Below are positions 1-64,000 of a stretch of DNA of 64,000 nt, piece by piece. The position numbers were made by a program, and so were the translations under genes. Below the pieces are notes generated by a model. It searched no databases, had not been told where the DNA came from, and saw nothing but the letters and a program-made list of their open reading frames with translations. How positions within the stretch are numbered: the first letter of the stretch is position 1; each line of letters opens with the position of its first letter. Source of the stretch: Aquimarina aquimarini (GTDB taxonomy: Bacteria; Bacteroidota; Bacteroidia; Flavobacteriales; Flavobacteriaceae); contig NZ_OMKE01000011.1 of NCBI RefSeq assembly GCF_900299535.1, positions 1 through 64,000 on the forward strand. The letters are read 5' to 3'.

Positions 1-109
1 CATCACCACAACTAATCGCTATGGTATCTGGAGAAAATGTGGATTGCCTTCTAAACATAGAGACAATAGTGGATTGCTTATCATAGGGAAGATTCGTATC
101 ATTAAAAAC
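1..109. repeat. Copy of the C/A-boundary repeat at the left edge
   Basis: Bases 1-109 are identical to 13912-14020, and bases 13-109 are identical to 14021-14117. Similarity continues with scattered differences to about base 231. The segment codes for the end of a C domain and the first residues of the next A domain. It is a genuine intragenic repeat between module 1 and module 5 of the synthetase, and the window begins within it. Confidence 0.9.
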
Positions 110-3100
110 GTCCAAAAGCTGATGAGATTCTGCATCACTCAACATAGATAATTTACTGATAGGCATATCAATATCTGATAGTACCGATGCTACCAATGCC
201 TTAAAATGTGAGGCCATACGCGCTATAGTGGACTCTTTGAATAAAGCTGTGCAATATTCAATCCCTATCGACAAACCATCTTCAGACTCAGAGATATTCA
301 TAGAAATATCGAACTTAGAAGTTGTATGCGGAAACGAAACTGGTTCTATAAAAGAAGATTCATTTTGATAACTGCCTTTGGTAGTGTTTTCAAGTGATAA
401 TAGTACTTGAAATAATGGTGTTCTACTTTGGTCTCTTTCTTTTACAACAGTATCCACTACTTTTTCAAAAGGCACATCTTGATGTTCATAAGCTTCAAGC
501 AAATGGTTTTTAACTTTTTTGAGTAGCTCAACAAAGGTTTCTTTATTTTTTACCTGTGTTCTTAGTGCCAATGTATTTACAAAATACCCTATCAATCCTG
601 ACACTTCTTCCTGCCCTCTATTTGCAACTGGTGTTCCGATACAAATATCCTCTTGTCCAGAATACTTAAACAACACTATTTTATAAAGACTTAGCAATAC
701 CATAAACAAAGTACTTTCTTGAGAAGTTGCTATATCTTTTAACGTATTTGTTACAGAATTTTCTAATGAGAATTCATACATTTTCCCTTCTAACTGTTGA
801 ACTGGGGGGCGTATAAAATCAGTTGGTAATTCTAGAGGAGATACTCCTTCTAGGTGTTTTTTCCAGTATAAAAGCTTCTTTTCTAATACTTCTCCAGACA
901 AATAAGAGCGTTGCCATATACTATAATCACTATACTGAACTGGTAATGTAGGTAATGAAACGGCGGCATTATCAATCGCTGCTTTATATAGTACTGTTAA
1001 TTCATTCGCAAAAATAGGTACAGACCAACCATCTGAAGCGATATGGTGCATCACCAAAACCAGAATCGTTGAATCGTCTTCTATTGGTAGTATACCTGCC
1101 CTGAGTGAATATTCTTGAGAGATATCAAAAGGTTGGGTTATAAAAGGATTTAGGTATTCTTCGATACGCTGTTCGTTTATTGGTGTTTGAGCTATATCAT
1201 GCAGTTCAAAGTCTTCTGATGGAATTATTGCTTGCATGGCCTCTCCGTTTTGCTCAGCAAAGACTGTTCTCAGACTTTCATGTCTTTCTATAATTTTCTT
1301 GAGTGCTATCGCCAACGCTTCTTTATGAAGTTCTTGTCGTACTCTGAACACCATCGGAATATGATAATTCTGACTACCACTTAATTTATGTAAAAACCAC
1401 AATCGCTCTTGAGAAAATGATAAAGGAACACTTTCTTTGTTCTTACTTTTTTCTAATGGAGGTAGTGTATTGGTAGCTGTAGAGTTTTCAATCTTTTTTG
1501 CAATGTGATAAATTGTAGCATCTGTAAAAATATCTTGTACTGTTACTTCTATTTTAAAAGCTGTTCTGATTTGTGCTATAAGACGTATTACCAAAAGGGA
1601 ATTTCCACCTAATCTGAAAAAATCATCATAAACACCTACTTTTTCTACCCCTAGAAGCTCCTGATATATCTGAACCAATCTTTTTTCAGAAGTAGTTTCT
1701 GCGGCTTTATAATCTACCGATTGTAAGGCACTTATTTCTGGATAAGGAAGTGCTGTGATATCTATCTTTCCATTTGGAGTTAATGGTATTTTATCCAAAT
1801 TCACATATGCTCCTGGAATCATATAAGAAGGGAGAGTTCCTTTTAATTTTTCATGTATCTCTTTAGTATCAAAAGATTCGTGTGAAACCAGATAAGCTAC
1901 TAGTAGGGTGTCTTTACTTATGGAGGAATTCGCTATTACAATAGCCTCTTTAATTTCTTCTAGCTGTAACAACTGATATCGAATTTCTTCTAGTTCTACA
2001 CGATATCCTCTAATTTTAATCTGATTATCGTTTCTGCCTACAAATTCCAGTTTTCCAGAAGGTAACCAACGAACTAAATCTCCTGTTTTATAAAGTCGCT
2101 CTTGCTGTTGTGTTGTACTAAAAGGATTATTTATAAATTTTTCTTTTGTTAGTTCTGGTTTATTGAGATACCCCCTTGCTACTTGGGCTCCTCCTATATA
2201 TAATTCTCCTACAACTCCTATTGGTACTATAGCCAACTGATCATCCAGTACATAGACCTGTACATTATCAATTGGTTCTCCTATCGTGATTTTTCCTTTA
2301 TCTTGATTGGTAATTGTATGACATGTAGCAACTACTGTATTCTCTGTAGGCCCATAATTATTATACACTTGTAATCGATCATCAATAGTATTCTGAAGGG
2401 TAAGACTTTCTCCTCCTACCAAATATTTTACGTTATAGTTCACAGACTCATGATTCATGAGTTCATGATATAAAACTACAGGTAAATAGGCATGTGATAT
2501 AGTATTACTGACAGTAAAATGATATAGATTTTCTGAATGTAAACGAATAGAATCATCTATAGGAAACAATTCAGCTCCACTGGTTATGTATGGAAATATT
2601 TCCCAAACAGAAGCATCAAAACCTTCTCCCGATATCATCAAGACTTTGCTAGTATGATCTACAGCATAATACTCTTGATGCCATTTGCATAGATTAACCA
2701 ACGATGCATGTTCTATCATTACTCCTTTGGGTGTACCTGTAGTTCCTGAAGTATAAATTACATACGCTAATTGTTTTTGAGATACGGGAACAGGTGTATA
2801 TTTCTTAGAATATTCCTGCTTTAACGTTTCTATACACAGAACATCTATCGTTTTATCAATATCAATCTGTGCTTTGTGTTTTTGTGTTGTAAGAACAATC
2901 GTTGCCTCTGTATCGTTTATGATAAAAGTGATTCTGTCTTTAGGATACGTAGGATCAATTGGAACATAGGCTCCTCCTGATTTGAGTACCCCTAGTATTG
3001 CTACAATCATTTCTATGGATCTAGGAATACAAATAGGAACCAAGGTTTCTGGGGTTACTCCTTTATTTTGTAGATGGTATGCTAAATAATTGGACCTTTT

Positions 3101-6100
3101 ATCTAACTCCTCATAACTTATTTTTTTATCGCCATGACTAATTGCAATTGCCTCGGGAGTAATATTTACCTGATGGGCAAACATATCGAGTACTGTACCA
3201 GAATATTGGGTTATACTTTCTGTTTTATTAAAAGTACAGATCAATTCTTCTTTCTCAGTAGATGTCAGCATTGGTAATTGGCTTATAGGCAATTCAGGAG
3301 ATATTGTAACTGATTCTGCCAATGTCATAAAATGGTTGGACATACGGGCAATAGTAGCTTCTTTAAACAGTGCTGTGCAATATTCTACAGTAACCAATAG
3401 ACGATCGGCAACCTCTGTAACATCAAAAGTTATATCAAACTTAGAACTGGAATGTGGGATCTCTAACGATGATATTACTGCTTCTCCTAAGGTTATATCT
3501 GTTACCTGATCATTATTTTGTAAACTAAACATTACTTGAAACAAGGGAGTACTACTTTGATCTCGATCACTAACAATTGTATCTACTATTTTTTCAAAAG
3601 AGACTTCTTGATGATCAAAAGCTGATAATGTCGTTTCGCGAATATTAGATAATAACGACTTAAATACCTGATTTTGATCAACAAATGATCTCAATGCTAT
3701 TGTATTCACAAAGTACCCTATCAATCCAGAAATTTCATACTGTCCTCTATTGGCTACTGGAGTTCCTACACAAATATCGTTTTGCCCACTATATTTGTGC
3801 AATAACACTTTGTATACACCTAGTAATGTCATAAAAAGTGTTCCCCCTTCTGATTGTGTCAATACATGCAACGCTTTTGTAAGCGATGTAGGAATTTCAA
3901 ATTCATATACTGCTCCTTTGGTTTGTTGTATTTGTGGTCTTGGGTAATCTAATGGTAGCGCTAAGGTGCTTACTCCTGATAATTGCTTTTTCCAGTAGGA
4001 TAATTTTGTATCTAGTATACCTCCTGATAGATACGAATGTTGCCAAATACTATAATCACTATACTGCACTGGTAGGACAGGCAATGTTATCTGTTCTCTA
4101 GCAAGTCCTGCATTATACAATTGCTCTAGCTCTTGTATAAAAATAGGAATAGACCATCCATCAGAAGCTATATGATGTGTTACAATTGCAATAACATGCT
4201 CTTTTTCTGAGATTTGCAATAGTGCCACTCGAAGCATATAATCTCTTGATAAATCAAAAGGTTGATTTATTATTTGTTCAACTGTTTCTAAAATTTCTTG
4301 TGCTTCGACCTTGCTCTTGTCTAGGGTGAAAGTATCTGCCGAAATTACTTCTTGATATGCTACTCCTTCTGATTCTTTAAATACTGTACGCAGACTCTCA
4401 TGTCTTGTAAGAATCTGAGTCGTACTCTCTAAAAATACTTTCTGATCAAATGCTCCTGATACCCTAAGTATAATCGGGATATGATAATTTACTGTTCCAG
4501 ATAACTTATCTATAAACCACAGCCTTTCTTGTGTAAAAGAAAGAGGGATATTCTTTTTATCCTTACAAACTTCTATTTGAGGAACTTTTGATATCTCTTG
4601 TTCTTGTACAAATGCTACTAGGTCTACGAGTTTTGGGTGTTCAAAAATAGTTTGAATACCAACATCTACATTGTATGCTGCTCTTACAGCAGACACTAAT
4701 CGAATTGCAGAAAGAGAATGCCCTCCTTTCTCAAAGAAATCATCATAAATTCCTATTTTGGGATTATGCAATATACGTTCCCAAATAGTGATCATTTTTT
4801 GTTGATTTGTTGTTTCAGGACCAACGTATTCTTTTGATTCAGACATCCAATCACGAGGGTCTGGCAATGATTTTTTATCTATTTTTCCGTTGATGTTTCG
4901 TGGGAAATTGGCAACAGGTACAAATGCTATTGGCACCATGTATTCTGGTAGCGTTTTCTTTAGGCATGAGATAATTTCTGAAGTGTCTATATCTGTATCT
5001 GATTGAATATAGGCTACTAATTGTTTATCGGTATCATACGAAACAACATGAGCAATCGCCTTGTTTATAGACTCTAAGCTTTCTAAGACTGTTTCTATCT
5101 CGCCCAACTCTATTCTATAACCTCTTATTTTTACTTGCCCACCAATTCTATCTACAAAATCTATAGAGCCATCGGGTAACCATTTAACCAAATCTCCTGT
5201 TTTGTATAAGGTCTCACCTTTATTAAAAGGATTATCTATAAAGCATTGCTCTGTTAAGGATGGTTTTTTCCAATACCCTTTTGATACATTATCTCCTCCT
5301 ATATAAAGTTCTCCAGGAACACCAATTGAGCATATTTCTTTGTCTTTATTCAATACATATAAGATCGTATTGTTTAAAGGTTTTCCTATTGGGGTGGTGT
5401 TTTCTGGTACTGTATTCACATCATATGTCGTTGCAAACACTACTGTTTCGGTAGGGCCATACACATTGATCAACTTACCTTTTCCTAATGCTTCAAATGC
5501 TTTTTTGACATGATATGTAGAGGCTTTTTCTCCTCCGAAAAGCAATTTCCTAATGTTTTTTAATGCATAAACATTCGTATCTACAACCGCATTGAATAAT
5601 GTGGTGGTCATAAAACTTACCGAAATTTCCTTTTGTTCTATTATTTCTGTCAGTGCAAAAGCATCTGCAGCATGTTCCTCATTTATAAGGTGTAAATGTG
5701 CTCCATTAAGAAGGGTGCCAAAAATTTCATATATAGAACCGTCAAAAGCAAAATTTGACCATTGTAATACATTGTCATTATCACGTATAGCAATTGATCC
5801 TTTTTCATTTACAAGTTTTATTACATTCTTATGACTTACTGCTACTCCTTTTGGCTCGCCTGTGGTACCAGATGTATACATGATATACATAGTGTCCTCT
5901 ATAGTAGCTTTGTCCGTTATGGTTGTATCAAATTCAATATCATATGCTTCTGATACATTCAACAAGCCCGTTGTTGATGTTACTTTTGTTTCTACATCAG
6001 ATATGTCTGAGCAGACTATATAGTTAACCCTAGCATCCTCTAGTATATAGTGCAATCGTTCTACTGGATACTCTTTATGAATTGGCACGTAAACTGCTCC

Positions 6101-9100
6101 TGCTCTTAGGATTCCCAAAATACTGCTTATCATATCCAGACCACGATCCATCAGTACTGCAATATTTTCCTGTCTAGAAACTCCTTTATTGATTAAATAT
6201 TGAGCTATCTGAACCGATTTATCATACAACTCTTTGTAATTTACTTCTTGATCATGGTGAGTTACCGCTACTGCATTAGGTTGTTTTGCTACCCATTCAT
6301 CAAACAAAGTAATAATTGATTTATCTTTAGGGTATTGACATTTTGTAGTATTAAACTGCAATACATTATTGTCTTCTGTAGCTGTTCTATAGGATATTTC
6401 TTTTAAGGTAATATCTGATAACATCTTAAACAATACTGTTTGTAAATGCCCTTTAATCAATTCTACAAAATATGCATCAAGTTGTTTATTGTTATAGGTA
6501 AACTTGATCGATAGATGATCGCTCTGAAGAGATATTGATAAGCTTACTACATAGTTTCCATATTCTTCAGCAACTACATTGTTTATTTCTATGTTTGTTT
6601 TATCTGCTGTATCAGAAGTTCCTACAGGGTAATTTTCAAAAACAAGAAGACTATCAAATAGTGCTTCTTTAACATCACTATACGATTCTATTTGACTTAG
6701 AGGTACATAGCCATATTCTTCTCTAGCATTTGTATGTTGTGATTGAATTTCTTTTAACCAATCAATGACCAACAAATTTTTGTTTACGGTTGTACAAACA
6801 GGAATTGTATTGATATACAACCCTACTTTATTTTCTATATTTTTAATTTGTGCATCTCTCCCTGAAATTGTTGTTCCAAATACTACTGAATCAGTACTAG
6901 TGTATTGAGAAAGTAAGTATGCCCATGCTCCTTGTAGTAATGTATTGGTGGTGATATGGTGTTTTTGAACAAAATCAATTATTTTGCGAGTCTGATCTTT
7001 TGTAAACAATACCTCATCTGTAGTATTAGCAAAAACCTTATTTCTATCAGAAGGTGTATTAATAAAAGGTAAATAGGCAGGTTTCTCTATTGACTGTAAG
7101 TATACAGTCCAAAATTCAGCAAGCCCTAGCTGATTTTTATTCTTAATATCTTTTATTAAATCTCCGTAATTATCTTTTTCTAAGACTGGCAATAGATTAC
7201 CTTCTTGGATTGTTTGATATATTTGAATGAATCGATTCATTAGTAATGAGAAAGACCATCCATCCCACAATAAGTGATGATTGGTAATAACACATTTTGT
7301 ACTGTTGTCAGGTAATTTTATTAGTGTAAAACGAACCAGTGGCGGTTTTTCTATATCGAATCCTTTTTTTCTGTCTTCTGTAAGGAATGTATCTACTGCT
7401 ATGGTCACCTCTTCTTCTGTGAGTTGACTATAGTTTATTTCAGTTACAGAAAGCGCTAAATTTTTATATACAACCTGTACTGGTTGTTCGAATTGATTTA
7501 CAAAAAAAGCAGTACGTAATATGTTATGAGTTTTTGATAATGTTTCCCAACTTTTAATAAACAGCTCCTTATCAAACCCTTTTACAAAGTCAAAACTAAA
7601 TTGTATAACATATGCTTCGGTATTATCTCCTAATAGATTGTGAAATAACATACCTTCTTGCAATGGACTTAATGTATAGATATCTTCTATAACAGAGGGG
7701 TGATTGTCATTCTTAATAAACGAGGACAACTCATGAGCAGATACAAAATTTGACAACCCATAATCAGATGAAGTCTTAACCTTCTCTGTCTGTTCTAAAC
7801 AATGTTTGATTACATTTTCTAGTTCTAATTGATAAGAAGTGGCTAATTTGCTAATCGTTTCTTTAGTATAACGAAGGCTATCATAGCTCCAATTTACAAC
7901 CAGTTGTTTATCTACAACTACACAATTGATTGCCAGTTGATGAGGATTATGATTGGCGGGGTTGATATCATTACCTTTTGATTCTTTGGCAAAATCAAAA
8001 TACATATCATCTGACATGCTATTATCAAAAGTACCTAAGTAATTAAACGTAATATCGTCAAAATTTGTGGCTAGACTTTTCTGAATATCCTCATTGTCAG
8101 AAAGGTATTTTAATACTCCAAAACCTATTCCTTTGTCTGGGATACTTCTCAAAAAGTCTTTTGTATGGATAATCGTTTCTGCTATGGTATTTTGTTTTGA
8201 TAAACAAACAGGATAAAAAGAGGTAAACCATCCTACTGTTTGACTTACATCTACATTTTTAAAGATTTCCTCTCTTCCGTGTCCTTCTAGTCCTATAACA
8301 TTTTTTTCTTTATTTGTCCAGTTACTTACTACTATTGCCAGCGCACTTAATAAAACATCATTAATTTCTGTAGCGTAGATATGATGAATTTTTGATAAGA
8401 TTGATTCTGTAGCTTCTACCGAAAGGGAATTACTATGATGATATGTATTGCCATATGTTGTAATTTCTTCACTTTTGTTTTCTGGTAAAAGTGGTGTATA
8501 ATTCTGTAAGATATCTTGCCAATAAAAACGCTGAGAATGTATATATACACTTTGCGCCAGCATTGTTAGTTTTTTATGCCACTGTCGATAAGAAGTCGTT
8601 TTAGTATCAATAAAAAGCACTGTGTCCTTGACAAGTAATTTATGAAGGTCTTCAAAAATAATTCTCCATGAGACTCCATCAATGGCTAAATGATGAACTG
8701 CCATAAAAAGTCTGTTCTTTTTGAAATCAGAAGGGGTTTCTAATAATACAAAACTGGCTATCTGTCCTTCTGTAACCGAAAGGCTTTGCTGATATGATTC
8801 ACAAATTTTTGTAATTTCGGTTTCATTGGCTACCAATTCTCTTTTTAAAGATGTCGCTTTTGTGATATATCGCTGTATTGGATTTGCGGTATGAATATCT
8901 TGATACTGAAATCGAAGTGCATCATGTTTATCAATTAAAATAGTAATTACCTTCTTTAATTTATCATAGGTTATTGCTTTATCCAATGATAGCAACATTG
9001 ATTGATTGTAATGGTTATAATACGTATACCTTGTTTCAAAAAACATTTTTTGTACAGGTAATAAACCACTCTCTCCTATAAGTTTTCCCTGTTCTGTAAG

Positions 9101-12100
9101 AATGTCTTGTGCTTTTACCAAATTTGAGGCAATTGCACTAATATTTTGATAGGTAAATACATCCTTTACTTTGAAAAAAATATTTCTTTCTTTGGCTTTA
9201 CTTACTAGTTGTATGGCTTTGATAGAATCTCCTCCCAGTTCAAAGAAATTATCTAATACTCCAATCTTTTCTTTCTCTAAAAGTTCCTTCCAGATAGCTA
9301 CTAATTGTTGTTCTGTTATAGTAGTTGGAGCTCTATACGTATTCTCCAATGAGAAATCTGGCTCTGGTAACTTTTTCTTATCAACTTTTCCGTTATATGT
9401 CAAAGGAATAGCATCTATAAATACATATATTTTCGGAATCATATAATCAGGCAATTTATCTTTTAACTGATCCTGAATCCATGATGTATCTAAAGTGTTA
9501 TCTGTTACTATGTACGCTACTATATGTTTAGTCCCTTGTTTATCTGTTTTTGCAATAACTATAGATTGATGAATAGATGTTAATTCATCTAACTGATATG
9601 TTATTTCAGCCAGCTCTATCCTATAACCTCTAATTTTAACCTGATCATCCTTTCTTCCAATAAATTCTATTGTTCCATCTGGTAACCATCGTGCTAAATC
9701 TCCTGTTTTGTATAGCCTCTCATTATGGTGTGTAAATGGATTATTTACAAACTTTTCTTTTGTTAGCTCTTCTCTGTTAAGATACCCTACTGCCAATTGT
9801 CTTCCTGCTATACATAATTCTCCTACCACTCCAATAGGTACCAGTTCTAATTGATCATCTAGAATATGTATATGAGTATTGGCTATTGGTTTTCCTATTG
9901 TTACTTTACTATCTGCACTAATTTTGGATACAGAAGCCCAAATGGTAGCCTCTGTAGGGCCGTATTCATTATAAAGTGATGCTCTTGTTTTTTCAAAATG
10001 TTTTTGAATACTTTTTTGAGGAAGATGATCTCCACCAAGAATTACCGTTTTTAAGGTATCTAAATTGATGGTATCAACAGATAAAATCAGGTTATAATAT
10101 TGACTACCACATATTACGGTATCGATTTCATTATCATTAAAAATATTAGCAATTCTAGATATATCGTAGATCTCTTCTTCTTTAACTAAAACCAATGTAC
10201 CTCCTGATAGTAAAGTTCCGAATACCACCGCATAACTAGCATCAAAAGAAAATGATAAAGTGAGTAGTGCTTTTTGGTATCCTTTATAATAATCATTTCT
10301 TGCTCTCATAGAACTATAAAGTCCTTTATGATTGCAAACTACCCCTTTGGCTTTTCCTGTAGTACCTGATGTATAGATAACGTAGGCACGTTGTTCTGGG
10401 GATATCGGAATTTGAGGAGTATCTGTTCTCTGAACTTGTAATTCATTTTGTATTTCCTCTTGAAAAATGGGGGTTATTGTTGAAATTGAAGAAAAACGAT
10501 CTCTATACGCTGAACGGCTTATTATTTTTCTTGCATTTGTATCTTTTAGAATAAATTCTATTCTTTTTTTCGGATAACTTGGATCTATAGGGATAAATAC
10601 AGCTCCTGCTTTTAGTATTCCTAAAACACCGATTACCATATCTATAGAGCGCTCTAAGCATATAGGTATATACTCTTCTCTTTCTACTCCCGATGCCTGC
10701 AAATAATGAGCAAGTTGATTAGATTTTTTATCTAAAGAGTCATAACTATATACTACGTCTCCCAGTTTTAATGCAATATGATCAGGGTTTGCTATTAATT
10801 GCTGAGTAAACATATCAAGAATCGTTTCTTCTTGAGCATATTGTATATGATTATCATTAAAGTCTATTAATAATCGTTGTCGTTCCTGTATTCCTAGTAA
10901 TGCAACTTCTTGAATACGTGTCTCAGGATTAAGAGTCAGGCAAGAAATAGCGTTCTTAAAGTGTTGCTCTAATCGCTCAATTGTTGATTTTTTAAAGAGA
11001 GCTGTACAATACTCAAACTCTACATACAACTTGTGATCACGTTCTGTGATATTACACGACAAATCAAAAGTAGCGGTGTCATGAGGTAAGGTGATAGATT
11101 CTATACTAGTATCCCCCAATGTAATATCGGTTACCTGCTCATTATTTTGTATACTAAAAAGAACTTGAAAAATTGGACTTCTACTCTGATCTCTTTGATT
11201 GGTCACAGCATCCACTACGCTTTCAAAAGGAACCTCTTGATGATCATAAGCCTGTAGTGTGTTTTCTTTTATTTGCTGTAATAGGGTTGTAAAAGAGCTA
11301 TCTTCTTCTACGAGTGTTCTAATAGCCAATGTATTTACAAAGAAACCAATAAGATTGGTTATTTCCTGTTGTCCTCTATTGGCTACTGGAGTACCAATAC
11401 AAATATCATTCTGACCAGTGTATCGATATAAAACAACTTTAAACACACTCAATAATGTCATAAAGACTGTTGTATGCTGTTTCAATGATAATTCATGTAT
11501 CTTTTTGGTATCTTCTTGATCTATTTCAAACTCTAGTACAGCTCCTTTTGTACTTTGAACAGAAGGCCTTGCATAATCAGTGGGTAATACCAAAGGAGTA
11601 ATATTGTCTAGGTTTTTTTTCCAAAAATCTAGTTTCTTGTTCAATAATTCTTCTGACAGTTGTGTCCTTTGCCATATGCTGTAGTCTGAGTATTGTACAG
11701 ATATTGGTTCAAGTAGATTTTTTGTATTTTCTACATAACTCGTATAAATTGTTTCTATTTCTGAAATAAAAATAGGAATTGACCACCCATCTGAAGCTAT
11801 ATGATGCATGGTTATTACCAAAATAGTTTCCTCTTCTGATATAAAAAACAGATTGGCCCGAACCATATAGTCTTTTGATAAGTCAAAAGGTTTTTTTACA
11901 CTTTTATCTATAATAGATAACAACTCTTTAGGTTGTATTTCTCTCTGTAACTTTTCCTCTTGTATGGTAAACCCTTCTACTGGCAACACTTTTTGATATC
12001 CTTTTCCGTCTTTTTGATAAAATACTGTTCTAAGACTTTCATGGCGCTGTATAATAGTTTTCAGCGTCTTTTTTAATAAAGATGTATCGATATTCCCTTT

Positions 12101-14020
12101 TATTTTTAGTGCAATCGGAATATGGTAATTTGAGGTACCCGAAAGGGTGTCCAAAAACCATAATCGTTCCTGAGAAAAAGATAACGGGATGTCTTCTACA
12201 TATTCGTGCTGTAGTATAGGAATTAATTCTGTACTCTCTTTTTGATCTATTATAGCCGCTAATTCTTTTATCGTTGGGTTTTCAAACACAGTACTTATAT
12301 CGATATCGATATTCATCTGAGATCGAATCTTTGTTGTAAGACGCATTACTAATAAAGAATGCCCTCCTAGTTCAAAAAAGCTATGAGTAGTGCTTATCTT
12401 TTCTTTTCCCAACAAATCTTTCCAGAGTGTTACCAATTCTTTTTCGGTTTGAGAAGTGGCTGGAACAAAAACGGTAGATTTCAATTCAAAATTTGAAAGC
12501 CTAGAGAGTTTGTCTTTATCTATTTTACCATTGGTTGTAATAGGAAATTCTGCTACTGGCTCTATAAATTGAGGTAGCATATATCCTGGTAAAGAAGTTT
12601 TTAATTGATGTTTTACAACACTCTCTTCATAATCATCATTTGGAATAACATAGGCTACCAAAAATTTATCTTTTTGTGGAGTCTCCTTTACAATAACAGT
12701 AGATTTATTTATCTGAGGTAACTGATCTAATTGCTGTTCTATTTCTTCTAGTTCTATTCTAAATCCTCTAATTTTTACCTGATTGTCATTTCTGCCTATA
12801 AACTCCAAATCTCCTGTGGATAACCAGCGAACTACATCTCCTGTCTTATATAATTTACTATCTACACTACCATATGGGTTTGAAACAAAACGCTCCTTGG
12901 TAAAGTCGGGTCTGTTCAAATATCCCAAAGCAATTCCTTCTCCTGAGGTATATAACTCTCCTGGAACTCCTACAGGGCATAATTGCATCTCTCTATCTAA
13001 TACATACACCTGAGTTCCTATGATAGGGCTTCCTATTGGGATACTAACCCTATTCGAGAAATCTCGTGGAATACGATAACAGCAGGTAAATGTTGTATTC
13101 TCTGTAGGACCATACCCATTGAGGATCGTTACTGATGCTGAACGACTGTACAACTTCGATACACTAGAGGGCTTTAATACATCTCCTCCTGACAAAACAT
13201 AGCGTAAGGGTAATTCTTCTACTCCATCACTATCAACCCACTGATCAAATAAAGCCGAGGTAAACCAAACTGTGTTTACGTTATGAGTTGAGATAATAGA
13301 ATTTACCTTTTGTAAATCTAAATGTCGTTCTGGATACAAAACAACTGACCCCCCATGAAGCAATGGACTCCATAACTCAAATGTAGCGGCATCAAAAGAG
13401 ATAGAAGATACCTGTAATGTTCTTGTATCTGAATCTATTGGTAAATGATCCATGTAGGATAGGCGAACGATAGACCTATGGGCAACTACTACTCCCTTGG
13501 GAACTCCTGTAGATCCTGACGTATAAATGATATAAGCCGCGGTATCTGCTGTAACTGGTTCTAATGGTGGAGCTTCTGAGAAATCAACATCAGCTAGTTG
13601 ACCTATCAAAGAATTTAGATCATACACGATAATTCCTTCATACGCTCTAAACAATGAAAACAAGGATGAATCTGTAAGAATATAACCTGCATCTGTATCT
13701 GATAACATAAACGATATGCGATCTGATGGATAATCAGGGTCTATAGGAACATAACAACTACCTGTCTTAAGGATACCCAAAACACCTATAATCATATCAA
13801 TAGAACGATCCATACAGATAGGAATCTTCATTCCTGGTCGTACTCCTTCTTTATGTAAATAATGTGAAAGCTGTGTAGATCGGTGTTCTAATTCTTCATA
13901 CGTCATCGACACATCACCACAACTAATCGCTATGGTATCTGGAGAAAATGTGGATTGCCTTCTAAACATAGAGACAATAGTGGATTGCTTATCATAGGGA
14001 AGATTCGTATCATTAAAAAC
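1..14020 (-). CDS. NRPS, 3' fragment (modules 1-4 and C domain of module 5), runs off left edge
   Basis: Non-ribosomal peptide synthetase that continues the 14013-15680 gene in another frame. The frame is open from the 97-bp duplication to base 1; the first in-frame ATG is at 13969, but this is not a real gene start. Domains in reading order (approximate): A1 14100-12520, PCP1 (GGHSLL near 12357), C2 12200-10900 (HHIASDG near 11805), A2 10850-9380, PCP2 (GGDSIK near 9228), E2 9075-7860 (HHLAIDG near 8690), C3 of D-accepting type 7700-6400, A3 6330-4880, PCP3 (GGHSL near 4716), C4 4560-3260, A4 3210-1760, PCP4 (GGNSLL near 1600), C5 1440-130. Pocket residues read by eye: A1 DAFWLGGTFK (Val-like), A2 DAAIIGEIWK (unassigned), A3 DGYFLGVVFK (Ile-like), A4 DAWYLGNVVK (Leu-like). 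A2 is followed by an epimerase and a matching C domain, so residue 2 should be D. No thioesterase is reached. Domain calls are firm; amino acid calls are inference from remembered codes. Confidence 0.9.
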
Positions 14021-14117
14021 TAATCGCTATGGTATCTGGAGAAAATGTGGATTGCCTTCTAAACATAGAGACAATAGTGGATTGCTTATCATAGGGAAGA
14101 TTCGTATCATTAAAAAC
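13921..14117. repeat. 97-bp exact tandem duplication that breaks the NRPS frame
   Basis: 13921-14020 and 14018-14117 are identical (100 bp, period 97 bp, 3 bp shared). Because 97 is not a multiple of 3, the minus-strand frame of the upstream part meets a TAA at 14013-14015. Deleting one unit joins the two parts into a normal A-domain start (PDTIAIS followed by CGDVSMTYEELE). The same sequence lies at the left edge of the window. An unmerged overlap at an assembly join is the simplest reading; a real slipped-strand duplication is the alternative. Confidence 0.92.
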
Positions 14118-15680
14118 TTCCAAAAGCTGATGGGATTCTGTCTCACTCAACATAGATAATTTACTGATAGGCGTATCAATATCTGATAGTACCGATGCTA
14201 CCAATGCCTTAAAATGTGAGGCCATACGGGCTATGGTCGATTCTTTAAATAAAGCAGTACAATATTCTATCCCTATCAATAAACGATCTTCAAACTCAGT
14301 GATATCAAAAGAAAGATCAAACTTTGAACTGGCATGAATACTATCTACAGAAGACACTTTTGTATCTCCTAATGTGAGGCTGTGTACTTGTTCATTATTT
14401 TGCAAACTAAACAATACTTGAAATAGTGGTGTTCTGCTTTGATCTCGATCTGTAATTACTGCTTCTACTATTTTCTCAAAAGGAACATCCTGATAATCAT
14501 AGGCTGTTAATGTAGTTTGACGAATATCTGAAAGGAATTCTCTAAAGCTTTGTTGTCCATTTATAACAGTATGTAATGGTAGTGTATTTACAAAATATCC
14601 TATTAATCCTGATATTTCTTCCTGTCCCCTGTTTGCGATTGGAGTTCCTACACAGATATTATTCTGTCCACTATACCGATATAATAAGGTTTTGCAAACC
14701 CCTAGTAGTATCATAAAAAGTGTAGCTCCTTCTGTTTGAGAAACCTTTTTTAGCCCTTGAATAGTTGATTGTGGGATTTCAAACTCATAAGAAGCTCCTT
14801 CTGTTTTTTGTATAGAAGGACGTTGGTAATCAAGCGGTAATTCTAGTGGTTCAGCCGTTGATAATTGATTTTTCCAATAGGTTAGTTTTTTGTTTAAAAC
14901 AGCTTCTGATACATGTTTCCTTTGCCAGAGGCTATAATCTGAATATTGTATTTCTAAAGGAGGTTGTGCTACCTTCTCTCCGTTTAAACCAGCATTATAT
15001 ATCTTTTCTATCTCGTGAAGCAAAATAGGAACCGACCAACCATCTGAAGCTATATGATGCATCACCATTACCAGAGTTTGATCTTCTAAGGAAGTAGACA
15101 GGACATTTACCCTAAGCATATAGTCTTTTGACAGATCAAAAGGTTCTTTTATAGTAGCCTCTATTGCTCGATTTACATCTTCCTTTTTAATCCCTTGTTG
15201 AGTGATACTAAATTGATCTACGGATAATACTTTTTGATAAGGTTCATCTTGAGCATCTATAAAGACCGTTCGCAGGCTTTGGTGTCTTTTTAAAATTTGT
15301 CTTACTGCATCTAATAAAACTGGAATATCAAATCCACCCTCAATACGTAAAACTATTGGAATATGGTAATTAGAGGTCCCAGAATACTTATCTATAAAGT
15401 ACAGTCTTTCTTGTGCATATGATAACGGAATATCTATGGTATCATCTGTATTTGCTATTATTTGCTGTATTTCATTATCACTATCAACGTGATATTCTTG
15501 TAATTTTTCTAGATACGCTATTAAATCGAACTTATGAAGTTTGATTTCTTCAATAACTTCTTGATTTAAGGGTACATCTCTATCTATCCTAATTGCAAGA
15601 TCTTCTTTATCTTTTAGATTAAGAGTGATATTATTTTTTTCTATTTTATCCAATAAGAGAGAAAGCTCTTTGTTTTCCAT
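14013..15680 (-). CDS. NRPS, 5' fragment: TubC-type docking domain and first C domain
   Basis: Start of the last synthetase in the window. Residues 1-60 (MENKELSLLLDKIEK...) match the TubC N-terminal docking fold, a small beta-hairpin domain that grips the C-terminal tail of the preceding synthetase. Residues about 80-520 are an L-accepting condensation domain, with the C1 motif YAQERLYFIDK and HHIASDG from residue 208. The fragment ends at residue 555 in the sequence PDTIAISF, just inside the adenylation domain, because of the 97-bp duplication. The stop is therefore not the natural end. The real gene continues into the 1-14020 fragment and would exceed 5100 residues. It lies 132 bp downstream of the 6386-residue NRPS, and its docking domain should take the chain from that protein. 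Confidence 0.93.
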   Translation of the reverse strand: MENKELSLLLDKIEKNNITLNLKDKEDLAIRIDRDVPLNQEVIEEIKLHKFDLIAYLEKLQEYHVDSDNEIQQIIANTDDTIDIPLSYAQERLYFIDKYSGTSNYHIPIVLRIEGGFDIPVLLDAVRQILKRHQSLRTVFIDAQDEPYQKVLSVDQFSITQQGIKKEDVNRAIEATIKEPFDLSKDYMLRVNVLSTSLEDQTLVMVMHHIASDGWSVPILLHEIEKIYNAGLNGEKVAQPPLEIQYSDYSLWQRKHVSEAVLNKKLTYWKNQLSTAEPLELPLDYQRPSIQKTEGASYEFEIPQSTIQGLKKVSQTEGATLFMILLGVCKTLLYRYSGQNNICVGTPIANRGQEEISGLIGYFVNTLPLHTVINGQQSFREFLSDIRQTTLTAYDYQDVPFEKIVEAVITDRDQSRTPLFQVLFSLQNNEQVHSLTLGDTKVSSVDSIHASSKFDLSFDITEFEDRLLIGIEYCTALFKESTIARMASHFKALVASVLSDIDTPISKLSMLSETESHQLLEVFNDTNLPYDKQSTIVSMFRRQSTFSPDTIAISF

Positions 15681-15706
15681 TTTTTAAGCGTATTAAAAAG
15701 TTAGTC

Positions 15707-15740
15707 TTCTTAGAAAAGATTACAATCTTTTTTCTAAGAA
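15707..15740 (-). promoter_or_regulatory. Intercistronic hairpin between two NRPS genes
   Basis: TTCTTAGAAAAGATT at 15707-15721 pairs with 15724-15740 across a 2-base gap. There is a 2-base T bulge on one arm. It lies between the stop of the 6386-residue NRPS (15813) and the start of the next NRPS (15680). On the minus strand a short U-rich stretch follows about 10 bases later, so it is not a textbook terminator. It could attenuate or stabilise the long transcript. Confidence 0.5.
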
Positions 15741-15812
15741 TGGATTATTTAAAAAAAGATGAATGTGTAGTGTGGATACTTATACCAAAACAGACTCTAA
15801 AGTCATTTGATA

Positions 15813-18800
15813 TTAGATAATGATATCTGTATATTCTTTATCCTTAGCAATATTGTTATTACTCAACTGATTTACGATTACAGATAACTCTTTAATAGTT
15901 TGGTTTTCAAAAATAACTTTGATCGAAAGTCTAATATCAAACAGGTGTTTAATTTTTGTCATCATTTTTATGGCTAATAACGAGTGTCCTCCTAGATCAA
16001 AGAAATTATCATGAATCCCTATTTTGTCTATCGATAATAATTCTTGCCATATGTTTACCAATTTCTTTTGTGTGGTTGTTTCTGGAGCAACGTATTCATT
16101 ATTTACCAAAGCTTGTTGATTAAAAATAGGGAGTGCTTTTCTATCAACTTTACCATTTGTATTTAGAGGGATTTTTTCTAGTGGCACATAGATTTGAGGA
16201 ATCATGTAAGAAGGTAATTTTTCTTTGAGTTTTTGTACAATATCACCTTTCTCTATATTGGTGATTGGTGTATAGTATGCAACTAAAAATGCTTCTTTGT
16301 CTACATCTTTTTGAGCGACTACTACGGATTGTTTTATTTCTGATAATTCATCTAGACAAGACTCTATCTCCCCTAGCTCAATTCTATATCCTCGTATTTT
16401 TACCTGATGATCTTTTCTTCCTAAAAATTCTATATTTCCATCGGGTAACCATCGTGCCAAATCTCCAGTTTTATACAAACGAGATTGGTCTGTTTCAAAA
16501 GGGTTTTGGATAAACTTTTCGTTGGTTAACTCTGGTAGGTTACGATACCCTTTTGCCAATTGACTTCCTCCTATATATAATTCACCAATAACATCTACAG
16601 GAACTATTTTTTTATTTGTATCCAAAATATATAAAGACACATTATCTAATGGTTTTCCTATTGGTACAACATCTACGGTATCTTGATTTTTTGGTATGGT
16701 ATAATGACTAGTATAAACGGTAGCCTCTGTTGGCCCATAAATATTTGATAATGTTGCTGTAAAACCAATTTTCTTATACTTATTCACTAGCCCAGGAGAT
16801 AGAGCTTCTCCTGCCAGCATAACGTGCTTAACGCTATTAAACTTTGTTGCAATTGCTTCTTCAGAAATTGTTGTTATCATAGTAGCAAATAGAGAGGGCA
16901 CCATATTTAGATGGGTTATTTTCTCCTTATCAATAATTGCTACTGTTTTTTCTATATCTGTTTCTGTCTCTTCTGGTAAAATAACTAGGCTATTTCCATG
17001 TACAAGCCACCCGAACAACTCATATACTGAAACATCAAAGGTAAAATTAGTCTTTAATAGTAATTTATCATTTCCTGTTAATGGGTACTGATTAGCCATT
17101 CCGTACAATAGGCAGGTTACTGTTTTATGATAAACTTCTACTCCTTTAGGGTTTCCTGTAGTTCCAGAAGTATAGATAATGTACCCTAGATGATCTTGGT
17201 CTATTGCTAGTGTTGGTCTTTCTATATCACATGCTTGTATTTCTGCTGCGTTTCTGGTTATATGTACAACTTCTATGTTTTTATTTATATGCAGCGATTC
17301 TGTATCAATAGTAGAAAGAAATAGTTTTGATTGGCAATCTTCTAGTATATAAGCTACTCTATGAGCTGGATATGATGGAGAAATTGGCACGTAGGCATTC
17401 CCTGATTTTAGCACCCCAAAAATACTAATAACCATCTCTAATGATCTATTCATATAGATGGGAACAGCTCCTCTTTCTACATTTTTACTGATCAGATAAT
17501 TCGCTATTTGATTTGATTGTTCTTCTAATTCTCGATATGATATTTTTTGGTCTTCATAGATAAGCGCTACTTGATCTGGTTGATTTTTTGCTTGTTTTGC
17601 CAACATATCAAGAACTGTTTCTTCTTTTGGATACGCTCTTTCTGATTTATTGAAGTCTTGAAGTATCGTTGTTTGTTCTTTCTCTGTAATATAATTTAAT
17701 GAGTCTATCTCATAGGTCTCTGGCTTACAAAAACTCTTGAATAGTTCATGAAAATGTTGTTGTATGCGGTGTATACTTTCATGAGTAATGATCTCTGGGT
17801 TATACGCAAACTTTATTAAAATAGTTTCCTTTTGTTGCACTATAGAGATGCTGATTGTATAATTTGTAAAGTCTTCTGCTTTTACATTTTCTATTTGTAA
17901 AGATGCTGCTACATTCAATGTATTTTCATCTACTGGATAATTTTCAAAGACCAATAAACTATCAAAAAGGGCTTCTTTAATATGGGTATATGATTGAATC
18001 TTACCCAGAGGAATATATCCATACTCTTCTCTTGCAGTTGTGTGCGAACTTTGTAATTGCTGTAACCATTGTGCAAGAGGCTCATGGGTAAGCGTTGTAC
18101 ATACTGGTATGGTATTAATGTAAAGTCCTACTCTATTTTCTATAGCAGTTACAGGAACATTCCTTCCTGAAATCGTGGTTCCAAATGTAACTGTGTCTTG
18201 CCTTGTATACTTAGACAGTAAGTAACTCCAAATTCCCTGAACGATCGTATTAAGGGTTAAATGATACTGTTGAGAATATTGTAGTATACTTTTTGTCGTT
18301 TCATTATCAATAGTAAGATCACTGATCGTATTGGCAAATACGGTATTTTTTTGATCACTGTTTTTTGTGAAAGGAATGTATGAAGGTGCTTTTAATGAGG
18401 ATAGATATTTTTTCCAAAACCCTGTAGCTTCTTTTGTCTTCTTACGATGTATATGTCGTATAAAATCAATATAATTATCTTCTCCAACACGCAAAGGTTC
18501 CTGCTCCCTTTTCTGCATATAGTTTGTAATAAAAGAACTCATCAAAATAGAAAATGACCAACCATCCCATAAAATATGATGATCCGTAATGACCAGTTTC
18601 ATTCTGTTTTCTGGTAATTTGAGTATCGTAAAACGTACCAAGGGAGCTTTTGTAAGATCAAACCCTTGTTCTTTATCAGAAATCAAGAAAGAGTTTATTG
18701 CTTCTGCTAGTGCATTTCCTGTAAGGTGACTGTAATCTATTATCTCTAAAGGAAAATCTACCTCACCATATACGCATTGCACAGGCACTTCAAAATATTC

Positions 18801-21800
18801 TGCATGTATCGTTGTTCGTAATATAGCATGCTTCTTGAATAATTTTTCCCAGCTTTCTTTGAATAGTGGAATATCAATTCCATTTACAAAATCAAAACTA
18901 AATTGTACTACATAAGCTCCAGGAGTATCATCAAAAATACTATGAAAAAGTATTCCTTCCTGCAATGGACTTAATATGGCTATATCTACAATCTCTGCGC
19001 TATGGCTTGGCAATTGTTTAAACGCTTCTAATTCTTTTTGTGTAATCGTAGCAGGTAACATATAGTCAGAAACGGTCTTAACTACTGTTTTTTGAGTCTT
19101 ACAATGAGATACTATCTCTTCTAAATACGTGTTGAATTGGGTCGCCAATTGTTGAATGGTAATTGCTTTGTATCGCTTACTATCGTAGCTCCATCGTAGC
19201 TGAAGTTTACCATCTATTACCATACAATTAATAGCTATTTTATGCGGATTTGCATTTAATAAGCTTATATCATTGCCTTTATCTTCTTTTGAGAAGTTAA
19301 TCATCCCATCTTTGATACTTGTATCAAAATTTCCTAAGTAATTAAAAACAATCTGATCAAAACTAATTTCATTATTAGGAAGTTGTTTTTGAGAAGAAAG
19401 ATATTCTAACACTCCATACCCTATACCTCTATTGGGTATTTTTCTTAAGTTTTCTTTGGTTTCAATTATTAATTCAGAAAGGTTTTCTTTTTCTTTTGGA
19501 GCTGATAAAACAACAGGGAAAACAGTTGTAAACCATCCAACTGTACGGCTGATATCTACATCCTCAAATAGTTCTTCTCTACCATGTCCTTCTAAGGCTA
19601 TTGTTACATTTTTAGTGCCTCCCCATTCTGATAATGTAAGGGTGAGAGCTGCTAGAAGTATGTCATTAATCTCAGTGTTATACACCTCATGTACTTTGGT
19701 TAAAACAGCAGTTGTTATTGTATTATTTATTATAACATCATGGTTTTTGACATCTTCATAAATTGTAGACCCCTTGTAATCAAAGTCTTGAGGAAATTCA
19801 TTGCGATTGTTTATAATTGTTGTCCAATAAGCTACCTCAGACGCTTCTATTCCTTCATTGGCATATTCAGATAATTTTTGAGACCACTGTCTATAAGATG
19901 TATACTTATTACCTAAATTAATTGGTTGATTGTTCTTTATAGACACCATTGCTTTTTGAAGGTCTTCAAAAAGAATTCGCCAAGACACTCCATCAATCAA
20001 AAGATGGTGTACCGCCATAAAAAGTCTGTTTTTCTCTTCATTATCGGCAGTCTTAATCCATACAAATTTTGCACTCTCTCCCGTATAAATAGATAAACTT
20101 CTTTGATAAAATTCACATAATGCAGTAAGTTCTTCTTTTGTTTCTACCTGTTTTTCTTCTACAAGAATTATTTGTTTTCCATACACCTGTTGTATGGTAT
20201 CTTCTTCTTTCTTATAAACAAATCGCAATGCATCATGATGCTTACTTAATGTTTGTAAGACTTTAGATACTTCTTCATATGTACTGTTTTTATCAATGTC
20301 TAATAGCATCGATTGGTTGTAATGATTAATATCCTCATACGGTGTGGCAAAAAATTCTTTTTGAATTGGTAGCAATCCTACATCTCCTGTTAGTATTCCT
20401 TCTTCTTTGATAACTACTATTTCTTCTTGAAGATTCTCTGTAATAGCTGCAATGGTTTGGTGATCAAAAATATCTTTTACTCTTATGTATAATCCACGTT
20501 CTTTGGCTCTACTTACTAATTGAATGGCCTTGATAGAATCACCTCCTAATTCAAAGAAATTATCTTCTATACCTATAGGAGACACATGTAACAATTCTTC
20601 CCAAATTTTTATGATTTGCTTTTGTACGGTAGAAAAAGGAGCTACATATGATTCTGTTGTAGTTGTAGTGATATCTATCGTTTTATTTTCTAAAGATTTT
20701 CGATCTATTTTACCCCCAGATGTTAACTTAAAGTTTTCTACAACATGATATATTGATGGCACCATATAAGATGGTAGTAGTTGTTGTAATTGATTTTGTA
20801 TAATTTCTTTATCAAAGAAATCAGTTGTTTTAGCAGGCTCTACAAATGCTACAAGTTGCTTTGTATTACTGTCAATTTCTTTTACAATTACAGCTGTATT
20901 TTTTACCTGAGGTAGTTTATTTAAAGTGGTTTCTATTTCTCCCAGCTCTATTCTAAAACCTCTAATTTTTACTTGCTCATCTTTTCGCCCTAAAAATTCT
21001 ATCGACCCATCTGGTAACCACCTTGCCAGATCTCCTGATTTATAAAGTCGTGCTTCTTTATCAGTAACAAAAGGATTTGAGACAAATGCTTCTCTGGTAC
21101 GTTCTTCATTGTTATGGTATCCTCGTGCTACTTGTTGCCCTGCAATACATAATTCTCCTGTAACTCCTATAGGAACTAATGATAATTGCTCATCTACGAT
21201 ATAAACCTGAACATTTTTCAGCGGCTTACCTATAGAGACTTTATTGTCTTTTATAGGGGTTGTTGTCAATGTGGCTGTCACTGTGGTTTCTGTTGGCCCG
21301 TATGCGTTAATAACAGTAGTAAAAGGTTGCCATCTCGTTATTAAGGATTGGGGAACTCGTTCTCCTCCAAAAATAACAGTCTTAAGACTGCTCAAACGTT
21401 CTGGTTTTAAACTCTCTCCATAAACAACTGGTAAATCTATAATTTCAATTTGTTCATCTTCTAGTACCTTTTCTATCCTATCTGTTGCTAACATAGTTTC
21501 TTTAGAAATAAGTACCAGTTTTGCACCATGAGATAAGGCTCCGAATACTTCTCCTGCAAACACATCAAAACTGAAAGAAGCAAATTGTAAAATATTCGTG
21601 TCTCTAGTAACTCCTACAGCTTCACTTTGTGCCAATACCAAATTATGAAGGTTCTTATGTTCTATACAAACTCCTTTAGGTTTTCCTGTAGACCCTGATG
21701 TGTAGATAATATATGCTAGGTGATGCCCTTTGGGAACAGGTTTTTTTGTTTCTAACAACTGTTCTTCTGGATCAAAAGATAGGGTGTCTATACACAATAC

Positions 21801-24800
21801 CTCTACTTCTTTATTTGTAAATAATGAACTTAGTTCTTGTTGCGTTAAGACAATAGATGCTTTTGTATCTTCTAGAATATATTGGATTCTGGCATTTGGT
21901 AATGTAGGATCAATAGGCACATAGGCCGCTCCAGATTTTAGGATTCCCAATACACCGATTATCAAATCCAATGAACGCTCTACACATATCCCAATACAAT
22001 CCTCTGCTTTGACATGTTTTTTATGTAAATCATTGGCTAGGAAATCCGCCTTTTCGTTAAGTTCTTTGTATGTAAGCGTTGTCCCTTCAAAACTCAACGC
22101 AATTGCATCAGGATTTGAAGCTACTTGTTTTTGGAATAAATCTATCACCGTTTCACCATCTGGGTAAGCATCTACTGTTGTAGTAAACTCTTCTGTCAAT
22201 ATTCTTTTTTCATCTTTTGACAGCATAGAAATATCAGCAATTTTTATTGTACTGTCTAAAAGAATTGTATGGATGAGATTGGTAAAATGAGCGCCCATAC
22301 GCCTGATAGTATCTTCTTTGAATAGGTCTGTACAATATTCTATAGCGACATCCATTCCATTTTCTTTTTCTGTGATATCAAAAGACAAATCAAATGTAGC
22401 AGTAGTATGCTCAAATGGTAATGAGGTAACCTCAACATCTTTTAAGCTAATTGTATGTACTTGCTCATTGTTTTGTAAAGCCAACATTGTCTGAAAAAGA
22501 GGAGTTCTACTCTGGTCTCTTTTTAGCTCAAGTGCATCAACTACACGCTCTAAAGGTACATCTTGATGATCATAACCCGATAAAGTAACTTCTCGAACCT
22601 TATCTAGAAATGTATCAAAACTGTCTTTTGTATTTATCGTAGTTCGCAGTGCAATGGTATTTACAAAATATCCTATCAAAGTAGCGATTTCATGCTGTTC
22701 TCTATTTGCTACTGGGGTTCCAATACAAATATCATTCTGATTTGTATACTTGTATAATAATACCTTATAAATTCCTAATAAGGTCATAAACAAGGTACAC
22801 TCTTTTGATACTGAATAGGCTTTAAGCTTTTCTGTAATTTCACTATTCAGGGTAAAAGTATACATCGCTCCTTGGGTACTTTGTACAGGAGGTCTTTTAT
22901 AATCTGTAGAAAGGTTTAATGTAGGTACATCCTCTAGTTGATCCATCCAATACCCCATTTTTTCTTTTAAAAAATCTCCTGAGATATACTTTCTTTGCCA
23001 TACACTATAATCTGAGTATTGAACTGGTAATGGTTGCAATTCAATATTTTTTTCTTCGCATATAGCATTATAACAGGTTTCCAATTCTTTTATAAATATA
23101 GGAATAGACCATCCATCTGAAGCGATATGATGCATTGTAATCACAAAAACCTGTTCTTTATTATTTGGTATCAATACTCCCCTAATCATAAAATCATTGG
23201 ATAGATCAAAAGCTTCTTGAACCAGCTTTGCTACATACGCTTCTATAGAAATATTTTTACTCGTATGTACCCTTTCTTTTATGGCAAAATCACTGGCTGA
23301 TAATAGGTGCTGATATCCGATCCCTTTTTCTTCTTTAAAAACAGTTCGCAAAGGTTCATGGCGCTCTATTATGATTTGTAACGAATTGGTTAATATTTCT
23401 TTTTTCAGATTCCCATGAATTCGCAATGCTATTGCCATATGGTAATTAGAAGTTCCTGATAACTGATCCAAAAACCATAATCGCTCTTGTGAAAAAGATA
23501 ATGGTACGCTTTCTTCTCTTTCTTCTTTTAGTATTGCTGGTAAAGAAGAAACACTTTCTTTATTTATTGCAATACACAACTCATGAATTGTTGGGTGATT
23601 AAACACTAATGATATCTTGAGATGCATAGCAAGAACATCCTTGATGCGAGATATCAACCGTACTGCCATGAGTGAGTGTCCTCCTATAGCAAAGAAATTA
23701 TCATGAATTCCTACTTTTTCAATAGATAATACTTCTTGCCAGATGGACGCTATATGCTGTTCTAAGTCTGTCTCTGGTGCAACATAGTTATGTGTAAGAG
23801 AAGAGTTATGATCTGGTGCTGGTAATAATCTTTTATTAATCTTACCATTAGGAGTTAATGGGAAAGTATCTAAAAAGATATAGTATTGAGGTAACATATA
23901 AGAAGGTAGTTTTTCTTGCAATACTGTAGCAATTGCATGCTGATCTATCTCTTTATTAACGATCATATAGGCGACAATAGATTTGGTTTCTGTATCATTG
24001 CCCCTAGTCATAACAAATGATTGTGCTATTCCTTCAACTTGATTTAATTGATATTCTATTTCTCCTAGCTCTATACGATATCCACGAATTTTTACCTGCG
24101 TATCTTTTCTACCAATAAACGCTATCGTACCATCGGGTAACCAGCGTACTAAATCTCCTGTTTTGTATAAGATTGAATTTTCAGAATCATCAAAAGGATT
24201 TGTTACAAAACGTTCTTTGGTCAAATCATCCAAATTAAGATACCCTTTTGATACTCCTAATCCTGCTGTATATAATTCTCCAACAACCCCTATCGGGCAA
24301 ATATTCATATCCTGTGTTAATACATAGATATTTGTTCCTGGTATTGGTTTTCCGATAGGAATACTCCTAGTGGGATCTATATCTCTTGGAACTTGATGAC
24401 AGCAGGTAAATGTAGTATTCTCTGTAGGACCATACCCATTGATTAAAACAACTGTCTTGTGCTTATTATATAATTGATTAGCACTGTGAGGAGACAGGAT
24501 ATCTCCTCCAGACAATACATATTGCAACGGTAATTCTGAGATATTACTAAGTACCCATTGATCGAATAAGGCTGCGGTTAACCAAATTGTATTTATAGAA
24601 TATTTGGTTATATGATTATTTATTTCTGATATATCTACCTGATCAGGGGTGTATACTATAAGCTCTCCTCCATTCAATAAACATCCCCATATCTCAAAAG
24701 TTGCTGCATCAAAAGAAATCGAAGATAATTGCAACATCTTAGTGTTTTTATCTAGCGATACTACATCTATCTGACTTAATCTTGCAACTCCTCTATGCGG

Positions 24801-27800
24801 AATTAGCACTCCTTTGGGTCTTCCTGTTGATCCTGATGTATAGTTTATATAGGCTAAATCCTCTGTAGATACTGTAACAGGAACTGCTGTTTTTAAATAT
24901 TTTTTTACAACACTATCTATACAATCTATATTAATGATGTCTATAGCACTATCCAAAAATACCGAGGATAACTCACTATGACTCAAAATCAAACTAGCAT
25001 CTATATCTTCAATAATAAAATCAATCCGTTCTTTTGGATACGTAGCGTCTATAGGCACATAAACAGCTCCCGTTTTTAAAATTCCTAAAATTCCTATAAT
25101 CAAATCAAAAGAACGATTCATACTTATTGGTATAAACGCTCCTTTTACTACTCCCCGATCTAATAAATAATGTGCCAATTGATTAGAACGGTCTTCTAAT
25201 TCTTTATAACTAATTTGATCCTCTCCTGATCGTAGTGCAATAGTATTTCCTGAAACTTTTACGATTTCTTGAAACATACTGAGAATCGTATTTTCATTAC
25301 TCTTACAAACATTTCCTGTACTTAGTTTATCTAATAAATAGTTTTGTTCAGATACAGAGAGTAATGTTAATTGGTCTATTCTGTGAGACGGATTGGCAAC
25401 GACACTTTGTAAGAGTTGTATATAATGTGATGTCATTTTATGAATAGTATCATCTGCAAATAAATCAGTACAATACTCTACAGCCACAGAAAGATGCTCA
25501 TCCTTCTGAATTACAATAAATGTTAGATCGTATTTAGCAATTTGATACTCATAGTCTTTATACTTGGTGACAAGACCTTCCATTGGAAATGCCTCGTTCT
25601 CCGACAGGTTTTGTAATGAAAATAATACTTGAAAAAGAGGAGTTCTGCTTCTATCTCGTATATCATCTAATACATTTACAACTTGCTCAAAAGGCACATC
25701 CTCATGCTGATATGCTGATAATGCTGTAAATTTTACAGTCTGTAAGAAATCAATAAAACTATGCTTAGTATCTACATGACTTCGAATAACAATTGTATTG
25801 ACAAAAAAACCTATTAACTGCTGAATTTCTTTTTGTTTTCTATTGGCTACTGGACTTCCAATATTTATATCTGTTTGCCCAGAATAACGATACATCAATA
25901 CATTCAATACACTTAGCATTAACATATATAGCGTTACATCTTCTTGTTTTGCCAGTTTAATAAGATTTTCAGATAATTCCTTTTCAATATCTACCGTTAT
26001 TGTATTTCCTTTTGTACTTCGTATAGAGGGTCTTGCAAAATCAGTAGGTAATTCTAAGGGGGTTGAGTCTTGCAAGTTTTCTATCCAATATGCTAGTTTA
26101 TTTGTCAAAACCTCTCCTTGCAGATATTCTCGTTGCCAAATAGCATACTCTATATATTGAATAGGAAGCGTATTTAGAGTAGGGGAAGTATTTTTGATAT
26201 TGGCGTTGTAAATAGTTGACAACTCATTAAAAAACAACGGAAGATTACCATCTGCTGCAATATGATGAAACACAAAAATTAATGTGTATTTAGATGTTGT
26301 TTTTTCTAGTAAATAAGCCTTTAGCATATAATCACTAGACAAATCAAAAGGAAGTGTTATTTTCTCTTTTAGTATTTCTTCTTCTTTTTTATCATCAGAC
26401 AATTGTATTATCTCTGTAAACATCCACTCATTCTCAGGTACTATTTTTTGAAACCCTTGCCCTTTATATTCATAAAAAATAGTTCTAAGGGGTTCATGGC
26501 GATTGACAATTTCTTGTATAGATGTTTCTAATAATGAAATATCCAGCTCCCCTGTAATTTCTAAAACTACTGGTATATGATAATGATTACTGCCTTCTAA
26601 TTGATCAAGAAACCATAATCGCTCTTGAGAATACGATAGCGGAATGTGTTCTGGGCATTCTTGAACTTCTATCTTATCTGTAACTTCTTTTCTATTATTT
26701 TTTGTTGTGATAAATTCAGAAAGCTTGGCAATGGTATCATGCTCAAAAATATCTTTGATATCAACTGCCACATCAAAGGTCTTGCGGATCATACCACCCA
26801 TTTGTGTAGCCAATAGTGAGTGACCACCTAATTCAAAAAACTCTTCATCAATCCCTACTGAATCCAGATTCAAGACTTCTTTCCAAATCTCGATGAGTTG
26901 TTGTTGTGTGGGATTGCTTTTACTTTCTATTAAAGCAGAAAGCTTGGCGATGGTATCGTGCTCAAAAATATCTTTGATATCAACTGCCACATCAAAGGTC
27001 TTGCGGATCATACCACCCATTTGTGTAGCCAATAGTGAGTGACCTCCTAATTCAAAAAACTCTTCTTCTATTCCTACTGAATCCAAACTCAAAACTTCTT
27101 TCCAAATCTCGATGAGTTGTTGTTGTGTGAGATTGCTTTTACTTTCTATTAAAGCAGAAAGCTTGGCGATGGTATCGTGCTCAAAAATATCTTTGATGTC
27201 TACTACTACATCAAAGGTCTTGCGGATCATACCACCCATTTGTGTAGCCAATAGTGAGTGACCACCCAATTCAAAAAATTCTTCTTCTATTCCTACTGAA
27301 TCCAGATTCAAGACTTCTTTCCAAATCTGGATAAGTTGTATCTCTATAGAATTGACAAAATGCTGTGGTGCCCATGTTTTTTTCTTTTCTAGTGGGCTAG
27401 GTAGTTCTTTTTTATCTACTTTACCATTAGGAGTTAGTGGATATGAATCCATTGGGATCATAAATGGAGGAATCATATACTCTGGTAATTTTTCTTCCAA
27501 TCGTTTATGTATAGTTGACTTATCAAAAGATCCTTCTGGAATGATATATGCCGCCAATCTTTTTGATCCTCCTGGATCATCAAATGCTATGACAATCGCT
27601 TGTTTCACTAAGTCTAATTCTTGCAAAACCGTCTCTATTTCTCCTAGTTCTATTCGGTACCCTCTAATTTTTACCTGTGCATCTTTTCTTCCTATAAAAT
27701 TAATCGTACCATCACTAAGTCTCTTTACAAGATCCCCTGTTTTGTACAGAACTCCTTCTTTGTTATTAAATGGGTTTGGAACAAATCGTTCCCTTGTTAA

Positions 27801-30800
27801 TTCAGGTTTATTCAAATACCCTTTAGAGACTCCATCTCCTCCGATATATAGTTCTCCTTCTACCCCAATAGGGCACAATTTATTATAAGCATCCAGAACA
27901 TATACTTGTGTATTGGATAGGGGTTTCCCTATCGGCACTAGATCATCTTGTACAGTATTAATAGGGTAACTGGTTGCATAAACTACTGTTTCTGTAGGGC
28001 CATACACATGGATAATCGTATTTTCTCCTGAATGCTCCAATGCTTTTTTTACATGTGGCACAGACACAAGTTCTCCACCGAATAAAACTTTTCGTAGGTG
28101 CTTAAAAATTTCAGGATCATTATCTACAAAAGAGTTAAATAATGCTGTGGTAACAAAACAAACGGTGATCTTCTGCTCTTTAATTAATTTGGTAAGTTGT
28201 ATTGCACTTGGCGCTGCTGCTTCATGAATAAGATGAAGGCTTGCTCCTTTTAGTAAGGTGCTAAAAATCTCATAAACTGATCCGTCAAACGCAAAATTAG
28301 ACCATTGTAATACATGATCTTCTGGTTGAATTGCTATCGCTCCTTTATCATAAACCAATTTAATGATATTCTGGTGTGTTACCTGTACTCCTTTTGGGGC
28401 GCCTGTAGTTCCTGATGTATACATGATATATGCTAAGGAATTGGCACTCCTCTTTATTTGTAGAGGCTTTACCTCACCTCTTTCTAGCTCTTCTATCAAA
28501 ATGAATTCGTAGCCCGAAAGTTCTTTTTCAGAAATTAAAGACTTATCGGTACAGATAATTTTGGCAACAGCGGCATCTTCTAGAATATATTCTAATCGCT
28601 GGGTAGGGTAATCCATGTGTAAAGGAACATATACGCCTCTACATTGTAATACTCCAAAAATACCAATCATCATCTCTATTCCTCTTTTTGCAAGAATCCC
28701 AACGGTATCTCCAGGAATTACCCCTTGAGACAAAAGGTGTTGTGCCAAAAGGTTTGACTCATCAAATAGCTCTTGATAGGTAAGTTGCTTATCACCATAC
28801 ACTAGCGCTGTTTTGTCAGGGTTTTTGAGTACTTGCTCTTCAAAGAGCTCAATGATCGTTTTTTGATTGGGATATGTGGTTAGTGTTTGATTAAATGAGC
28901 TTACTAATGTTTTGTATTCTTCTTGCGAAATGTAATCAAGTTCTCCTATGGTTGTAGCCCCATCAACGATATGCAACAACGTCTGTTTCAAATGCCCTTT
29001 TATCATTTTTACTGTATGATGCTCTAATAGATCATGGTGATATGTAAACTTGATTTTAAGCTTATTATCGATAATAGCAACTGATAGGCTAAGTACAAAG
29101 TTTCCGTATTCATCTGCATCGATATTGGTTATCGATAATACTCCTTGCTCATTCAGAGACTTTTCATCAACAGGATAGTTTTCAAATACCACAATAGTAT
29201 CAAACAAAGAGCCTTTTATAGATGATGTGGATTGTATATCATTCAAGGATAGGTTCCCATATTCTTCTCTACTTGTAGTATGTTCTTTTTGAAGTTTTTG
29301 CAACCAATCACTTACAACCATATCATCAGAAACTTTATTAATGACTGGTATCGTATTGATATATAAACCTACTCTTTTCTCTATATTATCTACCCCTGCA
29401 CTTCTTCCAGAAATAGTAGCCCCAAAGCCAACTGTATCAGTACCATTATATTTTGACAATAAGTAGGACCAAACTCCTTGAATTAGTGTGCTTTGAGTTA
29501 CATGCTTTTGTTGCGTATATGTAATTAGTTTTTGAGTAAACTGCTCATCAAAATCTAGTGTACTTATTGTATCTCCAAAAAGTTTATTTCTTTTGGATGG
29601 GTCTTTTACAAAAGGAAGAAATGTGGATGCTGTTATAGGTTCCAGATATTTTTTCCAATATGCTTGGGATTTAATGGTGTCTTCTAATGTATTCTTTCTG
29701 ATCAGATCTCCGTAGTTATCTACTTCTAATACGGGTAATTCTTTTTGTTCTGAGATTGTATTATAAATATTTACAAAGGATGAAAACAATGAAGCAAATG
29801 ACCACCCATCCCATAGGATATGATGATTTGTTATTAATAATTTGATCTTATTTTCTGGTAATTTTATAATCGTAAAACGCACTAATGGTGCTATAGACAT
29901 ATCAAACTCAAGAATACGTTCTTCTTTTTTAATGATATGTAAATCTTCTTCTGTGAGTAAGGTATCATTACTATGATCAATAATTTTTGTAGGGATAGTA
30001 ACTTCTTTATATACACATTGAACAGCGTCTTTGAAATAATCTGAGAAAAACGCTGTACGTAAAATAGTATGTTTATTAGAAAGGTATTTCCAAGATGTTT
30101 TGAATATTTCAACATCAAAACCTGAGGTAATATCAAAACTAAATTGTACCACATAAGCGCCTTTATTTTCTCCGTATTGACTATGAAACAACATTCCTTT
30201 TTGTAAAGGACTTAACGGATATATATCTTCTATTTTTGAAGAATGCTTAGAAAGTGAATGAAATTTTTCTAATTCACTATAGCTTATTTCAGAAGACAAT
30301 CCATAGTCTGAGGCTGTTTTTACAGGGGTAGTAATACTTTTACAAAAATCAATAATCTGCTCTAGATTTTGAAGATACTTACTTGATAGTCTATCTATCA
30401 TTGCATCACTAAAACGAAGGCTATCATAGCTCCAATTCATTTGTAGCTGTCCTTCAATTATAATGCTATTGATAGCAATTTTATATGGATTTTTATTTGA
30501 CTCTCCTATATCTGATCCTTTATCTATTTCTGATAATGAAAAAAGACTTTTGTTATTTATACTAGATTCAAAACTTCCTAAATAATTAAAGAGTATCTCA
30601 TCAAAATTAGCACTCAGCTTTTCTTTCATCAAAGGGTCTTCTTCTAGATATCTGAGCACTCCATACCCAAGTCCTTTATTAGGTATCCCCCGAAGGTTTT
30701 CTTTTGTATCTGCTATTATTTTTTTGAGATCTGTAACCTCCTTAGGGATTGATAAACAAACAGGAAATAAAGAAGTAAACCAACCTACAGTTTTACTAAG

Positions 30801-33800
30801 ATCTATTTGGTTACTTATCTCTTCTCTACCATGCCCTTCTACTCCAATAACAATATTTTCTTCTCCTATTTGGCTACAAAGAGTCATGGCCAAGGCACTT
30901 AACAATATGTCATTCATATCTGTACCCAATGCAGTGTGTGCCTCTTTTACCAGCGATGTTGTTTTTTCTGAAGAAAGAGATTGTGTTTTATACTTGGTTT
31001 CTTGATAGGTTAGCTCTTTATCAGACTTCTTTTCTACTGGAAATGGTTTTTTATAAGATATGACATCAGTCCAGTAAGGTATTTCTGATTGAAATAACTC
31101 TTCTTTGACAGCAGTCTCCAACGTTGATTGCCATTGCCTATAGGAGGTTGTTTTGTTAGAAAGTGAAGGATCGTTCCCGTTAAGTATTTCATTTAAATCT
31201 TCTAATAGAATTCTCCATGAGACCCCATCAATAACTAAGTGATGTGCACAGAAAAACAATAAATTTTGTTTTCCGTTTTCTGTTTTAGAAATCCAAATTA
31301 CTTTTATGGGTTCTCCTTGAGTACTATCTAATTCTTGTTGGTATTTTTTACATAGCGCTGTTACCTCTTTATCAGAAGACGCTTCTTCTTTAATCAAGGG
31401 TATCTCTTTTGTGGTATATTGTTGGGTAACGGTATTAACATCTTGATATTCAAATGATAATCTAAGCGCATCGTGTTGTTGTATTAAAATTGATACTGCT
31501 TTAGACAATTGAGTATAGGTTAGTTCTTCTTTTATAGAGAATAACATCGATTGATTATAATGATTATAATTCTCCAGATTCATCTCAAAGAACATCTTTT
31601 GAATAGGTAATAACCCAAAAGTTCCTTTTAAAATTCCTTCTTCTCTTAAAGTAGATGTTTGTTTGTCTAATTGTTGTTCTAGTTCGAGAATGGTTTGGTA
31701 TCTAAATACATCTTTTACTTTGAAGTAGAGTTTATAATTTTTAGCTCTACTTACCAATTGAATCGCTTTTATAGAGTCTCCTCCACACTCAAAGAAATTA
31801 TCGGTAACTCCTATTTTTTCTGAGCCTAGCAATTCTTGCCATATGGATACCAGTTGTCGTTGTGTTAGACTTACAGGAGCTATATATTCTTTATCTTGAT
31901 TAGTAATTATTGTTGGTACTGGTAAAGCTTTGATATCTATTTTACCATTGGCAGTCATTGGGAAACTAGCTACTTCTACATAATTTTTTGGAAGCATATA
32001 TGAGGGTAAGCTTTCCTTGAGAAGTGCTTTTATACTAGATACATTGAGTTGTTTTTGGGGCAATAAATAGGCTACAAGCTGATTATTTCCAGAAAGGTCT
32101 TCTTTTGCAATAACTAATGCCTGTTTTATTTCATCCAATTCTTCAATACGGCTTTCGATCTCCCCTGGTTCTACTCTATAGCCACGAACCTGAACTTGAT
32201 TGTCTTTTCTTCCTATAAATTGAATATTACCATCGTGTTGTACTCGTACTAAATCTCCTGTTTTATATAGTTTGGTATTTGTTTTAAAAGGATTCTCTAC
32301 AAATTTTTCTTCTGTGAGCTTGGGCCTATTCCAATACCCTAATGCTAGTTGATCTCCTGCTATACAGAGTTCTCCTGTTATTCCAGGAGGAAGTATCGAT
32401 AGGTTTTCGTCTACAACGTATAAGGACACATTATTTATTGCTTTACCTATAGGTACTGCTCCTACTTCATTTTCTTTTACTTTATAATAAGTAGCAACTA
32501 CTGTGTTTTCTGTAGGGCCATAATTGTTATAAGGGGTTACATTTTTCTTATGTCTATTTATGATTAATGCCTCTCCCCCAATTAAAGCTTTAAATTCTGA
32601 ATGAAATTCCTTGCTTTCTTCTGCTATGACTTCTTTGTATAATACAGGAGGTAGATACCCATGTGTTATCTTATTAGTATTGATAAAGTCTATCAACATT
32701 TCTGTCTCTAAACGCTGCTCATTTGTTATTGGAAAAACACTAGCTCCTATGGTGAGGTAAGGAAAGATTTCCCAAACAGAAGCATCAAAACCAACTCCAG
32801 ACAACAGAGTAGCTTTGCTAGAGGGCTTCACATCATAGGCATCTTGATGCCAATAACATAAATTGCTTAATCCTTTGTGCGAAATCATAACTCCCTTGGG
32901 AACTCCTGTTGTTCCTGATGTATAGATTACATATGCTAATTGATCAGAACTAATTGAAGTAGTAATCGCTTCGTGACTATAAGATGCTAATTGCTTATAC
33001 ACCTCATCTATTTCAATAATCGTTACTGCTGTATTTAGGCTGTTTTTTGTGTAACTCTCCGTATTTGTAATAAGTATTTTGGCCTTTGTATCTTCAAGGA
33101 TAAAATCAATACGCTCTTTTGGGTAAGAAGGATCGATAGGAACATAGGCTGCTCCAGTTTTTAATACTGCCAAGACACTTATAATCATTTCAGTAGATCG
33201 ATCTAAACATATAGGGATTACATCTCCTTCTCTTATATCTTTTGCTATTAAATAATTGGCTAGTTGATTGGATTGTTTATCTATTTCTTGATAAGAAAAT
33301 GAGTGCCCTTCAAAACAAATACTTATCGATTCTGGAGTTTTCTTGGCTATGTTGCAAAATCTATCTATAACATTTTTATCAAGAGCATAATCGATTGTAT
33401 TTACCTGTATACTGTTTATAAGTTCTTTTTCTTCTTCTTTACTGATTAGTTTTAAATCATTAATAAAAGATGTGGGTTGTGCTATTGCTGATTCTAATAC
33501 TTGTTGATAATGAGACAACATGGTACTAATGGTCTTTTCATGAAATAAATCAGTACAATACTCAAGAGTAAGCGTCATTCCTGCTCGATGTTCTTCAACC
33601 TCCATCGCAAGGTCATACTTGGAAACCTGATAGTTACTATTTTCCTCAACGACAATTGTTTCTCCTAATAAAAAGGGTTTCTTTTCTTCAGAATTGGTAT
33701 ATGTAAAAATGGTTTGAAACAAAGGGCTTTTACTCAAATCTCTTTCAATACCTAATAGATTTACTATTTCAGAGAACGGTACTTCCTGATGCTCATGCAC

Positions 33801-34973
33801 CTTCATCAAAGAAGCTTTTACCCGACTTAACAATTCTATAAAGCTAGTTTTTTTGGGTAAAAACGTTCGAATAGGCAATGTATTTACAAAAAAACCTAAC
33901 AATGATGTGGTTTCTTCTTGGTTTCTATTTGCAAATGGGCTTCCTATACAAATATCTTCCTGACTAGAATAACGAGCCATGATTATTTTAAAAACAGATA
34001 GTAAGAATATATATGGGGTTACTTTATTTGCCTTGGAAAACCCTATTATTTGGTCTTTTATTTTTTTGTTTAACTGCAAGATTACTCTATCTCCTGCTAC
34101 ACTTTGGGTAGTAGGTCTAATTCCTTTTAGTGGTAAATGTAAAGGTGCAACTTCTTGTAAATATTCTTTCCAGAACCTCAACTTCTCTGTAGTACCACTT
34201 TTCTTAAAAACATCTCGTTCCCACAAGGCATAATCACTGTATTGTATTGAGGGTTCTGGTAAGCTTACCGATGCACCTTGCATATATGTTTGATAAATTT
34301 GAGAAAGTTCTTGTAGAAGAATTGGTAATGATTGACCATCAAAGGCGATATGATGTATCAAGATTAATAGCTTAAAATCAGTATCGGCAACTTTGATAAA
34401 ATGAACTTTTATCGAGTAATCTACAGATAAATCAAAAGGAGTTTGTATTAACTTTTGGAGATACTGTTCTAGCTCATGATCAGTGCTAGTAAAATCATGT
34501 TGCTCCAAGTTCCAGTTATGAACCTGTTGTACCTTCTGCTCTGCAATACCATTGTGATCATAAAAAACGGTTCTTAATGTTTCATGTCTTCTAATTACTT
34601 CTTTAAAACTACTATTTAGTATTTGTAAATCTATCAACTCACAAATACTAAACAAAAATGGCATATGATATTGGGTGCTCCCTTGTAGCTTATCTATAAA
34701 CCATATACGCTCTTGATTAAAAGACAATACTTTTGCTGTAGCATCATTGTTACTTTTATGAATCTTTTTTACACCTGTTTTATGCGCACTCTGATGTTCT
34801 TTTAAGAATTGAGTAATTGCTACTTTATTGTCTTTTATTAACTCTATTATGGTTACGGGTACCGCTACTCCTTTTTGCTTTTTTAATTTTAATTCTCCTT
34901 GTTGAAGAAATAATTGTACCCCATATTTTTTTGCATTATCTAAAATATCGACAACTAGACTTAGTGTATTCAT
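15813..34973 (-). CDS. Five-module non-ribosomal peptide synthetase (6386 aa)
   Basis: Adds five amino acids to the growing chain in the cytoplasm. Order: TubC docking domain (1-60); module 1 C (HHIAFDG from residue 207)-A-PCP (Ser1067)-E (HHLVIDG from 1244); module 2 D-accepting C (PLSPLQKGMLFH)-A-PCP-PCP-PCP (Ser2573, 2646, 2719); module 3 C-A-PCP (Ser3767); module 4 C-A-PCP (Ser4813)-E (HH from 4989); module 5 D-accepting C-A-PCP (Ser6331). Both PCPs before E domains carry GGDSIKA; the others carry GGHSL. Pocket residues read by eye: A1 DAWYLGNVVK (Leu-like), A2 DGYFLGVVYK (Ile-like), A3 DAFWLGGTFK (Val-like), A4 DVGDIGAVTK (acidic pocket, Orn/Lys-like), A5 DVYNMAIVYK (unassigned). The C3 domain has HHIAADGN with one residue fewer than its sisters after DG, but the catalytic HHxxxDG is intact. 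The tail KDKEYTDIII resembles a docking peptide for the next protein. There is no thioesterase. Confidence 0.96.
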   Translation of the reverse strand: MNTLSLVVDILDNAKKYGVQLFLQQGELKLKKQKGVAVPVTIIELIKDNKVAITQFLKEHQSAHKTGVKKIHKSNNDATAKVLSFNQERIWFIDKLQGSTQYHMPFLFSICELIDLQILNSSFKEVIRRHETLRTVFYDHNGIAEQKVQQVHNWNLEQHDFTSTDHELEQYLQKLIQTPFDLSVDYSIKVHFIKVADTDFKLLILIHHIAFDGQSLPILLQELSQIYQTYMQGASVSLPEPSIQYSDYALWERDVFKKSGTTEKLRFWKEYLQEVAPLHLPLKGIRPTTQSVAGDRVILQLNKKIKDQIIGFSKANKVTPYIFLLSVFKIIMARYSSQEDICIGSPFANRNQEETTSLLGFFVNTLPIRTFLPKKTSFIELLSRVKASLMKVHEHQEVPFSEIVNLLGIERDLSKSPLFQTIFTYTNSEEKKPFLLGETIVVEENSNYQVSKYDLAMEVEEHRAGMTLTLEYCTDLFHEKTISTMLSHYQQVLESAIAQPTSFINDLKLISKEEEKELINSIQVNTIDYALDKNVIDRFCNIAKKTPESISICFEGHSFSYQEIDKQSNQLANYLIAKDIREGDVIPICLDRSTEMIISVLAVLKTGAAYVPIDPSYPKERIDFILEDTKAKILITNTESYTKNSLNTAVTIIEIDEVYKQLASYSHEAITTSISSDQLAYVIYTSGTTGVPKGVMISHKGLSNLCYWHQDAYDVKPSSKATLLSGVGFDASVWEIFPYLTIGASVFPITNEQRLETEMLIDFINTNKITHGYLPPVLYKEVIAEESKEFHSEFKALIGGEALIINRHKKNVTPYNNYGPTENTVVATYYKVKENEVGAVPIGKAINNVSLYVVDENLSILPPGITGELCIAGDQLALGYWNRPKLTEEKFVENPFKTNTKLYKTGDLVRVQHDGNIQFIGRKDNQVQVRGYRVEPGEIESRIEELDEIKQALVIAKEDLSGNNQLVAYLLPQKQLNVSSIKALLKESLPSYMLPKNYVEVASFPMTANGKIDIKALPVPTIITNQDKEYIAPVSLTQRQLVSIWQELLGSEKIGVTDNFFECGGDSIKAIQLVSRAKNYKLYFKVKDVFRYQTILELEQQLDKQTSTLREEGILKGTFGLLPIQKMFFEMNLENYNHYNQSMLFSIKEELTYTQLSKAVSILIQQHDALRLSFEYQDVNTVTQQYTTKEIPLIKEEASSDKEVTALCKKYQQELDSTQGEPIKVIWISKTENGKQNLLFFCAHHLVIDGVSWRILLEDLNEILNGNDPSLSNKTTSYRQWQSTLETAVKEELFQSEIPYWTDVISYKKPFPVEKKSDKELTYQETKYKTQSLSSEKTTSLVKEAHTALGTDMNDILLSALAMTLCSQIGEENIVIGVEGHGREEISNQIDLSKTVGWFTSLFPVCLSIPKEVTDLKKIIADTKENLRGIPNKGLGYGVLRYLEEDPLMKEKLSANFDEILFNYLGSFESSINNKSLFSLSEIDKGSDIGESNKNPYKIAINSIIIEGQLQMNWSYDSLRFSDAMIDRLSSKYLQNLEQIIDFCKSITTPVKTASDYGLSSEISYSELEKFHSLSKHSSKIEDIYPLSPLQKGMLFHSQYGENKGAYVVQFSFDITSGFDVEIFKTSWKYLSNKHTILRTAFFSDYFKDAVQCVYKEVTIPTKIIDHSNDTLLTEEDLHIIKKEERILEFDMSIAPLVRFTIIKLPENKIKLLITNHHILWDGWSFASLFSSFVNIYNTISEQKELPVLEVDNYGDLIRKNTLEDTIKSQAYWKKYLEPITASTFLPFVKDPSKRNKLFGDTISTLDFDEQFTQKLITYTQQKHVTQSTLIQGVWSYLLSKYNGTDTVGFGATISGRSAGVDNIEKRVGLYINTIPVINKVSDDMVVSDWLQKLQKEHTTSREEYGNLSLNDIQSTSSIKGSLFDTIVVFENYPVDEKSLNEQGVLSITNIDADEYGNFVLSLSVAIIDNKLKIKFTYHHDLLEHHTVKMIKGHLKQTLLHIVDGATTIGELDYISQEEYKTLVSSFNQTLTTYPNQKTIIELFEEQVLKNPDKTALVYGDKQLTYQELFDESNLLAQHLLSQGVIPGDTVGILAKRGIEMMIGIFGVLQCRGVYVPLHMDYPTQRLEYILEDAAVAKIICTDKSLISEKELSGYEFILIEELERGEVKPLQIKRSANSLAYIMYTSGTTGAPKGVQVTHQNIIKLVYDKGAIAIQPEDHVLQWSNFAFDGSVYEIFSTLLKGASLHLIHEAAAPSAIQLTKLIKEQKITVCFVTTALFNSFVDNDPEIFKHLRKVLFGGELVSVPHVKKALEHSGENTIIHVYGPTETVVYATSYPINTVQDDLVPIGKPLSNTQVYVLDAYNKLCPIGVEGELYIGGDGVSKGYLNKPELTRERFVPNPFNNKEGVLYKTGDLVKRLSDGTINFIGRKDAQVKIRGYRIELGEIETVLQELDLVKQAIVIAFDDPGGSKRLAAYIIPEGSFDKSTIHKRLEEKLPEYMIPPFMIPMDSYPLTPNGKVDKKELPSPLEKKKTWAPQHFVNSIEIQLIQIWKEVLNLDSVGIEEEFFELGGHSLLATQMGGMIRKTFDVVVDIKDIFEHDTIAKLSALIESKSNLTQQQLIEIWKEVLSLDSVGIEEEFFELGGHSLLATQMGGMIRKTFDVAVDIKDIFEHDTIAKLSALIESKSNPTQQQLIEIWKEVLNLDSVGIDEEFFELGGHSLLATQMGGMIRKTFDVAVDIKDIFEHDTIAKLSEFITTKNNRKEVTDKIEVQECPEHIPLSYSQERLWFLDQLEGSNHYHIPVVLEITGELDISLLETSIQEIVNRHEPLRTIFYEYKGQGFQKIVPENEWMFTEIIQLSDDKKEEEILKEKITLPFDLSSDYMLKAYLLEKTTSKYTLIFVFHHIAADGNLPLFFNELSTIYNANIKNTSPTLNTLPIQYIEYAIWQREYLQGEVLTNKLAYWIENLQDSTPLELPTDFARPSIRSTKGNTITVDIEKELSENLIKLAKQEDVTLYMLMLSVLNVLMYRYSGQTDINIGSPVANRKQKEIQQLIGFFVNTIVIRSHVDTKHSFIDFLQTVKFTALSAYQHEDVPFEQVVNVLDDIRDRSRTPLFQVLFSLQNLSENEAFPMEGLVTKYKDYEYQIAKYDLTFIVIQKDEHLSVAVEYCTDLFADDTIHKMTSHYIQLLQSVVANPSHRIDQLTLLSVSEQNYLLDKLSTGNVCKSNENTILSMFQEIVKVSGNTIALRSGEDQISYKELEDRSNQLAHYLLDRGVVKGAFIPISMNRSFDLIIGILGILKTGAVYVPIDATYPKERIDFIIEDIDASLILSHSELSSVFLDSAIDIINIDCIDSVVKKYLKTAVPVTVSTEDLAYINYTSGSTGRPKGVLIPHRGVARLSQIDVVSLDKNTKMLQLSSISFDAATFEIWGCLLNGGELIVYTPDQVDISEINNHITKYSINTIWLTAALFDQWVLSNISELPLQYVLSGGDILSPHSANQLYNKHKTVVLINGYGPTENTTFTCCHQVPRDIDPTRSIPIGKPIPGTNIYVLTQDMNICPIGVVGELYTAGLGVSKGYLNLDDLTKERFVTNPFDDSENSILYKTGDLVRWLPDGTIAFIGRKDTQVKIRGYRIELGEIEYQLNQVEGIAQSFVMTRGNDTETKSIVAYMIVNKEIDQHAIATVLQEKLPSYMLPQYYIFLDTFPLTPNGKINKRLLPAPDHNSSLTHNYVAPETDLEQHIASIWQEVLSIEKVGIHDNFFAIGGHSLMAVRLISRIKDVLAMHLKISLVFNHPTIHELCIAINKESVSSLPAILKEEREESVPLSFSQERLWFLDQLSGTSNYHMAIALRIHGNLKKEILTNSLQIIIERHEPLRTVFKEEKGIGYQHLLSASDFAIKERVHTSKNISIEAYVAKLVQEAFDLSNDFMIRGVLIPNNKEQVFVITMHHIASDGWSIPIFIKELETCYNAICEEKNIELQPLPVQYSDYSVWQRKYISGDFLKEKMGYWMDQLEDVPTLNLSTDYKRPPVQSTQGAMYTFTLNSEITEKLKAYSVSKECTLFMTLLGIYKVLLYKYTNQNDICIGTPVANREQHEIATLIGYFVNTIALRTTINTKDSFDTFLDKVREVTLSGYDHQDVPLERVVDALELKRDQSRTPLFQTMLALQNNEQVHTISLKDVEVTSLPFEHTTATFDLSFDITEKENGMDVAIEYCTDLFKEDTIRRMGAHFTNLIHTILLDSTIKIADISMLSKDEKRILTEEFTTTVDAYPDGETVIDLFQKQVASNPDAIALSFEGTTLTYKELNEKADFLANDLHKKHVKAEDCIGICVERSLDLIIGVLGILKSGAAYVPIDPTLPNARIQYILEDTKASIVLTQQELSSLFTNKEVEVLCIDTLSFDPEEQLLETKKPVPKGHHLAYIIYTSGSTGKPKGVCIEHKNLHNLVLAQSEAVGVTRDTNILQFASFSFDVFAGEVFGALSHGAKLVLISKETMLATDRIEKVLEDEQIEIIDLPVVYGESLKPERLSSLKTVIFGGERVPQSLITRWQPFTTVINAYGPTETTVTATLTTTPIKDNKVSIGKPLKNVQVYIVDEQLSLVPIGVTGELCIAGQQVARGYHNNEERTREAFVSNPFVTDKEARLYKSGDLARWLPDGSIEFLGRKDEQVKIRGFRIELGEIETTLNKLPQVKNTAVIVKEIDSNTKQLVAFVEPAKTTDFFDKEIIQNQLQQLLPSYMVPSIYHVVENFKLTSGGKIDRKSLENKTIDITTTTTESYVAPFSTVQKQIIKIWEELLHVSPIGIEDNFFELGGDSIKAIQLVSRAKERGLYIRVKDIFDHQTIAAITENLQEEIVVIKEEGILTGDVGLLPIQKEFFATPYEDINHYNQSMLLDIDKNSTYEEVSKVLQTLSKHHDALRFVYKKEEDTIQQVYGKQIILVEEKQVETKEELTALCEFYQRSLSIYTGESAKFVWIKTADNEEKNRLFMAVHHLLIDGVSWRILFEDLQKAMVSIKNNQPINLGNKYTSYRQWSQKLSEYANEGIEASEVAYWTTIINNRNEFPQDFDYKGSTIYEDVKNHDVIINNTITTAVLTKVHEVYNTEINDILLAALTLTLSEWGGTKNVTIALEGHGREELFEDVDISRTVGWFTTVFPVVLSAPKEKENLSELIIETKENLRKIPNRGIGYGVLEYLSSQKQLPNNEISFDQIVFNYLGNFDTSIKDGMINFSKEDKGNDISLLNANPHKIAINCMVIDGKLQLRWSYDSKRYKAITIQQLATQFNTYLEEIVSHCKTQKTVVKTVSDYMLPATITQKELEAFKQLPSHSAEIVDIAILSPLQEGILFHSIFDDTPGAYVVQFSFDFVNGIDIPLFKESWEKLFKKHAILRTTIHAEYFEVPVQCVYGEVDFPLEIIDYSHLTGNALAEAINSFLISDKEQGFDLTKAPLVRFTILKLPENRMKLVITDHHILWDGWSFSILMSSFITNYMQKREQEPLRVGEDNYIDFIRHIHRKKTKEATGFWKKYLSSLKAPSYIPFTKNSDQKNTVFANTISDLTIDNETTKSILQYSQQYHLTLNTIVQGIWSYLLSKYTRQDTVTFGTTISGRNVPVTAIENRVGLYINTIPVCTTLTHEPLAQWLQQLQSSHTTAREEYGYIPLGKIQSYTHIKEALFDSLLVFENYPVDENTLNVAASLQIENVKAEDFTNYTISISIVQQKETILIKFAYNPEIITHESIHRIQQHFHELFKSFCKPETYEIDSLNYITEKEQTTILQDFNKSERAYPKEETVLDMLAKQAKNQPDQVALIYEDQKISYRELEEQSNQIANYLISKNVERGAVPIYMNRSLEMVISIFGVLKSGNAYVPISPSYPAHRVAYILEDCQSKLFLSTIDTESLHINKNIEVVHITRNAAEIQACDIERPTLAIDQDHLGYIIYTSGTTGNPKGVEVYHKTVTCLLYGMANQYPLTGNDKLLLKTNFTFDVSVYELFGWLVHGNSLVILPEETETDIEKTVAIIDKEKITHLNMVPSLFATMITTISEEAIATKFNSVKHVMLAGEALSPGLVNKYKKIGFTATLSNIYGPTEATVYTSHYTIPKNQDTVDVVPIGKPLDNVSLYILDTNKKIVPVDVIGELYIGGSQLAKGYRNLPELTNEKFIQNPFETDQSRLYKTGDLARWLPDGNIEFLGRKDHQVKIRGYRIELGEIESCLDELSEIKQSVVVAQKDVDKEAFLVAYYTPITNIEKGDIVQKLKEKLPSYMIPQIYVPLEKIPLNTNGKVDRKALPIFNQQALVNNEYVAPETTTQKKLVNIWQELLSIDKIGIHDNFFDLGGHSLLAIKMMTKIKHLFDIRLSIKVIFENQTIKELSVIVNQLSNNNIAKDKEYTDIII
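26721..27350 (-). repeat. Triplet of near-identical carrier-protein (PCP) repeats in the 6386-aa NRPS
   Basis: Three tandem units with an exact 219-bp (73-residue) period start at 26721, 26940 and 27159. Each encodes one complete PCP with FFELGGHSLLATQMGGMIRK; the Ser codons are at 27255-27257, 27036-27038 and 26817-26819. The units are nearly identical at the DNA level, including silent positions, with a few differences that make each one distinguishable. This points to recent duplication or ongoing gene conversion. All three phosphopantetheine serines are intact, so all three could carry substrate. Confidence 0.96.
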
Positions 34974-35146
34974 TGTTACGGTTTTGCAAAGATTTATTGA
35001 TAATTTGTGTGAAGGTTTGTGCTGATTAAAAACAAATTGCTGCCTGAGAATTTGAAAAGCGATATCAACACTCTTTTTTTGGAAATAAACTCTGATTATG
35101 CATTAAAATCTACTACTTGATAAGAAAGCTCTAATGCATATTTAGA

Positions 35147-38100
35147 TTAAAAGAGATCAACTACTTCATACTCTTCTTCATTTTGTTGACCTTGTTTAAG
35201 TATGGTTATGTATTTAGCCAATTTTGCTACCGTTGAAAGTTCAAATAGAAGATGTACTTCTATAGAAATTGTATATTGCGTACGTATCAAAAAGGCCAAT
35301 TTTGCTAACATCATGGAATGTGCTCCCAAATCAAAAAAATTATCGTGAATTCCAATTTTATTTTGATGTAACACTTTCTTACATATGGCAACCAATTCTT
35401 TTTCTAATACGTTTGTTGGTGCGACATAATCAATGGTTTCAAAAAGCTGTTCTTTGACCTCAGGAAGCGCTTTTTTATCTATTTTTCCGTTTGGAGTCAA
35501 AGGTAGATTGTCTAACTTGATAATATGTGCAGGAACCATATATCCTGGTATTTTATTCTCTAAATGGCTTTTTACTTTTTTATACCAATCTTCTATATTT
35601 CTGATCACTACATAAGCAACCATAAATTGCTCATTATCCTCTCCTTTTTTTACAGCTACCACACATTTTTCTACAAATGATACCTTATTAATTATTGTTT
35701 CTATTTCGCCAAGTTCTATCCGATATCCTCTAATTTTTACTTGGGTATCTTTTCTACCTATATACGCTAAAACTCCTTCTGGTAACCATCGTACCATATC
35801 TCCTGTTTTGTATAGCTTTGATCCATCTTTTTCAAAAGGATTGTCTAAAAACTTTTTTTGAGTTAATCGTTCATTGGCAAAATATCCTGCGCTCACTCCT
35901 TTTCCGCTTAGGTATAATTCTCCTATAATCCCTTCGGGAACGAGGTTAAGGTCATTATCTAGCACATATGCTTTGGTATTCGCTATTGGTTTTCCTATAT
36001 ATGATGTTCTGCTAGTATTCATCAACCAACAAGTACTATACGTAGTATCTTCTGATGGCCCGTATAGGTTTCTTACTTTATACGCATCCCAATCCAATCT
36101 TTTCATTACTTGTTCTGGAATAGGTTCTCCTGCCATGTTAATCTCTGTTACATTCTCAAAAATTACCTTGTTATTCTGTAAATGGTTAATCACACTTGGA
36201 ACGGTATTGATTAATATATTTTTGTCTTGCAACAGATACTTGGGGATTGATAATCCATCTTCTAAGATTCGTATTTTTTTCCCACTAGTTAATGAGTAGA
36301 AAAATTCAAAAATGGATAAATCAAAACAGATAGATGTTGTTGCATATACTATTTGGTGTTGGTCTTTTGCAAACTCAGCTGAGCTCCAGTTTAAAAAGGC
36401 TTGTAAATTATCGTGCGAGATCATTACTCCTTTAGGTTTACCCGTTGATCCAGACGTGTAAATGATATATGCCAACATATCTCTGGTAATTGACCGATCT
36501 ATTGATACTTCTTTTTGAGGTTCTTTTGCTATAGAGCTAAACAATATACTTTCTATCCCAAAATCGATATGGTTGTCTGCATTCTTATCTGAACAAATAA
36601 GATATTTTGTTTTAGAATTTTCTATAATATAACGTGTTCTTTCTTCTGGGTATTTCTCATCTAGAGGCACGTATATCGCTCCTGCTTTCCAAATCCCTAA
36701 AATAGTTATTGCTATTTCAAACGACCTTTTAACACATACTCCTATTATATCTTTACTTTCAACCCCTTTACTTATTAAAAAATGGGCAACCTCATCTGAT
36801 TTTTTATCTAATTCTACATAACTCATTGTTGTATCCTTAACAAGAATTGCAGTTTCATTTGGTTGATTCTTGACCTGCTTTTTAAACATATCAAGTACCG
36901 TATTCTTTTCTATAGGGCGCTCAATTGATGTAGTACGGCAAGTATCTAGCATTTGATTCTTTTCTTTTTCTGTTATCATTTTGATAGCTGAAACTTTGAT
37001 ATCCCCATCTTTTATAATTTCTAGAATGAGGTTTCTAAAATGATTGACTAGCCGTTCTATGGTTTCTGGCTTAAACAGGGAATCACGATATTCTACATAC
37101 ACTTCAAAATCTCCTTGCTTTTCGGTAATGCTAAATGTGATATCATATTTTGCCATTTTATATTCAAATGGTTCTTCTGTAACAATAGCATTATCAAGTT
37201 TAATAGCTGGAGCTTCTTGATTGTTTTGCATGATGAAGAGTATCTGAAATAAAGGAGTTTCTCCTAGTACTTTCTTTATTCCTAAGGTTCTAATCACTTC
37301 ATCAAAAGGTACTTCTTGATGCTCATACCCTCTAATTATCGTATTTTTTACCTGATCTAATAATTCTTTGAATACGATGTCTCCAGAGATATGAGTTCGT
37401 AATGCAATAGAATTCACAAAGTAACCGATCAATTTCTGTGTTTGAATATCCTTTCTATTTGCTGTTGGACACCCTATTACTATATCGGTTTTACCTGTGT
37501 ACTTATACAACAACACTTTAAAAATGCTTAGTAGTAGCATATAGGGTGTTGCCCGTTTTGTTCTTGCAAAACTTTTTATTTGATTGCTAAGATCAACCCC
37601 TAATGTGGTCACATAATTCTTACCTGTATGTCCTTGAGAGATATTACGAGAAAAATCTAATGGAAATTGTAAAGGTGTACTATCTTTCAATTGCTCTTTC
37701 CAATAATCTAATTTTGTTTGTATGCTTTTTTGATATGCTGCACTCCTTTGGTGAGCAGCATATTCTATATATGTATATTCTATTTTTTCAAACGCACGTT
37801 CTTCTGTTGTTCTTTTCTGGTTGTAAAATGCATTTAATTCGTTGATAAGAATAGAATTAGACCAACCATCAAAAGCTATATGGTGCATCACTAACAATAA
37901 TTTGTACTGTGCTGTATCTAGTTTAAAAAGGTATGCTTTAAGCATATAATCATTGGCAAGATCAAAAGACGAAACTTTTAATGTATCAATGTATGCTACC
38001 AGTTTAGTATCTTCTTTATACGCATCACTATAGAACATGTTCCAATCATGAGAAGGTAAAAGAGATTGATATACGTCTCCATTTTCTTGCTGATCAAAAA

Positions 38101-38290
38101 CTGTTCTTAAGGATGTGTATTTTTCTACAAGATTTTTTAATGAGTCTTCAAGATTTTGTACATCTATTTTTCCTTGTATGTTATATACATAAGGGATTTG
38201 GTAGTGTGTACTTCCTTCTGTTTTATCAAGTAACCAAAGGCTCTCTTGAGAATATGATAGTGGAAATAAGGATTGCTGTACTTCTGACAT
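35147..38290 (-). CDS. Single-module NRPS, C-A-PCP (1047 aa)
   Basis: Adds one amino acid. The condensation domain starts almost at the N-terminus (PLSYSQESLWLLD from about residue 6; HHIAFDG from 136), so there is no TubC docking domain here. The adenylation domain spans about residues 470-950 (YIIYTSGSTGKPKG, LYGPSEDTTYSTC, NGKIDK). The PCP has Ser992 in the variant motif LGAHSMM instead of LGGHS. Pocket residues read DLFNNALTYK, which resembles codes I remember from cyanobacterial Ala-activating domains; treat Ala as tentative. The acidic-hydrophobic tail EEEYEVVDLF is a likely docking peptide for the TubC domain of the next gene, 173 bp downstream. A 616-bp gap separates it from the PKS-NRPS upstream, which may allow its own regulation. 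Confidence 0.95.
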   Translation of the reverse strand: MSEVQQSLFPLSYSQESLWLLDKTEGSTHYQIPYVYNIQGKIDVQNLEDSLKNLVEKYTSLRTVFDQQENGDVYQSLLPSHDWNMFYSDAYKEDTKLVAYIDTLKVSSFDLANDYMLKAYLFKLDTAQYKLLLVMHHIAFDGWSNSILINELNAFYNQKRTTEERAFEKIEYTYIEYAAHQRSAAYQKSIQTKLDYWKEQLKDSTPLQFPLDFSRNISQGHTGKNYVTTLGVDLSNQIKSFARTKRATPYMLLLSIFKVLLYKYTGKTDIVIGCPTANRKDIQTQKLIGYFVNSIALRTHISGDIVFKELLDQVKNTIIRGYEHQEVPFDEVIRTLGIKKVLGETPLFQILFIMQNNQEAPAIKLDNAIVTEEPFEYKMAKYDITFSITEKQGDFEVYVEYRDSLFKPETIERLVNHFRNLILEIIKDGDIKVSAIKMITEKEKNQMLDTCRTTSIERPIEKNTVLDMFKKQVKNQPNETAILVKDTTMSYVELDKKSDEVAHFLISKGVESKDIIGVCVKRSFEIAITILGIWKAGAIYVPLDEKYPEERTRYIIENSKTKYLICSDKNADNHIDFGIESILFSSIAKEPQKEVSIDRSITRDMLAYIIYTSGSTGKPKGVMISHDNLQAFLNWSSAEFAKDQHQIVYATTSICFDLSIFEFFYSLTSGKKIRILEDGLSIPKYLLQDKNILINTVPSVINHLQNNKVIFENVTEINMAGEPIPEQVMKRLDWDAYKVRNLYGPSEDTTYSTCWLMNTSRTSYIGKPIANTKAYVLDNDLNLVPEGIIGELYLSGKGVSAGYFANERLTQKKFLDNPFEKDGSKLYKTGDMVRWLPEGVLAYIGRKDTQVKIRGYRIELGEIETIINKVSFVEKCVVAVKKGEDNEQFMVAYVVIRNIEDWYKKVKSHLENKIPGYMVPAHIIKLDNLPLTPNGKIDKKALPEVKEQLFETIDYVAPTNVLEKELVAICKKVLHQNKIGIHDNFFDLGAHSMMLAKLAFLIRTQYTISIEVHLLFELSTVAKLAKYITILKQGQQNEEEYEVVDLF

Positions 38291-38321
38291 AATTCTCTTT
38301 TTATTGTCTTATACCATTTAC

Positions 38322-38354
38322 ACTTTGAATTTACCGTAAAAGAAAATTCAAAGT
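38322..38354 (-). promoter_or_regulatory. Leader hairpin upstream of the single-module NRPS
   Basis: A perfect 11-bp inverted repeat, ACTTTGAATTT (38322-38332) and AAATTCAAAGT (38344-38354), with an 11-base spacer. It lies 32 bases upstream of the start codon at 38290. No U-run follows on the minus strand, so it is not a typical terminator. It may be an operator or a leader structure. Confidence 0.5.
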
Positions 38355-38522
38355 ATAACTGGTGTTATTGTTATTGTATTTTATTCTTTTGAATTGTTGT
38401 GTTTAGGTAACTATTCTGATTACTCTATAAAAAATTATAATCGTATTATTTTCTCCAAAGACGAATTATAGGCCTCTCAGGCTAAACGGTTATCAGTCAT
38501 CAACCAAATTTTAACAATACTG

Positions 38523-38753
38523 TCTCATCAACGGGTCTATTGGGTGTTCTATTTAACTCAAAAGACCTTCTGACGCGTCTTTTTGACGAAGTGTTTAGCT
38601 TTGTCGGTTAAATTTTCAGGTCTTATCCTTGAAATTTCAACAAGCTGAGTTGAAATTTCAACCTATAAAGTTGAATTTTTAACTCAGGAGGTTAAAAGTT
38701 TGGTCTTTTTTGTTAAATGGAGCGTCTTTTTGACCAATCGGAACGTATTTTGG
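38523..38753. repeat. Degenerate 21-bp tandem array with palindromic cores
   Basis: In the 616-bp gap between the PKS-NRPS and the next NRPS, units repeat every 21 bp. The clearest start at 38607, 38628, 38649, 38670, 38691 and 38712. The best core, 38649-38662, is the perfect palindrome GTTGAAATTTCAAC; the unit before it matches 13 of 14 bases, the one after 12 of 14, and 38607 matches 10 of 14. A second shared string, GCGTCTTTTTGAC, occurs at 38575 and 38722, which is 147 bp or seven units apart. A 21-bp step is two turns of the helix, so all sites would face the same side of the DNA. This suggests cooperative protein binding; no protein is identified. I see no credible reading frame through it. 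Confidence 0.6.
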
Positions 38754-38906
38754 GCTTAACAAGTCATAATTATTGATTTTTTACCAAGATTCTATTCTTA
38801 ATTCACACACAACTTTTGACCTTGATCTACTTTTTCTGCTTCTAATTAAAGCTCGATTTATGCATTATAAAACCTATTACACCTTGCAATTTTTGCTAAA
38901 TAGCTC

Positions 38907-41900
38907 TTATAAAACTTGCAGTGTATCTATGGCACTTTGTTCTTGAGATAACCTAGCGTCTACCAGCGTAGCTATATTTTTTACAGTACTTGCCGAGAAT
39001 AAATCGCCAAGGCTAATCTCAACCCCCAGAGTTTCTTTTATTTCAGCAATGATCTGAGTTCCTAGTAAGGAATGTCCTCCTAGCTCAAAAAAATCATCGT
39101 CTTCAGAAATAGTATCTACATTTAATACCTTCTTCCAGATTTCTGCTATTTTTAATATAGTCGTGTTCTTTTTGGTACTAGAAAGTTGTGATTGAATAAC
39201 TGCTACCAGATTGGTTACTGTACCTGTAGAAAATAGGTCACCTAAACTTACTTCTACTCCCAAGCTTTCTTTGATCTCTGCTATAATCTGAGTTCCTAAC
39301 AGCGAATGACCTCCTAATTCGAAAAAGTCATCTTCTATAGAAATGGTATCAATATTTAATACTTTTTTCCAAATTTCTAAAAGTGTTCCTTCTATCGTTT
39401 TTTCTTCAGTAGTTTCGCCAGCTGTAGCGGCTTCAATTAGTGCCACTAGATTCTTTACTGTTCCTTCTGAGAATAAATCACCAAGGCTAATTTCGATATC
39501 AAAAACTTCTTTGATCTCTGCTATAATCTGAGTTCCTAATAGCGAGTGGCCTCCTAATTCAAAAAAGTCATCTTCTATAGAGATGGTATCGATATTTAAT
39601 ACTTTTTTCCAAATTTCTAATACCTTTTCTACTGTTGTTTCATTAACTATAATTGCTGTAGTATTCTTATCAGATGTTAATTTCTCATCTACTGCTAACG
39701 GATCAGGAAGTTCTCTTTTATTTATCTTCCCATTAGGGGTTAATGGATATGATTCTAAAGAAATAATAAAAGGCGGAATCATATAATCAGGTAGCTGTAA
39801 CTGTAATTCTTGAATGAGTAATTCTTTTGTATATCCTTTATCAGGAATTATATAGCTTACTAATCTTTTTGAGCCTCCTGGGTCTTCTTGCGCTACTACC
39901 AAAGCTTGTTTGATATATGAAGATTTCTTAAAAGTGGTTTCTATTTCTCCCAGCTCAATTCGATACCCTCTTATTTTTACCTGATCGTCTTTTCTGCCTA
40001 TAAATTCAATATCTCCTCCTGGCAACCACCGAACCATGTCTCCTGTTTTATATAACGTAGCATTTTTATGGGTGTCAAATGGATTTGATACGAAACGCTC
40101 TGTTGTTAATTCAGGTTTATTTAAATATCCGTTGGCTACTCCATCTCCTCCTATGTACAATTCTCCTATTACTCCTGTTGGGCATAATTGCATTCCTTTA
40201 TTAAAGATATAAACCGTAGTATTATCTAATGGTTTACCAATAGGCACACTATCTTTTTCTACTTTATTTACCTCATAACTTGTTGCATAGACCACCGTTT
40301 CTGTAGGCCCGTATACATGTACAATTTTACCTTTTCCTAGAGTATCAAAAGCCTTTTTTACATGGGGAACAGATACTAGTTCTCCTCCGAAAAGGATTTT
40401 GCGTATTCCTGATAAGCTTTGTGTATCATAATCTATTAATGCATTAAATAATGCGGTTGTAACAAAACATACTGTAATTTCCTTCTTTTTGATCTCATCT
40501 GCTAACCGAATTACATTTGGAGCGTCTTCTTCTGTTATCATGACTAATCTTGCTCCTGTAAGCAATGTGCTGAAAATTTCATAGGTAGACCCATCAAATG
40601 CAAAATTTGACCATTGTAGCACATGATCTTCTGGTAAAACTTGTATTGCCCCCGTGTCATGTACTAGCTTCATTATGTTTTGATGACTAACCCGAACTCC
40701 TTTGGGAGTTCCTGTTGTACCCGAAGTATACATAATATATGCGATAGAAGATGGAGTACTACTACTATCTAATGGGGTGTCTTGAAAAGATTGTGTTTCT
40801 TCTATCAAAAAATAAGGATAAGAAGATAGTTGTTTTTCGAGGATTAGTTTTTCATCTGTACAGAGGATCGTTTTTACATTAGAGTCTTCTATAATATACT
40901 GCAATCTACTCACCGGATATTCTGTATGTAATGGCACATAGGTAGCTCCACATTGTAACACTCCCAAAATACTCACTATCATATCAACACCTCGTTGTGC
41001 TAGTATAGCAACAGTATCTCCTGATTGTATATTTTCTTTTGTTACTAAATAATTAGCTACTTGTAACGATTTTTTTTGTAGCTCTTTATAAGTCAAAACT
41101 TGATCTTTATAGGTAACAGCAATAGCATTTGGTGTTTTTGCTTGTTGTTCTCTAAAAAGCGCTATCAATGTTTTTTTCTTAGGATATTTTACAGAAGGAT
41201 TATTGTTGCTTTTTAAAGCCCCTTCTATATGTTGTTTGTCTACTAGACAAATTGAATTAATAGTTTGATATGGATCTGTTACAATAGCAGTAACAATACT
41301 TTTATATAAAGAAATTAAGTGCTCTATTGTTTTTTTATCAAATATTTCAGAATTATAATTAATAATACCTTGTATATCATTTTTGCTACGCATCATGATC
41401 ATATTAAGATCATCTGTTGCAATTCCTTCTATTCCTAAATTTAATCCCTTAAATAACCAATCAGATTTTACCGCATACAACTCTGAAAGATCAAAGCTAT
41501 TTACGACAAAAGAAACATTGCACAACGGGTTGTCTATAGTATTGTCTTTTGATCTACTTTTTAGCACTTCTTTGACTACCAAATTAAAAGGTACTTCATG
41601 ATAAGGAAGGCAATTAAATATAGAGGCGCGTTGACGTTCTAAAAACGCTAGTAGTGTTTCTTCTGACTTAATTTTGCAACGAATGGCGATAGTATTGGCA
41701 AAATATCCTAATACATTTTCAAACCCTTCTTCATTACGATTTGCCATTCCTGAACCAATAACAAAATCATCTTGATTCGAAAAATAATGAAGCATTAATG
41801 TATACGCTCCAAAAAGTATGGTATTTAGCGTAACCCCTTCTTTTTTTATAAATGTATCAATCTTCTTAGAAAGAGGCTTAGACAAAAGGAGCTCTATATT

Positions 41901-44900
41901 GCCTCCTTGATACCCCCTTTTTTCTGGATATGAATAATCGGTTGGAAGTTTTAATAACGGAGCATCTGAAAGGTATTCTCTCCAATATGCTAGATCTGTA
42001 TCAAAATCTCCTGATTTAATTTTACTTTTTTCGGTTACTACTAATTCTTCATAATTTCTAATGACTTTACCTAATTGAGGAGTCCTTTTTGCCTGTAAAG
42101 CATCGTATACCTTTATGATTTCTTTGAGAAGTACGATTATCGACCACCCATCAGAAAATAAATGATGCTGTGTAACCATAAGCTTGTACACATCTTCTTC
42201 TAGCTTAACCACTTCAAAATGCATTGTTTCCTCAGAAAAATCAAATGAATATTTCATACGCTTTTTTCTAAGTTTTTCTGCTGCTTTTGTCTTCTCTTTC
42301 TCACTATACTCCGAAAAATCATTAAACGGAATCTGGTAACCTGATTTGCTCTTTACTTCTACAAAAGCAGCCCCCTTTTTATTTTCTTTTATGACAGAGC
42401 GCAAGGCTTCATGTCTATCTACGAGATACTGAATAGTTTCTGCTAAAGTTGTCAAACATAGATTTCCATTATAAAAAAGTTCAAAATAGATATTATGTAA
42501 TTGGTTGATTCCTGTAAGCTTATATATAAACCATAATCTTTCTTGCATTGATGACAATGGTACTTTTGTTACAGTTACCTTATCATCTATCACAACATCA
42601 TCAGAAATTATTTCTTGCTCTTCTATTCCTAAATAATTTTCTACGATAACAGTTGTCAGTTCTTCTATATTAGGGATATTCAACACCTCTGATAAAGAGA
42701 GATTAATAGCTAATTGTTTTGTAATTCGATTTTTTAACTCAACCATCATTAAAGAATCTAAACCTTGTTTAAAAAGACTCTTTCTGGTATCGACAACATC
42801 TTTTGAAGCTAAAGAAAGAATTCTTGCGATATTATCTTTTATCACTTCTTTTATCAGTTGTTTTTGTGCTTTTGGTTTTTTACCTCGAATGGTATCAAGG
42901 AGGTTTACATCATTTAATTTGTCTGTTTTTGATTGTTGCGCATCTGTTAGTTCTTTGTATACTGATGAAATTTCGATTCCGTCATAATATTTTAATAACA
43001 AAGTTGGATCAAATTTTAAAACAGGATATTGCCCTGCTTCACTGTTACCTATTTCCTCCAGTATTTTTATACCTTCATTTTTATGAATATTAATAAATCC
43101 TAAGGCTTTTAATCTTTTCTTTTCTTTCTCTGTTAAACTCTTCGCCATTCCTGTTGACTCCCAAGGAGACCAATTGATACTATAGGTTGGTAGGTGCTGT
43201 TGATTTCTATAGTAGGCAAAATGATCTAAAAAGGTATTTGCTGCAACATAACTTCCTTGCCCTACTCCTAGCACATCCATTACAGATGCCGCAGAAGAGT
43301 AACAAATAAAGAAGTCTAAATCCATCCCTTTTGTCAACTCATGAAGATACCATGCTCCTTGTATCTTTGGCGCCATATCAGAAAGAACTTCTTCTATTAT
43401 TTGATTCTCTACTGTTTTTGCTCTGGTAACTCCCGCAGAATGCACGATCCCTTTGAGAGGAAACTCTTCTGGAATTTCTTCTATTACCTCTGAGAGTGCA
43501 ACTTGATCTGTAACATCTGCTATTGCTATTGTTACCATTGTTCCTAATTGTCTAAGCGCTTCTATTTTTTCTTTTGCATAAGAATCGGGGGTACTTCTAC
43601 CTAATAGAATCAGATGCTTTATAGTATGTTTTTTGACAAACCATTCGGCTGTAAGTAATCCTATCCCTTTACATCCACCAGTAATCATAACAGTACATGC
43701 TGCGGTAGCTATAAAATGCTCTTTTTTATTTTTATCTTTTCTTTTAGTGAGACGTTTACCAAAAACTTGTTGGTCTTTTATAATTAGTTCTTTTTCTAGT
43801 AAATCTTTAGAAATTACTTGACTAATCATCTTATTATTATCCTCTTGTTCTGAAATATCCATAAGAACAAGTGGGATATCTGGGCGTTCGTTTGTAAATA
43901 CCGTTGCTTCACCCCATATAGTTGCTTTTGCCAAATCTATTGTATGGCTAGTAAAGGGCTGGGTATTTTGCGTAATCCAGTAAATATTTTTCAAAAGAGG
44001 AAAGGCTTTTGATTTTGTCCAAGAGATATATTGTTGTAGCATAGCCACAGCTTCTGGCATTTGCTCTTTAATAACTCCTACGGGTTCTTTATTGATTGAA
44101 GGTTTCCACAATACTAAAACAGTGTCTATAGACATTTCTTGTACTATCTCTTCTACGTCTTCTAATTGAGTGGCATAAAAAATAGAATTTCCTTTTTTAG
44201 AAAGCTCATTAATCAACTTGGTATGGGCAGAAGGATCTCCAAAAATTAATAACTTATTTATTGTTCTTTCTTGATAAGTAGCAAGATCTATTGGTTTCCA
44301 ATCTAAATTATAACGCCAATCTACCTCAATTGCATCACTATAATTTTTTAATGAAAAAGATTCTTTTTCTACCGCTCCCATACTCACAAGCCCTACTCCT
44401 TTGTGATTACGAATATCTACTGCAAACATTTCTTTTGCATCTGTAGTCTTGGCAATTTTTCGAATTTTAATCCAGATTTCTTTTTCACAAACTTCTTTGT
44501 ACGTTTCAAAAGTTCCTATAGAAAAAACTGGAAACTGATCCAATTCTCCCTGATCTTCCATTAATATAGAAATAAGGTGAAATGTTTCTTTGAGTATTAT
44601 AGGATGTATTTGAAATGATTGACTGTAAAAATCTACTGTTTCAGAAAGTTGTATCTGTGCCAAAACATGGTGTTCATCTATCCATAATTTCTCAACTTTC
44701 AGCAGTGTATCTGGTACATCTTTTAATCGTTGTAAAGAGCTATTGTACTCATTGATATCATATGGTTGATCAAAAGATGTTTGCAAGTTTTCTATATTCA
44801 CTACATCGCTCTTTTTTTCAGACATAATTAATGTTCCTGAGGCGTTTTCGACCCAATCAGATTCATTTGTCTTTTTACTGTAAAATAAAAAGGAGTAGGC

Positions 44901-47900
44901 TTGATCTGTTTTTCTAACGATCAATTGTATTTGACCTTTTTTATTCTGAAAAAGTAATGGATGGTGTATCTGGAGTTGTTCTACAATCGTGTTTTTTTGT
45001 AGCTTTTGGTGACACATAAACTCCTGAAGTATTTCTAAAATAAGAGATTCTGATGCAATATTGGTCGTTCTATTTTGTACAGTGATCAAAAACGGAAACT
45101 TTTCAAAATCAATATGATTTTGATATATCCAATGATTTGCTCCTTCAAAATAGTTTCCTAATAAAGTCTTCTTACTCTCTATTAATGCTGAATCTGCTGT
45201 TTGTTGTTCTGAATACCAATAGGATGATCTTTGAAAAGGGTATGTGGGTAAATACACATGTTTTCCTTTCTCATACAAAGAGTTCCAGTCTACTTCTCCT
45301 CTATTGGTGTACCATTTTGCTAAACTTTTATATACTGTATCCCCATCTTCTTCTCTACTAGAGGGAAGCCATAAATTGTTTTCTTTCGAGTCAATCTCTT
45401 GACCTATAATTCCTAATACAATAGGTTTGGGGCCCATTTCTATAAATGTGTTAGCTCCTAATTTTTCTATCGTATGTACACATTTTGAGAACTGAACGGT
45501 TTGCCGTAAATGGTCTACCCAATATGCTGAAGAAGCAATATCACCTCCTGTTATTTCACCTGTAAGATTACTTAGGATAGAATACGTTGGTTTGAAAAAA
45601 GTAATCGTATCAAGAACTTCTCTGAACTCATCTAAAACTGGATCCATTAATGAAGAATGACAGGCTCTAGAGATATTTAGTAATTTCGATTTAATTTCTT
45701 TGTCATCGCACCACTTTTTTACTCTAAGGATTTCATCTGTTTTGCCCGATAATACAGTCTGTTTTTTGCCATTAACAACTCCTATAGAGATAGATGGTTC
45801 ATTTTTATTAAATAACTTTTTTACCTCATCTGGCGATAATTTTACAGAAAGCATGCTTCCTTTTTCTGAGTGCTTTTGCATTAATCGACCTCTATGGCAA
45901 ACCAACTTGACACCATCTTCTAGCGTAAAGACATTGGCTACACAAGCGGCTACAATCTCGCCCAAACTATGCCCCAAAAGGTACTTGGGTGTTACTCCCC
46001 ATGATTGCCATAAAGCACTCATCGCAAATTGAAATGCAAATAGTGCTGGTTGCATATAATCTAGTTCTTTCAAAAGAGATTCATATTTCTTGTTGAATAC
46101 AACCTCTTTCAATTCTTTTTCTAAATAAGGAACAGCTAATGAACAACAGAGATCAAAAGTTTCTCTAAACACTGGCTCTGTGTTGTAAATTGTTTTCCCC
46201 ATTTCTGAAAATTGAGAACCTAGACCTGTAAATAGAAATACAGGATTATTAATGTCTATAGCCTCATCTACAAAAAACTCTTCTTTTTGTTCTACCTGAT
46301 ATTTTAGAGTAGATTTTAATTCTTCTATAGTACCAACTTGAAGAATTGATCTATACATAAAGTGATCTTTTCTACACGATAATGTATGAGCTATATCTTG
46401 GAGTTCGATATCTACATGTATTTGTAAGTATTCATATAATCTTTTTTTCTGTTGGATAAGTGCTTCTTTCTTATCTGCTGAAAAAGGAATGTGATACAAT
46501 CCTACTTCTGTCTTTTCAGTTTTTATTTGCTCCTTATCATTTTGAGGAGGTTCTTCAATAATAATATGAGAATTTGTTCCACTTATCCCAAACGAACTTA
46601 TTCCTGCTCTTCTGGTTTTGTTTTTTTCTTTTTTCCAAGGAATTGTATTCTCTACAACTTTTATAGCACTACTATCCCAATCAACATGAGTATTGAGTGT
46701 ATCTAGATGTAGCGTTCTATACAAAGATTGCCTATTAAGACATAAGATTGTTTTTATAACTCCTGCCACTCCTGCTGCAGATTCTGTATGCCCTATATTG
46801 GTTTTTACACTTCCTACATATAATGATGATGCTTTATCACGATTACCAAAAACATTTACTATAGAATCGAGTTCGATTGCATCACCCAACACAGTTCCTG
46901 TACCATGTGTTTCTATATAATCTATATCATCTGGTGATAGCCCTGCATCTGCAAGAGCTTTATAGATTACTTCTCTTTGAGCATTTCCGCTAGGTGCTGT
47001 AAACCCTTGACTTTGACCATCCTGATTAACAGCACTTCCTTTGATGACTCCTACTATTGTATCCCCATCATGTTGTGCTTGGCTCAATGGTTTTAAGACT
47101 AGGGCACCAGCTCCTTCACTTCGTACAAAACCATCTGCTTTTGCAGAAAATGTTTGGCACCTACCTGTTGGAGAAAGCCCTTCTATTTTGCTTAGGCCTA
47201 CCGTGTTTTCTGGATTTAATATTATGTTTACTCCTCCTGCTATTGCGATTTTACATTCTTTATTTTGCAATGATTTTACAGCTGTATGAATTGCAACCAA
47301 CGAGGATGAACAGGCTGTATCTATGACCATATTAGGGCCTTTAAGTCCTAACCAATAGGATAATCTACCCGATATAGCACTCCCTAAAGAGCTTACAAAA
47401 GAGTGAGCCCCCACATGGGATGCATTTTTCATCACTTTGGTATGGTAATCATTTGCATATACCCCAAGATAAACCCCAGTATTACTATCTTGTAACTCTT
47501 TTTTAGTATATCCTGCTTGCTCTAATGCTTCCCATGCAGTTTCTAAAAAAATTCTTTGCTGCGGATCTGTATATATTGCTTCTCTAGGGGAAATCCCAAA
47601 AAACTCTGCATCAAAAAGATCGATATCTGGTAAAAAACCACCCCATTTTGAGTACATTTTTCCTTCTACAGATTTCTGATCAGAAAACCAGTCTTCTAAT
47701 TTCCAACGATTACTAGGAACTTCTATAATTGCATCTTTTTCTTCTTCTAGAAGCTTACAGTAACTATTGATATCAATAACACCTCCAGGAAAACGACACC
47801 CCATACCAATAATAGCTATGGGTTCTTTTTCTTCTTTTTGTTGTACTTTATTTTTTAGGGTCTTGATAGCAATCAGAGCTTGCTTCAATTTTTCTTTATA

Positions 47901-47909
47901 CGTATCCAT
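38907..47909 (-). CDS. Hybrid PKS-NRPS: KS-AT-DH*-KR-ACP-C-A-PCP-PCP-PCP (3000 aa)
   Basis: Extends the starter by one polyketide unit, reduces it to a beta-hydroxy form and couples it to the first amino acid. Residues 1-28 form a charged helix, typical of PKS docking. KS has Cys200, His335 and His374. AT has GHSLGE with Ser648 and retains Arg673, but the specificity motif at 748-751 is RACH instead of HAFH or YASH. A region at about 920-1160 resembles a dehydratase but lacks the HxxxG motif, and HPxxLD reads HPIILK at 1102-1107, so it should be inactive. KR has TGGCKGIG near 1410 and Tyr1554. ACP has Ser1719 (GLDSLM). C has HHLFSDG at 1915-1921. A spans about 2250-2732 with pocket DGYFLGVVYK (Ile-like). 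Three PCPs follow with Ser2789, Ser2869 and Ser2947. The tail ends IDTLQVL. The expected output is a beta-hydroxyacyl-Ile thioester. Confidence 0.96.
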   Translation of the reverse strand: MDTYKEKLKQALIAIKTLKNKVQQKEEKEPIAIIGMGCRFPGGVIDINSYCKLLEEEKDAIIEVPSNRWKLEDWFSDQKSVEGKMYSKWGGFLPDIDLFDAEFFGISPREAIYTDPQQRIFLETAWEALEQAGYTKKELQDSNTGVYLGVYANDYHTKVMKNASHVGAHSFVSSLGSAISGRLSYWLGLKGPNMVIDTACSSSLVAIHTAVKSLQNKECKIAIAGGVNIILNPENTVGLSKIEGLSPTGRCQTFSAKADGFVRSEGAGALVLKPLSQAQHDGDTIVGVIKGSAVNQDGQSQGFTAPSGNAQREVIYKALADAGLSPDDIDYIETHGTGTVLGDAIELDSIVNVFGNRDKASSLYVGSVKTNIGHTESAAGVAGVIKTILCLNRQSLYRTLHLDTLNTHVDWDSSAIKVVENTIPWKKEKNKTRRAGISSFGISGTNSHIIIEEPPQNDKEQIKTEKTEVGLYHIPFSADKKEALIQQKKRLYEYLQIHVDIELQDIAHTLSCRKDHFMYRSILQVGTIEELKSTLKYQVEQKEEFFVDEAIDINNPVFLFTGLGSQFSEMGKTIYNTEPVFRETFDLCCSLAVPYLEKELKEVVFNKKYESLLKELDYMQPALFAFQFAMSALWQSWGVTPKYLLGHSLGEIVAACVANVFTLEDGVKLVCHRGRLMQKHSEKGSMLSVKLSPDEVKKLFNKNEPSISIGVVNGKKQTVLSGKTDEILRVKKWCDDKEIKSKLLNISRACHSSLMDPVLDEFREVLDTITFFKPTYSILSNLTGEITGGDIASSAYWVDHLRQTVQFSKCVHTIEKLGANTFIEMGPKPIVLGIIGQEIDSKENNLWLPSSREEDGDTVYKSLAKWYTNRGEVDWNSLYEKGKHVYLPTYPFQRSSYWYSEQQTADSALIESKKTLLGNYFEGANHWIYQNHIDFEKFPFLITVQNRTTNIASESLILEILQEFMCHQKLQKNTIVEQLQIHHPLLFQNKKGQIQLIVRKTDQAYSFLFYSKKTNESDWVENASGTLIMSEKKSDVVNIENLQTSFDQPYDINEYNSSLQRLKDVPDTLLKVEKLWIDEHHVLAQIQLSETVDFYSQSFQIHPIILKETFHLISILMEDQGELDQFPVFSIGTFETYKEVCEKEIWIKIRKIAKTTDAKEMFAVDIRNHKGVGLVSMGAVEKESFSLKNYSDAIEVDWRYNLDWKPIDLATYQERTINKLLIFGDPSAHTKLINELSKKGNSIFYATQLEDVEEIVQEMSIDTVLVLWKPSINKEPVGVIKEQMPEAVAMLQQYISWTKSKAFPLLKNIYWITQNTQPFTSHTIDLAKATIWGEATVFTNERPDIPLVLMDISEQEDNNKMISQVISKDLLEKELIIKDQQVFGKRLTKRKDKNKKEHFIATAACTVMITGGCKGIGLLTAEWFVKKHTIKHLILLGRSTPDSYAKEKIEALRQLGTMVTIAIADVTDQVALSEVIEEIPEEFPLKGIVHSAGVTRAKTVENQIIEEVLSDMAPKIQGAWYLHELTKGMDLDFFICYSSAASVMDVLGVGQGSYVAANTFLDHFAYYRNQQHLPTYSINWSPWESTGMAKSLTEKEKKRLKALGFINIHKNEGIKILEEIGNSEAGQYPVLKFDPTLLLKYYDGIEISSVYKELTDAQQSKTDKLNDVNLLDTIRGKKPKAQKQLIKEVIKDNIARILSLASKDVVDTRKSLFKQGLDSLMMVELKNRITKQLAINLSLSEVLNIPNIEELTTVIVENYLGIEEQEIISDDVVIDDKVTVTKVPLSSMQERLWFIYKLTGINQLHNIYFELFYNGNLCLTTLAETIQYLVDRHEALRSVIKENKKGAAFVEVKSKSGYQIPFNDFSEYSEKEKTKAAEKLRKKRMKYSFDFSEETMHFEVVKLEEDVYKLMVTQHHLFSDGWSIIVLLKEIIKVYDALQAKRTPQLGKVIRNYEELVVTEKSKIKSGDFDTDLAYWREYLSDAPLLKLPTDYSYPEKRGYQGGNIELLLSKPLSKKIDTFIKKEGVTLNTILFGAYTLMLHYFSNQDDFVIGSGMANRNEEGFENVLGYFANTIAIRCKIKSEETLLAFLERQRASIFNCLPYHEVPFNLVVKEVLKSRSKDNTIDNPLCNVSFVVNSFDLSELYAVKSDWLFKGLNLGIEGIATDDLNMIMMRSKNDIQGIINYNSEIFDKKTIEHLISLYKSIVTAIVTDPYQTINSICLVDKQHIEGALKSNNNPSVKYPKKKTLIALFREQQAKTPNAIAVTYKDQVLTYKELQKKSLQVANYLVTKENIQSGDTVAILAQRGVDMIVSILGVLQCGATYVPLHTEYPVSRLQYIIEDSNVKTILCTDEKLILEKQLSSYPYFLIEETQSFQDTPLDSSSTPSSIAYIMYTSGTTGTPKGVRVSHQNIMKLVHDTGAIQVLPEDHVLQWSNFAFDGSTYEIFSTLLTGARLVMITEEDAPNVIRLADEIKKKEITVCFVTTALFNALIDYDTQSLSGIRKILFGGELVSVPHVKKAFDTLGKGKIVHVYGPTETVVYATSYEVNKVEKDSVPIGKPLDNTTVYIFNKGMQLCPTGVIGELYIGGDGVANGYLNKPELTTERFVSNPFDTHKNATLYKTGDMVRWLPGGDIEFIGRKDDQVKIRGYRIELGEIETTFKKSSYIKQALVVAQEDPGGSKRLVSYIIPDKGYTKELLIQELQLQLPDYMIPPFIISLESYPLTPNGKINKRELPDPLAVDEKLTSDKNTTAIIVNETTVEKVLEIWKKVLNIDTISIEDDFFELGGHSLLGTQIIAEIKEVFDIEISLGDLFSEGTVKNLVALIEAATAGETTEEKTIEGTLLEIWKKVLNIDTISIEDDFFELGGHSLLGTQIIAEIKESLGVEVSLGDLFSTGTVTNLVAVIQSQLSSTKKNTTILKIAEIWKKVLNVDTISEDDDFFELGGHSLLGTQIIAEIKETLGVEISLGDLFSASTVKNIATLVDARLSQEQSAIDTLQVL
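38960..39650 (-). repeat. Triplet of PCP domains at the end of the PKS-NRPS
   Basis: Three tandem carrier domains spaced 240 and 234 bp apart (80 and 78 residues), each with FFELGGHSLLGTQIIAEIKE and an intact Ser. They resemble one another much more than they resemble the PCP triplet at 26721-27350, which has GGMIRKTFDV after the shared motif. The two triplets therefore arose separately, or each has been homogenised within its own gene. Confidence 0.95.
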
Positions 47910-48088
47910 GGGTATAATTTTGTGTTTGTAATTTTTACTATTACAATATGTTATTCAACAAATAGGTAGCCTGTAGCTATTTCTCTGCTACGACACTATA
48001 GATCACTACTGTTTTTTAACCCGTTTTATATATTAGAAAATCTATTACATAAAGCGGTTTTAACTAAATACGAGGGTTTCTTATTAGT

Positions 48089-48097
48089 GGGGGGGGG
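48089..48097. other. Nine-base G tract upstream of the PKS-NRPS start
   Basis: A run of nine G (C on the coding strand) lies in the 237-bp gap between the AT-ACP stop (48147) and the PKS-NRPS start (47909). Such a run stands out in AT-rich sequence. It could be a slippage-prone spacer that tunes expression, or a site of sequencing error. It lies outside both reading frames. Confidence 0.6.
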
Positions 48098-48146
48098 AAT
48101 AATAAAACAGACATCTGAATTGCTGCATTGCAATACCACTTCACTT

Positions 48147-49877
48147 TCACTCTAAGAAAGCTAATTCTTTGTCTAATTCATTTTCTAATTGCGCAATATT
48201 CATATCCGCAATTTCTTTTTTGTAAGCTTCTAATGCTTCTTTGTTAGACTCTGGCAAATAAGATAATGAGTTCTCTTTTTTTGGTGATAATTTTTGAGTA
48301 ACAAACTCTGATAAACTTTCTATTGTAGGATGATCAAATATTACAGCAATTGCAATATTTATCGCAAATATCAAAGATAGCTTTTTGACTAGCTTAAGTG
48401 CTTCTAAAGAATTCATGCCCATATCCTTAAGAGGTTTTTTTATATCAATCTGGTTTTGATCTTCTATCTTCAAGATATCACCTACCTGTTCTTGAATTAC
48501 ATGTAAAACATTTTGAAGTTCTTTTTGATCGTTTACATTTTCAATATTCGTATTCTTTCTCTCAGAAAGTAATTTGGTAATGTCTTCAAAAAAACATTGA
48601 ATTGCTGTATCTTTTTTAAATGTATTTTCTGAAGAGCGTTTACTATCTGTAAATATTCCTTTTTCTAATTGCCATTTTGTAAAACTATCATATATCATCA
48701 AAGGTTGATCATCTGTTGCTGATGCCAGAGACAAAAACTCATGATCTCCATATTGTTCAATAATTCCTAATAAAATAGGATTAGGGCCTACTTCTATCAG
48801 GGTATCTATATCTAGCTGTTTTAGTTGTTGCCAAGCGGATAGAAATTTTACAGATCCTAATAAATGTTCTATCCAATATTGAGACTTACAAACTTCTTTT
48901 CCAGCAACTTTTCCTGAAATACAACTTACTAGTTTTATTTTAGGTTCATTTTTTTGAATGGATGCTAGAACTTCTGTATAACTTTTTAAAGCGGGCAACA
49001 TTAATGGAGAGTGAAAGGCATGAGATATTCTAAGCTTCTTGGCTTCATACCCTTTTTCTTCAAGTCTTTTCATGATTTCCTTAAGGCTCTCAGGCGCACC
49101 AGAAATTACTGTTTGTATTGCACTATTTATTACTGCAATTCCTACTGTTTTTTTATATCCTTGCAAAAAAGGCACTACTTCTAACTCACTTGCCTGTACG
49201 GCTACCATCTGTCCTTTTTTGGTCAATGTCTCTACAAACTCACCACTTTTGCATGTTAATTTTATCGCATCTTCCAAAGAAAAAACTCCCGCTACACACG
49301 AGGCTGTTATCTCACCGATACTATGCCCAATCACTGCTTTGGGTTTTATTCCTTTGGATTGCCATATTTTATACATTGCGTATTCATACGCAAATAGAGT
49401 CATTTGCATATAATCAATACGATGAATTAATTTGCCAAGTTTAGTTGTTTTTCCTGCAAACAATACCTGTCGTATATCTTTTTTTAGATACTTCATTGCT
49501 ATTATAGCACACTCATCAATAGCATCCTTAAAAACAGGCTCTGTTTGGTATAATTCTTTTCCCATCTTGGCATATTGCGCCCCTCCACCAGTAAAAAGAA
49601 AAGCTGCTTTTCCTTGAAAATGCTCTTTTGTACGAAAAATAGCTACTGACCTATATAATCCTTTTTCTACAGCTTTTAGTTTTTCTATCAACTCTTCTTT
49701 ATTGGCTATAGCAAGGATTATATAGGATTTGTGCTTTCTAGTGATACCTAATGACTGATGTGACAATTGGTTTATTGAGAATCTTTGTTGTTGTTCAATA
49801 AATGACTTCAATTGTTTTGCTACTATTGACAAATCGCTAATATTCCTATAGGGAAGTAAAATTTGTTTTTTTGTCAT
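48147..49877 (-). CDS. Stand-alone acyltransferase-ACP loading protein (576 aa)
   Basis: Predicted to load the starter acyl unit. The order resembles a PKS module that has lost its KS: a KS-AT linker-like segment (1-90), AT (about 92-380, GHSIGE with Ser186, HAFH at 286-289), then ACP (about 455-530, DMGMNSLEA with Ser490). The last 45 residues are charged and helical (QLENELDKELAFLE), fitting a C-terminal docking helix for the coiled-coil N-terminus of the PKS. The Arg that holds the free carboxylate of malonyl-type substrates (CHRG in the extender AT of the neighbouring PKS) is Ser211 here (CKSG). Loading ATs for simple acyl-CoAs are known to lack that Arg, so a monocarboxylic starter such as acetyl is inferred. 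The gene lies 32 bp downstream of the thioesterase gene and is probably co-transcribed with it. Confidence 0.92.
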   Translation of the reverse strand: MTKKQILLPYRNISDLSIVAKQLKSFIEQQQRFSINQLSHQSLGITRKHKSYIILAIANKEELIEKLKAVEKGLYRSVAIFRTKEHFQGKAAFLFTGGGAQYAKMGKELYQTEPVFKDAIDECAIIAMKYLKKDIRQVLFAGKTTKLGKLIHRIDYMQMTLFAYEYAMYKIWQSKGIKPKAVIGHSIGEITASCVAGVFSLEDAIKLTCKSGEFVETLTKKGQMVAVQASELEVVPFLQGYKKTVGIAVINSAIQTVISGAPESLKEIMKRLEEKGYEAKKLRISHAFHSPLMLPALKSYTEVLASIQKNEPKIKLVSCISGKVAGKEVCKSQYWIEHLLGSVKFLSAWQQLKQLDIDTLIEVGPNPILLGIIEQYGDHEFLSLASATDDQPLMIYDSFTKWQLEKGIFTDSKRSSENTFKKDTAIQCFFEDITKLLSERKNTNIENVNDQKELQNVLHVIQEQVGDILKIEDQNQIDIKKPLKDMGMNSLEALKLVKKLSLIFAINIAIAVIFDHPTIESLSEFVTQKLSPKKENSLSYLPESNKEALEAYKKEIADMNIAQLENELDKELAFLE

Positions 49878-49909
49878 TGTTTTGAGTTTATTTTTCAGAG
49901 AATTGCAAC

Positions 49910-50620
49910 TTAATTCATAAGAGATTTAGCTGTATGAGCTGCTTTATTTATAATGCTACCTATTTCTTGAAATTTATCTAAAATAAAAAAGTGACCTCCT
50001 TCAAACTGCTGAAACCTAAACGGGTATTTTGTTTCTTCTTGCCAACCAATAAGTTGCTCCTTGGAAACGTCTTCGTCTAATCCTGCTAAAACAGTAATCG
50101 GAATATCTAAAGCTTTATCCTGCTTATATTCATAAGTTTCTATCGCTTTAAAATCTGCCCTAAGTATCGGTAAAAAGAAATCCAAAATTTCTTTATTCTC
50201 GATAGCTCGTTTAGGAAATCCGCCTAATACTCTTAACTCTTCTTTGAAATCTTCATCACTTAATGTATGGCAAGTAACCTTTCTAACATGATTATACCTA
50301 GGAGCTTTACAACTAGATATAATCATATGTAAAGGCAACTGATCTTCTTTTTTTTGAAGTAATCGAGAAACTAAAAAACATAACATCCCCCCAAGGCTAT
50401 GCCCATAAAGGATATAGGGCTCGTCATCTGTTATATTTTTAATTTGATGATATATATCTACTGCCATTTCATTAAGATCTGTCAATAAATTCTCTTTGAT
50501 CCTTTTTCCATGACCTGGTAATTCTATAGACTCCATTACTAATGTACTGTCTATATGTTCTTCTAATTTGGCAAAGCTAAATTTATTACCTCCACCATAA
50601 TGTATACATATTATTTTCAT
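49910..50620 (-). CDS. Type II thioesterase (alpha/beta hydrolase, 236 aa)
   Basis: Family role: frees carrier proteins blocked by wrong acyl groups on NRPS and PKS lines. The fold signature is complete: N-terminal IICIHYGGGNKFSF, nucleophile Ser75 in GHSLGG, an acidic residue at Asp182 or Asp184 (LAGLDEDV), and His210 in EGGHFF. The length is normal for type II enzymes. It sits 26 bp after the Fe/2OG enzyme and 32 bp before the AT-ACP gene, so it belongs to the same transcript. It is not the chain-terminating thioesterase, which is normally fused to the last module. Confidence 0.95.
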   Translation of the reverse strand: MKIICIHYGGGNKFSFAKLEEHIDSTLVMESIELPGHGKRIKENLLTDLNEMAVDIYHQIKNITDDEPYILYGHSLGGMLCFLVSRLLQKKEDQLPLHMIISSCKAPRYNHVRKVTCHTLSDEDFKEELRVLGGFPKRAIENKEILDFFLPILRADFKAIETYEYKQDKALDIPITVLAGLDEDVSKEQLIGWQEETKYPFRFQQFEGGHFFILDKFQEIGSIINKAAHTAKSLMN

Positions 50621-50646
50621 AATAAACTGATATGATATAAACTTGA

Positions 50647-51552
50647 TTAACTAGAATATGATAGTACTGGAAAAGGCTGTCCCAAATTATTTTTAGTTCT
50701 AAATTTGTTATGCCCATATGTATCTGTACCACTAACCTTAACACATCCCCAATCTTTTAAATCAAAATCAGCTCCATGTGCTCTAAAAGTTGATGTATTT
50801 GGATATACTTGTACCTGCCCTTGTACATATCTGCAAGCAACGGCAAATCTAGTAGAACGTTCTGAAGTATTAGGAAAAGAAGCATGCATACATCTTGCAG
50901 AAAAAATTACACATTCTCCTGGTTTCATTTCTAGAACAGCAGCTTTAGATTCATCTGGTTCCCAGTTAGAATCTACTTTAAAATCTGAGAAATTATATCC
51001 ATAAAAACTCGTATCAGACTCTACGGCTGTATATGCTTCTTCTCTACCTGTGCTTATATTTTTCTTCTCATCAAAAAACATTTTGTTATGAGAACCTGGC
51101 ATCATTTTCAAACATCCATTTTCTTTGGTAGCATCTGTAAAAGTAGTCCAAACAGTTAAATCAAAAGGAATTCCCTCTTCTGTAGCCGTTGGAATTAACT
51201 GGGGTTTTCCTGTTGCATAGCTATAATCTTGTACTTGATGCCACTCTGTACCCTTACTTCCTGGATATTTAGGAAACATCTCTACCCTCCATAGGTTAAT
51301 ATCATCCCCCATAATACTTGCCAATCTCTCCACTATTTCTTCTCTACAGATATGATTAGTTAATTCTTCTATATCAAAATGTCTGTCATAATTGAGTGTG
51401 TTTTTGTGTAACATTTTTGAATGATCAGCACCTTTAATTCTAATCTGTTTCAGAATATTCTTTGCTTCTTCTGGTTCGTAAACTTTTATAGGACCTATAA
51501 ATCCTTGTTCAAAAAATTGCTTTTTTTCTTCTGGTGTTAATGAATTTTTCAT
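50647..51552 (-). CDS. SyrB2-like Fe(II)/2-oxoglutarate-dependent enzyme (PhyH family, 301 aa), atypical metal site
   Basis: Resembles SyrB2-type enzymes, which chlorinate amino acids held on carrier proteins. Close matches include NYDRH, NHICR, FPKYPG, GKPQ, VWTTFTD, ENGC and PGSHNKM. The distal metal His is His223 (MHAS), and Arg241 (CRYV) fits the 2-oxoglutarate anchor. The proximal site reads W-H105-Q-V107-Q-D. Hydroxylases have Asp or Glu two residues after the His, and SyrB2-type halogenases have Ala or Gly; here it is Val107, confirmed as a GTA codon. The carboxylate ligand is therefore absent, as in halogenases, but the side chain is larger. It is the first gene of the cluster transcript, 26 bp before the thioesterase gene. 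The likely substrate is a PCP-bound aliphatic residue, plausibly Ile on one of the PCP triplets. Halogenation, hydroxylation or another oxidative outcome cannot be told apart from sequence. Confidence 0.9.
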   Translation of the reverse strand: MKNSLTPEEKKQFFEQGFIGPIKVYEPEEAKNILKQIRIKGADHSKMLHKNTLNYDRHFDIEELTNHICREEIVERLASIMGDDINLWRVEMFPKYPGSKGTEWHQVQDYSYATGKPQLIPTATEEGIPFDLTVWTTFTDATKENGCLKMMPGSHNKMFFDEKKNISTGREEAYTAVESDTSFYGYNFSDFKVDSNWEPDESKAAVLEMKPGECVIFSARCMHASFPNTSERSTRFAVACRYVQGQVQVYPNTSTFRAHGADFDLKDWGCVKVSGTDTYGHNKFRTKNNLGQPFPVLSYSS

Positions 51553-52860
51553 GATTTGTATGAATTAAGTTTATTGGTTATATACCGATAGGTGTAGTAA
51601 AGGATTCCTCTCAAAAACAGTGTTTTAGATATTATTATAATACATGTAGATTTAGTATTTATACAGGATAAAAGAGTTTTGGGTTCTCACATCATTTTAA
51701 CTTTAAAATCGTGTTTATAGAAATTAAAATGGTAGTATAGGTTTTGATATTGGAAAATTATAAACCGATTATTGTTTTGAGGAATTATATAGCCATTAAT
51801 AATACATATGTAATAGGCGTAGGAACTAATTAAACTAGTGAGAAATAGTAGTTACTTACTATATTTCGCATTTGGACATAGCTTCGCCTCTTCGTGTCAC
51901 ACTTCTTTTAAAAATCTAAAAAATTTAATGAAATAAGATAGAATAGTCTATCTTGATGATGGATACTATAAGTTATAAACGAATATACTTATTATCAATC
52001 TTTTCACAATACGCTTTATCCGCAATTGTTTTGCTGTTTTTATTCATAACAAAGCACAATAAACCGTAATCAACTAATAAACAATACTTTAAAAAAGTAA
52101 CGTATTACCATACACATTTGTATTTCACATCAATAATTAACAAAAAACTAATGCAATTAACTTTTTGTTAACTTACTGGATTTTATTTTAAAGTCAATAA
52201 TTTTCAATTATTATGATAGAAAAACGATCATTTTATTTTAGAATTATATCAAATTCTTAATCCAATATTAGCTTCTCCTCCTCCATTTCTTTTTCTTCCT
52301 CCTAGCTATCAATGACACTTACTATTCGCTCAACAGTTTCTTTGACATGAACGATCAATAATAACTACCTATCTTGATACTTCTTCTTGGTGTAAAACAC
52401 CTTCTTAAAGGATTAGAAGATGGGTCATAATCTATATCTTAAGAAATTCTGTTTTTGATCTAATTCGTTCTAGGTTTCTTCTTGTGTATTGACTGATATT
52501 ATAGTTTTATACTCAGAATTAATTGACTTAGATACTGGTCTTGAATCTTTTCTTTTTTCTTCTGAATTATATATAGTACCATCATATAAAATAATAATTA
52601 TGTAAAAACACATTGTTTATTTTTATTATTTTATTTTGAGAATTCAAATGTACTTGATTACTAATCAAAATTCAAAGGGGTATTCACCCCTTTTTCTGGG
52701 GTTTAATCACCTCTAAATTTGAACTTTGATTATCTTCAATTAGGATTTAAAAGATACTATCCTAATAATATAGAGAAACATTGTTAAACTAGTGACTGTC
52801 TCAGATCAAAAACTTATAAAATGATACAATATCAGATTCATTTGAATGTAAGTTTTTTTT
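51553..52860. other. Intergenic stretch upstream of the NRPS cluster
   Basis: About 1.3 kb with no convincing gene. It should hold the promoter of the minus-strand cluster, but I found no clear TAnnTTTG element there. Visible structures are a small hairpin at 51938-51957 (AAGATAGA/TCTATCTT) and an inverted repeat at 52137-52171 (TTAACAAAAA... with its complement). Short coding-like fragments lie on the minus strand between about 52340 and 52613, including a 47-codon frame 52470-52613, broken by stops. These could be gene remains. Confidence 0.5.
52662..52732. repeat. Nested inverted repeats in the intergenic stretch
   Basis: An outer pair, 52662-52676 and 52718-52732, matches at 14 of 15 positions. 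It encloses a G+C-rich hairpin, AAAGGGG (52674-52680) with CCCCTTT (52687-52693), followed by T bases. The inner hairpin reads like a plus-strand terminator, yet no plus-strand gene precedes it. It may be the end of a lost gene or element. Confidence 0.45.
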
Positions 52861-52896
52861 ACAAAAAAGCGATATTTTGCTAATAAAATATCGCTT
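52861..52896 (-). terminator. Rho-independent terminator of the DUF1028 gene
   Basis: A perfect 12-bp stem, AAGCGATATTTT (52867-52878) and AAAATATCGCTT (52885-52896), with a 6-base loop. On the minus strand it is followed by a run of six U (52863-52868). It starts 24 bases beyond the stop of the 52920-54242 gene. Confidence 0.88.
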
Positions 52897-52919
52897 CTTA
52901 ATCTATTAATTTTTTCTGA

Positions 52920-54242
52920 TTATCTTACTATCAATCGATCTACATGTATTTTTTGAAACTCATCATAAATTGTTACAAAATAAACTCCTGAATTATAGTT
53001 TACAACATCCAGATAAACAGAAGTAGCTGATTTTCTTTTGTTTTCTCTTTTTTCGATAAGTTTTCCATAAGCATCTCGGATTTCATATGAGAAAATAGGG
53101 TTTCCATTTGATTTAATAGTAACTATATTAGTCGCTGGATTCGGGTATATTGTAACTTGATCTTTTTCTCCTACAGCTACGATTACTTCCTCTTTTTTAA
53201 ATTTTGTTTTTTTCAAATTTTGCAAGCTAAAGGCAGTCTTTTCTGAGTATCTAAAACTTCCTCCAGAAGCAAGTACTCTTTCTCCAGATGTTAATCTGTA
53301 ATTTCCTCTTCCGTATCGACAGCAAATTCCATCTCCATATGTATCTTTAATAATAAAGGTATAATCACCAAATGGCAAACACTTCTTAATTGTAATCAAT
53401 TCTTTATTATAGGGTCCCCCTGAGGCTACTACTTTTTTATTTTTATCCTGAATTTCCCAAGAAGTTTCTTCAGGATAATTATCCGTTTTCAGTTTTAGGG
53501 TCACCTCTGTACATTGAGTTGAATTATCATATTCCTTTTGTAAAGCGTCGATAGGTTCAAAAATATCAGTAGTAATCCATACATTTAGATCTAGAGAAAG
53601 TTTTCCATAGCTATTATCAGTATCTGATGGCTTAGCAACTCGCAAATACGCAGAACCTGAACTCACACCATCTTGTAAGCATCGAGAGTCAGCACCTGGT
53701 CTTTTAGCCCCTTGTAAAGCAGCCATTAGCTTATCTGCTAATGTACCTTCTGTTTGCAAAAATGCTTTTTCCATATCCAAAATAACATCTTTAGATAGTA
53801 GTATATTTCCTGCTATAGCATAATTGGATCCAGCAATATGTAACTTTTTATCAAATACTTTGTCTCCTGTATATCCTGCTGTTCTAGGTGCCCCTCCGTT
53901 TAAATCAGCAATAATGTATTGTGCACTATCTGGAACTTCTCCATTTTGAACAAGCCATTGTATAATTTGCTCTGGAGAATCACCTGCCTCCATACGTTTT
54001 GTAGCGGCTTGCTGATTTGCAGGTATCCAAAATGCTTGTGTATTAATTGCTCCTACTCCTAATACAATATCACTCACATCTCTTGCCCCATCTTCGGAAT
54101 TAATACAAGTGGCTCCTGCACTTCCGATTTCGCCTGTTTCTGGATCTACTGCTACAATAGAAAAAGTGTGTTGTGCTTCAAGCGTAATTGGCAAGCATAA
54201 AATCAAATACAATAAGAAAAAACAATTACTAAAAAATTTCAT
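52920..54242 (-). CDS. Secreted DUF1028 protein with T9SS C-terminal sorting domain (440 aa)
   Basis: Residues 1-23 are a signal peptide (hydrophobic core FFLLYLILCLPIT, then LEAQ). Residues 24-230 match DUF1028, an Ntn-hydrolase-like family of unknown substrate; typical strings are FSIVAVDPETGEIGSAG, GVGAINTQA and AIAGN. Residues about 240-340 form a beta-rich linker domain with Cys pairs. Residues about 360-440 (VTIYPNPATNIVTI ... GVYFVTI) are a type-A T9SS sorting domain, so the mature protein should be carried over the outer membrane and anchored or released. A terminator follows directly. It has no evident link to the NRPS cluster. The domain assignment is firm; the function is unknown. 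Confidence 0.92.
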   Translation of the reverse strand: MKFFSNCFFLLYLILCLPITLEAQHTFSIVAVDPETGEIGSAGATCINSEDGARDVSDIVLGVGAINTQAFWIPANQQAATKRMEAGDSPEQIIQWLVQNGEVPDSAQYIIADLNGGAPRTAGYTGDKVFDKKLHIAGSNYAIAGNILLSKDVILDMEKAFLQTEGTLADKLMAALQGAKRPGADSRCLQDGVSSGSAYLRVAKPSDTDNSYGKLSLDLNVWITTDIFEPIDALQKEYDNSTQCTEVTLKLKTDNYPEETSWEIQDKNKKVVASGGPYNKELITIKKCLPFGDYTFIIKDTYGDGICCRYGRGNYRLTSGERVLASGGSFRYSEKTAFSLQNLKKTKFKKEEVIVAVGEKDQVTIYPNPATNIVTIKSNGNPIFSYEIRDAYGKLIEKRENKRKSATSVYLDVVNYNSGVYFVTIYDEFQKIHVDRLIVR

Positions 54243-54699
54243 AATGAGTTAGTTTTAAGATGTTAGTATAATTTGTAGATTAGATATCCACAAAATAATT
54301 GAAAATACTGACCACCTTACGATAGCGTTCTGTTAAAAAGAGCAAACTTCTTGTTAAACCACAACTTCGTTACCTTTTGATTATCAAAAAGAAACAATAC
54401 TGCTTTTGAATCTAATAAAACGTATGAATAATAAAAACGATTTTATGTTATCAAAAGAAATACTACCATCAAAAGACTGTATGATTATTTTTAAACGGAA
54501 AAAGGATAGTTTATATAGAAACTAGCATAATCTCAATACTTTTTGACATAAATCAAAGGAAAGCATATCAGTTACTTGGATATTTGCGAAATAATTTTGA
54601 AAGTCAAAGTTTTGTATTACAAAGAAAACAACGATTATCTCGCTTGTAATATCTTCAATCACACAATTGTGGCTTCAAATGATTAAGAATATATGACAA
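54243..54699. promoter_or_regulatory. Divergent promoter region between the DUF1028 gene and the reductase gene
   Basis: 457 bp without a gene between two genes that point away from each other, so both promoters should lie here. A TAATTTTG at 54592-54599 fits the Bacteroidota -7 element TAnnTTTG on the plus strand, about 100 bases before the reductase start. The nearest TTG upstream (54576) is too close for a standard -33 box, so the call is weak. No clear element was found for the minus strand. Confidence 0.35.
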
Positions 54700-55494
54700 A
54701 TGAATAAATTCTATCAATTAAAAGTTTTAGAAGTAAAAAAAGAAACCCAAGATTGCGTTTCTGTTTCTTTTGATGTTCCTTATGAATTACACGAAACATT
54801 CAATTATAAGCCTGGACAATATTTAACCTTAAAATTCAACTTAAATGGTAAAGAGATCCGTCGTTCTTATTCATTATGTAGTTCTCCTGTTATAGAAAAA
54901 TCATTGCGAATTAGCCTAAAACTGGTAAAGAATGAATTGGTTTCAAATCATATAAACAACACTATTAAAGTTGGTGATTTTATTAATGTTATGCCTCCTG
55001 ATGGACGTTTCTTTGTTGATGTTAAAAAAGAGAATTCTAAAACTTATTATTTGTTTTCAGCGGGAAGTGGTATCACACCAATTTTTTCAATTTTAAAAAC
55101 AGTTTTATTAACTGAAGAATGTAGCTATGTCTATATGATTTATGGAAATAGAACAGAGAATTCAATATTATTTAAAAAAGAATTGGACAAACTTATAGAA
55201 AAATATGGAGATAGATTTATTCTTGAATATACCTTGAGTCACCCTAACAGTAATTGGAATGATTTATGGAAACCTTCAAAAGAGCAAATTTTCCGAAAAG
55301 GTCGCATAGATACTAAACTTGTCAAGTGGTTTATAAATGAATTTCCTCTTTATGCAAAAAATGCAGAATACTACATCTGTGGCCCAGAAACAATGATTGA
55401 GAACACGAAAAAAACTCTTAAGGCAATTGATGTTCCTAATGAACGTATTTTTTTTGAAAGCTTTGAAAGAACTAATTCTAATGATTCACCCTAA
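54700..55494 (+). CDS. FAD/NAD(P)-binding reductase of the ferredoxin-NADP reductase superfamily, no Fe-S domain (264 aa)
   Basis: Moves electrons between NAD(P)H and a partner through FAD. The FAD domain spans about residues 1-105, with the flavin motif RRSYSLCSSP near residue 54. The nucleotide-binding domain spans about 115-255, with SAGSGITPIFSIL, YGNRTENSILFKKEL, YYICGPETMIENTKKTL and the closing FFESF. The relatives I would expect (phenylacetyl-CoA oxygenase reductase type) carry a plant-type 2Fe-2S domain after this point, but this protein stops eight residues after FFESF. It must pass electrons straight to a separate protein, or it has been shortened. It is the only plus-strand gene among its neighbours and stands alone, so no partner can be named from context. 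Confidence 0.88.
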   Translation: MNKFYQLKVLEVKKETQDCVSVSFDVPYELHETFNYKPGQYLTLKFNLNGKEIRRSYSLCSSPVIEKSLRISLKLVKNELVSNHINNTIKVGDFINVMPPDGRFFVDVKKENSKTYYLFSAGSGITPIFSILKTVLLTEECSYVYMIYGNRTENSILFKKELDKLIEKYGDRFILEYTLSHPNSNWNDLWKPSKEQIFRKGRIDTKLVKWFINEFPLYAKNAEYYICGPETMIENTKKTLKAIDVPNERIFFESFERTNSNDSP

Positions 55495-55521
55495 AGAATT
55501 GAAAAAAAACTTAAGGGTGAA
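55485..55521. terminator. Hairpin over the end of the reductase gene
   Basis: TTCACCCTAAAG (55485-55496) pairs with CTTAAGGGTGAA (55510-55521) at 11 of 12 positions. It spans the stop codon of the reductase gene and lies between two convergent genes. No strong T-run follows on either strand, so it may act as a weak bidirectional terminator. Confidence 0.45.
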
Positions 55522-55576
55522 ACTATGGTTCTGTTTTGCCTCTTTTTTTGTTACCTCCTAATCTAACAACATTAAC

Positions 55577-57655
55577 TTATCGCTTTAAAGTAAAATGTGA
55601 AGAAAATGTTTTAACAACACCATCATTTTTATCTAAATATTCAACTTTAAACCAATAATCGTTAGATGGCATATTTCTATTTCTATACGTTCCATCCCAT
55701 GAATCATAAGAAGGTCTTATTTGCTTCAACAGAGCACCATATCTATTAAAGATATATATTACTGCTGAAGTATTATTTTTTAGACAATGAATATTCCATC
55801 TATCATTAATAGCATCTCCATTAGGTGTAAAAAACTTAGGATAATCCAAAACTGAAGTTGTATGTACTCCTGTATCATTACACCCAGAAACATCACGCAC
55901 ATATACCGTTTGAAAACATTCTTTTACGTTGTCAAAAACATTGCTTTCCTGCCAATTTCTATTATCCAAACTGTATTCAAATTCTTTAAATCTTTCATTA
56001 TTATTTTTTACGGTTACTTTGATTCTATAATCATTGCCGTAATTATTATCAATAATACTTGCTTCTATATCCAATTTATTTATTGATATCACTCCAATAG
56101 TCATCTTTACATTTGTGGCACACAGATGTGCATCTGGTGTAAATATATATTCTTCGGTTTTTAAGTTAGTTAACTCTGGTGACCATGATCCTGTAATACC
56201 ATTTAAAGAAGTTGTAGGTAATTCTGATAACTCATCGCCAGAACAAATTGGATCAATTTTATTAAACAAAGGCACAATTTCTTCGTTAAAGATAATTGCT
56301 ATTTCATCTCGATGTATATTGCCTATACTATCTGTTACTGTAACCCTATAAGCTCCTGTTTCATTTACAGTGATAATACGTTTTCCTCCTGTATTTGATA
56401 TCTCAACAAATCCATTGCCTGTATCTATTTCCCAAAAATAATTTCCATAGAGTGGGCTTTCATTTGGATTTGCATTTAAAGTTGTATTTGTAACGCCGCA
56501 AAGGTTTAAATCACCCCCCAAAACACTATCAAGAATAAATGGTGCAACTACTACAGTAATATTAGTAGGTGTGCCACATTGATCTGAATCTGGTATAAAT
56601 GTGTACTCTTTAGTTATTAAGTTGCTTAATATTGGAGACCATGATCCCGTAATACCATTTATAGAAGTGGTAGGTAATTCAGATAATGTATCTCCAAAAG
56701 AAATAGGAACTATTGCATTAAACAAAGGAACAACCCTTTGTTTAACAGTAATTTCCACTTCATCCTGGTGTATATCTCCTACAAGATCTGTTACCGAAAC
56801 TCTATAGTTTGCTGTTTCATTTACAGTAATAATACGTTCTCCATTTGTATTTGGTATTTCAACAAATCCACTTCCTGTATCTATTTCCCAAAAATAATGT
56901 ACATATTGCTGGTCTTGATTTGGATTTGCATTTAAAGTTGTAACATCACAAACTTCTGAATCATCACCCAAAACATGCACAATATCAACAATTGAGCAAT
57001 CTGTAGTTCCTGCTTCTGATTCATCCAAATTTATTTGCTCTATTTGAACTAATCCATTTAAACCTATATTAGAGTAATTTGTTACTAACAAAACATAATA
57101 ATCACCTGACTTTACGTTATTTAGATGCATTTCTTCAATAGCAGCAATACTATAACTACAATCCTTTACATTAGTAGTGTTAATAGTAGCATAAAAATCT
57201 CTTGCATTAGTAAATGTAGTATTAGTGGGACATCCAGAATCCAAAGACGTACTATATTTAGGTGAACAATGATCAGAAAAATCATTACACCTTACACTTT
57301 TAGAGTTAAAAGGTCCCCATACCACAAAGTCTACATCTAAGCCAGGTTCTACAAAAGGGTCTAACCTATTATTGGGCACTAAATCTGCCCATTGACTAAT
57401 CCGAAACTTTACATCTCCCCCCTTTGCTATTTTAAAATAGAACCAAGAAGGCCTAGGATCTGTATCTAAGCAAGCTACTTGTTTTCCAGTACCCTCATTT
57501 GTTACATCCGAAACGTTTTCAAATGTATAACGCCCCTGTGGATCCCAACAAATAGGTTTTAAATCATCACAACTTACCCCTCCAGGTGTATTAATAAATT
57601 GAGCAAAAAAAGTGGTGTGAATAAAAGCAAAAAAAATGAGTGTTTTGAATTTCAT
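55577..57655 (-). CDS. T9SS type-B (gliding-motility-associated) surface protein
   Basis: Large secreted protein of unknown target. I prefer the ATG at 57655 over the one at 57679: it gives a compact signal peptide (MKFKTLIFFAFIHTTFFAQ) and has the A-rich leader usual in this group. The N-terminal part carries several Cys and a WFYFKIAKGGDVKFRIS-type beta-sandwich often seen in such proteins. Two tandem repeats of about 140 residues follow, each with VNET.. YRV.VTD, then NGITGSWSP and an EYxF(T/I)PD string; they look like adhesin or immunoglobulin-like modules. The C-terminal 85 residues (PKFFTPNGDAINDRWNI ... IYIFNRYGALLKQI) are a type-B sorting domain, a class that often needs a PorP/SprF partner such as the one encoded upstream at 59917-60840. 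A terminator separates it from that unit. Confidence 0.9.
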   Translation of the reverse strand: MKFKTLIFFAFIHTTFFAQFINTPGGVSCDDLKPICWDPQGRYTFENVSDVTNEGTGKQVACLDTDPRPSWFYFKIAKGGDVKFRISQWADLVPNNRLDPFVEPGLDVDFVVWGPFNSKSVRCNDFSDHCSPKYSTSLDSGCPTNTTFTNARDFYATINTTNVKDCSYSIAAIEEMHLNNVKSGDYYVLLVTNYSNIGLNGLVQIEQINLDESEAGTTDCSIVDIVHVLGDDSEVCDVTTLNANPNQDQQYVHYFWEIDTGSGFVEIPNTNGERIITVNETANYRVSVTDLVGDIHQDEVEITVKQRVVPLFNAIVPISFGDTLSELPTTSINGITGSWSPILSNLITKEYTFIPDSDQCGTPTNITVVVAPFILDSVLGGDLNLCGVTNTTLNANPNESPLYGNYFWEIDTGNGFVEISNTGGKRIITVNETGAYRVTVTDSIGNIHRDEIAIIFNEEIVPLFNKIDPICSGDELSELPTTSLNGITGSWSPELTNLKTEEYIFTPDAHLCATNVKMTIGVISINKLDIEASIIDNNYGNDYRIKVTVKNNNERFKEFEYSLDNRNWQESNVFDNVKECFQTVYVRDVSGCNDTGVHTTSVLDYPKFFTPNGDAINDRWNIHCLKNNTSAVIYIFNRYGALLKQIRPSYDSWDGTYRNRNMPSNDYWFKVEYLDKNDGVVKTFSSHFTLKR

Positions 57656-57842
57656 TTTTATTTTTAATAAAGTTGTCATTTTTATATTCTAAAAATCAGT
57701 ATTAGTTACTACTTCCCATTATATCATGACTATTATTTTAATTCCGTAAAGTATTTACAGTACATAATAGGGTATTGCCAAACTCGAACTTGGGATTGAT
57801 TAATACCATTAAAATCAATATGATTAATGAATTAATGAGAGT

Positions 57843-57887
57843 AAAACGTATCGAGACATGTATTTCTATAATGACTCGATACGTTTT
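57843..57887 (-). terminator. Terminator after the OmpA-family gene
   Basis: A perfect 13-bp stem, AAAACGTATCGAG (57843-57855) and CTCGATACGTTTT (57875-57887), with a 19-base loop. It lies 92 bases after the stop of the OmpA-family gene at 57979. The trailing U-run on the minus strand is short (four bases), so efficiency is uncertain. Confidence 0.65.
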
Positions 57888-57978
57888 CAGCGTATATGTA
57901 ATACTATAAAACCAAAATTGGCTATATTGTATAACCTGGGGTTTTTAATCGTATACATTTTACACTTTTCTGAATTAA

Positions 57979-59904
57979 TTAATTTGACCTTCTGCTGTTA
58001 TTCTCTTTTCTTCCTTTTACTATGTAAAAACTAGATCTTCTATTTTTTTGGTGTTGTTCTTCTGTGCAATTTTCACAAGCATCTAGCAACTTATCTTCTC
58101 CATAACCCATAGCACTCTCTATTCTGTTAGAAGCTATTCCTCTGGATATTATATAATCTCTTACAGATTCTGCTCTCATTGTTGATAAATGCTTATTATA
58201 ATCAGCACTTCCTCTACTATCTGTATGTGATTCTATTTTGATAACCATATCAGGATAATTATTCATTACCGTTACTATATGTTCTAATTCCTGCTCTGAA
58301 TCTTTACGGATATTATGTTTATCAAAATCAAAATAAATAGGTCTGATTACTATTTCGTCTTCTACTATTAAAGGAACCAATTCGATATTTTGTACTACTT
58401 CTTTGTTGTTAACACCTAAAGTTTTAATGGATTTTGTTGCTTCTCTATAGTTCTTTTTTGATGCTACAAAAGTGTACTCTTTATCACATTCGTTATCTGT
58501 AAAAAGGTAAGTTCCATCTTCTTTTATAACTTGTTCCTCTAATGATTTTTCATCTCCTGTAAATAGTATATCAACACCACCTAGCGGAGCTTTTGTTATA
58601 GAATCTGTAACAACTATTTTTATACTTTCTTTACATTCTGGTTTTACAATAAAACTATAAATATCATCATCTCCTTTTCCTTCTTTTCTATTAGAAGAGA
58701 AAAAGCCATACTTGTCTTCTTCATTTATAATAAATGAAAAGTCATCATAAGTACTATTTATTGGAGTTCCTATATTTATTGGCTTACCATACGTATTGTT
58801 TTCCAGTTTAGATTCAAAAACATCTAATCCTCCTAAACCTAAATGTCCATTAGAAGCAAAAAATAGATTTCCATTTTCGCTTATAAAAGGAAACATTTCT
58901 TTTCCTCCTGTATTAATAGTTTTTCCTAAGTTTTCTGGTTTACCATAGCTATTACCTGAAATAGAGACACGATAAATATCTGTGTTCCCATAACCTCCAG
59001 GCATATCAGATACAAAGTATAGATTTTTTTCGTCAGTACTTAAGGTTGGATGACCACATGAATACGCATCATTATTAAATGGTAATTCTTGTATATTTAC
59101 CCATTTATTATCTTTTTTTTCTGCTTTAAATAATTTTAAATGAGATATTCTATGATCATCTCCATGTAGTTTTTTACCATCATAATTATCTCTAGTAAAA
59201 TAGGCTGTGTTTCCATCTTTTGTAATTACAAAGTTTGATTCATGATATTTAGATGATACGTCTTCTAATAATGTTATATCTGCTATATCTCTCGTACTTT
59301 TTTCTATAATCGATTCCTTTGCTTTATAGATATTTAAATAAGGTTGACGGTTCCATTGATATAACTTTCCTTTTGTTCCAGTTTTTGGACGTGTTGATGA
59401 AAAATAAAATTCTCCATTTTTAACAAATCCTCCAAAGTCAGAATATTCGGTATTACTTGATAGATTATGAAGATTAAAATAAATTTGAGGTTTGTTAGAA
59501 TATTCTGTAAAATAATCTCTATTATTTTCTAATGCTATAGCACTAGTATTATATCCTTTATCTTTTAACTTTAACAACCATCTGTTAGATTCTTCTATTT
59601 TTTCATTAGTTTTCAATGTTTGAGCATACCTAAAAATATGATCAGGAATCGCTATTTTTTCATATTCCCCTATTAATTTTCTATAATATTTTTCTGCTTC
59701 TTCATATTCATTATTATAATAATACGAATCTGATAACCTACTTAAAGTTAAATAAGAGTTATCTCCTTTATCATGAATCGCTTTATATATTTTTGATGAT
59801 TTTTTATACGCAAATTCTTTAAAATACTTGTCTGCGGCATATTTTCGTTGCCCATATCCTATCGTTATTGATAAAATAAACAATATGTATGTAATTTTTT
59901 TCAT
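57979..59904 (-). CDS. OmpA-family protein with TPR, propeller and peptidoglycan-binding domains (641 aa)
   Basis: Periplasmic or outer-membrane-linked partner of T9SS surface proteins. Signal peptide 1-18 (ITYILFILSITIGYGQ). TPR-like helices run from about 30 to 110 (YYNNEYEEAEKYYRKLI). A WD40/PD40-type propeller spans about 155-420, with repeated LYFVSDMPGGYGNTDIY-like strings. A carboxypeptidase-regulatory-like beta domain lies at about 430-510. The C-terminal OmpA domain (about 520-635) has IYFDFDKHNIR, ESHTDSRGSADYN and NRRSSF, which bind peptidoglycan. This domain order, immediately after a PorP/SprF gene (12-bp gap), is the standard partner arrangement in Bacteroidota. It may tie the secretion or anchoring apparatus to the cell wall. 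Confidence 0.94.
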   Translation of the reverse strand: MKKITYILFILSITIGYGQRKYAADKYFKEFAYKKSSKIYKAIHDKGDNSYLTLSRLSDSYYYNNEYEEAEKYYRKLIGEYEKIAIPDHIFRYAQTLKTNEKIEESNRWLLKLKDKGYNTSAIALENNRDYFTEYSNKPQIYFNLHNLSSNTEYSDFGGFVKNGEFYFSSTRPKTGTKGKLYQWNRQPYLNIYKAKESIIEKSTRDIADITLLEDVSSKYHESNFVITKDGNTAYFTRDNYDGKKLHGDDHRISHLKLFKAEKKDNKWVNIQELPFNNDAYSCGHPTLSTDEKNLYFVSDMPGGYGNTDIYRVSISGNSYGKPENLGKTINTGGKEMFPFISENGNLFFASNGHLGLGGLDVFESKLENNTYGKPINIGTPINSTYDDFSFIINEEDKYGFFSSNRKEGKGDDDIYSFIVKPECKESIKIVVTDSITKAPLGGVDILFTGDEKSLEEQVIKEDGTYLFTDNECDKEYTFVASKKNYREATKSIKTLGVNNKEVVQNIELVPLIVEDEIVIRPIYFDFDKHNIRKDSEQELEHIVTVMNNYPDMVIKIESHTDSRGSADYNKHLSTMRAESVRDYIISRGIASNRIESAMGYGEDKLLDACENCTEEQHQKNRRSSFYIVKGRKENNSRRSN

Positions 59905-59916
59905 TTTTATTAAGTT

Positions 59917-60840
59917 TTAAAAGAATCTTGGTGATTTTGCGGTTAATTCTTTGAAGAAATTCCAACGAATCATTAATTCGTAAGTTCCTGAATTATAGTT
60001 ACTATAATTAGATGTTGTTAAGTCATATGCAAATCCTAATTCTAAGTTTTTAGTGGCTTTAAACCCTAGTAAAGCACTTATAGAATCATCCCAGCGCCAA
60101 GATGCCCCTAAAGTGAATTTTTTATTAAATAAGAAATTTGCAGAAACATCTAATGATAAAGGTGCTCCACTTACCACCTTAGTTAAAAACGCTGGCTTAA
60201 ACTTTAGGTTTTCAGATAAGTCAAATACATACCCCCCTATAAGAAAGAAGTGCATACGTTCTGCTGCTACATTACCACCACTGGCAATTGAGTCATCATA
60301 GTATCGGGCTTTTAACATATTAGGGGTCGAAACTCCTAAATACAATTTATTTGTATAGTAATAAATACCTGCTCCTATAGTTGGTAAAAAACGACTAATG
60401 TTTCCTGTTAATTTTTTATCTTGAACATCTTTCACCAACCCTTTATTCCAATCAACAGCTAAATGTCGTCCTCCCAGTTTTAATCCAAAAGAAATTTTTC
60501 CTTTCTCACTAGCTCGAATTATGTAAGAAGTGTTTATATCTAAAGCTATTTCGTGAGCTGGTCCTATTTGATCATTAGTTAAGTTCACACCTAATCCCAT
60601 ACCACTATATCCTAAAGGAGTATCATAACTTACTGTTTGTGTTGACGGAGATCCATCAACACCTACCCATTGTGCACGACCTAATAAATTAATTATTTTA
60701 TGTTCATTAGTTCCTGAATAAGCTGGATTTATGGTCATCGTATTATACATGTACTGTGTAAAATGCGAGTCTTGTTGGGCATTAACTTTAGATAAAACTA
60801 AAGTGAATACTAACAACAGTATAAATATTTTAAATTTCAT
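59917..60840 (-). CDS. PorP/SprF family outer-membrane protein (307 aa)
   Basis: Outer-membrane beta-barrel of the type IX secretion system, which helps deliver or attach a dedicated type-B surface protein. Signal peptide 1-21 (FILLLVFTLVLSKVNAQ). The mature start QDSHFTQYMYNTMTINPAYSGT is the family hallmark, and the body is rich in alternating beta-strand patterns and Gly. It lies 10 bp after the large surface-protein gene and 12 bp before the OmpA-family gene, so the three form one transcript. The natural client is the 60851-63172 product. Confidence 0.96.
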   Translation of the reverse strand: MKFKIFILLLVFTLVLSKVNAQQDSHFTQYMYNTMTINPAYSGTNEHKIINLLGRAQWVGVDGSPSTQTVSYDTPLGYSGMGLGVNLTNDQIGPAHEIALDINTSYIIRASEKGKISFGLKLGGRHLAVDWNKGLVKDVQDKKLTGNISRFLPTIGAGIYYYTNKLYLGVSTPNMLKARYYDDSIASGGNVAAERMHFFLIGGYVFDLSENLKFKPAFLTKVVSGAPLSLDVSANFLFNKKFTLGASWRWDDSISALLGFKATKNLELGFAYDLTTSNYSNYNSGTYELMIRWNFFKELTAKSPRFF

Positions 60841-60850
60841 GTTTCTATTT

Positions 60851-63172
60851 TTATTTGATAATGTATAACCACCCTACTTTTGGCTTTGAGCCATCTCCAA
60901 AGTCTATTGCATAGTAATAAGTGCCTGATGGTAATATTTCTGAACCGTTTATTGTTGTTCTTCCTGTAGACAAACCTCTAAATACTACATTTTCATTATT
61001 ATATCCAGACGCTTTATAAACTGAATTCCCCCACCTATTAAAGATTTCTACAGTATTATTCTTATACTTAGGGTTATTTATTCCTGTAATGTAAAATGTA
61101 TCATTTTGGTTATCACCATCGGGTGTCATTATGTTATATATAATTATATTACATTCACTTGTAGTAGTTATGGGTAAGCTTATATCTGGGGAATTATAAT
61201 CACAAGGATCGTTGGGGTCAGTATTATCTAGACCTATTGTTCCATCTCTATCGCTATCTAATTCTTTTAAATTTGATACTCCATCTCCATCACAGTCTGC
61301 TACTGCCCATAAACTTGTTGTTATTGATAAGTCGATTCTCGAAATATCTCCTCCTATACAAGGATCATTATCATCGGGGTCTGTAGTAGCATCTTCACCA
61401 TCATCATCTTTATCCATATCTATTTCTCTAAAGTCAACTTCTGGTGTATCTGCTGTGCTGTCTATTGTGTCTAAAGCTCCTGCATTTAATGTATCATTAA
61501 CATCAAATAGTGTTGCTATCGTATCTACTGTATCAAATGTATCTAATAACCCATCGCCATCAATATCTACTGTTGTTCCATCATCTGTTAACCCTGATTC
61601 GGCTGTATCTGATAACCCATCATCATCACTATCTAAATCTAAATAATCTGGCAAATTCTCTGTAGTATTTGCATCGGTATCTGTTGGAGTTGTTATTGGG
61701 GTACTTCCTCCAAAGTCTGAATCGTACTGGTTATCGATTCCATCATTGTCATCATCTGCTTCTAATGGTGGCTGATAACCCGCAGTAGTTTGTCCCTCTA
61801 CATTATCAGGTATTCCATCATTATCTGAATCAATATCTAGATAGTTTGATAACCCTTCATTATCTGTATTTGGTAGTATTAAAGCTGTTCCATTTGTTAC
61901 TTCTCCTGATCCGCTTCCACTATCTACTGTATCTAAAGCGTCTATTAACCCATCATTATCAACATCGATCATGGTATGGGAAAGACCTTGAGTTAGGTAG
62001 TCTACTTCACCATCTTCATTAGCATCTGCTCCTCCTGCTTCTACGATATCTAAAATACCATCGTTATCTGAATCTAAATCTAAATGGTTTGGGACCCCAT
62101 CTCCATCTAAATCATCAAATATTGGTTGAGGGCTATTGTCATTATCACCTATTGCTGGATCTGAGTCATCGTCATCTAAATAGATTGAGAAACCATCATT
62201 ATCATTATCTTCATTTGGGTCTAATCCACCTGTTTCTATAGTGTCTAAAATTCCATCGTTATCATCATCTAAATCTACCTTATCTAATACTCCATCACCA
62301 TCAGTATCTGTAATATCTACAAAATGAATACTTCCTGCAAAAAATTTAGTGAAATACAATTTAGTTACTGAATTAGTTACTGAAACATGAATTCCTGATA
62401 GATAATCCCAGGCATTGAAATTGTCAAGAAAGACTTCTGCTGTTGGCGAAGAGGACTTAAGATCTATTTTTACGAGTCTATCTACCACATCAGGAGCACC
62501 TGTAGGAGGGTCGGCCACATATAAAACCTGATTCTTAACATCTAGACCTATTCCAGAAGGGCTATTTACATTGGTTACAACATCTTCAACAACAGGAGTC
62601 GAATTTGATAAATCAATCTTAGAAACCCTAGGTGTTCCACCTGAACCAGCCCTCTGTGTAAAATAAAGAGAATTATCAATCTCATTATAAATAATCCCAA
62701 ACGGATAATCTAAATTAGTAACAAAGTCCTCTCCTACTATAGGAGTGGCGGTCATATCTAATTTGACAATTTTTCCAATACTATCTACAACATACAAGAT
62801 ATCACCCACAAAAGTTAAACTATATGGAAATGTATAATTAAAAAGAACGGGGATACTTGGGGTGTTTAAATCTGTTAAATCCAATTTTCTAATGTGTCTT
62901 GGATTTGTGTCAGAGTCTCCGTAATACAATTCATTGTTATATACGTCCATCCCATACGTCCTTGATGCCAGTTCATCAATAACTGTTGATCCTACACCGA
63001 TGTTATCTAAATCTAAATAAGATATACGACCTTGATACCATTCGGAAAAATAAAGGCGATTGTCAATTATCTTCATTGATGATGGAGTACTTAACCCATC
63101 AAGCAATGTTACTTGAGCATTTATATTATAATAAAAAGCTATTAAAAATATTATTAAGTAATTTTTGTTCAT
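60851..63172 (-). CDS. T9SS type-B surface protein with beta-propeller and thrombospondin type-3 calcium repeats (773 aa)
   Basis: First gene of a three-gene surface unit. Signal peptide 1-19. Residues about 20-290 form a six-bladed NHL/YVTN-like propeller with repeated YFTQ, LYVVDS and KLDLT strings. Residues about 290-670 are thrombospondin type-3-like repeats (DTDGDGVLDKVDLDDDNDG and many relatives), expected to bind many calcium ions and to stiffen outside the cell. The last 90 residues (MTPDGDNQNDTFYI ... VEIFNRWGNSVYKA) are a type-B T9SS sorting domain. Export over the outer membrane with help from the adjacent PorP/SprF protein is inferred. The very acidic repeat region is usual for such proteins. 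The ligand is unknown. Confidence 0.94.
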   Translation of the reverse strand: MNKNYLIIFLIAFYYNINAQVTLLDGLSTPSSMKIIDNRLYFSEWYQGRISYLDLDNIGVGSTVIDELASRTYGMDVYNNELYYGDSDTNPRHIRKLDLTDLNTPSIPVLFNYTFPYSLTFVGDILYVVDSIGKIVKLDMTATPIVGEDFVTNLDYPFGIIYNEIDNSLYFTQRAGSGGTPRVSKIDLSNSTPVVEDVVTNVNSPSGIGLDVKNQVLYVADPPTGAPDVVDRLVKIDLKSSSPTAEVFLDNFNAWDYLSGIHVSVTNSVTKLYFTKFFAGSIHFVDITDTDGDGVLDKVDLDDDNDGILDTIETGGLDPNEDNDNDGFSIYLDDDDSDPAIGDNDNSPQPIFDDLDGDGVPNHLDLDSDNDGILDIVEAGGADANEDGEVDYLTQGLSHTMIDVDNDGLIDALDTVDSGSGSGEVTNGTALILPNTDNEGLSNYLDIDSDNDGIPDNVEGQTTAGYQPPLEADDDNDGIDNQYDSDFGGSTPITTPTDTDANTTENLPDYLDLDSDDDGLSDTAESGLTDDGTTVDIDGDGLLDTFDTVDTIATLFDVNDTLNAGALDTIDSTADTPEVDFREIDMDKDDDGEDATTDPDDNDPCIGGDISRIDLSITTSLWAVADCDGDGVSNLKELDSDRDGTIGLDNTDPNDPCDYNSPDISLPITTTSECNIIIYNIMTPDGDNQNDTFYITGINNPKYKNNTVEIFNRWGNSVYKASGYNNENVVFRGLSTGRTTINGSEILPSGTYYYAIDFGDGSKPKVGWLYIIK

Positions 63173-63199
63173 TCTTTTGTCCTAAAAATTAAATTCCGG

Positions 63200-63207
63200 C
63201 AAAACTA
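63200..63207 (-). promoter_or_regulatory. Candidate -7 promoter element of the surface-protein operon
   Basis: On the minus strand 63207-63200 reads TAGTTTTG, matching the Bacteroidota -7 consensus TAnnTTTG. It lies 28 bases before the start codon at 63172. No TTG is visible at the expected -33 distance. The rest of the 358-bp gap up to 63530 is very AT-rich, with no other feature seen. Confidence 0.45.
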
Positions 63208-63530
63208 TATAATTATTTTTATTTATTCTAAATAAAAATAATTTTTATACATTCTTTAAGAAACAACACAACTAATTGGTTGTCAGTAAATTAAAAGAGG
63301 TAAATAAAAAACCCCTATTCTATATGATTGATAATCTTATAAAATATTCTTCTGTTTAACTTTTTAATTTTTGACATATGCTTTTATAACTTTTTCATTT
63401 GAATATTGACCTATTCTATTTTGCATAGAAACCATTTTCCCAAAACTACCCTACCTATAATTTTGGACTTACTACATTTGACTGGACATTAAGTTTATAG
63501 AATTATTGCTATCTACTTTATCTCTGAATT

Positions 63531-63736
63531 ATGTCTAAACGTAAAAAGAATTACAGTATCGATTTTAAGCTAAAATCTGTAGAATCAGGTTATGCCAGAG
63601 GAAATATATTCCAGGTATGTAGAGAATTAAATATTCCTACATCGCGCTAGGCCGTTGGAGAAAAGAATTTAATAAATATGATACTAATAGTTTCCTAAGT
63701 CGCGGTAAGCCAAACTCCGAAGGTCGCATATTTTAA
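63531..63736 (+). pseudogene. IS3-type transposase OrfA remnant, frameshifted
   Basis: The ATG at 63531 opens 39 codons (KRKKNYSIDFKLKSVESGY ... VCRELNIPTSR) that resemble the N-terminal helix-turn-helix of IS3-family OrfA proteins, then a stop at 63648. The expected continuation (LGRWRKEFNKYDTNSFL) resumes in another frame from 63647 and ends at 63736. One indel therefore broke the gene. No recognisable OrfB follows; 63737-63960 holds short broken frames and no clear terminal inverted repeat. The element is dead and partly lost. It lies just before a tRNA gene, a common place for insertions. Confidence 0.75.
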
Positions 63737-63970
63737 CATTTTCAGAAAAACACTTCCTCAACAGTTACAAACTCAATAAAAACAAGGGATCAGTGAACCA
63801 CAAGTATCTAAAGTCAAAAGGATTTTCATAATCAGAAATAGAAGGTTTTACCTAAAAAAAGGAAAATTCAGTACTCCAAACAGTACTCTATGCGAAAAAA
63901 AACGATGATTTTCAAGAAGAAAAACACTTATAAACAAAAATAACCTCTTCATTTTGAAGTGGTTATGTAG

Positions 63971-64000
63971 TAGCGGGAACAGGACTCGAACCTGTGACCT
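63971..64000 (-). tRNA. tRNA, 3' part only (cut by window edge)
   Basis: The complement of 63971-64000 shows a T-arm (stem ACAGG, loop TTCGAGT, stem CCTGT), a 7-base acceptor strand TCCCGCT and discriminator A. No CCA is encoded. The anticodon lies outside the window, so the amino acid cannot be stated. Confidence 0.85.

Follow-up and report, generated by a model that had tools for sequence, protein, structure and literature searches.

The locus raises the question of which reaction is catalysed by an enzyme that resembles the halogenase SyrB2 but carries valine in place of the alanine next to the iron. The gene, P0001, is a single intact ORF with an ATG start at 50647-51552 on the minus strand of the window (the whole stretch of 64,000 nucleotides analysed), encodes 301 aa and stands at the head of a gene row. 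Based on the ORF, phmmer and TIGR01762, we annotated it as an aliphatic halogenase gene, an HQV variant of the family: its score against TIGR01762 'chlorinating enzyme' was 327.6 bits, above the curated cut-off of 226.3, and CytC3 (3gja, E 4e-76) and SyrB2 (2fct, E 8e-72) were by a wide margin the best of its 8 matches among solved structures at E 0.01 in phmmer. The full-length alignments to both enzymes contain a few short gaps and none near the proximal motif, where W104-H105-Q106-V107-Q108-D109 (51226-51243, minus) stands opposite WHQADT of SyrB2, and CytC3 likewise has WHQA. The gap-free pairing assigned by the sequence-only reading was thereby borne out, with H105=H116, V107=A118 (codon 51232-51234), Q108=D119 and D109=T120, and the distal iron ligand His223 (50884-50886, minus) pairs with H235. 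According to the alignment, the iron site consists of two histidines, H105 and H223, with V107 at the third place and no Asp or Glu. An AlphaFold2 model of P0001 from a 3-row alignment reached a pLDDT of 31 and was discarded.

Homologues were collected from a plasmid protein search (28 records, 15 taken; H4, H5, H10-H19 and H28 not), a genome-contig scan with one protein (2 loci) and searches of the genus, which gave three close relatives. The eight nearest homologues examined all carry HQV and, together with P0001, make up nine HQV rows. They span Bacteroidota, Cyanobacteria, Actinomycetes and Alpha-, Beta- and Gammaproteobacteria, and their identity to P0001 is 79% in genome G397, 78% in G400 and 47-48% in G449 (all three of the same genus), 61% in an Alphaproteobacteria MAG, 60% in Nostoc, 54% in Pectobacterium betavasculorum, 53% on a Streptomyces plasmid and 51% on a Burkholderia stagnalis replicon. 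A one-off mutation, a sequencing error or a pseudogene was rejected, as the ORF is intact and V is present in all eight nearest homologues. The search for homologues and gene contexts proposed by the sequence-only reading thus did return HQV relatives, but it did not leave the valine unusual. H105, H223, R235, R241, T102, T133, W135 and E91 are invariant in 9/9 HQV rows, which we counted for the halogenase reading; in SyrB2 numbering these are both His, Arg248, Arg254, Thr113, Thr143, Trp145 and Glu102, of which R248, R254, T113, T143 and W145 are presumably the 2-oxoglutarate binding residues. The earlier statement that the other hallmarks, including His223, are kept therefore held.

Inside the genus, the HQV enzyme was found in 4 of 66 genomes; no relative of P0001 was found in an even sample of 394 other genomes of the phylum (limit 1e-20) or of 396 other genomes of the family (limit 1e-40), and a scan of viral contigs gave 40 pattern matches and no relatives. 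Between P0001 and its counterparts in G397 and G400, dN was 0.16-0.17 and dS 1.4-1.7 by NG86, and 0.15-0.16 and 0.9-1.0 by LWL85; nearly saturated synonymous changes beside a dN of 0.15-0.17 indicate strong selection on the enzyme. Besides the HQV enzymes, the genus gave eight more distant matches, seven of which (L011-L017) have HQT, while L042 fell outside the alignment. One HQT PhyH-like protein, that of G414 (L038, 410 aa), has genes of a DHDPS-family protein and an aldehyde dehydrogenase close by.

In a tree of 25 rows, 12 HQA proteins including SyrB2, CytC3 and CmaB grouped in a single clade (99/97) that excluded the V rows. L013, L015, L016 and L017 (HQT), L037 (match figures the same as those of L005) and L002, the second PhyH of the own genome, which had no match in the homologue comparison, were omitted from the tree. 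P0001 shares with SyrB2, CytC3 and CmaB the family, the two His, the 2-oxoglutarate residues and the lack of a carboxylate ligand; these three act on carrier-bound amino acids, and the same is predicted for P0001. However, it has Val for Ala118 and lies in a separate clade. Since the position two after the proximal His is Val in 9/9 HQV rows, not the Ala or Gly typical of the SyrB2/CytC3/CmaB clade, and P0001 stands outside that clade, we did not file it there. The eight HQV neighbours and the placement of the V rows outside the HQA clade indicate that valine marks a wider group. A more distant Nonomuraea protein (37% identity, L034) also has V at the motif and was placed beside the HQA clade, so that the tree requires two changes for HQV; monophyly of HQV was not supported. 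A change from Val to Ala is suggested, with the root of the drawing resting on the long-branched HQT rows. In addition to HQV, the Nonomuraea protein has Glu at the position four before its distal His; HctB is stated to have this combination as Val113 and Glu223.

Whether valine permits halogenation can be judged from precedents. HctB, whose Fe ligands are His111 and His227 and whose model places Val113 at the corner of the halide, dihalogenates a tethered acyl-ACP substrate and gives oxygenated side products, according to the part of the paper available (PMC6218459). Val113 is two after His111, indicating that HctB is an HxV enzyme; we infer this from the residue numbers, and the available part of PMC6218459 is silent on it. 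As excerpted, a BesD preprint describes HctB, like SyrB2, as slow to react with O2 without a coordinated anion (PMC10187165). By analogy with HctB, Val would be compatible with halogenation and is not barred by precedent. The claim of the sequence-only reading that SyrB2-type halogenases use HxA or HxG was thus too strict, and its suggestion that Val signals new halogenase chemistry lost its footing, as the wider group and HctB both have Val. The wording of the literature differs: a review has Ala or Gly 'usually' taking the place of the carboxylate in halogenases (PMC8407142), and a 2026 annotation preprint gives HXG/A as the motif indicating halogenation (PMC12871659). We found no account of an HXV motif among the papers listed by our searches, no paper joining Pectobacterium betavasculorum with a halogenase, and only sunscreen papers on the Nostoc strain that carries an HQV enzyme. 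The motif by itself decides no reaction, and the compared set contains no characterised HQV enzyme. Swapping the residue at this position was not by itself enough to convert P4H, SyrB2 or TauD (PMC2767507).

The surrounding genes provide the context for a substrate. On the minus strand, the halogenase gene is followed by a thioesterase gene, probably of type II (49910-50620; Pfam PF00975, E 5e-40), a gene for an AT-ACP protein (48147-49877; domain search and alignment), a gene for a 3000-aa KS-AT-(DH-like)-KR-ACP-C-A-PCP-PCP-PCP protein (38907-47909; domain search), in which the DH match of 23.5 bits is just below the cut-off of 23.7, and a C-A-PCP gene (35147-38290) with the code DLFNNALTYK. 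Three more genes complete the row: a 6386-aa NRPS containing five A domains (15813-34973, minus), a stand-alone condensation domain protein of 555 aa (14013-15680, minus) and an NRPS of at least 4656 aa that runs off the contig start (2-13969, minus), all assigned by domain search. Scans for promoters and terminators round the head of the row gave nothing above shuffled sequences, and the operon is therefore inferred from strand and spacing. T9SS genes were also detected and point to Bacteroidota.

Two A domains of the row, in the 3000-aa protein (40122-41156, minus) and in the 6386-aa NRPS (27813-28844, minus), gave the same extracted code, DGYFLGVVYK, which we take to be isoleucine-type, as we take DLFNNALTYK to be alanine-type from the code table. 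Domain and motif searches located a PCP triplet on each of these modules, the first at 38955-39662 (minus; motifs at aa 2785, 2865 and 2943) and the second at 26706-27374 (minus; motifs at aa 2569, 2642 and 2715), both candidate docking sites. The PCP copies within the window triplets are 66-93% alike, compared with 20-57% among seven of the window's single PCPs. A third Ile-type A domain, in the gene at 2-13969, has no tandem PCPs and was counted against the main reading. In the AT of the AT-ACP protein, Ser replaces the Arg carried by the in-module, chain-extending ATs, and this holds for the window, G397 and G400 alike. The replacement of this Arg by Ser indicates that the starter is probably a monocarboxylic one.

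G397 and G400, which represent two other species of the genus, have the same gene order as the window, with 78-79% identity in the enzyme, 58% in the thioesterase and 43-47% in the AT-ACP and NRPS proteins, and their NRPS genes are divided differently from those of the window. Tandem PCPs are present on two branched-aliphatic modules in all three clusters (3+3 in the window, 3+3 in G397 and 3+4 in G400), and the tandem copies of G397 and G400 are 49-95% alike. The codes of these modules are Ile-type for both in the window but Val-type for the first and Ile-type for the second in G397 and G400, and we counted the Val-type codes against the main reading. We likewise counted against it the different division of the NRPS genes and a methyltransferase-like gene that is present in G397 and G400 and absent from that place in the window. 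The G397 cluster ends in an NAD_binding_4 terminal reductase and a class III aminotransferase. A homologue (56%) of this aminotransferase is encoded in the own genome at C44:2069-4186, at the very start of a contig, and G000:C44:1-4195 as a whole holds an NRPS piece (the end of an A domain, PCP and reductase) followed by the aminotransferase. Because contig C23 begins with the window, the cluster was most likely broken at this point during assembly; the tie to C44 is by homology. The A-PCP-reductase piece and the aminotransferase are thus probably the end of the window's gene row, and reduction to an aldehyde followed by transamination would yield a C-terminal amine.

Such an amine is also reported for the aquimarins. 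Dieterich et al., Angew. Chem. 2022, reportedly found these compounds to bear chlorine and an amino group at the C-terminus, an unusual feature, and AqmA is said to be an Fe(II)/2OG chlorinase that acts on as many as two carrier-bound isoleucines. AqmA and P0001 would have in common an Fe/2OG enzyme of a PKS-NRPS cluster, a carrier-bound isoleucine, the C-terminal amine and a putative shared genus, Aquimarina. The window holds a PKS-NRPS hybrid together with a gene of the Fe/2OG chlorinase family, and the reductase and aminotransferase are found at G000:C44:1-4195, on the other contig tied by homology to G397. Aquimarins are described as NRPs of a PKS-NRPS hybrid cluster of Aquimarina sp. Aq135 (assembly GCA_921010045.1) in PMC9323603, which was the only paper on aquimarins among the matches listed; PMC12615548 contains neither 'aquimarin' nor 'AqmA'. 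Because the A codes and the gene set differ among the three clusters, the product of the window is probably a relative of aquimarin and not aquimarin itself.

An Fe/2OG enzyme heading a hybrid cluster, a reductase and aminotransferase, and two Ile-type modules with special carriers led us to read P0001 as AqmA-type. We consider it highly likely that P0001 works as a free-standing Fe(II)/2-oxoglutarate halogenase, with chlorine as the most probable halogen, and that its substrate is an aliphatic amino acid, with isoleucine as the best candidate, presented in trans by the PCP triplets of two aquimarin-like PKS-NRPS modules. On our best reading, P0001 is an aliphatic chlorinase that depends on carrier proteins and belongs to a new cluster of the aquimarin-like kind. 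This reading is built on the sequence, the hallmark residues, the gene row, the conservation in relatives and the genome's reductase-aminotransferase pair; the chloride, the chlorination, the substrate, the docking on the triplets and the AqmA-type identity are its predicted parts. In the proposed mechanism, the two His would bind the iron, a protein carboxylate being absent, and chloride would occupy the open site next to Val107. The oxo-iron(IV) species would abstract a side-chain hydrogen, and the resulting radical would then capture chlorine, on an isoleucine tethered to the PCP triplets, which are possible docking sites for P0001. Halogenase-like chemistry on a carrier-bound residue, with Ile among the guesses, was already the proposal of the sequence-only reading and is supported here as a predicted function.

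The substrate could instead be an acyl-ACP starter, on the AT-ACP or on the ACP of the KS module, as HctB acts on hexanoyl-ACP. The P0001 gene adjoins the thioesterase and AT-ACP genes, the starter AT lacks Arg in the window and both relatives, and HxV is common to HctB and P0001, as far as the residue numbers in PMC6218459 tell. The HQV gene also lies beside or near a two-carrier protein at L007 and L008 (Pectobacterium and an alphaproteobacterium), where Pfam detected AMP-ligase, KR and two PP-binding domains in that protein (AMP ligase-KR-ACP-ACP), and in G449 (L043/L044), where the nearby protein has two carrier motifs. However, in the window, G397 and G400 it is modules for aliphatic amino acids that bear the tandem PCPs, the reported AqmA work points to isoleucine, and the Streptomyces HQV gene (L005) is neighboured by genes for a carrier protein and a free-standing adenylation protein. 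We regard an acyl-ACP starter as quite unlikely. P0001 differs from HctB in being a stand-alone 301-aa enzyme and not fused to an ACP, and in having Ala219 where HctB has Glu223, four before the distal His. The Nostoc HQV gene is flanked by NRPS genes with Thr-type codes, and such differences in gene neighbours across HQV enzymes indicate that the substrates probably differ within the group. The pairing of an HQV enzyme with a tandem-carrier protein in three unrelated classes has the look of a shared cassette.

Returning to the reading of P0001 as a chlorinase, its pocket differs from that of SyrB2 by A118V, N123Y, S231A, L233C and Y272H, which we counted against it. These changes belong to the HQV rows as a group. 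Position 123 of SyrB2 (Tyr112 of P0001, 51217-51219, minus) is Tyr in 9/9 HQV rows and N, H, F or G in the 12 HQA rows; position 231 (Ala219) is Ala in 8/9 HQV rows and Ser in HQA rows; position 233 (Cys221) is Cys in 9/9 and Leu in 10/12 HQA rows; position 272 (His259, 50776-50778, minus) is His in 9/9 and Tyr or Phe in 12/12 HQA rows; and position 230 is Ser, Thr or Met in HQV rows and Trp or Arg in HQA rows. It is conceivable, though unlikely, that the fixed or nearly fixed HQV pocket of Val107, Tyr112, Ala219, Cys221 and His259 alters the group transferred or the extent of the reaction (another anion, dihalogenation, desaturation or, in part of the group, oxygenase activity with a third His), giving chemistry beyond the SyrB2 model.

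The altered pocket residues and the greater size of Val compared with Ala would also suit a two-His hydroxylase in which Val107 keeps the halide out and water occupies its place. For AspH, two His without a carboxylate ligand suffice for hydroxylation (PMC10947486), and its iron site is in this respect like that of P0001, although AspH was absent from the 8 PDB matches of P0001 at E 0.01. However, HctB halogenates with Val113 according to the part of PMC6218459 available, the SyrB2-site residues E91 and R241 are kept in 9/9 HQV rows, and both characterised relatives, SyrB2 and CytC3, act as halogenases, which makes a hydroxylase very unlikely. Many HQV homologues with proven hydroxylase activity, the finding that the sequence-only reading had set against itself, did not appear in our narrow literature search, which returned not even one. 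A normal facial triad with another residue (Asp109, Tyr112 or His259) as its third member is hardly credible, as position 109 is unconserved (D, D, D, T, D, R, N, N, T; D in 4/9 HQV rows) and the earlier proposal of Asp109 as replacement ligand falls with it, and as Tyr112 and His259, though present in 9/9 HQV rows, correspond to SyrB2 N123 and Y272, whereas His116 and His235 are the only SyrB2 iron ligands named in the excerpt of PMC2767507.

With P0001 read as a carrier-dependent halogenase, the valine ceases to count as a novelty and becomes a point that can be put to the test. To judge from the sequences compared, HXV is very likely a standing motif of carrier-dependent halogenases, a stable alternative to HXA/HXG among their relatives in several phyla, and motif searches demanding A or G would lose the HQV group. 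Tandem PCPs may allow the chlorinated residue to be predicted from the genome.

Some further ORFs were recognised by eye in and around these clusters. In G397, a transposase-like ORF (L018, 15904-16719) separates the halogenase gene from that of the thioesterase. NusG/RfaH-type antiterminator-like ORFs of 190-192 aa were seen at two sites, one directly upstream of the halogenase gene in G400 (L022-L025 joined, reversed, 12068-12646) and the other close to the end of the cluster in the genome to which the window belongs (L050:6649-7221, minus).
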